This document shows positions 1 to 64,000 of a DNA stretch of 64,000 bases, piece after piece. The translations under genes and the position numbers were made by a program. Below the pieces are notes generated by a model, which had not been told where the DNA came from, did no database searches, and saw nothing but the letters and a program-made list of their open reading frames with translations. The DNA lies in contig NC_091112.1 in the NCBI RefSeq assembly GCF_024713975.1, positions 11,152,501 to 11,216,500 of the forward strand. Direction: 5' to 3'. Positions within the stretch are counted from its first letter, which is position 1. Every line of letters starts with the position of its first letter. The stretch comes from Paralichthys olivaceus. Taxonomy: Eukaryota; Chordata; Actinopteri; Pleuronectiformes; Paralichthyidae.

Positions 1-566
1 AATGTGTGTGTGTGTGTGTGCGTGCGTGAGTATGTGTGTGTGAACGAGGGATGAGGAGTGTTATTGGTGAAGAGAACAGAGATCACGGTCAGAGCAGGAT
101 TTAATCAAGGAAAGAGAGCGAGAGGCAGTTTTTGTGGGAGAGAGGTAGAGTGGTTAGATTCATCCGAGTGCTCTTCTCTTCTGTGGTTGATACTGAGCAA
201 CACTTCAGCTGCAGAAAATGATCTCAGGGAAGCCTAAAAAGAAAGCTTACAAAATCAAAACGTGGAATCATCATCCTTCCTTTTCTTAAGTCCCCCGCTC
301 TCCCCATCATCACCCTTCTCCTCTGGTGTGTGAAACATGCCGCGACAAGGAAGGTATAACTCAGAAACTGTGTGTGTGTGTGTGTGTGTGTTTATGAGTC
401 AGCTGTGAAAAATAGGCTATGATAACAGACGTTTAATACTGCATCCACTCTACTTTAGCATGTTCACTAACACAGCAGTCGCCAGATGCAACAAAAACAA
501 TAGCCGCTCTTGGGTTTTTCCAGAATGTAGTATAGAAGAAGTCCTGTAGGTTCAAAGAACAGCCTT
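1..566. other. Non-coding flank with short TG microsatellites
   Basis: No gene is visible. The stretch opens with an interrupted TG dinucleotide run (about 3-42) and has another TG run at about 369-391. Between them are purine-rich and mixed sequences with stops in all frames. Confidence 0.6.
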
Positions 567-567
567 G

Positions 568-1270
568 TTAAAGGGGAACTCCTGTTTTTTTTTCAACCTG
601 GGCCCCATGTTAATAAATGCAGGTGTGTATATTAATGGTAGCCTATACTTACAAAAAACTGTAAATTGCCTCTGTGGCTACACTGTAATATTACGGGACA
701 GTCCGTGACATGTCCACTAAAAGTTTGGTAAACCGGTCTCGCTCAGTGAGATGTCTCACTCTTGAGTCTCATGAGACCTGGGTCATTGCAGGAAGATGGA
801 AGTGGAAACATGAGCGAGAGTAATTTGGATTCAACAGAGAGATATGATTATGGCTGAATCTTTTTCTGATGTGGACAATGTTGATGAAGCATTGTCCCGA
901 CTTGTCTGAGCGACAGAATACAGACACAGAGACATTAAGCAAGACATGTGTAATGTTGCCAGACTCTTAGCTAAGACCCAGAATAACAATCTGAGCCTTT
1001 TATTGGTGAAAAAATAACTTTTAGTGGGCATTTCGTGGACTTTCGCTGTTGCCCCATAAGATTACATTGCAGACTCTGCCGTTTGTTTGCAAAACTACCC
1101 AACTGACTTCCATGGAATTGTGTGGGGGGGGTGGGGCACGACACAAATGATTTTGGTGCGGATCTTGATCGAGGGCGCGGCTCAGTGTTTTTCAACATTT
1201 TCATTGATTTATCAGAGAGTAATTCATTGATATTGGCAGAGGAAAGAACAAAAAAGAAAATGGTTGGCAA
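568..1270. mobile_element. Probable DNA-transposon remnant starting at a TTAA
   Basis: The left boundary is a TTAA followed by AGGGGAACTCC, a terminus I associate with abundant teleost repeats that target TTAA. The interior mixes short open stretches on both strands with decayed sequence, as expected of an old non-autonomous copy. I could not find the matching right terminus, so the end given is only where the repeat-like character fades. Superfamily unresolved (Kolobok or piggyBac would both fit a TTAA target). Confidence 0.35.
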
Positions 1271-2014
1271 AGCTATAGTGTAATATACGTTATAACATAC
1301 GACTATTAAAACTCTGACATGGCCTTTAAATGTCTTTTTTTGTGGATTGGAGAAGATATCAAAAGACCACTGACGATTAAAACACTGAGAAAGCAGGTAG
1401 AAGTAGAAAAGAGAGCAGAGCGAGGAGACGGGAGATGATGATCAGAAAAATTGTGCTGTTCTGCGAACAGACCTGTTACCACCATGTGAAAAGTGAAATG
1501 ATTGGTGGTGACAGAGTGAACGTCTCAGTGATTAGAGGTGCAACAGTTAGGGTCCAATATTGTAATGTCAATGGGCACAAACAGTGTGATGTAATGCTAT
1601 AGAATAAGATAATGTCCCATTCACTGCCCCATACAAGAATATTTTATTGTTGTATGTGATTTAGACATGTGTATTTTAAATATAAGTAGAAACTATAATG
1701 CGCTGTCTCAGAGGCAATGTGATTGGATAAAATGATTGATCAACACACACACACACACACACACACAATCCCATTGAAACGTCTGACCGAGCCACCAAAC
1801 GTCAACAGGATTTGAAGGAATCGATGAAGACGACTCCTTCAGAGGCATCTCATTAATATCTTGGCATGCAGGGCGACTTCCTCGACATAAATCTGCAACT
1901 TTATTGTCAGTAGTTAACAGAGACAAGACTAAAGTTGATGGCGCGGCGGAGAAACTCATAACGCAAGCAGCTTTGGTGAGGATGCTTGTTAAAAAGATGC
2001 TATTTTGCAGCACA

Positions 2015-2015
<1 letters not shown>

Positions 2016-2067
<52 letters not shown>
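2016..2067. repeat. (TG)n microsatellite
   Basis: Uninterrupted TG dinucleotide run of about 26 units, ending in GCGC. It explains the cysteine/valine-rich open frames on this stretch, which are not genes. Confidence 0.95.
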
Positions 2068-2070
<3 letters not shown>

Positions 2071-2303
2071 TATAGAGGGGGGAGTTACATAGAATGAGAG
2101 CTTTTCGTCCACTCCAGTTACTAATCACCGCCTCATTCTCTCTCACCCTGCATAATTCTCTCCTTCACCGCCTTTATAAATCTCTCTCCTCTTCCCTCCT
2201 CTTCCTCTCTTTCTGAGGGCAGAGACAGCAGATGTGTTGGCAGGTTAAATGACCTCTGTGATGTATGACTTAACAAACCGCGGGCATCCATCAACCCAAA
2301 CCT

Positions 2304-2305
<2 letters not shown>

Positions 2306-2371
<66 letters not shown>
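2306..2371. repeat. (TG)n microsatellite
   Basis: Uninterrupted TG run of about 33 units, the second long one within 300 bp. Confidence 0.95.
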
Positions 2372-2373
<2 letters not shown>

Positions 2374-4396
2374 CAAAGAGACGCTACTCATAAAGTGCAT
2401 TTTCAATTTACCCTCAGCCCAAACTTGCCTCTCACACACAGAGGCCTCCCCTCTCCTCACCTATGAAGCAGTTCTCCCCCACACATTATGTCCCTTCATT
2501 TTATGAATGAGTGTGTCTCCTGGCACATGTAGATGTGCTGTATGCATGAATGTGAATGAAGCACCGCCACAGTCTAATTACTTAATCCATGTTTCCCTCA
2601 GTTCTGCTGCAAAGAAACACAGATGAGACATGCCCTCTCTGACCCCTGTATGTGTGTATGTGTGAAGGAGAAGCTCTCTTTGATGAAAAATATGCATCTG
2701 CATGCAACAATATTAGTCATGTGAGCACTCCTTTGTTATGCCTTGTTTTACTAGTATTTCCCTGCACTAGTCTATGATTATACTCTCTGAACCTGTTCAT
2801 TTTTGTATAGATCCAGACAAAGTAGCACGTCCAGGAATTTCTTTTCATTGCAAGACAGGGTTCTTTTTTGTATTCCCCAATTTCCAAGAGAAGAATTCTT
2901 GGATTTTGATTGTGTGTGTGAAATCTGGTGCAGCTTGATTGAATGTAAGGGGACAGTGTTATTGGAGGTATGTGCTCTGCCATCCTATTGATTCTGTAAG
3001 TGCAAATGAACGAGGGATCTTGTAAAATCGCTTATGTGAATGTTTTTTTTCTTTTTCATCACTTTTTCCTGACTGTGCTGCCACAGTCGTCCATCTGTGG
3101 CGTGCTGACAGACGGCAGACGCGCCCCCCCTCTCCACAAAGTAATTACAGGAAGCCGAGGAGGAGCTGCTCCAGGCACATCCTGGCACACAGCTCACCTG
3201 GAAAAAAAGTTCACCTTTGGGTGAATCTTCTCTGCCAAGTGCCCCTACACTTACATCAAGGGGATGGAGCAGCTGTAGTTAGCTTGATTTCGTTCTCTTA
3301 CAGTGGATCCAGTGGTGACTATTATTTTGTTGTCCATCTACAGCGGAGAAGAAGCTTATTCTGGAGGAGAGTTTTTTGTTTTGTTATTGAGTAATGATCA
3401 CTAGCTAACTGGAATCCATTTTAACAGATTGACCACAGCTTTTATTCTCCATCCATGAACAAATTTCAAGACTCAAATTTGAACTTATGGGAGGAGTATC
3501 AAAATTACACCAATATTATTAATTCATACAACAATAACATCAATTAACTAACTGCTTTTTATATTCAGGGTACATGACATAGGGAACTTTTCCTAAAATG
3601 AATCATGACAGGGATCATTTTCAGACTCAAGCTCAACCTTTTTATAGAGAGATGAGTCATGTTGTCAGGAATGTTCTGGTGCTTGTTTTATGGCATTTAA
3701 TTGTATAATCTTTTATAAAGTATCATTTCCTGCTTTGCTTGTGTCTTGTGCCATGTTTTAATGTATTGTCTTGCAGACTTTTGTGTTATATGCTGCTATT
3801 TTAGTAGGGATAGGGATAGAAAATTATTTTAAACTAAAAAGTATCTGCTGTTGGTTTGTCCTTGTATAAATGAACATTTATTAATGTACAGATAAGGGTA
3901 GAGATGTAACTTTGAATCGTTTTACTAATTATATCTTAATTGTCACAGATTCACAAAAAGACGGCACAGAATCTCCAACCTATTTGGGATTTTTTTCCTT
4001 CTTTTTCACAAATGGATGATTGTAATGAATGTATGTTCAGCCGTTCGTCTTTTGACTTTTGTGATTCTCCCACTAATTGTCTCAGCGGGGGGAAGCTGAC
4101 CAAGATGGCTGTGCTGCCCTCTGGATCACTGCGACTATCGCTGTGGCAACAAAAGAGGGGATGAGGAAAACAGCAAGGAGAAATAAAACACTTCACCCAC
4201 CCCTTTCCCAGAGAAGTGCCAGATCTTTATTTCACTCCTTTCTTTCCACTCTCTTCTGTCTCAGTGCCCACAAAGTGATTGGAAAGCACACGACAATCTT
4301 TTTTGTTGTCGTTCGATGGCGCGTGATAATGTGGTCATTATCATCGCTAAGGGAACAGGTTGGGGCTCAGACAGGGTTTCATTGGGGGTCTTTAAA

Positions 4397-4398
<2 letters not shown>

Positions 4399-4441
<43 letters not shown>
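4399..4441. repeat. (CA)n microsatellite
   Basis: Uninterrupted CA run of about 21 units, followed by a short ATA-interrupted tail. Confidence 0.95.
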
Positions 4442-4445
<4 letters not shown>

Positions 4446-5700
4446 AACACATACACACTTTCAGTGTGGGAAAAGAATGCTTCTAAAAGAGGGACAGCTG
4501 TTTGGGTGGCTCGTGAGGATGGCGATCAGGTTAAAGGGATGATGGCCTACTGTAGACTCCACCTGTGCATTCAGCCACGCCTGAGGCTGTGGGGGGAAAC
4601 AGGGCTCAGCGTGGGAGAGTGTGATTTTCTCCTGTCCATTGCTATGGCTGTGTATTAGTGTTTGGGGGCTTCCCAAAATGAAATAAAAATAGATCCCTGA
4701 TAGAGCTCATTTTAATCTGATTTGTCAAGTGAATACTCGCAATTGACTTCTTCAAAATCCCCAAACTACAGTGGACAGTCCTCACGAGAGCAGAAACTAC
4801 GAGGAAGCGAAGTTGACTTGAAGACATTTAAAGTTTCAAAGAACAGACAGAAATTCAAGCTCTCTTCTGCTGTCGTGAACCGTTTGTCTTTGTGCAGCAT
4901 CACCAATATTAATCTTGCCCACTATCAATCACATGGTGTGAATGCTGGGTTGGAATGTGATTAACTTTTCTGTGTGTGTGTGTATGTGTGTGTGTGTGTG
5001 TGTGTGTGCGTGCGTCAGCTGATTTCATTCCAGCTGCTCATAGAACAAGAGACGAGGGAAGGACAGGGAGGCAGTTAATACCAAACCAATGAGTGAAATT
5101 GATTAAATCTTGCTGTTTTATTAAATTTGAAATTCAAATGAAACGCTCCCTCTGCATGTGCTTTTGAACATAGGATGGCTTTAGAGGCCGGGGATAATTC
5201 TGGGTTATTTCCAGGGCGTGCGTCACTATATTGACTAACTATCCATGACTTGAAAAGGATTGGAAGTATTTAAACCTTCACACCCAAGTTATTAAAGTTG
5301 TTGCTCGCAGTTCATAGTCTGAGTCCGAGCTTGGTTTAAATGATTAACTGCTGCGTTTAAATGATTTGCAAAGTTGAAAAACCGGACAGGAAGAGGCGTT
5401 TTAGTTTTTTAAAGACAACATTTGTTTTCAGCTGAATGAGATGAAATTGCAGAGGCAGTGGTGGTAGTTTCCTCCCTCTCCTCCCCCAGGGCTGACTGGA
5501 TACGCCCCAGGGACAGGATGGGACGGACGGGGCCGGCCTCTCATTCATCAGCCTCTCCCTCTGCGTGGCTTCAAAACATCAGTGAAAACAACAGCCTGTG
5601 GAACTGAGACAAAGTGTTTCTGTCCGACACATCAGGTCGGGTCGCTTCAGACTGTCAAGACCCTGAAGCACCTTTACTGAAAGACACACTCAATTAAAAC

Positions 5701-6310
5701 TAGTGCTGGAAGAAGTGGTCACATCCTTTACTTAAGTAAAGGTACTAATTCCAAACTTTAACTATAATACTGCACTACAACTATTCAAAACCTTAACGTC
5801 AGCAAAATGAACATAAAATAAACATTCTTTTTATGCAGTAAAATGTTTTTCTATCTGGTGTTTCTGGATTAATATTCCTGCTGCATTTTACTGCTGTTGC
5901 TGTTTATAGTTGAGCTCATTTGAAATACTTTATACACTGTTGTTGCAGTATAATCCACAATAATTCGCCATACGTATAAAAGTCCTAACTTTTTATGAAT
6001 TTTAGAAAAACAGCCTGTTTTCAGCTTTGTGAAGATGCAATTTCTACCTGATGCAAGACGCTTTTATACTAATTATCTCAACACATAAAGAAACACGTCA
6101 TCCTTCAGTTAATCACAAACTTTCAACATCAACACATCTGGAGATAAATGGTTTACACTTTAAAACTCTCAGACAAGTGTGGAGTAAAAAGTACAATATC
6201 TCTGTTAGAGGTGTAGTGGTGTAGTAGAATGTTGCATAAATGCCAATACTAGTAAGTACAAGTACTTCAAATATGTACTTGAGTATACAGTAGTTGAGTC
6301 ACCAGCACTG
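5701..6310. mobile_element. hAT-type MITE with 8-bp target-site duplication
   Basis: The element begins TAGTGCTGG and ends CCAGCACTG, terminal inverted repeats that match except for the first base. It is flanked by a perfect 8-bp direct repeat, ATTAAAAC, at 5693-5700 and 6311-6318. An 8-bp duplication and C/TAGTG-type ends are typical of hAT transposons. The ends carry the degenerate AAGTAC/TACTT-rich sequence (tttacttaagtaaagg on the left, tacttgagtatacagtag on the right) seen in many teleost MITEs. At about 610 bp with no transposase frame it is non-autonomous. It lies about 0.9 kb upstream of the sp8 start codon. Confidence 0.88.
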
Positions 6311-6785
6311 ATTAAAACTGTCCGTGTCCCCCTGTCTGGAAAGTGTTGATTTGTTAGAATTTTGTGTGAATTTGTTGGATACATTTTAGGAGACAGAGTT
6401 TGAAAACGTGATTCTATCTTATTTTACTCTTATTAATTTTAACAAATAAATAACTGAAGACTTACCATACACTTTTCAACCAAATGACCCTATAAACTCT
6501 GCGACAGTCTACTCGTCCACATCAGGACCTCACCAACCCTTGGACACTTTTGACACCCGAAAAACGATTTATTTCTCTCTGGCTTTTAAAACAGGTTTAG
6601 ACTTGTATTCATGTGGTTTTATCTTATTTCACTCTTTTGTTTTATCCTTTTATGTATCTCCCTATTTTAGCTGTGGCCATCCTCTGTAGTTATGTTATGT
6701 TATTTATGCGGAAGGTTTTGTAAATGGAATTTGTATCAGTGAATTGTTTTGTAAAATTGTATTGTATAGCACCGAACTCAACTAG

Positions 6786-6829
6786 ACTAGACGAAACTAA
6801 ACTAAACTAAACTAAACTAAACTAAACAT
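6786..6829. repeat. (AAACT)n pentanucleotide repeat
   Basis: About seven or eight tandem copies of the AAACT/ACTAA pentamer, with the left edge degenerate (ctagactagacgaaact). It lies about 360 bp upstream of the sp8 start codon, near the likely promoter. Confidence 0.9.
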
Positions 6830-6899
6830 CTGTCGTTTTTAACGAAACTTTACAAAAAAGTTGACTTAACTTGATGTCCGAGAGAAAAGAAAAACAATA

Positions 6900-7185
6900 A
6901 TAAATCCAACATCGTCTCCCCTCGCGAGATTTCGCTTTTATAATTTACGAGCGTAAATGTCCTCGGACAGTCCGAGCTGTCCTCTGATTGGTCCTCAGGC
7001 TGTCAGCGGACACTTCAAAGACACAAGGAAACTACAACTACAGCAGTCGCAGAGAAACACACACACTCACACACACTTTTCATCACAGACAGCCACTGCG
7101 AGCACAACACACACTCACACACGTACTCCCTCTCTTCCTCACACACCAACACACACACTCAGCAGAAGACAGCGCAGCACGGACC
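6900..7185 (+). promoter_or_regulatory. sp8: Probable sp8 proximal promoter and 5' UTR
   Basis: This interval directly precedes the sp8 start codon. It contains a TATA-like AT stretch (ttttataattt near 6,936), an inverted CCAAT box (GATTGGTC near 6,983), and then a CA-rich, stop-containing leader running to the ATG. No transcription start is proven; the assignment rests on position and these motifs. Confidence 0.45.
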
Positions 7186-8935
7186 ATGGCTGCTACACTG
7201 CTCCAGGTAAGTTTATATTTATTTGTGTAAGCAGATTTTACGAAGAAATTGCAAAAGCTTTTCGTTTATTTCGGTTTAATATCTTAACATAGCTCAGTGT
7301 ATCGCAGTTACATTAATGCAATATTTTACCACCTAATGTCCCTGTAACAATAATATTCACAGTCTATGATAATAAACTAGACGATTACCATTTTCTTCAG
7401 TCATAATAAAGATCTGCAGTTGTTTTCGTCCCTTTCTGTTAAGATGTGGTTTAAATGAAAGAGTTGGTTACGTTTAAAAACATTGTCACTGTAACTGGAT
7501 TCATCTAATGGAGGAAAGTGTGATCCATTTTATTTCTATTCGTACATGAAAGGTTTACCTGCTGCAGTGTCGGTGTTGTTTGAAGACATGTGAGGCAAAC
7601 TGATTGAAAAGGGTAGCAACAGATGACTAGGGTATCTTTGTGCGTAATTACGCACAGCTTGTTTAAGCTGGGTCTCTGGAGTGACAAGTCTCCACGTGTG
7701 GTTGTTTCCCTCAGGAGGAGCCTCGGCTGGGCGGCACTCCGCTGGCCATGCTGGCCGCCACCTGCAGCAGGATCGGTGAGGCCGGACCCTCCTGCTCCCC
7801 TGCTCTCTCCGACGGAACCACGGGACTCGCAAAGGGCTTCCACTCGTGGAGGGGCGGCGCCCCGGGCACCAGCGGCCTGGGCATGTGCCTCACGTCGCTT
7901 GGGGTTCCCTCTGGGACACCCAGGAGCGGCGGGCCCGGACTGACAGAGACCTCCAGCGCTTTTTCAGTGACCACAGCCAACTCTCCTTTTGGAAACGATT
8001 TTTCGATGTACCAGACCACCGTGTCGTCAGACAGCAATGTACACGATCCCACTCATGCGCAGCGGTCTGTGTTTCTCACCAAGTTCCCCTCTTCGGTGGA
8101 AGGTATTGCGGGGATATATCCCAGGATGCACGCACATCCCTATGAGTCGTGGTTCAAACCGATGGGAGAAGTCGGTAGCGGATCCTCTGCATGGTGGGAC
8201 ATGGGCTCCGGCTGGGTGGACGCACAGCCCCCTGCCCGGTTACCCTCACCTCTGGGCGGCTACAGCACTGACTACAGCTTCAGCCCCGGTGCGCCTCAGC
8301 ACATGCTCCCTACCTCGCAGAACCTGTTTGACGGATTCAGGCCTCCAGTTCATGGTTCCTACACCGAGTCCACGGCCACAGGGGCGTTAACTGGATCACC
8401 TGTCGTGTCTCTGCCCGCGTCCTCCCGCTCCTCCTCACGGCGCTACTCCGGCAGAGCCACGTGTGACTGCCCGAACTGTCACGAGGCGGAGAGCCTGGGT
8501 CAGGGGGGCTCGAGCCCGCGACGGAGGGCCCTGCACAACTGTCACATCCCAGGCTGTGGCAAAGTCTACGGCAAGACCTCCCACCTGAAGGCCCACCTGC
8601 GCTGGCACACCGGGGAGAGGCCGTTCGTCTGCAACTGGCTCTTCTGCGGGAAACGCTTCACGCGCTCCGACGAGCTCCAGCGGCATTTGCGCACGCACAC
8701 CGGGGAGAAGAGGTTCGAGTGCTCAGTTTGCCGCAAACGGTTCATGCGCTCCGACCACTTGAGCAAACACGTCAGGACGCACAGCGCAGACGGCTCGGAG
8801 GAAGGCTGCGACGCGGGACTCGGTAAAGCGAACAGCGACACGGACACCAGCCTGTCCGGGAGCCCGAGCCAGTCCCCCGGGCTGCCCGCGCGTGAGACTG
8901 TCCCCCCCGGTGAGGGACAGAGGGCGGTGGAATAA
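7186..8935 (+). CDS. sp8: Transcription factor Sp8 (Sp/KLF zinc-finger family)
   Basis: Two coding exons: 7186-7206 (MAATLLQ, donor gtaagt) and 7715-8935 (acceptor ccctcag), giving 413 aa. A tiny first coding exon joined in phase 0 to [17 protein letters not shown] reproduces the known start of Sp8/Sp9. Visible parts in order: the SP motif ([10 protein letters not shown], about 15-24), the conserved [10 protein letters not shown] block, the Buttonhead box with CDCPNC at 257-262 preceded by RRYSGRAT, and three C2H2 zinc fingers from C283 to about residue 363 (HTGER and HTGEK linkers). The tail has the Sp8/9-type NSDTDTS segment. Sp8 binds GC/GT boxes and acts in limb or fin outgrowth and forebrain patterning (family knowledge). 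Sp9 is the main alternative; the itgb8 and tmem196 neighbours favour sp8. The protein lacks the long Ala, Gly and Ser runs of mammalian SP8, so it is probably one of the two teleost sp8 duplicates; a or b cannot be decided. Confidence 0.93.
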
Positions 8936-9068
8936 ATCCCACAAATACAAACGCATAGAGCGTGATTTCCCGAACACTTACAAATTGAAATGGCACTTTA
9001 TCATGAACTTCAGCTGTGGATAAACACTGTCTTTACCTCAATTATCATATTTGTAGCCTTCTTTGCAA

Positions 9069-9161
9069 AATAAATTTTTACCAAACAGTTTATAAATGTT
9101 GTATTATTTGAAGATTTGTTATGTCTTATTTATTCTGCAGTTATTCTCAGTTAGAAATAAA
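9069..9161 (+). terminator. sp8: sp8 polyadenylation signals
   Basis: Two AATAAA hexamers lie 134 and 221 bases after the sp8 stop codon, at 9069-9074 and 9156-9161, each followed by T/GT-rich sequence. Either could direct 3' end formation. Confidence 0.55.
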
Positions 9162-11451
9162 CAAGTAGCCTTTCACTTCGTTTTTATTCTTGACAATTTT
9201 TTGAATTTCATCTTTAAAGCCATTACATAAAAGGTTTTTTAAAATATATATTTCGTTGATATAATTTTGTATAACTGATCTTTGCCTGTTTGTCATGATT
9301 ATAACTCCTATTGATCAAACGGGACGTTTTTGGCATATATTTACATATGATGTTGGGCCTGTTGGTCAGAGGCCTGTAATATAACCAAAGCATTTTTTTT
9401 ATTGTAATTTTTAATTAAAGAAAACTTTTTTCTGAGATTAACAAATCTAAAACAGTGTTTAACTAATATCCATTATCCTTCCTGACTATTAAGGTGAAAC
9501 TGTGGAGGAATACTTGCGGCCATTAATCCCACTATTAGAGAGTTTTTTCTTTTTACTTGAAATTCTTTTATCCAGTTTTTCTTTGAGAAATGTTTGGCTT
9601 TGATTGGTTGAATTCTGGTGCAGGTTTTGACATTATTTACTATTAAATGTAGTAAATTACAACTTTATTTGAAGTATAATTCTTTTGAGTTGGTGTGTAA
9701 CTGAGGCTTGTAAAAACTAAAAGTACCTGATCAAGGTATTGAAGTTGTTATGGTGATAAAGACTGACATCAGAACTATTTAACTGTTAAACCTGTAGAGT
9801 TGAATATTTATGCAAATGTTTACAGTGATCAGTATATCGTTATATATATATTAATAAATATATCAGTTGCTTTAGTGTGTATCTCCACCTAGTGTTCAGT
9901 TTGGACACTAACTTTTGTTTTGGACCAAGTTGGTTCTTGATATTAAAGTTGAAAACAAAAGTTGGTCACAACCTAAAGTTTTGTACATTTTGTACATTGT
10001 GTGCACAGATTAACACAAAAACTTAAATTCTATTGAACAGTCAACATTGAAAGTCAAATGTTGAGTAACTTGATGAGGTACTATAATGAATTAAATATCT
10101 GTTATATGCATTAGGCCTTTTTATAACAAACTTTTCCTAAAGAATGAATAAATAAATTCAATAAAACCTGTTGTTGCAGAAAATCTGCAAAACACAAAGA
10201 AATGATTAAAAAAATCTTGCACATTTTTATTGTTACAAAATCATTCATGCTACGCAACTACAGTCACATTATTTGACAGTAATACTACACAGAAAAGTGC
10301 TGTTGTTACTCCAAACTGAGTCCCCCGTATGAGATGAGATGATTATTACCTTATTGCTGTATTATTCTGGGTTAGGAAGAGAGACCAGTCTTCATAAACA
10401 CAGAGTGCTTACTACCCATTACTCAAGTAGCCTTGTCATAAAATAGCACAATTAACATATCAGGATAAGAGAAAGAAATAATAATAAAATCACAATAAAT
10501 AATAATTAGTGTTCAGCTATTGCTGTAAACAAGTTTGCGTTAAATAAAAAAGAATAGGATTGGGGGAAGCAAAAGTCTCATAAGATGCCATTCAAACTGG
10601 CATTGTGGATCCAGAGGATCTAGTGCATTAGGAGTTTGAGGAGAGAAAGTCCACCTCCGTACCTTTATGGCTGATTTGTACCTTTGCCCAGGAGCTGCTC
10701 TCTGCCTCCAAACATATCTACAGCTCTGGATAGTGATGATCAGCAGATGCATGCACATGTTTCTGTGGCTGTTACAGAGTGTTCGAATGTTCAGGCATTT
10801 GATGATACACTTGCCATCAATATTTTACATATTGATTTTCAGTTCATTGTTATTCCAGTGTTGTGGTTTTGATACATTTGCTTTGAATGCACTCGCATGC
10901 CTTCTAATGCCCAAAGAATAGAAAACAAATCATTTCAGACCCGCCATTACAGCTCTCTCGCCTCAGAGACCTCAGTTTTCAGTAGTATAATGCAAAAACA
11001 ATTGTTTGAGTGCAAGTCTAACCAGACAATCATATGAAACTATACTGTCATACATATATATATATATATATAATGAAAATAAAATGACATAAAACAATGT
11101 TCAATGCAGTTGATCAGTTAAAAAAAACAAAATATAAAGGGACATTAAAAAAACACTTTAAGAGCAGGTATACGCCACATGTGACTCAAAGTCTAATCAA
11201 ATAAAAATGAAGACTCACTCGTCATGAGTTACATCCCAAAACAATTCAGCTGAGGTCAGTCATGTGTCCACAGTATTATTTGAGAGGAAATTTCGTACCT
11301 CAAGCTGACCACAAGGGGGCAGGCTAAAACAGGTGAACAGTAGAGTTGTTGGTGTTCGAGTGTCACACGACTCTATAACATGTAGTGTCTTTACTGTAAA
11401 TAGAAAGCAGAGATAGACCACCAAGGTTTCTATCTGAGCAGCACACACACA

Positions 11452-11522
<71 letters not shown>

Positions 11523-11863
11523 ATGGGCCCATAAATTTGAGCAGTAATTGGGAGATTAGGGGCTAAGAAAGTACGAACTGATCGTCCTGTAGCCTAAAGA
11601 AGAAGAAGAAGCCTCGCTGCTGCTACAGAGGAAGAAGAGGTCGGGGGACTTGTGCTCGTTGATTCATCTCCATCTCCTGAATACTGGCCATGCTAGTCAC
11701 ACAGTCGAAGAGACTTTGTACAGTTTTGAGTTTTTAACCATTATCAGTGTCTCTACATAGAGCTGGTTGAAGTTTTTTGAAGGTTCAGAGACAGAAAAGA
11801 AGCCTTTTAGTTCAACTCTCCTTCTACACGCCTTCCCTCTGACCCATGACCTCTGACCTCGGC
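9162..11863. other. Convergent intergenic spacer between sp8 and itgb8
   Basis: AT-rich spacer under 3 kb that must hold the 3' UTRs of both convergent genes. No coding exon is visible. The itgb8 3' UTR enters from the right; TTTATT (reverse AATAAA) occurs near 10,225 but I cannot tell whether it is used. ABCB5, which separates SP8 from ITGB8 in human, is not present. A TA run lies near 11,053-11,071 and a long CA run at 11,443-11,522. Confidence 0.6.
11443..11522. repeat. (CA)n microsatellite in the itgb8 3' flank
   Basis: About 80 bases of CA with one early GA interruption. It lies about 340 bp beyond the itgb8 stop codon on the minus strand, so it is probably transcribed in the 3' UTR. 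Confidence 0.93.
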
Positions 11864-12026
11864 CTAGTACTGCCAGGGGTCACCCAGGGGCATCTTGGGA
11901 ACCTGAATGTGCATCTCCACAGGGCGGTCAGGTGGCTGGTCCCTCCTGTAGGTAACTGTCTTCTCATTGGTTGTTGGAATGTAGGACAGGTCCTGGAGGG
12001 TGACAGAAATATGGTGTCAGTAATAA

Positions 12027-12089
<63 letters not shown>

Positions 12090-14402
12090 AACACACAAAT
12101 CCATTCGTGCCTGCATCACTTCAGAGGACTTTACATCGACTTGGATTTTTGGAGACTTGCTCTAACCTTAACCATAGTTACTACTTGCCTCACCCTAACC
12201 TTTACCCTTACCTCAACCTAAACCTCAACCTTTATCTAAACTTAACTTAACCTGAAAACATGTCTTAGAATTTAATGATTTATGTTATGAGGACTTGGTT
12301 TTTGAAGAAAAGTCATAAAAATCAATGCAAACCTATAGTCCATGAAGACAGAGTCCTACAATTCCCACAATGCAACTTAATGGAATATTTTCACAAAGCT
12401 GCATTTATGGAGGGCGAGTCGGAAAAGGTTTCTGTGTTTATAACTTAATCATATGACAACTCGAGGTGGTTGTACGATGGCTTGAGGATATTGTGAGAAC
12501 TAAAAATACTGTGCACTGACAATATTAAAAGTATATCCATTACATTCTCAGATGTTCTCAAAAACCAGATGCACAAACCAGGATTAAAAAATAGCTTTCA
12601 CTTGGATATACATTTTTTTTGAGACTCCAGAGCCACACTGTGTAGCCGTCACAGGGACTCGTACATTGAATCTGACATAAGATCACTGTAGTGCTCCTTT
12701 ATATTAAGTGGATTTCCTAAACATTCAACCTGAGAAATAGATGGTGATCATATGTTACATTATATGATGCCTGAGTGAAGAGTTTTACAACTTTCAGCTC
12801 AAAATATGAGGCACATGTCCCCTGAGAGGGTAACGTTACAGTGGAAACACTGTAACGTGACAGGTCTATGATCTGTGGGCTCATTAAGATGATCTGCAGG
12901 GAACAATAACTGAGGAGTTTCCACTTAAAACACTTAAAAACACAACAAACAAGTTTAGGCAAACACGTCACCAGAAAGCTCGCTCTTGTTCAAATTTCCA
13001 TCTTCTCCTCCTTCTCAAAGGTGCTGTACATCATTGTAAAGTCACAAATCTGGATGCTGGAGATGTTGAGCTGGGATTTGAGAGGAAATATGAAATACAG
13101 CTGTACCTTCAACGACGCTCTCAGATTTCTGTCCTGTTTCTAGTGGACAGTTCACTTTAGAGAAACTATTTAGAGAATTTAGATGGTCCCTTAAGCAGCT
13201 AGGGGGCTCCCCTCGCTTAATTAAAAACCTCCAGAGCTAACCTTTCCAGTGCAGTGATAAACTCCGGCCTCAGCAGCGCCCCCTTTTGACAAGCTGTGTT
13301 TTCTCTGTAGAAGCAAGCGGGACACGGCCACCACCACCAGCCCGCAGAGCACCGTCAGTGCACACACGCTGAGGAATGTTCCCACCAACCGGCTGCTGCT
13401 CATACACTCTGTGAAGACACACATTATTAAGGTCATTAGCAATCTGGACACAGAAACACATACGTTACTTTAAGATACACACTGAAATGTGCATTTGAAA
13501 TTCAAATGGTAGGTGCAGTGATTCCTTGTGACCCCATCCACACACTGAAGTTTTAATCCTCAAACAGCACTTTGAAGACAGTGAAGGACGAGGTGTTCTC
13601 CTTAACTAAAAATATCTTCACTCTCATCGTCTAAAACTTAATAGATAGACAAAGAACAGCAGCACTGGTACCAGCAGTGATAATAACAACAGTACATTGA
13701 TTCAATAATTTAAAAATACTATATATAATATATCCCACACATATTTAAAGTGAATGTGCTTCGATTATCAAGAGTCAAAGTGTTTGTTATGTAGAAAAAT
13801 GGACTTGAATAATGTCACATACAGAATATTGCTAAACATATAATTATTAAGTTGTTGATAAAGATGTGACTATTCATTTAGCTGGTCTGGTTGAAATGAG
13901 CATCAACTACTTTATATATAGTTTGTTGGTCAGGCACCCTCCTGAGGGGGACCAGATAAATGTGAGGTGCCATGAGATGATTAACGGGCCAGAGGAGACA
14001 AAATAAACACAATTGTACATCAGCATCTGTGCCTCAGTGGCTGCTGTGCCAGGGGGTGCTGTGCTGAATGGTTAGCACGCTGTGTATCTGCTGTAGAGCA
14101 TGTGCGGATGACGGGCTCATTGCTCTGCACAAAGAGCCCAAAGACCGCTCTGTCATTTTGTAACATGGTTACCATGGAGACCTGGCTCCCGCAGCACCCA
14201 GGAGGGGTGGGCGTGAGCAGGAAGAGAGTGTCCCGTTGGCTGTAGGGGGGCGGTGAGCTTGGGGGGAAGTAAGGGGGTGGAGTGGGGGACAATGAGGAGT
14301 GCTGTTCCAAAAATTGGGAAGGCGGGGATGAACTGTAACACTTGGATGTGCAATAATGTGTGTGTGTAACCCAGGGCATGTGTGTGTACTAGTGGGTTTT
14401 AA

Positions 14403-14449
<47 letters not shown>

Positions 14450-17400
14450 GTTTAAATCAAGAGAGTGAACTGGGAACTGAGGGGAAATGTAAAATACAGC
14501 TGTAACACTGACAGCCGTCTTGCTGACTCAAATACACCAGGGTGCAGTAGTGCAGCAGTGGTAGCAACGGAAGTGACCTTGAATGAAAGCATATGTGTGT
14601 TTGTGTGTGTGTGTGTTACACCTGGTCCTGTGCTCATGTGAAGCTGGATCAGACCAGTCTATGATTATCAGATCATACTGGCTAAACTGGTTTTACCTGA
14701 CATATTATCCATGTAGCCCTTCAGTGGTGCACAGGTATTGTTGCAGGACCCTGCCTCTTTCTGTGCAAGAGCATGTGAAGAGTGGCAGCCTGCACAACTC
14801 CTGGAGTAAACAGACAACACAGTGTGTCACCTTCAAATACAAAATCTCTGTAAAAGCTCCCATCATGCTTTGTGGAGGGGAACAGAAATGGACAAGTACC
14901 CATATGATTGGCAGGTGATTTGGCAAGCAGGGCATTTCTCACAGAAGTCCCCAGAGTACCGGAGGTCGTCACACACACACTTGCCGCACACGCATCTTCC
15001 CTGCCCGCTGCATAGCAAGCCGTTGGATGATTGGCAGGTTGTTGTGGAGACAGGACAACTGCAGATTTCACCAGTCCAACCGTCGTCACAAAGACATTCA
15101 CCTGAGACGCACACACCCCGTCCTGAGAGGGGACAAACACAGACAGGAGGGAAAGCGCGGATTAAAAAATGCAGTCTTTGTCATCAAAAGTGCTCATATT
15201 AGTACTTTTTAATATCTTGACATAAGTGTGTCCCCCTCACCCCCACACAGAAGTCCCCCTTCATATGGGCAGGAGAAGTCGTCCCTCTCGCAGTATTTCC
15301 CATATACTGTCCCGAGCCTGCTCTGTTCACACACACACCTCCCGCAGTCACATTCTCCCCGACCACTGCAGTCCACATCAGATCCATCAGCTCTGCATTT
15401 CCAGTTTGAATCTCTGTCGTCTGGCCTCTGCTCCTGATTGGCGCCGTCCTGGGTGCCTGTGCACGCTGATTGGCTGTCGTCATGACAGCGCATTGTCGGT
15501 CCACAACTGCAGCGACATTTAGAGTGAATCCTAACGACAGTGGATTCATTGTAACCCATAGGATGAACCATGACCCGTATGTCTTCATCTTCGCCATCGT
15601 CAGGACAAGAGTGCAGGCCGATAGTGATATTGAAGTAAACCTGAGCGGGAAGACAAAGATGTGAATACCAGCTACCACTATTCTTGTCAATATACACTAT
15701 ATATACATTTTGTAATGTATACATACTGTAATTTGGAGATAATACCATTTTATCATCGGCATGTTAGCAATGTTATCATGTGTTTGCATCACAGACTGTA
15801 TTTAAAATGGAGCGATGGTGGCCAGATCTCACAAGACGTGCTTGACCAATCGTGAGTCAGTCTCAGCTGTCAATCATGACATTTCACCCAGTTTTTATAG
15901 CATCAAATAATGACATAAAACCAATCTAAAACCAAAAAAGATGAATTAACACTATTAGAGTACACAGTTTTCTGATGGGCATTTTGACTGTTTAGTTTGG
16001 TCAATATCCAATCAGCTAACATGGAGGAGACAGGATTTATGACATATTTTGTAGCCAGAGAACAGGGAAAATCAAGACGCCAGGCTTCACATTTGGGGAG
16101 CAGTCATTTCCTGCTGTAAATCTAAAGGAACAACATTACATGTTACATCTCATTGCGGAATCTAAAATCTTAAAGGCTCAAATAGCCGCATAAGGAACCA
16201 GACTGTAACTTAATTTGAATGATTATTCTGTCGATGTGGTTTACATGGAAAATTGTGCGTGTCAAAGCTTTAAACAAGCAATTAGGCCTTTTTGATTGAT
16301 TTTTATCTCGATTCTGGTAAGTGTGAGTACTTTCTATAATTCACCCAGGGATTAAAAGGCTGCACAAACTCACTTTGCACAATGGACTAACTGTGGAGCG
16401 GTGATTCAGCAGCTCTCTGTTTAAGAGTCCCAAAAGGTTAAGGAGGAGAGGAGTCTCACAGGCAGTTTGGGGAGTGAACAGAGAGGAAATTTTGAAATGT
16501 AGTGAAAATGCTCCACTTACAACCAAATAAGCTCCTGTGTTTTGCCGAGAAGTTTCAAGAAAGCTCTGAAGAGTATGCAGGATGCCTCTTTTGGTGGATA
16601 AATGGATCAGGGGATTGCAGTGGATGTTCAGCAAATTGTTTCTACATTTGAATTTGTTTCCATAAGGGCCCTTATATAAGGCAAAGTAAGGATTTTAGGA
16701 TGAAATAGGTCACAATATCACGTGAAAATGTTTTCCTCTTAAATACAGCCTGTAATCCGCTCAACTTGGATTATTTACCAAATCTTGTCCGTCACGTAAA
16801 GCTCTCAGAGAAGTCTCTGTGCTTCAAAGTAATCCAATCCAACCAATAAATGTCCTCTCTGGGATCTTCACTCAAAGATTTCTGTATAAGTAAATCTGAT
16901 TAACCTTAAGATAAAGTCTTACTCATTGTGTGTGTACTGAATGTATGTATGTGTCTTTACCGTCTGGCCAGGCTGTACTCCCGAGCAGCTCTGGTCCTTG
17001 GCAGTGGACCCGTTGGGACAGAGAGGAGACACGGACACCCAGTACCTGCTGACTGCCTCGTCCTCCACTGAAACTGACACCGCAACCTCTGACAACAGCC
17101 TCTGTGAGGAGCGAGGGTGAAAGAGACGAAGATGCAACATCAAAGCTATAACCTGACATCCAAGAAATTATTTAAAGCCTGCAGCGTTTTATCCTGGATG
17201 CATGGGAATGGGATGAAATAGAGCAGGGAGAACAGTGGCAGTTTAAATTTTAATCTGCAGGGTTGAATAAACTGAAACTGTGATTAATTAAAGTTGTCAC
17301 ATGTCCCCAGGAAGCCCTCATTGTCCTGCTTTCATTCTGACATACAGCGGGGGTTTATGGGAACAAGGAGGTGGGGCCAAAAATAGCATCTTTGTATTCG

Positions 17401-17478
17401 TCCATGATTAGGACACATGGTTTCCACGGGGATCTGATAGCTATTATAATGCAAGCTTCTGTTCGGGCTCTGCTGCTT

Positions 17479-17519
<41 letters not shown>

Positions 17520-17650
17520 AGTGTGGCTGTGCACCCGGATCTGTGGATTCGGCAGATTCCCGAAGCAAACAATGGACCGCTGTGCCCGAGGCAAGATTAT
17601 AGCCTATGCTGCTGCCAACTGCACAAATGTGCACACACACACACAAATGT

Positions 17651-17708
<58 letters not shown>

Positions 17709-20569
17709 GAATGGACAGAAGGCCTTACCCGTCCTTAACCTCCTGTTTTCATCTTTGTTTTTTTGTATCATTATCAGCTTCAGTGACTGAAAGCTTCAGA
17801 ATTTCAGTGGGTTTAAGTTGTGTAAGTGTCTACAAACTCCTGGATATACAGAATGAGCTGTTGTCACATGGAGAAACATACTGGATTATTATTATTATGA
17901 TCACTAATTCAGAATCCTCTTCTGCATAAAGGAATGTGCTATGAGTCAGCCTGCGAGATCCAACGAGCACCAAAGAAAACTGAGTTCATGTTGTCTTAGC
18001 AGATCAGTGGACTAATGCCTCAAAAACTTTTCAACCCGTACTGCGTGGGATCATGAATTCAGCTCATGCTGTGATTCTGTACTCCTCCAACATTTTACTT
18101 GTTCCTCTCTTTGTTGTGGTATGATAATATTCTGTGGGAGAACTAAGGGATCTTAAAGGAAGGAAGATGTTATTCTCTTAAGTTGCAGAGGAAGAGGAGA
18201 AGGGGTGTAGTGCTCTGTACCTTGTATGTAGCCACCACCAGCTCGATTATGTTTGAAGCCTGGAAGATGCCTAACTTTCCCAGGTAGGAACCAGGGAGCA
18301 GACGCACCAACTCCTAGAGAAGGAGAGGGAGATTAGGGTAAAGAAATGATTTGATGGTTTTATATTAAGTCATATTAAGTCCTCAAAACAGTGAAAGAAA
18401 AAAACACCACAGTAGCAGTAGTTAATATTAACGCTATTCATGAAGTGATATTTGATCCTGAAGGAGAGAGCTGAAAGTGCAGAGCATATACTGTATTTAA
18501 AGAAGGACGACAATAGTGAAGCCAAAGCCTCTCAACTGCCACTGGCTGGCTGCAATATAGGTCATAAATCCTGCCTCCTCCATGTTAGCAGATGGGATAT
18601 GGGTGAAACTAAAAAGTCAAAATACATGTCAAATGGAATCATGTGGTCTCATTAAATAGTAGGATATTATATTAGTTTTATTTAGTTATTTGTTGCTATA
18701 AAAACAAGCTGGAACATCATGATTGACAGCTGAGGTTGACTCGCGAAGAATGTCGCTACCGGGGCTCCATCCCCCGATCACTACTGCACACACTCTTGCT
18801 CTGAATGAAGTCTGGGGCACAAGAGGCCAGCATTTGTGTCCAGGAAAGTTTTGGCTTCATGTCTACATAGCGGGAAGAAGTGGAGACATGTCGCCCATCT
18901 TAATATACAGTCTATGATTCATACCAACTCTTCAACAAAAGGGATTTTTTGATATAAATTTGAGCAGGAAACAGGTTTTTACAGGTTGTAGGGAAACCTT
19001 CGAATCTTTGAGCGGCTGTCCTCAGGTTATTGTCCCTGCTACAAATGAAGGTACTTGTTGTTAAGTGGAAGTGTAGGAGACATTACCTCGTACCACTGGT
19101 ACTGCTGCTTCTCAACAGCAAAGATGGAGTAGATATAGTTTTCAAGCAGCTTATCGGACAACTGACCCACACTGGGATGGTCCTGAGAAAGAAAAAACAA
19201 TGAACTGAAATAAAGCTCAACCTTCTCTTCAAGTTTAATGTACTGTATTTAGGTACATCACCTGAAAGTGATAAAACCTAAGTCCACAAAACCAATTTCC
19301 CCTCAGAAATGTACACAGTCCATGTGTGATCACTTGAGCTTTAAGAAGTACTGTGCATATAGCCGAAGGGTTTCGACAAATAAAAACCCCAGTAAACCAA
19401 CAGTAAGCGATTTTCCCTCCACTTCGTCACTGACTGTGTCTGTTTTACACATTCCTCAGTGTAGCTTTCCTTACCCTGACTTCTCAGCCCTGACAGGTCC
19501 ACTCACCATCCTGGTGCTCCCTGTGTAGACGTTGTTCTCCAGGTGACACAGACCATCGTGTGGGGTGACAATCCCTGCCAGCCGGCTATCCAGGGCCAGG
19601 TGAGATGGCTGGTCCGTCATCAGGAGCAACAGACGCTTGGCCTCTGGTCGCCAACCTACAGCCCGCTAAAGGGAAAGCAGAAAGAAAAGAAGTCATGTCA
19701 TTTTATGTTTAGCAGTAAATATAAAACTCCTGTAGCTTATTAAACCCCCTAAAAAAAAGTAACTCCAAAGCTTCCATCCTCATTTCGTGGATGGGAATCT
19801 ATCAATATGCTAATATGGCTCTGCCTTCTCTAGCTATCGAGCTCCACCCACAAGGTGACGGTATTAGTTTCTTATAAACTGTTAACTTTCTGTGGCAAAG
19901 CAAATCCACAGCGTGGCTCTGTGCAGAGTTCAACTTTTGTGAACTTTGGCTGCAATATCTGCTTATTTGGATTCATGTACTGTATGTGTGACCGATCTTG
20001 ATTTTCACCAGAGAGCGACTTAAACTGCTAAAACTTACTAATATCTTAACCAAACCAGTCACAGTGGCAGATCTCTGTCTCTTTTCTGCTTTACGAGAGG
20101 GGTTTTACAAATCACGTCATCTTTATTCCCACACATGCACTCATGCTAGACTCACACAAGCTGATGTGGAAAATACTGTTTGTGCACGCTTTGTAATATA
20201 AACAGTTTACACATGTGGTAAGAAAGTGCACATTTAGACATGTTACTCATCTGATCTACATCAGTTCTCTCGGTGATCAGCTCTCACTGTAAAGCCGGAT
20301 TAAAAGAAAAATCTGATGAGGTTCTTCCAACAGCCAGAGTCTCCCGCTTTATGTCTGTGACTCGTCATCGACCCTGTGAGAAAACTGGGTCGGTGTGGGC
20401 ATGTCTGTGTATTTAAGGAAACCCAGTGAGCGCATAAGTAAGCCTGACATAATGGAGAGTCTATTTCGAGCCTCATGACCACCGTGGTGTTCCCTGCAGA
20501 CTGGTTACTCAGGGCCCCCTGCATGCTGTGACTCAAAGGCCCCCTGCAGCCAAAGTATAAGCAACTGTG

Positions 20570-20600
<31 letters not shown>

Positions 20601-23600
20601 CAGTCTTCCATACCCCAGATGTGTTCTCATTAAATAGTAGATTCTAGCAGCACTATTGAATGCTGAGTCACCATTCTCCCAGAAAGAATGCCTCTTTTAC
20701 CATATATGGGCTTGCCTCCCATTTTTCTCAATATATTCAAGATATTTCTGTGTCACTTTTGCTTGACACACCTTGATCTTTTAAGCCTGACCTCTGTGGA
20801 TACACACCTGGCAGACAGCAGCCTGCAACATAGCATCCAGCCCCCCTTCAGGTGTGTCCATGTTCCCAGAGATGCGCTGGCGTTTAATCACGCGCGTGAA
20901 CTCGCTCATGTTTCCTGTCATACTGAGGACGTGGTGGAAGCCGTGGGCCGGACGACAGTGGATCTCATAATCACTGGTGGGAGACAGAGCGAGTCCAACA
21001 ACAGAAAAAGGAGTTTAACTGCAACATTCAGGAATGCAGAGCTCCAAAACAACCACCAGAGTAAGCAAATGCCAGAAGCCTGTGTGTTGTTTCAGTCTCC
21101 CAGTACAGGTCATCATCATCATAACAGTCTTACCCCCAACAACTGATGAGTCTCCCTGCATGAGTTACAACAAATTAGGAGTGAATATGGGGGCAGCTTG
21201 CTTAGATTAAGAGAAGAAAGATGTTCCTGAGAAATGAGAGATCAGGCTTGGACAGTGTTGAAGGTCTATTGTATTGATGGAAAGAACATTGACAAAAAGC
21301 TCTATAGAAAGGATTAACCCTCTTTTTCCCAGCAATCGATAAACAAGCAAATCCTGTGTCTTACCTGCAGGGGTTGTTGATCTTGGAGGGATGCACATTA
21401 ATGTAAGGGGAGACAGGTTTGTCCACGAACGAGCCGAAACCCAGCCAAAGGCTCGAGGAGTGTTCCGTCATACGAAGAGACAGAGCTACACCCACCGTCT
21501 TCAGCTGGACCGCAGGAGTCGGAAAAGCCAAATAATGGTAAGAAAAGAAGGTGCATAGGAGGATAATCACAAAAGATACAAATCAGATAGATACTACAAA
21601 ATGGGCATCTCCATTTATTTTTGTAACATTCCTCTATTTAAGTACATGCACATTAATCTCATTTTGCACATTTCTAATGTTTATTCCATGTCAAATGTAA
21701 AGCAGTCCTCTCATAGCATCAGTGATCTGTCACTAAGTCATTATTAGTGTTTAGATGTGTCATACACTTTCTCCTCCAAAAAAATAAGTGAAACACTTAA
21801 ATATTTAAAGGAGACAAATTATGCTTTAGATTATTTTCTCTCCTTGTGTCATAAAGACTTTTTTTGTATGCAAAGGTTCTGCAAAACTAAAATTGAGCTC
21901 CTTTCCTCCACAGAAAACACCAATGTGACGTCACACAGCATCAGGATGCCCTACATTTGCATAATACAAGCCTAGTGGCTAGTCTGGCACGCCCCTAACA
22001 AAGCCAGTTAAAGCATGCATTGATTGTTGACATTTCCTACATGCACTGGAAGCGGTTGGCCAATAACAACAGAGTCGGCTTGCTGGCCAATCAAAGCAGG
22101 TCTTTATCAGGAGGGGGGCCTCAAAGACAGATGAGCTAAACCCAAGAACTTCAGATAGACGCTGACAAGAGGAGCTGCAGCAATGGAGAGCATGTAAACC
22201 CTTTCAAGTAATAACCCAGATTAAAACCTGAATATGAGCAAAAGAGAGGAAGATTTAAATGAACAGCTGAGTGGTTTAACACTTACATGATCCAGGTTTT
22301 CCTGCATAGACGCTGATACATCCACCAGGTAATATAGATCCACAGGGTAACGCTCCAGCTGCTTCACAGCCACTATGAAGCTGGCCTCAGAACCTATACA
22401 CACAGATATAAAACACACTGTGTAAAAACTGTCAATTTTACCTTTGCAGCATCAAGAGAATGTGATGAAAATGTTGTTGTCCCTGATCTACCTGGTGTGA
22501 GGGTGATGCTGATGTCTGCTGGGGACACTTGTGTGCTGCCCATGGTGGCGTTGACCTCCACCTTGACCTCTGACTGTTCCATGAGCTCCGGTCCACAACC
22601 TCTTCTTAGCAGGTTTACTGGCAGGTCGCAGCGATGGCCTGGCCACAACCCATCCTGAAAGTTCTGGGGGTCACACATGGAAACTGTGATCAGCTCTTAA
22701 TATGTTGTATTTGAACAGAAATCATGCAAATAATAGAAACACACTCACAAAAGAGAAAATAGAAAAGTAGACACAAGACAAAACAGCAGCTTGACAGAAG
22801 TTAAGACACATGAATCACGTTGTTCCTGATGCAGAGAGATATATGACCATTATGAATGCACAGTATGTCACTCAAATATTTTGTTTTTATGTGTGATAAT
22901 ACTCATGTTTACTTTTCCTATTTGACTTTCCTATTTCCCTGTACTGCTCCTCTTTGTCCATCTACTCTCTGTGCATCTGATCACTGAAGAGAGATAAAAC
23001 AAAATAATAATACTAATTTACTTTATTTACAGCACTTTTTTGTAACAATGTTATAAACTGCTTTACACGGAAGAAACAACACCAGAGAGTAAATATAACT
23101 GATCAGATTATATAAATAAATTAAATAGGATTGGTCTAATTAGAGCAAATAAGGGATCTGGTTTTGATGGGGCACTTAACTATTTTCTTACACAGGATAT
23201 AATTTGATCAGCCATGTGCTGAATAAATCTTGGTACACAGCCGATGACCTCACCACTGCCTAATAGCCAGCTGCTCCAACAATAAAATACTAGTGTCATG
23301 CTTCGCAGCTTTACAGGGGATTGTCGACCTTTGGTCCTTAAGTCTGTGACAAACATTCACAATAGCTGAACATAAAAGTAGACCATTATATGAGTGTGTT
23401 TATGTGTCACAGGCCTGGTTGGTGAGTCCATTTAAACAAGTGTGACATGAGCAACAAGATGAAACAGACAGGATCTAAATTGGGGCCAATAATTGGAATT
23501 ACAAACAGAAATAGCCCAAGAGCAAGCTGTGTATATGTAATGTAGCTGAAAATGTAACCATATCCTGAACCTGAATGCTTGGCTGAGTTCAATGTATTTG

Positions 23601-23887
23601 TGTTTGTCCCTGTGACTATAATTTGTCCTGTTACAACTGTGATTGTCAGAAGGTTCCACATACACTTCCAGGGACTTTCCTTACACAGTTTGCCCCTTGA
23701 GCTGGCATTAAATAAGGGTGTGAGCATGCACATTGACGAGCTCTATACTTTCCGTGTGTGTGTGTGTGTATAGGGGATTAGAGAGGGGGTGTCTGAATGC
23801 TTTCACACACCAGTGAGCACCACAGCCCTGCTTAATGATGTCAGATAAGGTTAGGGTTCATAGGGTGGGAAACCACCTGAAGTCTGT

Positions 23888-23936
<49 letters not shown>

Positions 23937-24131
23937 CACACACATATGTTGGCAGTCCTGTCTAGCCACAGGTTGTGCCTGTGTGTTTGTGTGTGGTGTG
24001 AGTCTGGGACGCTTTACAGCTTCTCAAGGCTAATTCAGGATGGACTTTTTATGAGACAGACACTCAGAAAGCACAGACAATTGCATACAAAAACATCACA
24101 GGCGGCTGGAAATGTTCACCCACACACTCCA

Positions 24132-24168
<37 letters not shown>

Positions 24169-25355
24169 AACACACACACACACAAACACACACACACAGA
24201 CACTGGGGCGGCCACTAAGCTCAAACATACACATTATATTCACATCTGTGGACAGAATCAAAGCTTCAGTGTGTGTCATCTGAGGAATGCTGCTGAATGT
24301 CTGCCACGTTCATCACACACACACACGCACGGACATTTTATACACTTCCCTACCTCTTTGAAGCACCATGCGCACTGTGGTCCACGTCTGAGACACTCTG
24401 TACATGTAGTGATACTAGGAGACCTGCAAGTACTGTCACCTGAAGAGAAGAAAAAAGAACAGAAGAGAAGAGAAGAGATCTGTGATTAGCATATGAAAGA
24501 ATGTGTGTGTGTCACCACTCATTAGCCATGCGGCTGGGCCTCATGGATATTAAGAGATCTCATGCACACTTTTGATGATCGAAGCACCACTTTGCATCTC
24601 ACAGGAGGCTCTTCAGCGACTATCAGGCACGACATGTTGTTGACAAATGGCTGGGAGTGTGGGAACAGGTGCTTGGAGTTGTTTGATTAGTGCAGTGGAT
24701 CATTTCCCACAGCCACACACACCCAAAATCACACACAAACACACAGAAGACATTAATTATGTCAATAAGTGCAGACTACATGCAGACAAATATCACTGGA
24801 GTGAAACTGCTTTATACTTAACATCAGCAGGAAAATAATTATACTGCAGATTTTTGCGAGCCATTACAGTGAGTTATGGGACTAAAATGTAGGACAGAGA
24901 AAGGCTGCAGGTTCCAGCATCATTAAACACCCCCCATTGACAAGCAGCTCTGACCCAATTAGCACTCCTGGCCTCCGGCAAACCCCTGAATAGGTGAAGC
25001 ATTTAGATTGTAATTCTAATGGATCAATATATGCTGAAAATAGGTTTATAGGCTGCTCTAATGGTTTAAAATTTTTTTTGACTATTTGTTTGAAAAGTCC
25101 TGAACATGTGTGCTCCTATATAGGCTGCCTAGATCTAAATGGGAGTCTTTTAAATGGAGGTTTTGGAGATGTCTCCCTTCAGCAGGGAGCTCAGAAGAGG
25201 TTGGGAGCAGTTGCAGGCTAAATGCTGGTGTATGATGTCGCCTAATTGGCCCTAATGAGCCTTCACTCACCGGCACCACTGGAGGTTTGTGCGCAGACAG
25301 CGAGCACCACGCAGCAGAGCAGGAGACACCGAGGGAGCCGGAGCCAGGAAGTCAT
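11864..25355 (-). CDS. itgb8: Integrin beta-8 subunit
   Basis: Fifteen coding exons, listed in transcript order: 25355-25271, 24439-24354, 22663-22492, 22393-22287, 21504-21365, 20973-20808, 19665-19507, 19182-19087, 18313-18221, 17101-16961, 15640-15241, 15122-14900, 14800-14697, 13408-13242, 11992-11864. All junctions are GT-AG and phases close, giving 2,268 nt and 755 aa (human ITGB8 is 769). Visible parts: signal peptide (about 1-22), PSI cysteines, betaI domain with MIDAS DVSAS at 139-143, cysteine-rich EGF-like stalk, transmembrane helix (about 665-689), and a 66-aa tail. The tail has no NPxY motif but keeps VTYRR, as in mammalian beta8. The subunit pairs with alphaV and activates latent TGF-beta at the cell surface (family knowledge). 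The position corresponding to the ADMIDAS aspartates reads E-N. No truncation is seen. It is convergent with sp8, as in human. Confidence 0.95.
12029..12087. repeat. (CA)n microsatellite in itgb8 intron 14
   Basis: About 29 CA units lying 37 bp upstream (in transcript sense) of the last coding exon's acceptor. On the itgb8 strand it reads as a TG run close to the splice site. Confidence 0.95.
12088..12330. repeat. CA-linked CCTAACC-type teleost repeat, copy 1
   Basis: Directly after the CA run comes GAGGACTTTACATCGACTTG, then a block of degenerate CTAACC/CTTACC/CTCAACC hexamers (about 12,165-12,250), then an ATGAGGACTTGG-like end. This arrangement is an interspersed repeat I recognise from percomorph genomes, and a second copy lies at 27,388-27,560. 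The hexamers are not a telomere: they are irregular and internal to a recurrent unit. It lies in itgb8 intron 14. Confidence 0.6.
14405..14446. repeat. (TG)n microsatellite in itgb8 intron 13
   Basis: About 20 uninterrupted TG units between itgb8 exons 13 and 14. Confidence 0.93.
15790..16110 (+). mobile_element. MITE-like repeat, copy A, in itgb8 intron 10
   Basis: Begins with ACAGACTGTATTTAAAATGG and shares a series of blocks with a reverse-oriented copy at 18,483-18,917: CTCAGCTGTCAATCATGA, TTTTTATAGCA.CAAATAA, ATTTTGACT.TTTAGTTT and GCTAACATGGAGGAG.CAGG, in the same order and spacing. Similar sequence is widespread in teleosts. No coding capacity is seen. The right end is decayed, so the boundary is approximate. 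Confidence 0.65.
17479..17518. repeat. (TG)n microsatellite in itgb8 intron 9
   Basis: About 20 TG units, 110 bp from the CA run at 17,632. Both lie in itgb8 intron 9. Confidence 0.93.
17632..17704. repeat. (CA)n microsatellite in itgb8 intron 9
   Basis: CA run of about 36 units with one AATGTG interruption. Together with the TG run at 17,479-17,518 it forms an inverted pair of complementary dinucleotide tracts within about 230 bp. Confidence 0.93.
18483..18917 (-). mobile_element. MITE-like repeat, copy B, in itgb8 intron 8
   Basis: Reverse-oriented relative to copy A at 15,790-16,110. Its ends read ATACTGTATTTAAAG and TAATATACAGTCTATG, which form an imperfect terminal inverted repeat around the core ATACAGT.TAT. 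The TATATACAGTCTATG terminus is a familiar signature of an abundant teleost repeat. It has an extra GC-rich segment (about 18,740-18,880) that is shorter in copy A. Superfamily not determined. Confidence 0.65.
21805..22258. mobile_element. TTAA-flanked MITE in itgb8 intron 4
   Basis: Bounded by TTAA at 21805-21808 and 22255-22258. The left end reads AGGAGACAAATTATGC and the right end, on the reverse strand, passes through TTTTGCTCATATTCAGG. Together they resemble a teleost repeat whose two ends both read like GGGACATATTATGCTCATTT. The inverted repeats are decayed, suggesting an old insertion. No coding capacity. Confidence 0.55.
23888..23943. repeat. (CA)n microsatellite in itgb8 intron 2
   Basis: About 27 CA units with one AACA interruption. 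Confidence 0.93.
24131..24199. repeat. Interrupted (CA)n microsatellite in itgb8 intron 2
   Basis: CA run broken periodically by AACA, giving a higher-order pattern. It ends about 155 bp from itgb8 exon 2. Confidence 0.93.
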
Positions 25356-25960
25356 ATTATCCTCCGATCCACACCGGGACACCGACGCAGGGGCAGAGGC
25401 TGCGAAGCTACTGGAGAACAACCAGGGGAGACCGGGTACCGCGCGTCCGCCGCTGCACGAACAATAGCCGCGAGTGACGGGCGGAGGAGCCGCGGGGCAT
25501 TTTCGTTCACCCAATAACAACCCACTAATCCCGGATAGGTATTCACATTCCCGGGTCAAATCAGCTTACAAGCGCGCTCCCCCGTGGACCAGGAGAGGAG
25601 GTGAAGCAATCGGCGGAGTGCGGCTGCGGTTCGCGTCGCTCCATCGACTTCCATCCAGCCGCAGGTGTGCGACGTGTCCCCGGCCGCTTCCGCGACGGAT
25701 CCCCTGGGCCTCTCACAGGTGACGGTGACGCCTCAGCATCCCGGGACAGAGCAGAGCTGAGCTGAGCCGAGCCGAGCCGAGCCGAGCCGAGCCGAGCCGA
25801 GCCGAGCCGAGCCGAGCTACACGTGTACGCACACACTGGCACGGGTACCGAACAGCTCTACCGGCGCGCAGTGACTGAACATCCCACAGTGAAAGCCAGG
25901 AGTGTGGCCGAGCTTCCACCGCTGTATAGTGACTCAGGCAGGCGGTGCCATGGCAACGAC
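25356..25960 (-). promoter_or_regulatory. itgb8: GC-rich itgb8 promoter and 5' UTR region
   Basis: Upstream of the itgb8 start codon on the minus strand the DNA becomes GC- and CpG-rich, unlike the AT-rich surroundings, as expected of a CpG-island promoter. It contains the GAGCC pentamer array at 25,754-25,818. Transcription start not determinable. Confidence 0.5.
25754..25818. repeat. (GAGCC)n pentanucleotide repeat
   Basis: Thirteen pentamer units: GAGCT twice, GAGCC ten times, then GAGCT. It is a perfect GC-rich tandem array about 400 bp upstream of the itgb8 start codon, within its CpG-rich promoter or 5' UTR. Confidence 0.95.
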
Positions 25961-26147
25961 GCTGTATCAGAGAGGGAGAGAGTGTGTGTGAGTGAAAAAG
26001 GGAGGGAGGAGAGACAAATAAGGAGAGAGAGAGGAGGAGAGAAGGAGTGGTGGTCGGTGCATTCCGAGTGAACCCATGGCCTTGAATTGAACACTAATGT
26101 TTATATTGTCTCTTCAGGGAGCCGTTTCACTGCACTGTGAGGGCTCC

Positions 26148-26179
<32 letters not shown>

Positions 26180-27288
26180 TGTGTTGGGGTGAGGGGAAAA
26201 GCATGTGTAGATGGATGATGGGGTAAAAAGGGAGAAAAAGAGGGGGGTCAGTAAAAGCTCTTGCAGAAGGGGTTCACAAGCCGGTGCTAAAGGAGGATGG
26301 GGGAAGTTGTGTGTGTGTGTGTGTGGGTGGGTGGTGGGGGGGGTCCATTGTACATAGATTCCAATGACATGGAGTAACCTCGCCTCTCCGGCTGCTCCGC
26401 TGAGCAGGAGCCAAAAGTCTTACTAAACAACTCAACACTTTAAGCCGGAGGAAAACAAGAGACAAGCAAGGACAACAGGCACAACAGTCTACCATCTTTG
26501 GCGTAGTCCAGCACATAAAACAGACATGTTTTGCTTGGCACGAAGCCTAAACAGTCAGGAGCCTGGAGATGGGCCATGCTACGCCTTGCCTCTCATTCAT
26601 TCACATAATTTGAAAAAAAGGGAATTTTGTAAGGGTTGGGGGTTTGACACCTTCCCATCTGTGCCCTCTTAGTAGTCACTCTTAATTATGATAATGATAC
26701 AAACATCCCATCACTGAAAACAGAAAGTTGTTGGACTAACTAAGAAAATGTCTTGAATGGGCAACTTACACATGAATGACATTTTTACAAATTAAAGACA
26801 ACAATTGTATTAGCATAACTTGTTGAATTGAAGAACAAACCTAATTTATTTATGTTTTACCACATGGAAGTAATTTTTTGAAGTTGGTTCAACTATCTTT
26901 CCTTTTTTTCCCGTTCTTCTAAGTGTGTGAAACATCTGAAATCCAGATCTTATCCACAAACCCTCTCATCTCCAGCCAGGCCAAGTCTCTGCTCTGAGAG
27001 AATAGTTGTGTGGGCGACTGAAGGACAAAATATGGATCTGTTCCCTGTTGAGCGAACTTGATAATGGACTCTAATGTAAACACTCCCATGGCCTGTCAAT
27101 ACTGGTCAGCATCAGCATCTTAATGACAGTAGTCACACTCGTAAAGCCGACATGAAACACTCCTCTGTCAGTCCTTCCCCCACCTCCCTGCCCTCAGCTA
27201 TCTTTTCTCTTTCTCTCCCCACAGTGTGTTTGTGTTAGCAGTCTGCTGGGCTTTCTATCACGCTGGTCTGGTCTCATCCCTCAACCTT

Positions 27289-27560
<272 letters not shown>

Positions 27561-28761
27561 ATGCTTGAAATGGTCCTGACAAATATATAAGTAAAAGTAC
27601 ACACATACAGGCACATAATCCTGGTTCAAGTCCACTTCCTACCAATGATTCTTTCTGAATCACAGTTCAATGTCAACTCATCTCATTGATTTTCTCCCAC
27701 ACTCGGGTATAAATTAATTTGGGGACAAAGTTGGGGTCAAAGGTGAGATGGGACCCAAAGGGGATTCCCATTAATGGACCCAAATCAGCCACCACAAAAA
27801 ACCTCGAAAGGAGGTAAAATCTGTTATCTGAATCTGATACGGGGAAATTTTCCCTTTCTGCGTCTGAATGTCAGCATTTGTGTAGGCTGGAGCCAAACAG
27901 TAGATATTCAGTTGTAAGCTATGTGAGTTCCTGTCTCACACTATATAGGAACATGTGGCATTTACATGTAATGTGAATTCCCCTTCCACCTTGACAACAG
28001 CTATACAGCACAACACACACAATCTGCATGGTCTTGTTTAACTCAGACTTTCACTTCTGTCAATCACAAAGTCAGGATTCTATATTTGGCTGCTGATGTG
28101 ATTCAGATTCTCTTTAGAGACAGACAGATCTCACTTTGTGAAAAATATGTAAAAATAGCAAATAAAGAGGAACCTTGTGTTCCTGTTTTCTGAGTATCTA
28201 CATATTTCTAAAGATGCAGACAGAGTCCCCCCTCTTTGGAAATTCAACATAGAACTGAAATGGCTTTTGAGGTGATAGTAAAAAAGCACAGTCACATGAT
28301 CTGGTCTGAGCCTTAATGTTTCTGTTTTTATCACTTCACTATTTTGAATGTCAATGTGGGAACAACAAGCAAATTGTTGTGTGATACAGATCCCAGTTCT
28401 TTGAAGACAGAAATCCCCACTGATGCACTAATCTGGTTTGATCCTTAATCTGCAAGTGGTCTATTATTTTAAAATGTTGGGGTAATTTCTATTGCGGAAT
28501 AATAAGTTATAATTAAGTAAATTAATTATGATATAGTAACATCTCAACCTTACCATTTAAAGTGACTTGAGATAATGTCTGTTATGATGTGGCGCTGTAG
28601 AAATACAATTTAATTCATTCAAATCAAATTGAATATGTCCCCAGGGGTCAAAAGCAAATTTTCTGTGTTATTCAAAACATTTCAAAGACCCAAAACAACA
28701 ATGCTTATTCTGACCTTCAGTGATTTCCCAATTATCTGTCTCTGCAGCTTCAATGTGTTAC

Positions 28762-29136
28762 TTAAAGGTCCAGTGTGTAAGATTTAGGTGAAAAGGAACT
28801 ATTGGTAGAGATTTAATGTAGAATAATACTCATTATGTTTTCACTAGTTCATTTGATCTAAATTGTATGGATTGTAGTTTTATTTACCCTAGAAAAGGCT
28901 CTTTATATTCCAATACTTTATATTTACATGGAGGGGTTTCTCTCTATGGAGGCCCCCATGTTTTTGTACATTAGTCCACACTGGACAAACCAAACACCTT
29001 TTGTGTTTTTATGACAACTGAAGCTACCACAGGTTCTTTTTCAAGTTTGGAAGGAGAGGGTGAGGTGAGGGGTGTTCAGCTGCAACATGCAACTTCAACA
29101 TTAGATATCACTAAATTCTACACATTGTACCTTTAA
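28762..29136. mobile_element. TTAA-flanked MITE with 25-bp inverted repeats
   Basis: The left end is TTAAAGGTCCAGTGTGTAAG (continuing to ATTTA) and the reverse complement of the right end is TTAAAGGTACAATGTGTAGA (continuing to ATTTA), so the termini pair over about 25 bp with few mismatches. If TTAA is the duplicated target, the element proper starts AGGTCC. It is a well-known type of abundant teleost repeat. About 375 bp long, no coding frame. TTAA targeting fits Kolobok or piggyBac; I cannot choose. Confidence 0.82.
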
Positions 29137-30028
29137 GGATTCATGGGTCACTACATGGTCAGTATTTATGTAATGCTTTCTAGTCTTGAGATATTAGGGT
29201 GCGATCCACTCTTCCTCCTGAGCCACACCCGCCCTTGAATAAGAATAAAACACAGAGTAAACACTACAGGTAAATGCTACAAAAAAGAGTAAATATTAAA
29301 TGTATGTATATATGGGGCTGGACTAAATAATAAGCTACAGTTTCATTCTTCATCATAATGGAAGAACATGTCAGCTGGTGTGGATAACTGATATAGATGT
29401 CTTGATCAAGACTACAAATAAATACTTGCTCAGGCTTCTAAAAAGGGATTATCTTGACAGTCGGATCAATTGATTGTTGGTAATGATCCTTAATGTTTTC
29501 TCCATTCCTCCTGTGCCTCAATAACCTGCTCCACAGACCTCAGGTTGCAGGTGTGACCTCCTTACATTCAGCTGCAGGTTTTGTGCTATGGTGAAGAAAC
29601 AACAGCGACTCAGCACAGCTCACAGTCACGCTACTCACTCTGAATGCATCCGCAAGGCTGCGCTGCTTGTTTGTCTTTTGGGAAATAAATGTGCATCTGT
29701 TCTTCATGAATAATCCACTTGTTGACCCTCAGAGTCTGCAGAAATAAAACGTAAAGGAGGACATGTACAAAATACAATGACTGGCTACTGATTTAGTATC
29801 ATAGTCTTTAATGTGAGGCACATTAACAGTAAACAATATCCAAGGTAAATCACTTTAGTAATGTGAAGAATATGAATGTATACTAAATAATTCAAAAGGC
29901 ATTACAGTCATTAAAATGAATGAATACTCCCCTAAAGGATGATCTGACTTCACTAGCATATCTAAATATGTGCACAATATGCTATAACAATACACATAAA
30001 ACCTTGTTTTTACTGTTATAAGAATGTT

Positions 30029-30290
30029 AACTACAGCAAGGAGGTTACGTTTGGACCCATGTCTGTTGGATTGTTTATTTGTTAGCAGGATTGCGCAAAA
30101 ACTATGAAACCAATTTCTACCAAACTTGTGGGAGGGATGGGGCCTGAGCTTTTGTATCGAATGCAGATTAAGTGATGGATAAAGGAACTTTTATTTTTCC
30201 GATTTGCTTTTTCCTTCAATATTTCTACGATATGAACGAGATAATCGAATGTGTGATGGTCCAACCTTGGCAGAGGAAAGTTTAGCACTT
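30029..30290 (+). repeat. Teleost interspersed repeat (GCGCAAAAACTA family), copy 1
   Basis: Contains TTAGCAGGATTGCGCAAAAA followed by an ACCAAACTTGTGGGAGGGATGG-like segment split over two blocks, and ends near CTTGGCAGAGGAAAG. The same family occurs at 39,205-39,310, 60,815-60,965 and, reversed, 63,295-63,605. Class unresolved. Confidence 0.6.
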
Positions 30291-32959
30291 GAATCAGCTT
30301 CTCCTGTATATGACAGAAGATGTTTGAATTGAGATATACATTATATCACAGAGGAACAAACAGGAACAAATGTTTCCATTTGTGGTTACATGGTTGGAAG
30401 GATGGCATGCAGTCACATTTAAAACAACATCTGTTTGCGACCTCCTGCACATAACCGAGGAAACCCCGTGGTCCTTACCATGACAATACTGTCATCTACA
30501 TCCACCATTAGTGGCCTTGTGGTCAATGCAAACACGCACAATCACATGCAGGCACCTACGCTTCAGACAACCACCAGCATGACTGTCAGCACATAACAGA
30601 AAGTTCAAGACCACAGTGACCTATGTTTTTTAAACTACCTTAGAGTGCTGAGGAAATTCCATTTCAGGAAGTGATTGCAAAGCAAACTTTCCCAGATGAT
30701 TAAGTTCTTTGTAGGAGCTATAAAAATGACCAAAAAATCAATAGTCCTGAAATATGTATTCGATTGGCTTTATGTTGGATTTTACGAATAAACTAAGTGA
30801 AAGTATAAATTGGACTGCGTAAGGTATATGGATGTGTTCTTGTCCACAGCGTGGGACAGCCTTTTGAACCTGTTTAACTTTGTTTTGGCTGGGGTCACGG
30901 ACTGGCAGTTGCAAGACTGACTTACATTTGATTCATATATATTAGTAGCCTGTTGTTTTAGAATGTGACATGAATTGTTTCACAGAACAAGTTTTCAGAA
31001 ATGATGTGTAAACAAACAAAACAAAAATAATTCAGTTTCAAATTTGTTGGGGACTATTTTCAGCTTTAGATTTAGTTGAAACACTGATGTGCTTTTGGAC
31101 AATAATGAACACAGGGACCATATGAGTAAGCTGTCGGCATTTGGCTACAGAGACAATGTTTATTAGCACAAGTGCTGCACACCCACGCGTCTTTTCAATG
31201 GAGCAGTAATAAGATAATATGCAACATTAAAACAAAGAGTCCCTGTGAACACTGGTATTCTGTGTCGTCACAGTGAATCACGAAGGATGTTACTGTAATC
31301 CTCTGGGCAAATCTGAAAGGGAAATGCGTCTAGAGAGTCTGGATATCTGTTCTGGTCATCGTGCTCTTTTCCACTCACCAGGAAGTCTTGGAGAGTCCCT
31401 GATTTTCTCACCTACATCCTGGGTGCCAGCAGCAGAGCACTTTGCAACTGTAATTCTATCAAGGCCGAGCTGCTCTCCGGCCCAGTGCCAGCTGCACCAT
31501 GAGAAAGAAAGGGAAACAGGGAGAGAGGGAGGGAGAGAGGTCACTGGTCTCAAGGTCTTCCAGCCACAGGGAAATAACACATTTCGGACTGCGGGGTTGC
31601 AGCAGGGAGGAGTAACAATGATATAGCATCCTGCGGTTCTGTTTGCAGTCCAGTCCGCGCACACACACCCACACTCACCACCAGTTCTTCAGAATCTCCA
31701 CCCAGGTTAGATTTCCTTGACACAACTGCGCAGCTGTGTCAAGTGACTCCAAAGTTTATATGGAAATCCAGTCAGGTTTCCAGGTAATACTTTCGATGTC
31801 TGTTTCAGTCTAACAAAACCTCCTCTGCAAATGATTAATGTTGCATCAGTGTTGCTTTTGTGACCATTTCCCAGTCAGGGTTACAGAGTCACAGATTGTA
31901 TTCCCTGGAAACAACATAATAAAAGATTAGCCAAAAGTGTAATCCAGAGTGGACTAATTTAGACACTAGGAAAATATGTAGGAATCCTCTTCAATGGATT
32001 ATTGGAATTAATTAAAGGGTCAGAGAGCGAGCTTTATAACCAAAGCTGCACTGCATGTGCCCAAACTCCCTGTCAGGTAAAGGTCAAGGCACTTGAGTCT
32101 AATAACCATGTTTCAGGCAGAGTTACAAGTCTGGAGATCACATTGTACTTCAGAGGCAGCAGTTTGACCTGCAGCAGATGAGACAAAGACAAACGCTTGG
32201 AGAGCAGTGAAGTGAAGAGAGGAGCATGAACATATTTTTGGTTTTGTTTAAGTTGGAAATATCTGAAAAGGCTTTAGGCCAATGCTGCCAAAAAGGATAA
32301 TAAACTAATCATATCAGATCATCAGCACGTAATGCGTTAATAGTTTTAAATCAGTTTAAATGTCAGGGGAAATCTAAAGACAAATACCTAATTTTAGCTC
32401 CTGTAGCAGTTGTCTGCTATGTCTCCCAACACTTTTCCTCTGTCCTTGCCGGGAAGTAATGATAACGCTGTCACTAGCTGATACCAAGGACGGGCAGAAC
32501 TTTAAAGAATAACTAAAGTAGTATCAGAACAGATAAGGTATTACTTATATTCTGAGTGGAATGATAAAGAGCAGAGCTAGTTTTTAATAAAGCAGGTAGC
32601 GACTTCAAACACTGGTTATCTGTCTGAAAAAAGGGTCAGGTCGAGCTGCATAGTTGGTAAAAAACGTCAGGTTTGTAAGTTGAGGGTGTCTCAAACAACA
32701 AAAAAATGCAGCATAGGCGAAATCAGAGTGCAGAGTGCTTTACTTTGGTTCAGCTGGAATTCTTCATGAACTGATGAGCACAGAGTCTTCACTCAACACT
32801 TCTGCAGCGCATATGCAAAAATTGCAACTTGGGACCTTCTGGGCTCATTGTGTAGATTTGGCATTTTCATTTAAATGCTTTTATTGTTTCTAGTTGATTT
32901 TATTTCACTGCTACTGCTGTGATATATTTAACTAATCAATTAATTAAACAAAAAATATT

Positions 32960-33185
32960 ACCTTTAATTTAACTGAACGTTTGTGCAAAATTTGAAAAGA
33001 TTCCCTTTGAGGCATTCACAAAGCAAAACATTACTTTTTTGAGGCCATCCAAACTCCAATCAGTTCATCTTTGAGTCTAAGTAAACGTTTCTAACAAAAT
33101 TTGAGTACTTTCCTCAAGATGTACCTGACATGTTGAGTTCACAAGACCAGGGACAGATGGACAAACAGACAAGGGGCAGAATGCA
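32960..33185 (+). repeat. Teleost interspersed repeat fragment
   Basis: Reads TTTGTGCAAAATTTGAAAAG, TTCCCTTTGAGGCATTC, later CCTCAAGATGTACCTGACAT and a tail with GGGACAGATGGACAAACAGA. This order (a sentence-like GTGCCAAATTTGAAG..GACGGACGGACA motif set) recurs in many fish genomes. Here it is decayed. Class unresolved. Confidence 0.5.
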
Positions 33186-33979
33186 TCCTAGATTAATTCT
33201 TGGGAAATTAATAACTCACAAAAAGTGTAACAGGAGTCACTTTAAGGCATTTAAAGGTAAATCGGAATACTGTAGATTTCTAAAGTAAAATAAAATTTAA
33301 ATGACAAAACAATAATGCGACTTTAAGCAATTTAAGCATAAATGCCAAACATTTACATTAATTCTCAATGTTAAGGTACGTGTGCAGCATTCTGGTGCGA
33401 AGCAAAAAGTTATTAAATATTAAAGGTTTGCTTATATATTTGTAAATAATCAGGTGAGAGGAGTTGCTCTGATGACAGGGTATTAGAAGTATGATGGATG
33501 TGGTGTCAGCAGACCCTAACCCTTTTATAGTTTCTTATGTTGCTGTCTGTTTGTTGTTTCTCTGTGACTTATTGTCTTTGTGTAACCAGCAACTCCAGGA
33601 AGCAGTTACATCACCTCTACAACTCTAAGTGTACTGCCAGATCCCTGTGAGTCATTCATGACTATGTATCCTCAAACGGAAGCACTCATCAGTTTTCATT
33701 TTATCTGATCATGACACAGCAGACCTTCAAATACGAAAAGAAGCTGTCTTTTGTGAAGCAAGTCTATGAGTATGACTCTGATCCTGTAATGTCACTCTCT
33801 CTCTTTCTCCTCTCCCTCATATACACATGCACACAAACACACACACAGCTGCTGAAGTGGACTTTGGACTGACATGGTTTGGGGAAAGCAGGGAGTTTCC
33901 TCCTTGGGTGAAACAGTTTCTGTGTCATTCAGTGGGCTACTCATGTGGTCAGGACTCAGAGAATGAAAACATTACCTTC

Positions 33980-34014
<35 letters not shown>

Positions 34015-34875
34015 CAGGATTCACCACCAGCTAGAGGGCTATGTTGATGATGTTTCAATGACAAAACAAAAAAACCCAACAAATATCTCAAATGAAAAAG
34101 CAGCGCCACACACCTAGAAGACACAGACATACAGTAGTTGGGATTGGAAGTATATATAATGGATGGATGAACAATATTTTTAATTTAAAAGCAATCAAAC
34201 ACCCATTTTTAGTAAAAGCTTTATCCACTTGGACCTGTATTAAAACCACAAATTCTACAATTCAATGTCCACTGTGACTGATATATCAATGTAATCTATA
34301 TAATGTATTATACATTTTTAAATTTGTTGATGCTGATGCAGCATTTCACTGTTGTAACCAGCCGAAATCAAACTATAACTTGTAAAAGATCAGAAGGTCC
34401 GAAAAATCTAATCCTGTAATAAATTAATTTTGGAATCCAATGGCTTAAAACAAGACAAGACAATTGATTTAAGATTATTTTCTCCTCCTCTACACACTCA
34501 CATTTTACTTTAAACTGCTGATATTATGCTCTTGCTGTAATATTCCTGTCGTGGACATAAGCAGGCTCTTACTGTGAGACAGGGCCCTCTTGTGGTGCTG
34601 TGAATTCAGGGGTGCAGTTTTGCCCTGGATGAAAAGGTAGTTGTAGTTTTTTAACTCCTACAAATGAAGATTAAAGGTCAGAGTGCAAGATTAGGTTTCT
34701 TGAACACTCTTCTTAATTTAGCTAAGAGACTGTTCCTGTACATGCTTACATGACCATACACTACACAGTTAGTTTAGGTTTCAGCTGTCTGTAGTGGAGC
34801 GGAATCAGGTTGGCTCTCACTCTGCCGTCAGTCGTCTGTCCCTCCCAGAGACCAAGGAGGAAGTGGCCTGGCTGC

Positions 34876-34878
<3 letters not shown>

Positions 34879-34954
<76 letters not shown>
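34879..34954. repeat. (GA)n microsatellite
   Basis: About 38 GA units with two AAAGA interruptions at the left. It explains the Ser-Leu open frames here. Confidence 0.95.
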
Positions 34955-34956
<2 letters not shown>

Positions 34957-35335
34957 AAATTTCACTGTGACTGAAGAAAAAATCAGGCCACTGACGGTGC
35001 ACTGGGACCCACATGCACTCTTTGAACGTACTTGCATTTGTGCATTGTTGTGTTGATTTGTGTGTGTGTGTGCGTGCGTATTTTGCGGGCCCTGCGTGGA
35101 AGTCTTTAATAGTTAATAAGAGCCTTGTTCACTTGGCTGGGCAGATGCCCACACAGCAGATGCTGCTCAAATGCTGAGAGATACAGGAAATACAGAACAT
35201 GGATTTAAGTCACAGTTTGGATAGTTTGACGTGTTAAGCCAAAATCCAGAACAACTACACAAAATTGTTGTGTAGCAATTAATACATTAAATATAAAATA
35301 ATCCTTGGATTGTTCATCGCTAGGATCGTGAGTGT

Positions 35336-35563
35336 TTCATATAAATTGTATGAATTGTGATTTTCTTTATCCTAGAATGAGCCCTTCATATTTAAATACT
35401 TTATATCAGGATGTGATATTGCCATGTTTTTTTTATAGTAGTCCAGACTGGACAAATTAAACCTTATGAGTTTTAATGACAATGGAATGCTACCACAGGT
35501 TCTCTTTCATGTTAGGAATGGGAGGGTGAGGTGTGGGGTATTCATCTGCAACATGGAACTTCA
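35336..35563. mobile_element. Truncated second copy of the 28,762 MITE
   Basis: Aligns by eye with the interior of the 28,762-29,136 element: TAAATTGTATGAATTGTGAT, TTTATCCTAGAA.GAGC, AGTCCAGACTGGACAAA, GCTACCACAGGTTCT, GGGAGGGTGAGGTG and CTGCAACATGGAACTTCA, in the same order. Both inverted-repeat ends are missing. Confidence 0.72.
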
Positions 35564-37336
35564 CTCTCACCAAAACCTTACCCCTAACAATAATCATGAT
35601 CTCAGAAAGTTCATTTTGCCTCACAGGGCCCGGGTTTGATGAGGGTTACAGCTTCATATAAGTGGAAAACAGTATCTATGTAAACCTGAATGTGGGGTAG
35701 AATCATAAACACATTTATTTAAAAATATTGTTAATTTCATTCTGTTGAGTTGGCATAAATGTAGGAAAACAGTCACTGAAGTGGAGCTTAGGGATGGGGA
35801 TGAACAAATAGGTCATCAGAACTTAATCACAAAATAACCTGAAATAAATAGAATATAGCAAAATGATGATCTACTAGAAATTGGTCATTGAGGTTGAGCT
35901 ATGACTTGGAGGACAGAGGTGAGGAACACGGAGGTTTGGTAAACTCACATCAGCCAATAGATTTTATTTTCCATCTTTCATTTTTTTATTTTTTTTATCT
36001 TCAGCCCCCACTGGTGCTGACCCTAAGTTTGGGAGCAGTACTTGATGTTTAAAATGAATGGAAAGACACAATGTAGTGTATTTGTACTAGTATATATCCA
36101 TGTATTGTATGATCTCTGTATTGAAACAGTAAGTGCCATTGGAAGATGAGAATTCCCACAAAGTGCAGCTGCATCATTAAAGTACCACCTTTGACTGAGG
36201 AACACACATTTGACTGCTAACAAGCACCTTTGGCCTCAATATGTGGGACGATGCAATGATGAAAGACATGGCATCGATTTCTGCTATAATTACCACATCC
36301 ATGCCTCTGTGGGTTGTTAGCTGCTCCTCTTTGTGTGTGTCCACAGGGAGGAAAAAGGTTATTATCCAAGATTCCCATTGTCTTTGGGGTAATTCAAAGA
36401 CACTGCACATGTCTGCAAAATATATGAAAACCCCCCCACAACAATTGGAAATATCCACCACTTTCTCTACAACCGTAGCTCTGGAGTTTAACGTCGCTGA
36501 GCCACAATAAATCTTCTCATCTAACTTCTGTCAAGAACGTTAACAAAATGTCCAAGTATTCCTTTAATTAGTTGGCTTTAAAAGCACAAGCAGATAGATA
36601 GAGATCCACACTAGCTGTGTCCCCTACTGATTCCAGTTGTTTTGTCTGTATGTGGAATGCAGATCTTCATCCAGAACCATTCATCTTATCGGCTTCACAC
36701 TTGGCATGTGTATTGTTAAGGGTCAGAGGAACTGAATTTGGTGCGATACATTCAACATTAATAAACTTGGAATAAACAGGTGAACATCTCTTTGTGCAGC
36801 AGTGGTGGCGCAGCCTCATGGTTCTGCAGAGTCCAACAGCCTTAACTTGTGGCTCAATTACTGCAGGTCAGTTTTACAGTTGAAGAAGCAAAGCCCAGTC
36901 CTATTCCTAAAACGTTAAACTTTTTAATTTACCTAATAACTCTGGAAGCCTTGCTTAGCTTTCCTCTACCATTTCATTTCCTGTAGTTTCTTATGTCCTA
37001 TCTAACATTTTCTTCATCGCTATATCCTTCCTTCTTTGCTGCTGTATAAGTTCTGGTCATGCTTCACTTTCTTCCTGCTTTGTGCTGCTCTGCCAGGTCT
37101 CTGGTCAGAAGCAGGAGGACTTCTGCAGCTTTTGGCAAAAACAGAAACGTAATAGAAGTGAATTCTGAAAGGCATGAAGAGGCTTGCCCTGCGGAGGCTT
37201 GAGACTGGGAGTGATGCCAGGCCATGTGAGGTGTGTTTGAGGTGTATGTGTGTGTGTGAGATTTTTGTGTCCTGAGTTCAAGGGCATTCCCCCACCAGTC
37301 TTCTGCTCCAGAAACATACAGATCAGCCAGGTATGC

Positions 37337-37347
37337 ACACACACACA

Positions 37348-37423
<76 letters not shown>

Positions 37424-37429
37424 CACACA
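37337..37429. repeat. Compound (CA)n microsatellite
   Basis: CA run of about 93 bases with ATA and AAA interruptions. Confidence 0.95.
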
Positions 37430-39204
37430 TAAAATTAACAAATAAAAAAGTTTTAAGTCCCCACACACTACACACATCCACTGTTTCATACTTTAACTGA
37501 GGGAGTTTTTCCTCGACACAGTTGCCAAAGTGCTTGCTCATTGTGGGAACTGTTGGGTTTTACAGCGACAACATTAATTAAGCGAGCCAGCCGTGTGACC
37601 TTTGACCTTACACTGTCTCATCATGCTCTCAACATGTTCTCCCTCCTATCTGGGACTTACAGAAGGACATGTACAGCTGTAAGTCAAGAGGTGAGAGAAG
37701 TGTTGGAGTGTGGGCTAAGACTGTGTTTTGTATGAAGAAGAAGAGAGCGAAAAAGAGTAAACTACAGAGGGATAGGGAGAGAAGCGCCTGTTTGCTGTGA
37801 GCCTCAGAGAGTGAATTGATTTTAGCATTTGTTGTCTTTGTAAGAGCGCTCATTGATTGTTTGCATAATCTCCCTTCTTCCATCTCTTCCTCTCCTTCCT
37901 CTTTCAGCCCTTTATTCCTCTCTTCTTCATCCCTCCACTCTACTTAGATCCTCTGCCATCCTTCCACTCCTCCACTTTTCATTGCTTTTCTACTTCCCCT
38001 TTTCTTCCTTTTCTTGTCGACCCAAGCCTCCTCCACACAAACACACTGACACCACAATCCTCTCAGGTTCTTTCAGTTTCACTAAGTCATCAGTAGAAGG
38101 TGAAATACAAACTCGTACTCTCAGTGACAAAGAAAGAAAGCAGTTACCGTTTGTGTGTGTGTGTGTGTGTATGTGTGTGTGTATGTTTGATACTGATGAT
38201 AATGATGTGCATGTTACTTGTTCCTCTCACATGTCTGACTGATGTGGCCGATTTGTGGTGTACTGTGCATCTATGAACATGCACGTTGAAGAATGTTAAA
38301 CAATATATATGTAATCATACTGAAAGTCTTCTTTACATGCTGTTCATGGTTTCTTTAGAAGAACATAAGAGCCATTGAAAGAGCCAAAAAGGGGGTATGT
38401 GAACCTTTGAGATGAGATTATTTTATCACACATAAGAAACATTCATTTGTATGCTCAAACACTGATCATTTACTACATATTGAAAGTGTGATAGCAATTT
38501 GAACTACTTTATATACTGTGAGGGACAAACCATCATATTTTTTAAGAAGATGGTAGGTTTTGGATACTTAAAAGTAAACCCAAATGTAACTAGTAACTAT
38601 ACCAGTCAGAAAAAATATAGTGAAGTGTATTTCCCTCAGATATAGTATGGTGCACTACTGTGGTGTAGGAAAGAGGGTTTAGTTTCTGTCCCTCTGCTTC
38701 ACACAAGGGACATTTATGTAATCTACTGACAGACTGAAAGATATAATGATCCAGCATCAGAAAACATGAAGTCAAAGTCCCTCCATTGTTTCTCACCCAC
38801 TATCATTGTATCTCAGTACTTCCTGAATCCATAAACTGTGTAGCAGCACTAACCTGACGCTGTCACTCCCACACTGAAGCATGTTAGGTACAAAGGTAAT
38901 CCCAGAGTGACCTGTGGCATGTTCAATCTCTTTCACTCCAGGGGGCGAAGACAGATTGACTTTGCCCAGCGCTACACTCATTACCTGCAACCACATATCC
39001 CCTAATGATCACAGCCTCACTGTGAGTGGATGGTCCTCCACTGAGGCGCTTATAATGGGCCTCTGGGGACACCGTAGTTCCATCTACCTCCAGATAACTG
39101 TTCTCTTTATCCACTTCCACTTCACTGGATAAAAGTTTATATATCTTACATATCCCCACTCTGCTACTGTCTTATTTATCTTTCAATCAATCAATCAATC
39201 AATT

Positions 39205-39310
39205 ACAACTGAACTTGGTGGAAGGATGCATTATGGTTCAGGGAAGAACCCATTCAATTTTGGAGTGGTCTCGAATCAGGGGGCAGTTCCAGGACTTCCA
39301 GACTCAAGAA
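39205..39310 (+). repeat. Teleost interspersed repeat (GCGCAAAAACTA family), copy 2
   Basis: Only the central part is present: AACTTGGTGGAAGGATGCAT, AGGGAAGAACCCATTCAATT and TTTTGGAGTGG, matching the reverse-oriented copy at 63,295-63,605. It follows an ATCA tetramer run. Confidence 0.6.
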
Positions 39311-40849
39311 TTGATCTTTGAATTTCAAAGTTGGTGGTGTTGATTAACTGCCGTTTACAGCAGCAAACTACAGTGACACAAGCTGCACTGAACAAAATGG
39401 AGTAAAAATATGGGCTTCTGATTCAGGTGGCCAGAAATGTTTGTGGGATGCTGCAGCATGCAGGTTGACTTCCTGTGTCACTTTGCAGAAACCCACAACA
39501 AGCAGTAACAGTAACAGTGCATATATATTACGTTAATGTGTAACAGAGTCCATTATACACAAAATCTTTGTAAATACTTCTGTCCTGACATTCAGAGGCA
39601 GCATCCTAAAGACCAATTGCACCACAACGGCCTTAATATCCCAGAATTCTTTGCACTTCTGTGACAGACTGTTTTTTAAAAGAGACCCACGCGTTTAGCA
39701 ATTCTCCCTTTTCCTGCTTTAGCTAAATGTTTAAGGTGCTTCAAAAATCTCAAACTCGAAGCTAACAACATGAACAGTGGCACTTACAGTAACACACAGC
39801 TCAATGATTCTGTGTCCTGTAATGGCTGCTAAGCCAAGTCGATTGAACATTGATGAGTCATGCACGCACAAGCCTTTTCATTTAAGATATATTATCCCCA
39901 TATACAGACAAGATAATATAATGAAGAATGCTCTGGTCCCAAAATAGCTTCTGATGAAATCACTTCAATACAAGTCTTTAGAAAACATCATACTCTGAAC
40001 ATGACCGCTTAGTGTTTCTCGAACTGATTAAAGGCAAGAATCCAACCGGTAATTTCAAATTAAGGGTGAAAGTAAATGATTGTGGAGCTGTTTACACATG
40101 GACCTATCCTGGCCTCTGATTCTCTGACTGTAAACACACATTTTTGGTGTCTATTTAAGAAATGTCAGTTTCAGGTGTAAACTGAGGGTGTTGGTTAGTA
40201 TAGCTTTAAGTCATAAATAATGTAAGTACATCAGTAAACAAATGGCTATTAACATATAATGTTTCTTAAATGGTCGATCACAGTCTGTGCTGAGAGATGT
40301 TTTTTGTGTTTGTCTTCTTTCATGACTCCATTCCAAGCACATCAGCCGGCAATACGAGCGTCCCTGGCCCCGGGGGTGGGGAGATAGTATCTGACTTTGC
40401 TGTATTGAGCACTGAAGCACTTATTTAGTATTATATTATTGGAGTTGGGTTAGGTTTTTTTTTATTATTTCATTTGAGTTTTGCACTTCTTTATATTTGT
40501 GTAATTTAATCTGTTAACCATCAATGTGTTTCAGTTTAGCTTCTGATTTTGCCTAAGCAATTAAAAAAGCAGCTGATTATTATGAAAGGGTAAGGAAGTT
40601 GGTAGTTAGGTTTAGTTCATTACTTTTAATAACCTTTAGTCAAAAACCACATCCTGCAGGTGCCACAGGTGTCAGGTTCCGTGTGGAAGCAATGTGCTGA
40701 GGGTGTCGCTCCACCGACGCCCTTTCGAAACAGGTTCGACACACCCGCTAGTAAAACACTTTATGTCCCTCAGCTGGGAGAAAATACCTGAGCCTACCAC
40801 TGCTTAAACCATATTTATTTGAAAGAGCTGCTGCACCACGTAGACGGGT

Positions 40850-41088
40850 CATTTGTCGTTTGTCATTTCTTCCAAATGTAACTTCCTTGTTCCGCTGAAC
40901 ATACGCGGCTGAGGCGCAGGCGAAACAAGAAACAGGAATTGATCCTCCAGCGACGCAAAGCCGGAGCAACAGGTTGGTCTGATCGGGTCTGTAGCTGAGC
41001 ACGTCGACCTCTTTAGGTTGAGTGGTTGTAAACTCACAACCGACGCACAACCAGCAGAGTAGACAGACACGTCCAGCCCCGTGGAAAG
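40850..41088 (+). promoter_or_regulatory. Promoter and 5' UTR exon of fucosyltransferase copy 1
   Basis: A CpG-richer patch ends at the donor GTGGAAAG|GTGAGA (intron starts 41089). The exon end, GTCCAGCCCCGTGGAAAG, resembles those before copies 2 (ATCCAGCCCTGGTACAGG then AAAG, ends 45816) and 4 (GTCCAGCCCTGATCCCGTCA then GCAAG, ends 51915). This supports one duplicated non-coding first exon. The exon start is not known. Confidence 0.6.
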
Positions 41089-42063
41089 GTGAGATTAGAC
41101 ATTTCAAGTTGTTTGTAAAGTTGATTGTGCTGTCGATTCATTTATAAACTATAGACAGTCCAAGTGTTAGTCATCTCGCCTGTGAATATTCTCTGTCAAA
41201 GTTATTTAAGAGTTGCTTTTAGATGCTAAATAGATAATAATTCATTTTCTGTTCTGAATCCCACTTCATTATATCATGGTCAAGGCCTGAAGCCAAACCG
41301 AACATGTCCTAAGCAAAAATAATATGAATATGGATATGTATATAATTATAATCACTAACTACATATGATGAGGAAATCGATCACATTCTTTACTGAAACA
41401 TTACTAGTGGAAAGAGCTGTTGAGGACATATAAAATCATAAAGACAAAGTTGGACTGGCCTGCTAAAGTGCCATCAATTTCTATTTTCAACAGCAAAATA
41501 GCTTAAGCTTGTTTCAAATTGCAGCATTTAAATATAAAAATAAATAAATGTTAAAATAAAAGGTGAAGGCGTATGAATGCACCATCGATCTGTGTACATT
41601 GATGAATATATTAATGGCTGGAAATACTCAAGTGACTTTCCCAAACTCAAATAATTAAGTAATTTCCCAGATGTTTATTTATATATACTTATTAATAAGT
41701 TAGAAATAATTGTGTGTTTAGAAACCTGATAATCATTCTGGTTGCACAGCAACGAAGTGGCTCCATACAAGCACTTCACACATTGCACCACTATTTATTA
41801 GAGGAACATTTTGAAATTATGAAGAAATTGGGCAGAAATTATGTTCATTAGGTTTCAAACAAACCCGTACTGTAGTTAATTTGGCTTCTCATGTTACATT
41901 CAGTTTTACAATATATTTGTAATCAATTAGAACCTTAAATGGTGTGATGACTTATGTGTCAGTTATGTGTAATATTAATAATTGCCATGACGCCAACAAT
42001 CTAACAAGGAAATGTGTCTCCAGTGATTGTGATGATGGTTTTCTCTTTTCTTGCAGTTTCGAA

Positions 42064-43185
42064 ATGGCTCCCATTCCCACTTTTACTTTTTTGCGGGCAT
42101 TGCAGAAAGTGATCATTGTGCTAGCTGCAATCATAGTCCTCTTTTCAATGTACTATAAGTCTTTTCCATCTCCAACATGTCACCCTCCCCCAAAGGGACT
42201 GACAAAGCATACCAACACGTCAATGTCTACAACCACCCCAAGCAACCTCGCAGCGACGGAGAAGACTAACAAACCTGTTGTGCTGCTTTGGTTTTGGCCT
42301 GATGGAAAAAAATTTGATTTCAAACTCTGCAAGGATTTAAACATTAACAGCTGCCATCTGACAGATGATAGATCCCTCTACTCCAAAGCTAATGCAGTTG
42401 TGATGTTTCACAGAGATATCAAAGATGACCTGTCCAACCTTCCCACTACGCCAAGGCCCAAATTCCAAAGGTGGATCTGGTTTAACATGGACCCACCCAC
42501 CCGCACACGCAAGATACCAGGAATCGAAGCCTTTTTTAACGTAACCTTGAACTACAGGCGGGATTCAGACATCCCTGCTCGCTGGCAACTGACTGTCAAG
42601 AAGAAAATAGATGATGAATTTGAGCTGCCAAAAAAAGAGCTATTGGTTTGTTGGATTGTGAATAAAACTGACCTCCACACAAAAACAGAGGCTAGATACA
42701 GCTACTACCATGAGCTTGCAAAACATGTAAAAGTGAACATCTTTGACAGCTCCTCTGCCGAGAACTCGAAGGGTGAAAACTATTTCATAACCATTAGTAA
42801 ATGCAAGTTCTTCCTTTCCTTCGAGGATTCAATACACGCAGATTACATCACAGAAACATTCAATGGTCCTCTTTCAGCGGGCACTGTACCAATTGCTTTG
42901 GGCCCACCTAGAGCAAACTATGAGAATTTTTTCCCAAGTACTTCCTTCATACACATTAATGACTTTCCTGATGCCTTTGGACTGGCTGAGTATCTCCTCA
43001 AACTGGATGAGGATAATGAGGCTTATATGAAATACTTTCAATGGCGGCGATTCTATAATGTCAGACGCCATTTTACTGAGGAGAATCAAGAGTTTGCACA
43101 TGCTGTCTGTCAGGCATGTCGTCACATAGTCTTAACCAATGAGTACAGAGTAATACTTGATGTGTACAAGTGGTACTTAATTTGA
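42064..43185 (+). CDS. fut9-like: FUT9-like alpha-1,3-fucosyltransferase, copy 1
   Basis: Single coding exon, 373 aa. The acceptor TTTTCTTGCAG lies 7 bases before the chosen ATG; an upstream in-frame ATG exists at 41,944 but falls in the intron. GT10 Golgi enzymes add fucose from GDP-fucose to N-acetyllactosamine, making Lewis x-type glycans. Visible parts: short cytosolic N terminus, signal-anchor helix (about 13-34), Thr/Ser-rich stem, conserved WFWPDG, DRSLY, KFQRWIW, NYRRDSDI, CKFFLSFEDSIHADYITE and PPRANYENF blocks, and a C-terminal CQACRH..YK.Y tail like FUT9 (359 aa in human). It is the most diverged copy of the cluster. The lysine that follows the conserved glutamate in the donor motif (EK) is threonine here, so activity may be altered. 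FUT9 is the best family match; orthology to a named fish paralogue is not established. Confidence 0.88.
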   Translation: MAPIPTFTFLRALQKVIIVLAAIIVLFSMYYKSFPSPTCHPPPKGLTKHTNTSMSTTTPSNLAATEKTNKPVVLLWFWPDGKKFDFKLCKDLNINSCHLTDDRSLYSKANAVVMFHRDIKDDLSNLPTTPRPKFQRWIWFNMDPPTRTRKIPGIEAFFNVTLNYRRDSDIPARWQLTVKKKIDDEFELPKKELLVCWIVNKTDLHTKTEARYSYYHELAKHVKVNIFDSSSAENSKGENYFITISKCKFFLSFEDSIHADYITETFNGPLSAGTVPIALGPPRANYENFFPSTSFIHINDFPDAFGLAEYLLKLDEDNEAYMKYFQWRRFYNVRRHFTEENQEFAHAVCQACRHIVLTNEYRVILDVYKWYLI

Positions 43186-44333
43186 TTCTCTCATTTTCAT
43201 AGTTAAGCTTAAGATATGTCTAATCTTGCATGTGGGAATGCATTTCTTGCTCTGTAAGAGATTGACTCTTGTATATTTTTGCAATGTATCTATTTCTTTA
43301 ACAAACTGTTTTGTATGTTATTTCTGGAGTGCTTAATAAGTTCTTAATGAAGCTATATGCACTACAGGTCTAGTCTGGTCTACTTCATTTTTATTTCTCC
43401 CTGCAGTACACTCAAAAAGAAATTCACTGGTTCAACTTTGAGGTAACAACTTGTATGGATCATTTTAAGTAGTCAACTCTGGCATTGTTGAGTAAATGCT
43501 ACAAGTCTTTGACAGTCATTCTATCCCAATTACATTAAGCTTTCAAATTATTGCATTGAAGTTCCCCTAACTTCTTTACTTTATTAAAATCCTAATTTTT
43601 TTATATCAATTATTTGTGTAGCTACAGTAAGAACAACAAATAGCAATTCCAGTTTAATATGGTCAGACTTTTTATAGTAAACACTGTTCAAACAATTCTA
43701 ACCGTTAACAATTATGTTCACAAAATATACATGCCCAGCCACTTCCTACAATACTTGGAAAAAAATAATAAATGATGGTGCTTAGCTGGTTCCTCATCCC
43801 CAAATGAGATAGTCTTCATAAAAGGCCCTTTAGCAGCCATTTTCAGAAGTCACTGAAGGATAAACACAAGTGTGATGGTGTGATTTATAATGTAAATTAT
43901 GGCTCTGTTCTGTTTAGATGGGCCATGGACCTGGTATTACACATGCTCACTGGAGTGGCTTTGACTCACTAAATAAAATAGTACCATTATAATATTATCC
44001 CTGAGTTTACCCTTCTATGATGTGTCAAAATGACGGCAGGAAAATCAAACGTGCGTTTGAGTGCCTCAACTGAACACAGAGTCCAATATTTGTATGCTGT
44101 CACCATGAAATTGCCCTCAAACAAAACAAAACAAATATCATGGATTACATCCTGAACTTAATCCTGCTCTTATCATAGTCAAAAAGTAGAAAAAACCTCT
44201 GTCCAAGGTAACACAATTCAAAATAACAATCTTTACAATAAACTTGCAACTTAGTGTTAACAGTACAGCTGCTGTGTTTTAAACAACACCACAGTGCAAT
44301 ATTTCCTTGTGATTAGTTTTTTAGGACAGCAGT
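43186..44333. other. Spacer between copy 1 and the 44.3-kb gene fragment
   Basis: AT-rich. About 43,400-43,510 reads CACTGGTTCAACTTTGAGGT and TTTTAAGTAGTCAACTCTGG, the ACTCAA/TTGAGT-rich style of common teleost repeats. No exon seen. Confidence 0.45.
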
Positions 44334-44798
44334 CTATGACATTACCTCCGGGCTCGCCTTCAGACCATCTAGTCCAAGGAATATCTTTTGAAATACCTCA
44401 AATGTTTTCATCAGTTCTTTTGATTAGCTGAGGTGGAGCGCATATATCAGCCCATTAGCAAAGCACAGGCTCTTGGTACATTCAGGTCTTTCAGGACTTG
44501 TGTCCCCTTGATCACTATCTTTGCACGAGCTGTGTCAGACATTATGGCACCTCTGCTGATGACAATCTTCATCACCTCATCTGTAGCCTGCACTTCACTA
44601 TCCTGTAATAAGTAGGACGGAAAATATTTTAGTGTTTTAAGTCATCATATTTAAAAACGAGCAACACAAAGTACAGTGGACTGTTTGAACATTAGTGTTT
44701 CTTACCAAGTGCTCTTTGAAGAGGTCCTCCTCCTTTTCTCTGAGAAACACCACCAGATAACCGAGAGTGACCTCTCTCCTTCTTTCTACTGAATTATC
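44334..44798 (-). pseudogene. Fragment of a multi-copy, uncharacterised teleost gene family
   Basis: Two exon-like blocks on the minus strand, 44798-44706 and 44602-44334, each with proper AG and GT borders and in matching phase. The first reads like VERRREVTLGYLVVFLREKE; the second continues DSEVQATDEVMKI, later VLKDL, ALLMG, IYAL and KTFEVFQKIFLGLDG. Fish genomes carry many uncharacterised proteins ending in an IYALNLSYPKELKYTFEVFQ-like segment, and this matches that C-terminal part. The reading frame is broken in more than one place and no upstream exons were found. Function unknown; it may have spread with a mobile element. Confidence 0.5.
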
Positions 44799-45391
44799 CT
44801 GTGAACAAGAAATAATATTTTACAACTGCACATCCACAGAGTGAATAACATATTTTTATAGGCTTCGCGAATGTTAGTGTCGCCCTTGGGATTTTTCCAT
44901 TGGCTTTTGGATTATGCTCCAGGTTAACATGGCTTGACATCACTACCAATGCCAGCTTTAACTTAAAATGCAGTAAAACACTTATTCTCTTACCTTTGCA
45001 CTGGCAAAACCGACGCTACATAAGTTCAGTGCCACATAACGTAATTTTACTCCTGGCTCAGCTTGTTAGGCAAGCTGCAAACAGTAAGGGAGTGCATTTC
45101 TCAGTTGTTAGATGATGCAATCCTTTTGTTGATTTTTCAAGGGTTTTTTGACAGACAAAGAAAACAGGGCAGGTGTCAGTGATCCACTGAGAAAAAATGA
45201 CAGCCTACTAAGAAAGTATCCCACATTCTACAAGCATGGCAGTTCTAACTCTAACCCCAGGACAAAGTTTCTTTAGTAAAAGATTAACTTAAAATGAACC
45301 TCTTTAACAAGTGCTACTCCTCTGAGCAAAAGGCAAAAGGCTGATCCCCATTCCAGGTGCATGCTTTCACGTGTTGAGTTGCTTAAAGACA

Positions 45392-45550
45392 TGTGACAAA
45401 CTGCAATTACCAGTTTCTCAGTTTGTTGGTTACCTGTCAGGAGAATTTCAATAATCTACCAGGACCTGTTTGTCTTTGTCAGGCAACATCAGTGTTTTGA
45501 TAGGAGCACAAAACATGTGACAAACTGTAGTTACCGGTTTCTCAGTTTCT
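45392..45550. repeat. Pair of ~33-bp direct repeats
   Basis: ACATGTGACAAACTG followed by TTACC.GTTTCTCAGTTT occurs at about 45,392-45,425 and again at about 45,513-45,547 with a few differences, about 120 bp apart. It lies just upstream of the copy 2 first exon. Confidence 0.7.
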
Positions 45551-45656
45551 TGAGGTCAAATTTCCCCATGTTTGCATGTTGCATGCTGTGTGTGGGACCA
45601 TAAATGAGAGGAGGAAATAGGAGGAGGAATACTGTATACTGTACATGATAGGGAAA

Positions 45657-45694
45657 TGTCAACACATTGGTGGAGAACCACCAATGTGTTGACA
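45657..45694. repeat. Perfect 17-bp inverted repeat (hairpin)
   Basis: TGTCAACACATTGGTGG (45657-45673), a 4-base loop AGAA, and its exact reverse complement (45678-45694). It lies about 90 bp upstream of the copy 2 first-exon segment. Confidence 0.9.
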
Positions 45695-45739
45695 CACCGG
45701 TTTTCTTAGCTGGGTAAAAAGGTGTGGACATTGACTATT

Positions 45740-45816
45740 TTGGATGTATTCTTTAATCTACCTACAGAAGCTTGCCGGAGTAGCAGATACACACATCCAG
45801 CCCTGGTACAGGAAAG
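45740..45816 (+). promoter_or_regulatory. 5' UTR exon of fucosyltransferase copy 2
   Basis: A segment ending CCAGCCCTGGTACAGGAAAG with donor GTAAGG (intron starts 45817) matches the first-exon ends of copies 1 and 4. The start is uncertain. Confidence 0.5.
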
Positions 45817-46255
45817 GTAAGGGAAAAAAATTATGTCACTTGTATTGAATTTTTTTATATAGAAACTACATTTAATGTTCTGTAATCTAATCTTATCCCT
45901 CATATAAACATATAAACTGTGAACAAGCATAGGACTTTCATCAAGTGAATGTTGAGTCAGTATTTTTTATTATTTGTCTGATGATGAACAAACTATTATG
46001 AATTTATACTGACAGAAATAATGGATACTGAAGGAAAGAAGTCAAGGGGTCAATTAGACTGGAATTTATAATCATGAGAAATATTAAATAGAGTGTGGAT
46101 CATTTTTGTGAGTGTCTAGTTTTTTTAACTTCCATTTATAGCCACAGTCTGTTCATGTAGTTATGAGCTGCAGTGATAGAATAAGAAAGTAAAAGCATTT
46201 GCTGATATGATGCTGTTATCAAACAGATGACTGATGTTTCTTTGTTCTTCCACAG

Positions 46256-47058
46256 ATGATACAATCCTTCAGTAAAACTTTTTTCCTGGCAAACTTGGCT
46301 GGTGTTGGCCTTATCTGCTGCTTTATTTCCTTCTTTCTATATTTTGAACCTGAATCCACTTTGTGTCCATCTACATCCGGTCATGGAAAAGCTAATGAAG
46401 AGCCACTACCTGAAAAGCCTATTGTCCTGCTTTGGTTCTGGCCTCTTGGTGTGAGGTTTGATTTGAATTCCTGCTTGCCTCACTACAACATTGATAGCCC
46501 AAGAAAGACAAACTGGTGTGTTGGATTGTCAGTAACAACAACCCAGCTACTGGAACAGCTTCAAGAGAGAAATATTACAGAGAACTGTCCCAACACATAA
46601 AGATTGATGTCTTTGGTGTTGCTTTTACAGGGCACCAATTAGAATATGAAGACTATTACCCAACCCTCGCTAGTTGTAAATTTTATCTCTCATTTGAGAA
46701 CTCGCTCCACAAAGACTACTTCGTAGAGAAGGTCAACGGGCCCCTCGTAGCAGGGGCGGTCCCTGTAGTTCTGGGTCCACCAAGAGAAAACTATGAGCAG
46801 TTCCTTCCCAGGGGTTCCTTTATTCATGTAAATGATTTCCCTGATGCTAAAGGACTGGCAGAGTTTCTGCAAGGCCTGGACAAGGATCATGATGCATACA
46901 TGAGTTACTTTGAGTGGAGAAAGCATTATGAAGTCATTCTTCATCTTTTGACAATATACAATGAATTCATTCATCCTATCTGCCTCGCCTGTGACCACAT
47001 CTCAAAATACAAAGAATACCATGTTATCAATGATCTTTATGGGTGGTACTTTTCATGA
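46256..47058 (+). pseudogene. FUT9-like fucosyltransferase, copy 2 (deleted)
   Basis: Acceptor TTCCACAG abuts the ATG as in copies 3 and 4. The N-terminal anchor, stem and FWPLGVRFDL block are intact. At about 46,498 the sequence jumps from the equivalent of 53,644 to 53,925 in copy 4. The 280 bases lost encode DRSLY, the RPYFQKWIW block and YRRDADI, and because 280 is not a multiple of three the frame shifts and soon stops. The rest of the catalytic domain ([31 protein letters not shown], the C-terminal tail to the stop at 47058) survives in the other frame. The junction shares GC between both sides, which fits end joining. No functional enzyme is expected. A poly(A) signal remains at 47480-47485. 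Confidence 0.9.
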
Positions 47059-48160
47059 AAACTACAAAAGCAAAAGTCCAGCTCCATTCATTCAGCAGAC
47101 ACTGGTTTAATCTGTCTTCACTTGCCGCCTATTTATGATTCGTTCAGATGATCCAGTAGGACCAGTTGAGATGGAGACAAAGATGCTTCAGACTGTTTCA
47201 GTGCAGAATTTGCTTTGAATTTTCTGTCATGTAAAATCTTCATTCTTGTTTTCTTTAAGTGTTTTACAACAGTCAACAGTGGAGGAAAGGTTGCTGCATT
47301 GGTGCTAGGTTTAAATATGAGTTGTTTTGGTTGATCTAGATAGGACTAATAGATAAGTAAACATGTGACTATCTACCACCATCTATGAATTTTACAGGGT
47401 CATGTTGAATTATGCTGTTACATTGGTTTCACTTTGTAGATGTAATACTTTTACTTAGTTTATTACTTTATCAAACTGAAATAAAGGTACCCGAATGTTA
47501 TTTTATTTCTCTTTGATAGTTTGATAGGTTTTTCTATCAGGGGTATTTGTACAAATCAACAAAACCCTTTATGAATAATAAAGGGTAATAAAGGGAGCTT
47601 CCTCATTTCAAGGATGACTTTGTATTTCTCAATCTGGATGTTCGGAAATTATCACAACCAGAGCATCAATTGTTTTAAAGTCAATCTGCTCAACTGCCTA
47701 GTAGAGCATTGATTAGTCAAATTAGTGGCTGGGGCATCAGCACATGGGCCCAGCAGAATATCTACACACATATTTGCAGCAACAGTGCCTCCATCGCCAA
47801 GGGCTCCTGACAGATGTGGAGTGAATTCATTTTTTGCAATTGTAAATTCTGTGACTTCTTCAGAGTTTACACATTAGATCCACATTTTATACTTCTCTGT
47901 AACCCTTAAGGTGTTTTCTAACCACACCAGATAAAATAATGGAGATATCATACTCAGAGGAGACATAGCACAGCTTTTAGTGTTCTTTTTGCCAAAAGAG
48001 AAAATTAGATCATCTGGGACTTTAAGCCGAAATCACCCTGCTTTATGCAGTTTTTAAAAAGCATTATGAAAAACGGACAGAAAGCTGAATACGATAACAC
48101 AGAAATGTCATTAATATTAACTCATAGGTTTTTCTTTTTAAGAATCATCTTAAATAAAGA
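47059..48160. other. Copy 2 3' UTR and flank, shared with copy 4
   Basis: The first ~325 bases (to about 47,384) are almost identical to the 3' flank of copy 4 (54,485-54,804). Further out, the segment near 47,720-47,780 (GGGGCATCAGCAC..GCCCAGCAGAATATC) also resembles the copy 3 flank near 51,150-51,210. No other gene is seen. Confidence 0.75.
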
Positions 48161-48169
48161 AACTATGAT

Positions 48170-48440
48170 GTAGCGGGCGCACAGCTCTTCCAGGATGCGG
48201 TGCACGCGGGCCACACAGCCGAGAGGTTTGCGGTAGCTATGGTGCAGACGACGGACGTTCATTTCACGCTCGGAGCGAATCTCGAGGGACTGAGCCCGAG
48301 TTTCGGGAGTAAAGCGGACTTCTTCCCCAGAGGACCCGGACTCATTCGCATTGAGAGAGACGAGCGACCCGCGGAGGCACAACGATCACATGGTCAACAG
48401 CTGAGACGCTGAAGCAACTGGCAGCAATACTGACGCAGCA
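48170..48440. promoter_or_regulatory. CpG-rich patch upstream of copy 3
   Basis: A GC- and CpG-rich island in AT-rich DNA, between copies 2 and 3. The minus strand has an 86-codon open frame (48,382-48,122) beginning at a TTG, with a methionine only further in; I recognise no family. By position it may be the promoter of copy 3, comparable to the CpG-rich stretches before copies 1 and 4. Confidence 0.35.
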
Positions 48441-48881
48441 GCGGAGCGATCCAAGGGAGTGATGGGGCATTTCTCTCTGCTTATATAGACTGCCTAATAA
48501 GGTGGGTGTGTGTTATAGATGATTGTGGAGAGAGCGAGGTATGTCACATGATGTACATCACGTGATTGGAGCAGCTCAGCTCAAATTGGCTGCCTGAACT
48601 AGCTCGCAGGCGTCGCTCCATTTTTGGTTCCAAGCAGTGTTTGATTTTGTGTATCATGACATATCCATGTGGTGGCGTTTCCGGCATGTGAGGAAACATC
48701 GAAAACGTGTAAAGCAGTGATTAAAACTGGGTTGTCCTGTTGGCACAGGAGTGGCACCTGCATCTTTTTTTCAGTGCTCAAGTGGCTGGACAATAAAAGA
48801 GCCCCACCTTGTGCTGGTACTCTGAGAAAGGTGAGAACAGCATTTTTTGATGCTTTCTGTCCTGTTAACATGTCAAAATTA

Positions 48882-49396
48882 TGGAGCTTTTCAGACTTTC
48901 GGTTTGACAGCATGACTTGTTGACTTTGTGTTCAGATTGTGTATTACTAGTATGCAAATAGCCTCTGTTTGCACTTACATTTTCTCTGCTTCTGCTCAAA
49001 CTGTGATTTCTCCTCAGCTCTTGGAGGTTTTTTGTGCGACGACACTCTCAAAATTCCCTGTCCAATAGAATGCCAGGTGAAGTGTTGGCAGGGTTGTTTC
49101 ACCAAAATGTCCAAGAGCAGACAATTCACAAGTGTACAGAAAGCAGCCCAAAGTGTGGAGAAGCGCTGAAGCTTGGAGCGCAGTAAATCTGTGCAAGCAA
49201 CAATATAGCTGAGTGCAAGCACACAGTTTGAGCAGAAGCAGAGCAAATCTAAGTGCAAACAGGAGCTATTTGAGTGCAAGGGTACTTAGATTGTGCATTA
49301 CGATACACAATCTGAACATAAATACGTCATGCAATAAGTCATGCTCTCAAACTGAAAGACCACGCTCTTGAATAAAGATAAAAAAAAGCTCCACAC
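48882..49396. mobile_element. Foldback-like element with ~130-bp inverted arms
   Basis: The left arm (about 48,882-49,016) and the reverse complement of the right arm (about 49,200-49,396) share, in order, TGGAGCTTTT, GTTTGA.AGCATGACTT, GTTCAGATTGTGTAT, CAAATAGC.CCTGTTTGCACTTA and CTCTGCTTCTGCTCAAACTG. The centre is about 185 bp. No coding frame. It sits within the presumed 5' intron of fucosyltransferase copy 3. Confidence 0.75.
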
Positions 49397-49545
49397 AAAA
49401 TAACAACGACAAATAAAGTAAAAGTAGTGGAGTGTTTGTAGGTTACGCCAGTGTACTTGTTCGTTTTGGTAGAAGTCTGTTTTCTGGTTTGATTCCATGA
49501 TCATGATATGGATGATCACAACAATTTCTTTCTCTGTTTTCACAG

Positions 49546-50637
49546 ATGAGAGCATCTTTCAGTAAAACTTCGTTCCTCGCAAAGGTAGCTGCTCTTGGCC
49601 TCATCTGCTCTACTGTTGCCTTCTTTATATATTTTGAGCCTCCAGCTTCTTTGTGTCTGCCTACGTCCACATTGGCTGAGAACAAAACTGATGAAGCCCC
49701 AGAGCCAGCTGAAAAGCCCATTGTCCTGCTGTGGTTCTGGCCTATTGGTGTAGTGTTTGATTTAAAAAAATGTGAAACCCACTTCAACATTACTAGCTGC
49801 ATACTAACTGCTGACAGATCACTGTACAGCCAAGCAGATGGAGTCATTTTCTATCATAAAGACATCTCCTGGGGTTTAGACAACTTGCCTCAGGAGCCAC
49901 GTCCATATTTTCAGAAGTGGATTTGGTACAATGTGGAATCTCCCACGAACACGGCAAAGAAACCAGGTCTGGAAAACCTGTTCAACTTAACACTGAGCTA
50001 CAGACGAGATGCTGACATCACAGTGAGGAATGAGGTGACGATCAAGAAAACAGAGACAGAGGAGGAATTTGTTCTGCCCAAGAAAGACAAACTGGTGTGT
50101 TGGATTGTCAGTAACAACAACCCAGCTACTGGAACAGCTGCGAGAGAGACATATTACAGAGAACTGTCCCAACACATACAGATTGATGTCTTTGGTGTTG
50201 CGTTTACAGGGTACGCATTAGAATTTGAAAAGTATTACCCAACACTTGAGAGTTGTAAATTTTATCTCTCATTTGAGAACTCGCTCCACAAAGACTACTT
50301 CGTAGAGAAGGTCAACGGGCCCCTCGTAGCAGGGGCAGTCCCTGTAGTTATGGGTCCACCAAGAGAAAACTATGAGCAGTTCCTTCCCAGTGGTTCCTTT
50401 ATTCACGTAAATGATTTCCCTGATGCTAAAGGACTGGCAGAGTTTCTGCAAGGCCTGGACAAGGATCATGATGCATACATGAGTTACTTTGAGTGGAGAA
50501 AGCACTATAAAGTCACCCCTCATCTTTTGTCAATGAGCAATGAATTCATTCATCCTGTCTGCCTCGCCTGTGACCACATCTCAAAATACACAGAATACCA
50601 TGTTATCAATGATCTTTATGGGTGGTACTTTTCATGA
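49546..50637 (+). CDS. fut9-like: FUT9-like alpha-1,3-fucosyltransferase, copy 3
   Basis: Single coding exon, 363 aa, starting immediately after acceptor TTTTCACAG. Type II Golgi membrane layout: residues 1-9 cytosolic, anchor helix about 10-30, short stem, GT10 catalytic domain from about residue 60. Landmarks: [56 protein letters not shown] with FENS at 243-246, [31 protein letters not shown], and LACDHISKY near the end, matching the human FUT9 C-terminal pattern LACDHVKRH. The donor-motif E and K are present, but the surrounding YITEKLYNAF of human FUT9 reads [10 protein letters not shown]. From about 49,981 to the stop it is almost identical to copy 4. A poly(A) signal lies at 50888-50893. 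A possible first exon ends at 48830 (TCTGAGAAAG|GTGAGA), less certain than for the other copies. Confidence 0.92.
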
Positions 50638-50887
50638 AAACTACAAAAACACAAACTAGAACGTTTACTTTGAATTTGTGTGATGCTTTGACATTTTATA
50701 GAGTAATGATTTCATTCACATGGTAACGACTGATATTGTTATCAGTTTAATTTGTTATGTAGATCACTCTAAGTACAGATGGGACTTTGTGAGTAAACAT
50801 TGCATAGTAAAACTGAGCTGATGAGAATAGTGTTGCAAATGTTCTTGGCTCTGAGTTGCCTTGAGTTGTTTTGCATACATATAGACA

Positions 50888-50893
50888 AATAAA
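50888..50893 (+). terminator. Polyadenylation signal of copy 3
   Basis: AATAAA 251 bases after the copy 3 stop codon. Confidence 0.5.
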
Positions 50894-51639
50894 CAAGTAT
50901 TCACATCCAAATATATATATATATATATGTAACTTTTATTGGGGTCATTTGGATGATTGTCTTATATTTATTTTTACTTTGTTTATAGGTACTTCATTTG
51001 ATATTTTTTTCTGTTCTATTGATTGTTCTTCCATCAGGGATATTTGAGCGAACCAACATAGCAGTTTGTGAAATATAAAGACTACAAGTGAGTGTCCAGT
51101 TTCTAAAGTTACTTAGTTTTACTTTATGTTTTCTACTGAGTAGTGTTAGGTGGGGCATCAGTTGCATAGATCCAGCAGAATATCAGCACACTCATATTAC
51201 AAGCAGCTATCATTTTACAACTCTAATGGACAAGCCTGTACTTTACACCCGCTTTACATAGTTTTACTTTAAAATGACCTTGCCAACACCATTTGGTGGG
51301 GGGGGGTCTTGTAGATCAGAAATTACGCTCATGAACCGGTACAGTGAATTCCCTGTATTAAAACACCATTATGGGTCAATTCAGACGTTTGACTATATTC
51401 CCGAGATTATGAAGGGGCACTGAATGCATCATGAACTCCGTGTCCGCCCACAGGTGCAGCCGTAAAAAGCCATGTTGACGCACTGAAGGTTTTAAGGTCG
51501 TTTGCAGGTTTTCTCTGAAGTGAAGTGTAGTTTGTCTTTCAAACGGCCACATGGTAGAAATTATTGGCACTTTTTCAAAAACTTAACCGAGGGGTACGAC
51601 ATTTCCACAGTAGGCGCTCTATTGTCCGTTATGCTTACG

Positions 51640-51915
51640 CAGAATTTATTAAAATAACTTATTGCTCATGTCTTAGTGGAAATTTCCGCTTCCGCCTGAA
51701 GCCCCCGCCTGCATCTGTGAGAACAGTTGTCTGCGTCCTGAGCGTTAGTCCGAATCGCACCGTTAATTCTGAGGGACGACGCTGTCGATAGTGTGTGTGC
51801 AAACAACGAGCGGAAATATTGTTCGTGTGGTTGTGTCTCCGGTTGTGTTTTTTAAACCTGTATTCCGGTGACAGACCACCAGAGAGAGGTGTCCAGCCCT
51901 GATCCCGTCAGCAAG
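51640..51915 (+). promoter_or_regulatory. Promoter and 5' UTR exon of fucosyltransferase copy 4
   Basis: CpG-richer sequence ending in GTCCAGCCCTGATCCCGTCA then GCAAG with donor GTGAGA (intron starts 51916). It corresponds to the first-exon ends of copies 1 and 2. Transcription start unknown. Confidence 0.55.
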
Positions 51916-52260
51916 GTGAGAACCCGTTTCTTCTCAGTGGTGATCGTGGTAAATAAATGATGAATAAATGACATATGGCAGGTAGGAAGTCGTTTTAGCT
52001 GATGACCTGTGTTCTGACCCCTTCAATATCATTTCAACTATGTGTGTGGCGTCTTCCTTTCGGGTCAGAGCAGTCCAGAGCGCTTCGCAAATGACAGATG
52101 AGCCACAAATTAGACAAAGCTATTGAAGGTGCTGACAATGAAATGCAGCAAAATAGATTTTAAAAGATAGATTAGTCATCTAAAATGTGATAAAATGACT
52201 AAAGATAGAAAATCCAAGGCACACATTTACCACCGAGAGATAATCCTTATATGTGAATAG

Positions 52261-52886
52261 TAGTGCTGGGCAACCAATAATATTTTTAACCACGATTAAT
52301 CGAATGATTTTCTGTGATTAACTGTGATTAATCGCACACATCTTTTACATATAAGTGAATTAATTTATATTCATTTAATAATTGTTTAATTGTTAAATTT
52401 GATTTATTAATTGTTTGTTATGTGCAAAATTCAATAATGAATTCAGAAGTAGTATACCGCACACTTTTATTAAAAGCACTTCTATTTAAATAAATGTCCA
52501 AAAACATTTGCTTTGCAAATAATAAATAGTCACAATCATACCAACTGAACAGGAACCTTATGAGCAACAGCAAAGTTAGCAGTTATAAGTCTGTTTCCTT
52601 TTTTTTCTTAACAACTAACACCCTTTCAGTGATGCAAGATGAGTAGTTACACCATGACAAAATAAATAAATAGGTACAGGACCTGCAAAAAAAAAAATCT
52701 TTCACAGAGTACAGATGTTGCAGATGTGGCAAATTCAGCCTCGCAGTGATGCTAATAGTGTTTGTCTTTTCAATGCTACCCATTCCACGTGTATGAAAAC
52801 ATAAAGACACAGCGGGACTGGGTGCTTGGTTACCAGTGTTGCCAGCTTTTTGCTTTCAATGGCCGAGCAGCTAAAGCCAGCACTTG
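52261..52886. mobile_element. Probable hAT-like repeat with GATTAATCG motifs in copy 4 intron
   Basis: Begins TAGTGCTGGGCAACC and runs into ACGATTAATCGAATGA and GTGATTAATCGCAC, a sequence style abundant in teleosts. A possible partner terminus, CCAGCACTT, ends near 52,886. The flanking 8-mers do not match, so the right boundary is doubtful. Confidence 0.45.
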
Positions 52887-53392
52887 ATAAGCTGCTAGAT
52901 AACATGGCTTTACTTTTGCATTAGCGACATCACATTGTTACTGCTGTATTGACGTTGAACCTTTGTATTGGTTTTTGAAAGTCTAGCTTACATATTATGA
53001 TCAGGATAACACAAGGCACATTTTTGAATACTGTGGAGGTGAACCCTTGTACATAGAGAAACATAAAATGCTTCGGACATGTACTGAGCTCCAGATCATT
53101 TTAGGAGATTATCAAGAGATTATGTATGTAAGAACACATATTTCAGAGTTTGCCGTGCCAATGCCCCAGTAAACACTTTAGATAGTCTATGAATGAGCTC
53201 ATGTGAGAACACAGCAAGAGATTCTAAAATGTAACAGACACAAAACTGAAAAAAACTAAGAGAATACAACTACTGTATCTCAGGATGAAAAAGTTGCAAA
53301 ACTATGATGGGACATTCACTGCCTGTGTCATTACTGAAACCATTATGCTGTTTGCTAATGAGATGACATCAGTTTTTCTTTTCCTTCCACAG

Positions 53393-54484
53393 ATGATAGC
53401 ATCTTTAAATAAAACTTCATGCCTGGCAAAGGTAGCTACACTTGGCCTTGTCTGCTGTGTTGTTGCCTTCTTTGTACATTTCAAGCCTCCATCTCCTGTG
53501 TGTCAGACTTTGTCTACAGTAGCTGATGAAAGAATCAATGAAGCCATAGAGTTACCTGAAAAGCCCATTGTTCTGCTGTGGCTCTGGCCTCTTGGTGTGA
53601 GGTTTAATTTCCAAATTTGCTCAAGCTACTTCAACATTGATAGCTGCACACTGACTGATGACAGATCACTGTACAGCCAAGCAGAGGGAGTCATTTTCTT
53701 CCATAAAGACATAAACTGGCATTTAATCAACATGCCCAAGGAGCCACGTCCATATTTTCAGAAGTGGATTTGGTTCCATGTGGAATCTCCGACCAACACA
53801 TTGAAGATTCCAGGTCTGGAAAAGCTGTTCAACTTAACGCTGAGCTACAGACGAGATGCTGACATCACAGTGAGGAATGAGGTCACGATCAAGAAAACAG
53901 AGACAGAGGAGGAATTTGTTCTGCCCAAGAAAGACAAACTGGTGTGTTGGATTGTCAGTAACAACAACCCAGCTACTGGAACAGCTTCAAGAGAGAAATA
54001 TTACAGAGAACTGTCCCAACACATAAAGATTAATGTCTTTGGTGCTGCTTTTAATGGACACCAATTGAAATATGAAGACTATTACCCAACCCTCGCAAGT
54101 TGTAAATTTTATCTCTCGTTTGAGAACTCGCTCCACAAAGACTACTTCGTAGAGAAGGTCAACGGGCCCCTCGTAGCAGGGGCGGTCCCTGTAGTTCTGG
54201 GTCCACCAAGAGAAAACTATGAGCAGTTCCTTCCCAGGGGTTCCTTTATTCATGTAAATGATTTCCCTGATGCTAAAGGACTGGCAGAGTTTCTGCAAGG
54301 CCTGGACAAGGATCATGATGCATACATGAGTTACTTTGAGTGGAGAAAGCATTATAAAGTCACCCCTCATCTTTTGTCAATGAGCAATGAATTCATTCAT
54401 CCTATCTGCCTCGCCTGTGACCACATCTCAAAATACAAAGAATACCATGTTATCAATGATCTTTATGGGTGGTACTTTTCATGA
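53393..54484 (+). CDS. fut9-like: FUT9-like alpha-1,3-fucosyltransferase, copy 4
   Basis: Single coding exon, 363 aa. The ATG directly follows acceptor CCTTCCACAG; the in-frame ATGs upstream (from 53,285) lie in the intron. Anchor helix about 10-31 ([20 protein letters not shown]), then stem and GT10 domain with [57 protein letters not shown] and PPRENYEQF. It differs from copy 3 mainly in the first half. The second half matches copy 3, and the 3' flank instead matches copy 2, so the copy is a mosaic. The expected product is a Golgi alpha-1,3-fucosyltransferase acting on lactosamine termini; the acceptor cannot be predicted. Confidence 0.92.
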
Positions 54485-54798
54485 AAACTACAAAAGCAAA
54501 AGTCCAGCTCCATTCATTCAGCAGACACTGGTTTAATCTGTCTTCACTTGCCGCCTATTTATGATTCGTTCAGATGATCCAGTAGGACCAGTTGAGATGG
54601 AGACAAAGATGCTTCAGACTGTTTCAGTGCAGAATTTGCTTTGAATTTTCTGTCATGTAAAATCTTCATTCTTGTTTTCTTTAAGTGTTTTACAACAGTC
54701 AACAGTGGAGGAAAGGTTGCTGCATTGGTGCTAGGTTTAAATATGAGTTGTTTTGGTTGATCTAGATAGGACTAATAGATAAGTAAACATGTCACTAT

Positions 54799-54867
54799 CT
54801 ACCATCTCAAAATACAAAGAATACCATGTTATCAATGATCTTTATGGGTGGTGCTTTTCATGAAAAC
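54799..54867 (+). pseudogene. Duplicated 3' end of a fucosyltransferase gene
   Basis: From ATCTCAAAATACAAAGAATA through GGGTGGTGCTTTTCATGAAA this repeats the last 20 or so codons and stop of copy 4, joined directly to the copy 4 3' flank. It is a 3' fragment left by unequal exchange or partial duplication, with a Tyr-to-Cys change near the end. Confidence 0.85.
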
Positions 54868-55479
54868 TACAGTCAGAACATCATCTGACTGAACACAATG
54901 AGACCATTTACCCTCAATTTAAAAAATTTTTTTCTTCTTTTTGTCCATCAAAGTGTACCCTCTGTACTCAACAGTGGAGGTAAAAATTTAGTGCTGGAGC
55001 TGAGGAAGATAGATGCTGCTGCAAATTCACTGGGGTCAAATATGTGATCGACAAATGGGACCCGTCTGATTCGAATTGGAAGCAAGTTCAATTATTATTT
55101 TACATTTATTTTAGGTTTGCTTTGTTTCAAATTTCATAATAATCATAATCATTTTAAATTTTGAATACCATTTTAATGTTTTTTGGTGTTTTGTGCAGAT
55201 TTAACATCAGCAGTATTGATACGGGCTGTGTTAATAAAAGGGTAGGGGAAGCTAAATACTCTGGTGAGAGGCCAAAGTCCACTTTTTCATGAAAAGGTGA
55301 GGCAAACAGGTGTGGTTTTACAGCACTAGTTTCATTGTGTCATGTTCCTGAAGTAACCTGGTTACATTTGGCTGATGGAAATGTGAATGTCTTGTTTGCA
55401 AACTTTTACCATCGTACAATTTATATTAACACCATGTGCTTTTGTGTGCAGAAGTGAACCCTGTTAATGTTGTTATCAC

Positions 55480-55610
55480 CGCACAGCTTATAAACTGGCA
55501 TATGAACAACATGGCTAAGGAGCCGTGTCCATCTTTTGACATCTGACACCACGAAGAAACTGGTTCTGGATAACAATGAGCTACAGATGCACAGCTTCAC
55601 AGTCACTGTT
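55480..55610 (+). pseudogene. Eroded internal fragment of a fifth fucosyltransferase copy
   Basis: Reads like AACTGGCATATGAACAACAT, GGCTAAGGAGCC.TGTCCAT, then CTGGTTCTGGATAACAATGA and GAGCTACAGATGCACAG. These line up with the copy 4 segment encoding [15 protein letters not shown] and [17 protein letters not shown]. It has short deletions and stops and no coding potential. Confidence 0.6.
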
Positions 55611-55619
55611 TGATGAGGA

Positions 55620-57560
55620 TTTAACTCCTGAACGTTGTAAAACAGGTGTGTCCTTCAGTTTACCTTGCCCATATTTTAGGTAAGAACATATTGTGGCTGA
55701 GTTATTGTTCGCAAGTGTGCACAATGACTCATTGACCTTTGAGGGGCTCTGTGTTACTTTTATTAATCAGTAGCAGGAATGCAATGAATCATGATATTGT
55801 ACGAATACTTGTGAGTAACTTTTGACCCTTGTCATTCCACATTTCCACTCATCTGCCGAATAAATGTTGACGGTGTGAATCAAGGTTGAGGTTTTAAAGT
55901 AAATAAAAATACTTGAAAACAATGGTTGAGATTGATTTTTTTTAATTTATGAAATCTTTCAGTCAGGAGCAATTTAAGGGACTTTGGGTATCAATGCAAA
56001 GGGGGTAGGGGTAACAGGAAATAATATCAAACATTATAGTAAAGCACATCATTCTAACCTGCAAATTATTCTGTATTTATCAAAAGTGCAGAAAAATAAA
56101 TATTAGGTAGTTAATTGTAAACTAAACTACACATGCATTTAGACATTAACCAAACCTCTACAATTACAAAGCTTTTGGCTAAAAGTTGGTCACATGGGGC
56201 TTTGACGAGGCCTCTGCCCATGATGTTGTTTCCGTCTCCTGTACATAACCATTAATAGAAATGAAGGGGTCTCTCACAAAATTGTAGTTGCTCTGGACAA
56301 ACATACTAAACCATTCTCTGGGGGGGGAAGTATCTCGACACAAAGCAGGCAATTTCCTGCTTTGTGTCGCTTGCTTTCAGTGCTGTGTGCATCACAAAGA
56401 AAAGACAGAAATGCTTCACTACAGCATACTTGTTCTTGAAATTGCTGTGATGAAACATACTCAACTGAGCTCATTTTATGTGAGTTTGAATTCTAAAGAA
56501 GCACAAGAATTTGTTATATGTGTTATTATTATTATTTTTGTTGTTGTTGTTATAATTATAATAATTATTATTATTATAATAACACAGCTTGGTACTTCCT
56601 ACTGTGACGTGTTCATTAAAACTTGGGAAAAAAATGTCAACACTAAATTCACTGTGTGAAAAAAAATTCTGATTGCCCCCTAATCTGAGCAGTCTAGATC
56701 CTTGGTGCAAGTAAAAATAATCTGGATGGCTCTATCTACAGTCTGTGGAAGTAATTGCTGGGGTGATGATTCATACAGACAGTGAGAAAGTAGGAGAATT
56801 TTATTCAACTAAAAATGATTCATGAAAATCTTCCAGATACACATTCCACATGGCTGTGATGCATTGTTTGGTTAGACTGAAAGGGAATTGCATGTCTGCA
56901 AATGCAATAATACAACAACAGATTTGTTTATCAATTGGTTTAGTTGGTTGACTTGTTTGAGAAACATAAAGAGATCCTGTCCATATAAATGCTGGAGCTG
57001 TTGCAGGACTTTCATTTGCATGACTGATGGCTGAGGTTATGAAGAAGTTTGTGCTTTAATAGTTCATATAATAAGTAACCAACACAAATGGATGGAGTGG
57101 GGAACATTTTATGCCTATTTATAAATACTTTAACAATACAAAAATAATTGAGGAACTCCTATTTGAACTGTTCTTTTATGCCTTTCAATAAAAATGACGT
57201 AATGTCCTATTTACTGACGAAGGCCACATGATTGAAAGATCTACAGAGGAAGTGGACCTTTATTTACTCCTCCACAAAAGGTCCAAGGTCATTTAGTTTT
57301 TTTATTATTTCAGACTATTTTTCATCCTTGATTATATTTTATAGACACAAAGCATTGCTCTCACATCGTGTCTGATAAAGGGTTTTCAGGGTTATGTAAA
57401 GCACTTTGAGCTGCCTTCTTGTTGATGGGCGCTTTTCATTCATGTGTCAGTTCATTCAGCTGATCCAGAGTGTGTGGGTTTCACCGTAAGTCCATCTAAC
57501 TCCAGCCAGGAGGGACTGGTGCTGTCAGCTGTCCTGAATTATACCTGTTAATGTGGCTTG
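55620..57560. other. Spacer between the fucosyltransferase cluster and tmem196
   Basis: No exon seen. It includes a perfect hairpin at 56,336-56,369, a TTA/TAT-rich low-complexity tract (about 56,522-56,580), and a segment at 57,115-57,180 (GAGGAACTCCTATTTGAACT, CTTTCAATA) repeated in diverged form at 59,690-59,750. Confidence 0.5.
56336..56369. repeat. Perfect 14-bp inverted repeat (hairpin)
   Basis: CGACACAAAGCAGG (56336-56349), loop CAATTT, then the exact reverse complement CCTGCTTTGTGTCG (56356-56369). Pairing does not extend beyond the stem. Confidence 0.9.
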
Positions 57561-57570
57561 GATGTCAGCA

Positions 57571-57572
57571 GG

Positions 57573-57634
<62 letters not shown>
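57571..57634. repeat. (TG)n microsatellite upstream of tmem196
   Basis: About 32 uninterrupted TG units roughly 290 bp before the tmem196 start codon, so in the promoter or 5' UTR. Confidence 0.95.
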
Positions 57635-57636
<2 letters not shown>

Positions 57637-57639
57637 CTG

Positions 57640-57925
57640 AACTTCATTTTTGCGCTCCCTCTCTCTCTCTTTACAAACAGCTTCAAGCAGCAGAGGCAGC
57701 TGTTCCCTCCTCCACATCTGCTTTGGCAAGTCCCCTCCAACCATCCTCCTCCACCTGGACCCTTCGTGCCACTTTCTCGGACAGCCTTGTCTTTTCCCGG
57801 CGGCCGTGCACGGAGCAGTGAAGGCGCGCCGCCCTTGGCGCACCGAGAAGCGGACTCCTCTCCTTCCTCCGTCCGCGCCTCCTGCCGCCCCCTCCTGCTG
57901 GAGCTGGAGAGATGCCCGGGGCAGG
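57640..57925 (+). promoter_or_regulatory. tmem196: GC-rich 5' region of tmem196
   Basis: CpG-rich leader between the TG run and the tmem196 ATG. It is open in the tmem196 frame back to 57,650, but TMEM196 proteins begin MC(T/S)S, so this is taken as 5' UTR. Confidence 0.5.
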
Positions 57926-60900
57926 ATGTGCTCCAGCCGCAAGATCCTGTGGAGCCTGCTCTTGCTGTCCGTGTTGGAGGTGGGCCTGGGTGTGGCGAGC
58001 ATCGTCCTGGGAGCCGTGGGCATCAGCAGGGTCCGGGGAGAGCACAAGCCGCAGCAGGGCGACGCGTCCCCGGTGTGGAGCGGGCTCTGTGTACGTCCTG
58101 CATGGGAACAACTCTTCTCCTCACTTCTTACCTTGTTGTCAGAGAGGATGAGTATGGATGTGGATTAAACTCTATTAAGCGCTGTAAAAATTCAAAAGAA
58201 CATGTAGAGTATAGGTGTTCACTACTGTAAGTATCAAAACTAGTCGTTATAGGTTCATATTCAGTATATTAATTTTAAAATAACTTTATTTTCCGTGGTC
58301 CTACGAGTCATAACCAGTTTTGGATTGAGGAGGATTAAATTGATTTATGTTAATGCTGTTGGCTGTTTATCTAATATTAATCACTCTTTCCCTTTTTATA
58401 CACAACAGCCTCTCAGTATTAATAACCTGGCTGTGGGTAAAGAGTAAATATTATGGCTGCCAGCCCTCTATGTGGCTTTGTGTGTTTGTCCATTAGATGT
58501 TGGAGACACACAGTCATTTGGTCCACTGTAGATGCCTCTGTACTGGAGCCAAAGATTGGTTTCATTAATTTATGCTTGAATTGTTGCTCTGTGCTCAGGG
58601 AGGGTAAAAGCATTTTACGCACAATCATCCTCTCACTGCTCTGCATACCTCTCCCCCTGTTGTAGAGCCGCTGGCAGCCTCACTGTCTTCATTTTGATGC
58701 TGAACAAACAAAGGTTGAGTTTTCTTTTTGATACCAAAAATGTTTTGATACCAATATTGGCTGATGTAAACTTTGGCAATTATTCCTAAAATGTCGTTGT
58801 CAAAACTTCATGACAAAGAAATGTAAATTAGACTTGATATTTTACAGTGTAACCATAAACTTTATTATAAATAACTATAAATATAAAGAAAACACAAATT
58901 TAACCAAATATAAACCTTGAAACAAGAAATTAAAAAAAAAATTCAGATAAAATGTTTTTTGCATCGCAGTGTTTTGTTAAACTGTGAAAGGGCATATAGG
59001 CCAATATTATCGGCCACCTGATATATCTGTCGAGTTATTATTGAATCAGCTACTATGCTACTCCCACTGGGGAACTAAGAATTTCACATGCAATATGAGC
59101 CATAAAAAAGCATGCATCTTTTTTTTTTTTGCAAAGTTCAGAGATTCTAATTTTAGTGTAAATTTGTAAGTGTGAAGGAAACCAAGAGGAGAGATATTAG
59201 AGATGTGACATTGTTGCGCTCCCACAGTGCTGTGTGTAAAATTGCTGTTATGCAATGTGATGTCTATGTGTGTTGAACCTCACAGCTGTTGAGTGCTGTT
59301 TGCTGAGTCAGCTGCCCGGGTCTCATGATCATCCAGAGGTTTAGATCTCCTGTCAGGACCTGCGAGTCATTGAGACTGATTGAACGCTGTCCCCAAAGGA
59401 GGCTGGATAATCACTTTTAAGTTTCCTGCTGAGAGTAAAGAGACTGTCGATCATTTCAAATCATCATCATTTCAGGCCACGAAACGTTAAAGTTATAAAG
59501 AATTTTATGCTCAGTTTATTTTAAATTAGTGCCAAATAAGAATGAAATTCAGTTTTCTGAATGGCTCACTTCTTGAAGGTAGGTCAAACCTGAAAAATCT
59601 TGGACTGTGTTTTGTATTATATCTAAAGATGTCAACAATATAGATAAAATGAGTTGGGATTAGTTTCTGCAAAACTGTAAATACTGAAATAACAGTAAAA
59701 GTTGATGAGGAACTCCCATTGAAATTGTACTTTTATATCTTTCAATACAAGTAAGAGAAAAAAGTAAGTGCACCTATAGTCACTCTTATAAAAGGTCATT
59801 TTAAACTACAACATATTGAGAGTGGAAGGAGTGACATCAAACACACACACACACTGCGCCGAACGTTTCATCAAAACCAGCCCACTCTGATGTCCCACTT
59901 TTAAGTGCACTCTGTCAGCACAATACACCACTGTGCTGCTCCAGTTCAGTCTGAATCACTGATACAGGACAACATGGCTTCCTGATGGAAGCTCACACTG
60001 TTATTTTCTTTGAGGGAGAGAAGTGCATCTGAGTGAGCGGGTGTAAGGAACACCTTCACCCTTCCTGTTGTCGGGACAGGGAGGAGCAACCCACCAAAAC
60101 ATTTAAAATTTAATACCATTTCTTAATAGGTGACTTTTCCTCAGTGACAGGAACTTTTGGAACTGTTCCATTTGTTCATGTGTCTTCCTCTCTTTCCAGT
60201 TCCTGGTCTGTGGGATGTGCGGAGTGTTGTGTGCTCGAAAGAGGACGGGTCTTATTGTAAGTACTTAAAGCTATTTTGTTCCCCTATGATCCTCTTTTCT
60301 TATTCTCACCTCCTGTTTTAAATGAATAGTTCATATTCATAGCTCATATCGGCTACAGCCAGAATATGATCCGCTTAGCTTAATTTAGCTTGGCACATTT
60401 TTATGGACCATTTGATGGAAAGTGTGGGCGAGCCATTTCTTTCTTTTGAAGCAAAGATAAGGCTGTAAATTAATTTTATCAAGATATGTAATGATAATAT
60501 TCCTCCAACATTTCATTGCTTCAGACAAATGGACACTCGCCCAAGTTGCAATTTAATGTTGGTGCATTTTAGGCATGTCATTTTTTCTGACTTTCATCTT
60601 TTTTTGCTTGAATCTGAAGTAGTTGCATTTGTTCACATCAAACTGATCAAACTTAAACCCTCATCGTCTGAAGAGTTTTAAAGCCAATTCATCCATAAAA
60701 TAATGCACCACTGTTGTCAGTGTCCACTGTTTCATGATGCTAAACCAAATCCATTAGGTGAGACAAAGGAGCCTGTGAGGGAGCCTGGAAACCCAAATCA
60801 TTATTTATCATTTGTTTTCATCTGTATTTGTTTGTTAGTTTGTCAATTGGTTGGATTACACAAAAACTACTGGACAGAATAGTACAAAACTAGTGTTAAG

Positions 60901-63774
60901 GCAGTTAGGGTCAGGGAGGAAACTATCACATTTCAGTGTGGATCCAGATGAGCATAGCTGTCAACTAAAACCTGAGAGGTTTCCTTAGAAAGATGATACG
61001 CATTAAGTACTGTTAATAGAAAACAATATAATTATGTGGTGTGTGCTTCCCATGTCAAAGTCATATACTAATCAAAATACATTCATGTGAAGTGTAGATA
61101 CTGTAAATCTATAAGCATGTAGTCTGACAGTTGCAACCTGTCACTCACAACACACACAAGCCGCCACTGGAGGTTTATAAGTAAAGACAGTCTAATTATG
61201 TCAAACACCCGAAGGTGTCTGTGTGTGTGATTGTGTGATTGTTTGTGTGTGTGTGTGTGTATGTGTGTGTGTCGTCCTCTCATCATGTGCCTCCTCTGAG
61301 CTCTAAAAGAGACGTGTGAGGAAACCAGAGAAGACAGCCAGTCACCTCTCCGCCTCTCTTTCTGTCGCTTTGTCCCTCCAGCGATCGCTTCACATTCTTT
61401 CAGTGACTGCAAGTCCTCGTGTTTCCCTCCTACTGTCTCTGTCTCCTGTGGGGAGGGCGTGATGGATCAGTGTCAGTCTGCTGTAACAGAGCCATCCCTC
61501 AACCTTCCCCTCCCTCTGCCTCCATCTGTCCATCCCCAACTATTGTCTCTGTCGCCATCCTACCCTCTCGCTTTTTCCCCCTCTTTCATTAATCGCATCC
61601 ATCTCTATACCTTCTTCTACCTAGTCCTTTTGATGCTCTGCCCCGCTCCATCTTCCTCTCCTCATTCCTCCTTCCATCCGCTCCCGCCATGTTTGCCTGT
61701 GGAGTGATGATTGCATTAGGTTGGTTTGGCTCCAGACTCCTGCCAGCCGCTTTCCACACTTCAGCGGATAATGACTGAAACTGGAGATGCCCTTTTCCAT
61801 GCAGTTAAAGGCACTAAAGGAATCTGTGCAGGGAGCAATGAAAGAGAACCTGCATCCAGTCACAATACACACACACACACACACACACATGCATCCACAA
61901 TTGATGGGGACTAGAATATAATTGAATTGATTTCATTTGATTATTCTGATTGCAAGGTAAAGGAATTGCAATCATCACTCCATCAGATCCTCTTGGAAAA
62001 CAATCCGATCATCCTACTGAGTCTGAGTTTTCCAGCTATTGATAATAAGAAGAACGTACTGTAAACCCACAATAATTGATTAAATACTGAAAGTAAAACC
62101 TCACCAACAATCTACACAAATCAGACACACACACACACACAGGCACAAATACAGCAAGTGAGTGATGGCCGCATATTTACAAGCAGGGCAATATTTCTGG
62201 AGGAGACTGTACTTTGGGAGCAATCCAATTTTCTAATAGGAAATGAGATTTATTTTGACTGATGCACATTCCCCATCACAGCAGCCATCACCCAAAACAA
62301 CAAAATGATGGAGATGGAAGATCAGTAGCAGTTTGTTTATCTCACATCTCCTCACATTTTGTCAGTTTGTTTACAGTTTTGTTGATAGCATGTCAATTTT
62401 ACCGTCAGCGTTGACTCTGACTCTTCTTCCTCTTCCAGATGATCCTGTTTTCAGCGTGCTGTATCTGCGGTCTTATTGGTGGGATCCTCAACTTCCAGTT
62501 TGTTCGGGCACTGAACAAACGGCCGGACTCAATGCACTCGATCCACCTGGCTGCCATGACACTGGCCGGTTTGGGTAAACTAAAAATAACAATAACACCA
62601 CACGACAAACCCCATGTTAGATTGCCATAAAACATAACTAGAAAGTTCATATTTATAAGTGTATACATGCCTATCCTAGTTTTAAAAAGTTTTGCCTTTT
62701 ACATGACCAAAAAAACATTTATAACATGTTTTGAGTTAATCAAGCAGTCAGTGATATGGGTATATGAGTATTTTCACCTCAACACTTTAGTAAATAAATA
62801 CCAGTCTGGATTTTTTTTTAATTCAAACAGCCAGGGCTTGTGATGTCACAAATCTTTATTTCTGTCACCCCAGCCCCATCTTTCCACTACTGACGGTGAA
62901 TATAATTAAAATAACCAATAATTGCCACACAGACAATCCAGGGCTTTATAGGGACAACCAGATATTCCAGGTTGGTAAATCAACCTTGCATCAAACAACT
63001 GCCTTCAAGTCAAAATCCAACGAGTCAGTCCCCCTTATCACTAAATAACTATGAAAGAAAGATGGGACAGTCCACACTTCCTGTAAAATTCAGTTCTTTA
63101 ACCAGCTGGTTTTCCTCTTCCTGTCTTTTCCAGGCATCTCATCATGTACCTTATCGACGTGGCTGACCTGTCGCCTCGCCAGCTCTGAGCAGCAGAGGAT
63201 GTTCCTTGAGAGGGAGCACTCACTGCACCACTCGCACGAGATGACCGAGAAGGTAAGACAGCAGCATCAATGGAAACAATGGCAACTGCAATAGCCCTCG
63301 GTAGAGCACTTACCTCCACCATGGCCCAACTGTCCCCTTATGAAACCACAATTTGATTTAATAGATCCAGAGTTTTTTTTTGATCGGCACCATTCATAAG
63401 TATTAGTCCAGGAAACACATCTGATTTTTTATTTTATTATTCTGTGAGAAATCAATGAAAATTTACAAACACACTGTATCTCACAATGTTAAAGAAAGAG
63501 AAATTCCTGGATCCGCTACCCGATCCGGATTTAAACCAAAATGGAATAGATTATTCGCTGACCAGCATTGCATCCTTCCACCAAGTTTTTGCATAATGAA
63601 AACATTATCTCGCAGGTGAAGGTAACAATGGTGTGTACCTCCAACATAAGTTGTCAGTTGTATTTGAAGTTATCAAGTGTGCTCGCATGTTCCCCTTAAC
63701 AGGAGATCCTGGACAACTCCAGCAACGGCATCCCTCAGATCTCCTACAACGGACACACCACAGCATCACCATGA
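57926..63774 (+). CDS. tmem196: Transmembrane protein 196
   Basis: Five coding exons: 57926-58090, 60200-60256, 62439-62574, 63134-63252, 63703-63774. All junctions are GT-AG with closing phases (549 nt, 182 aa). The start [20 protein letters not shown] matches the TMEM196 N terminus. Further matches are REHKPQ.GD.SPVWSG at the end of exon 1, LCGIC-like [13 protein letters not shown] in exon 2, [20 protein letters not shown] in exon 3 and LTCRLAS.EQ..MF.EREHS in exon 4. Four hydrophobic segments are visible (about 9-32, 53-68, 76-95 and a fourth across the exon 3-4 junction). The C terminus ([16 protein letters not shown]) is cytosolic-like. It is a small four-pass membrane protein whose molecular function is not settled. 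It is divergent from itgb8, as TMEM196 and ITGB8 are in human. Teleosts may have two copies; which one this is cannot be decided. Confidence 0.94.
58730..59040. repeat. Probable MITE with CCAATATT/GGCC ends in tmem196 intron 1
   Basis: Left part TTGATACCAATATTGGCTGA and right part TAGGCCAATATTATCGGCCA with CCTGATATATC have the (A)TATCGGCC style of a common teleost MITE; the inverted ends are imperfect. Confidence 0.4.
60815..60965 (+). repeat. Teleost interspersed repeat (GCGCAAAAACTA family), copy 3
   Basis: TTTGTTTGTTAGTTTGTCAA, TTGGATTACACAAAAACTAC, then GTCAGGGAGGAAACTATCAC and GTGGATCCAGATGA: a decayed relative of copies at 30,029 and 63,295. In tmem196 intron 2. Confidence 0.5.
63295..63605 (-). 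repeat. Teleost interspersed repeat (GCGCAAAAACTA family), copy 4
   Basis: On the minus strand it reads GCAAAAACTTGGTGGAAGGA, GGTCAGCGAATAATCTATTC, AAATCCGGATCGGGTAGCGG, ATCCAGGAATTTCTCTTTCT, and ends in a GGTGGAGGTAAGTGCTC-like segment. It is the longest copy in the window and lies in tmem196 intron 4. Confidence 0.65.
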
Positions 63775-64000
63775 TGTCACCAAAGGCAGGTTGCACACAC
63801 TGAAACAGAAACCTGAGGGACGAATCAGTTGCTGTCATCAGATAAATGTAGCATATACTTCCTGCTGATAGGACTGTACACAGCCCTGCAACATGCACAG
63901 CGACTATATTCTGAGTGCAGGGAGAGAAACCAAGGGCGGCGTCTGTGCTTCTGACTAATTATGCAAACGTGGCCTCAAACCTCTTCTTCAAGTCAAACCA

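Follow-up and report, generated by a model that had tools for sequence, protein, structure and literature searches.

A local array of FUT9-group GT10 genes with altered acceptor-side residues between itgb8 and tmem196 in Paralichthys olivaceus

The window, i.e. the whole stretch of 64,000 nucleotides analyzed here, contains three open GT10 genes, one broken copy, and two fragments between itgb8 and tmem196, all on the plus strand, as proposed in the initial annotation. The array occupies the itgb8-tmem196 interval, whereas this fish has its own fut9 elsewhere, on C12. itgb8 lies to the left on the minus strand (for one of its exons, integrin beta-8 accounted for all nine top-ranking PDB chains). 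tmem196 is on the plus strand and was located by five ordered matches at 57926-63753 (weakest E = 0.011), with a human sequence entered by hand as query. For MACC1, which occupies this interval in human, stop-free stretches were considered (at least 62 codons, normal complexity); as the longest one listed comprised 142 codons, the region at 27-41.9 kb holds no large open coding exon.

The anatomy of the array is established. Gene A (42064..43185, 373 codons), gene C (49546..50637, 363 codons), and gene D (53393..54484, 363 codons, with a B-like 3′ part from about 53923) are open GT10 coding exons. Gene B (46256..47058) is a broken copy in two reading frames; its 5′ piece (46256-46497) and its 3′ piece (46498-47058, in the other frame) are joined at a site without the 280 bp found in an intact inverted relative, B′. 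A 69-bp orphan gene tail (54803..54871, plus strand) directly follows a tract shared by B and D. It matches the final part of D at 98.6% identity (E = 8.5 × 10−28), and we read it as a remnant of the former 3′ end of D. Further downstream, a 48-bp relic of another copy (55490..55537, plus strand) shows 83% identity to D 53711-53758 (E = 5.6 × 10−8; local score 56 versus a maximum of 34 among 200 shuffles). None of five other intergenic stretches scored above its own shuffles. Each open array gene is predicted to code for a protein whose N terminus forms a membrane helix or a stretch resembling one, followed by a stem and the GT10 catalytic part. The AF2 model of gene C was moderately confident (pLDDT 74.2, pTM 0.65), and that of gene A, built from three sequences, reached a pLDDT of 37.7.

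The segment 42149..48657 (plus strand) forms the window half of an inverted duplication. Its other half lies on the minus strand beyond tmem196, at 87850-95000 on the scale of the window (C20:11240350-11247500), and carries A′ and B′. B′ is an intact, open gene (open array members span 360-373 codons). A′ is cut by N; its frame is broken by a single base, and its stop codon is altered. Of the four substitutions between A and A′ in the coding stretch compared, three are silent. Possibly, A′-B′ is the other haplotype, misplaced in the assembly, and the broken B would then be an allele. The mismatch of 0.81% over 5316 aligned bases (window 43206-48657) and the run of 5000 N in which the copy ends are consistent with this explanation, but the copy is inverted and lies about 24 kb past the last tmem196 match, its alignment has large gaps (280, 120, 77, and 54 bp), and 356 bp between A′ and the remainder have no match. 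We give the misplaced haplotype somewhat less than an even chance; this question is independent of the readings of the array weighed below.

A, C, and D matched PF17039 and PF00852 above the curated cut-off, and B matched PF00852 only, in its 3′ piece. The best PDB match of A, of C, and of a three-gene profile was the α1,3-fucosyltransferase FUT9 (PDB 8d0o; profile E = 6.7 × 10−107). In the GT10 tree, A, B′, C, and D formed one clade (support 100/100), in which A branches off first, within a FUT9 group of 13 rows (100/99). Separate GT10 subfamilies within the array, which the initial annotation had named as a possible refutation, were therefore rejected, and the clade is regarded as established. 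A tree joining the array to FUT3 was also rejected (AU p = 0.0003); the human FUT3, FUT4, and FUT7 sequences were entered by hand, and the program issued warnings about long branches and about the unusual composition of FUT4 and FUT7. The grouping of the array with C12 fut9 and FUT9 received support of 33/0, and neither of the two alternatives was rejected (AU p = 0.43). Like human FUT9, the array genes have a single coding exon near a putative acceptor and the same length after TEK, where FUT3, FUT4, and FUT7 have an extra residue. Their identity to FUT9 in the catalytic part is 45-50% (61.6% for C12 fut9). In human, FUT9 neighbors GH99/MANEA; a GH99 gene is found about 7 kb from C12 fut9, and the array, between itgb8 and tmem196, does not share this synteny. 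The human FUT3-FUT5-FUT6 genes are likewise a tandem GT10 cluster, and motif II of FUT3 differs from that of FUT9 (W for R), but FUT3 is separated from the FUT9 group by the 100/99 branch. Pattern matches to the array in viral contigs (two) and in prokaryote genome contigs (39) yielded no confirmed relative.

Apart from the conserved C12 fut9, the genome holds a dispersed fragment with stops on C7 and a separate array of seven GT10 genes on C23. The C23 genes resemble those of the array on C20 in belonging to the FUT9 group and in being tandem copies with an open single coding exon. They differ in their neighbors (APAF-1-like, kinase-like, and DEP-domain genes), in their much younger age (pairwise dS 0.013-0.065), and in having kept most of the active-site signature.

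The initial annotation had assumed one exon layout throughout the array and growth by segmental tandem duplication, not retroposition. An acceptor-like CAG, a putative splice site, was found 0-7 bases 5′ of the ATG in all four array genes and in C12 fut9, and about 8 bases 5′ of it in six of the seven C23 genes (for the seventh, the stretch inspected was too short to show one). This coding-exon layout speaks against retroposition, which we rejected. A non-coding first exon is suggested by candidate donors at 41089, 45817, and 51916 (all plus strand), which would end exon 1 of A (41019..41088), B (45747..45816), and D (51846..51915), respectively. The 70-nt stretches preceding the candidate donors were compared in six pairs and scored against 105 background donors. 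The pairs A/B, A/D, and B/D scored above nearly all of the background (reached by 0-4 of 105), whereas the three pairs including C were at background level (reached by 27-57). A single first exon for all four genes was rejected, C being the exception.

D (53923..54804) and B (46497-47378) have an 882-bp tract of 98% identity in common on the plus strand, with one differing position in the 320 bp after the stop, while their 5′ parts are 72% identical. Together with the abrupt end at the orphan tail, this demands a further event for B, and deletion alone was rejected. A simple tandem copy of the end of D was rejected as well, since a different sequence follows the second tail. We read the tract as a gene-conversion tract. 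The donor-domain (3′) halves of B, C, and D are homogenised: in all three pairs of B′, C, and D, dS was 0.225-0.238 for codons 57-170 and 0.014-0.059 for codons 251-363, and silent changes between C and D were unevenly distributed over codons 1-160 versus 251-363 (Fisher p = 0.003). This pattern is established and is likewise read as gene conversion, of which we infer the direction. Conversion would keep much of the donor half of B, C, and D alike and let the N-terminal half drift apart. Comparisons of A with B′, C, or D gave saturated dS and dN of 0.44-0.45. By this measure A is far older than B, C, and D, and its divergence from them appears to have been under long-term constraint. Growth of the array would accordingly have involved more than the proposed tandem duplication, namely also conversion of 3′ halves and an inverted segmental copy.

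Pathogen-driven selection, raised in the initial annotation, found no support, since no whole-gene dN/dS exceeded 1 (B′/C 0.57, B′/D 0.64, C/D 0.63; upper bounds below 1). Values for anchor and stem were 0.82-1.18, with intervals including 1. The largest value, 2.12 for codons 251-363 of B′/D (interval 0.51-3.59), depends on a single silent change. Positive selection was rejected, as no segment was significantly above 1.

Several residues characteristic of the family have been lost, and these losses are established. All four open array genes (A, B′, C, and D) lack the YG of VPYG (Y168-G169) and, in HH[R/W][E/D], the initial H (H109); both are present in all 11 other intact GT10 genes of this fish, the C23 array included. 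In B′, C, and D, HH[R/W]D is replaced by [F/Y]HKD and VPYG by VRNE. B′, C, and D retain E137, R202, N246, E255, and K256 of FUT9, which we take to be donor and catalytic contacts (contact roles are likewise presumed for Y168 and H109); T254 is V in these three genes. In A, the positions of E137, N246, and K256 are occupied by D, D, and T. P167 of PYG is missing in all seven C23 genes.

Motif II, given as [F/I/V]HH[R/W][E/D] for lactosamine α1,3/4-fucosyltransferases in PMC11949838, is not matched by the array genes (A MFHRD, B′ FFHKD, C FYHKD, D FFHKD). Departures also occur in the C18 gene (HN at 109-110), the C4 gene (HHQE), and four C23 genes (HHVN). The motif FxL/VxFENS/TxxxxYxTEK, taken from PMC8433944 and scored by eye, was fully matched by none of the four open array genes (two departures in A and B′, one in C and D) and by nine of the 11 other intact fish GT10 genes; C11 (LENS) and C4 (SEK) show one single-residue departure each. 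TEK and FEN/IEN were present in all five GT10 sequences of the PDB listing.

For 61 columns invariant among eight reference GT10 sequences (four fish and four human, three of the latter entered by hand), 16 were broken in A, eight in B′, nine in C, eight in D, and 4-6 in the seven C23 genes. Seven columns were broken in all four array genes (stem branch 0.56) and four in all seven C23 genes (stem branch 0.73). Measured from the FUT9-group node, tip paths were about 1.0-1.26 long in the array and about 0.77-0.85 in C23; plain divergence therefore accounts for some of the additional losses in the array. The C23 array was dropped as a simple longer-branched control, as only its stem is longer.

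In GT-B enzymes, the donor binds to the C-terminal and the acceptor to the N-terminal region (PMC8433944), and motif II is tied to lactosamine recognition in α1,3/4-fucosyltransferases (PMC11949838). The loss of acceptor-side signature residues from all four open genes makes Lewis-type activity doubtful as judged from sequence. The copies may act on another target, and one of them may have little activity left. In the most likely working model, B′, C, and D would be Golgi enzymes that still use GDP-fucose, but transfer the fucose either to something different from plain type II lactosamine or only weakly to lactosamine; catalysis, acceptor, Golgi location, and expression are what we infer here. 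Gene A, with its D, D, and T, is probably inactive or strongly altered.

We give about an even chance to a local FUT9-group GT10 family, away from fut9, that arose by tandem and inverted duplication and conversion and has an altered acceptor side. A further-reaching reading, unlikely though worth serious consideration, is a GT10 subfamily of the fish lineage whose acceptor pocket has been rebuilt for a so far unknown acceptor, with a conversion-held donor half and A as a pseudoenzyme. VRNE and [F/Y]HKD would here replace VPYG and HHRD, the acceptor half would diversify, and conversion of the donor-binding half would keep the members as a set. That the genes are instead ordinary teleost FUT9 copies making Lewis x-type glycans, with the lost residues tolerated and dosage or tissue-specific expression gained, seems unlikely. 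The best PDB match, the retention of E137, N246, E255, and K256 by B′, C, and D, the AF2 model of C, and the FUT9 expansion known from Lagocephalus are in line with it, but the YG and motif II histidine missing in four of four genes and kept in 11 of 11 others argue against it. Rather improbable, in our view, is a decaying side branch of former fucosyltransferases in which conversion merely slows divergence. The broken B, the two fragments, the frame break and changed stop of A′, the C7 fragment with stops, the altered positions in A, and dN/dS of about 0.6 between recent copies would suit decay; against it stand the open frames of A, B′, C, and D, the constraint between A and the rest, and the silent majority of A/A′ coding substitutions. 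The low constraint between recent copies (0.57-0.64) fits slow decay too.

An expansion of FUT9 in fish has been described: 24 FUT9 genes were counted for Lagocephalus sceleratus (PMC8692874). The array likewise adds FUT9-type copies to one fish genome, and the accessible text on Lagocephalus gives a gene count, as against the locus, residue, and conversion analysis presented here. fut9a or fut9b is mentioned in literature on tilapia, stickleback, and zebrafish. No published dissection of such a FUT9 array was found in a partial coverage of the literature with partly too broad queries. This one genome holds three states, namely a conserved fut9, a young array in which the signature is largely intact, and an old array with key losses. 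This within-species contrast would allow tests of which GT10 residues determine the acceptor and of whether such arrays diversify through conversion of the donor half.

The window corresponds to C20:11152501-11216500. Between itgb8 on the minus strand (identified by Pfam integrin domains, and by one exon whose top nine PDB matches are all integrin beta-8 chains) and tmem196 on the plus strand (57926-63753, placed by matches to a human query), three open GT10 genes were found, all with PF17039 and PF00852 domains: A (42064-43185; 373 aa), C (49546-50637; 363 aa) and D (53393-54484; 363 aa). A broken copy, B (46256-47058), and two fragments recognized by sequence matches (54803-54871 and 55490-55537) share their plus strand, as described in the initial annotation. 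An inverted repeat (48896-49005 / 49222-49358; 137 bp at 74%) lies within the putative intron that precedes the coding exon of C. C2H2 fingers were detected in a gene further left than itgb8, presumably Sp8-like, with an open frame at 7685-8932. The leftmost Pfam-confirmed itgb8 stretch (14869) is about 6 kb from this frame, which, given the size of abcb5, is probably too little room for an intact copy of that gene. TMEM196, MACC1, ITGB8, ABCB5 and SP8 are given as neighbours in a figure legend of PMC3655950, and in a table there the ABCB5 entry is 0 for each of medaka, fugu, stickleback, Tetraodon, tilapia and cod.

Past tmem196, an inverted copy of 42149-48657 was detected at 87850-95000 (window numbering continued beyond its end). 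Aligned with 43206-48657, it displayed 43 mismatches in 5316 bases, plus gaps including one of 280 bp in B; its A part was 99.34% identical over 1061 bases. The counterpart of B in this copy, B', is intact and differs from the two B pieces at 2/242 and 4/558 positions. The counterpart of A, A', has an A homopolymer shortened by one base, a changed first base of the stop codon and an interruption by 5000 N; this run, of exactly 5000 N, spans 95001-100000 (C20:11247501-11252500). A misplaced haplotype instead of a real duplicate is a serious possibility for the inverted A'-B' copy, if somewhat short of an even chance.

A PF00852 profile search of the whole genome (588 Mb, 25 contigs) yielded 19 matches, 15 of them intact single-exon frames: A, B', C and D on C20 (hereafter the array), seven tandem genes on C23, and one gene each on C12 (61.6% to FUT9, with a GH99 gene about 7 kb away), C11 (FUT4 nearest, weakly, 61/86), C18 and C4 (both grouping with FUT7, 99/99). 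The remaining four were B, A' (cut through by the N run), a match on C9 and a dispersed C-type fragment with stops (C7:23603066-23603525; three pieces, 71-75% to C). A protein search with gene C returned at least 24 matching stretches genome-wide, including a further short piece at C20:16969088. The seven intact FUT9-group genes of C23 (5255269-5286992) have an APAF-1-like gene on one side and kinase-like/DEP-domain genes on the other. After HH of motif II (HH[R/W][E/D]), three of them carry W (HHWD) and four V (HHVN); human FUT3 has W here.

In a tree of 19 rows (15 fish frames and human FUT3, FUT4, FUT7 and FUT9), the four array genes formed one clade (100/100), which speaks against different GT10 subfamilies within the array. 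The C23 genes formed their own clade (100/100), and both sets grouped with the C12 gene and human FUT9 (100/99). Support for the branching order of array, C23 genes and C12/FUT9 was 33/0 (AU p 0.43 for either alternative); the program warned of meeting long branches and of an unusual make-up of FUT4 and FUT7. Kinship of the array with FUT3 was rejected (AU p 0.0003).

B (46497-47378) and D (53923-54804) have 882 bp in common at 98% but are only 72% identical upstream of this tract. Over the 320 bp past the stop, one base differs, and the D tract ends abruptly where a second gene tail of 69 bp begins; the sequence after this tail is a different one. We read this as a putative conversion in which a B-type gene was the donor for the 3' part of D (a direction that we infer) and the right-hand junction was illegitimate. 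When B', C and D were compared pairwise, dS was 0.225-0.238 in codons 57-170, 0.13-0.32 in codons 201-250 and 0.014-0.059 in codons 251-363, so homogenisation of the donor half is uneven. For C/D, silent changes differed between codons 1-160 and 251-363 (Fisher p 0.003, with fractional counts lowered to the nearest integer). In one 29-bp patch, B is unlike both C and D at eight sites, which suggests more than one event.

The initial annotation suggested pathogen or mucosal selection; diversifying selection found no support in whole-gene dN/dS (0.57-0.64 for the same three pairs, upper bounds below 1). Values for anchor and stem were 0.82-1.18, each with a wide interval. The value for codons 251-363 of B'/D was 2.12 (0.51-3.59), a figure with one silent change behind it. 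Between A and B', C or D, dN was 0.44-0.45 and dS was saturated. The array genes are under constraint, which is weaker between young copies.

Residues are numbered after human FUT9; E137, Y168, N246 and K256 are presumed active-site residues. Y168-G169 (YG of VPYG), E137, N246, E255 and K256 were kept in all 11 other intact fish GT10 genes and all four human ones. All four array genes have lost YG, which is replaced by WQ in A and by NE in the other three; all four also lack the first H of motif II, and A additionally has D137, D246 and T256. Among 61 columns constant in eight reference sequences, 16 were broken in A, eight in B', nine in C, eight in D and 4-6 in the C23 genes; seven were broken in all array members versus four in all C23 members. 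The stem branch is longer for C23 (0.73) than for the array (0.56), whereas the summed branch lengths between the node that both share and their tips are longer for the array (about 1.0-1.26 versus 0.77-0.85), so divergence alone accounts for part of the extra losses. Single-position motif departures also occur in the C11, C18 and C4 genes and in several C23 genes, which counts against a strong reading of the array losses. The alpha1,3 motif is taken from PMC8433944, as is the division of GT-B folds into donor and acceptor sides; motif II is taken from PMC11949838.

An AF2 model of C (mean pLDDT 74.2, pTM 0.65; 15 window and genome sequences as input) has a predicted N-terminal helix at 7-29, consistent with a type II membrane protein. 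A FUT9 expansion of 24 genes has been published for Lagocephalus (PMC8692874); within a partial literature coverage with few subscription papers, which makes for weak evidence, no paper was found that treats this locus or describes gene conversion among arrayed GT10 genes of fish. Given the shared loss of YG and of the motif II histidine, it seems rather unlikely that the array genes are ordinary Lewis-type enzymes. Decay of the genes, with the extra losses of A on one side and the constraint on the other, appears slightly less likely still. The array would instead represent an old FUT9-group lineage in which an acceptor-side change preceded the split of A from B/C/D, with further loss later in A; judging from the residues, chances are about even that B', C and D still encode GDP-fucose-using enzymes, with another acceptor or low activity.
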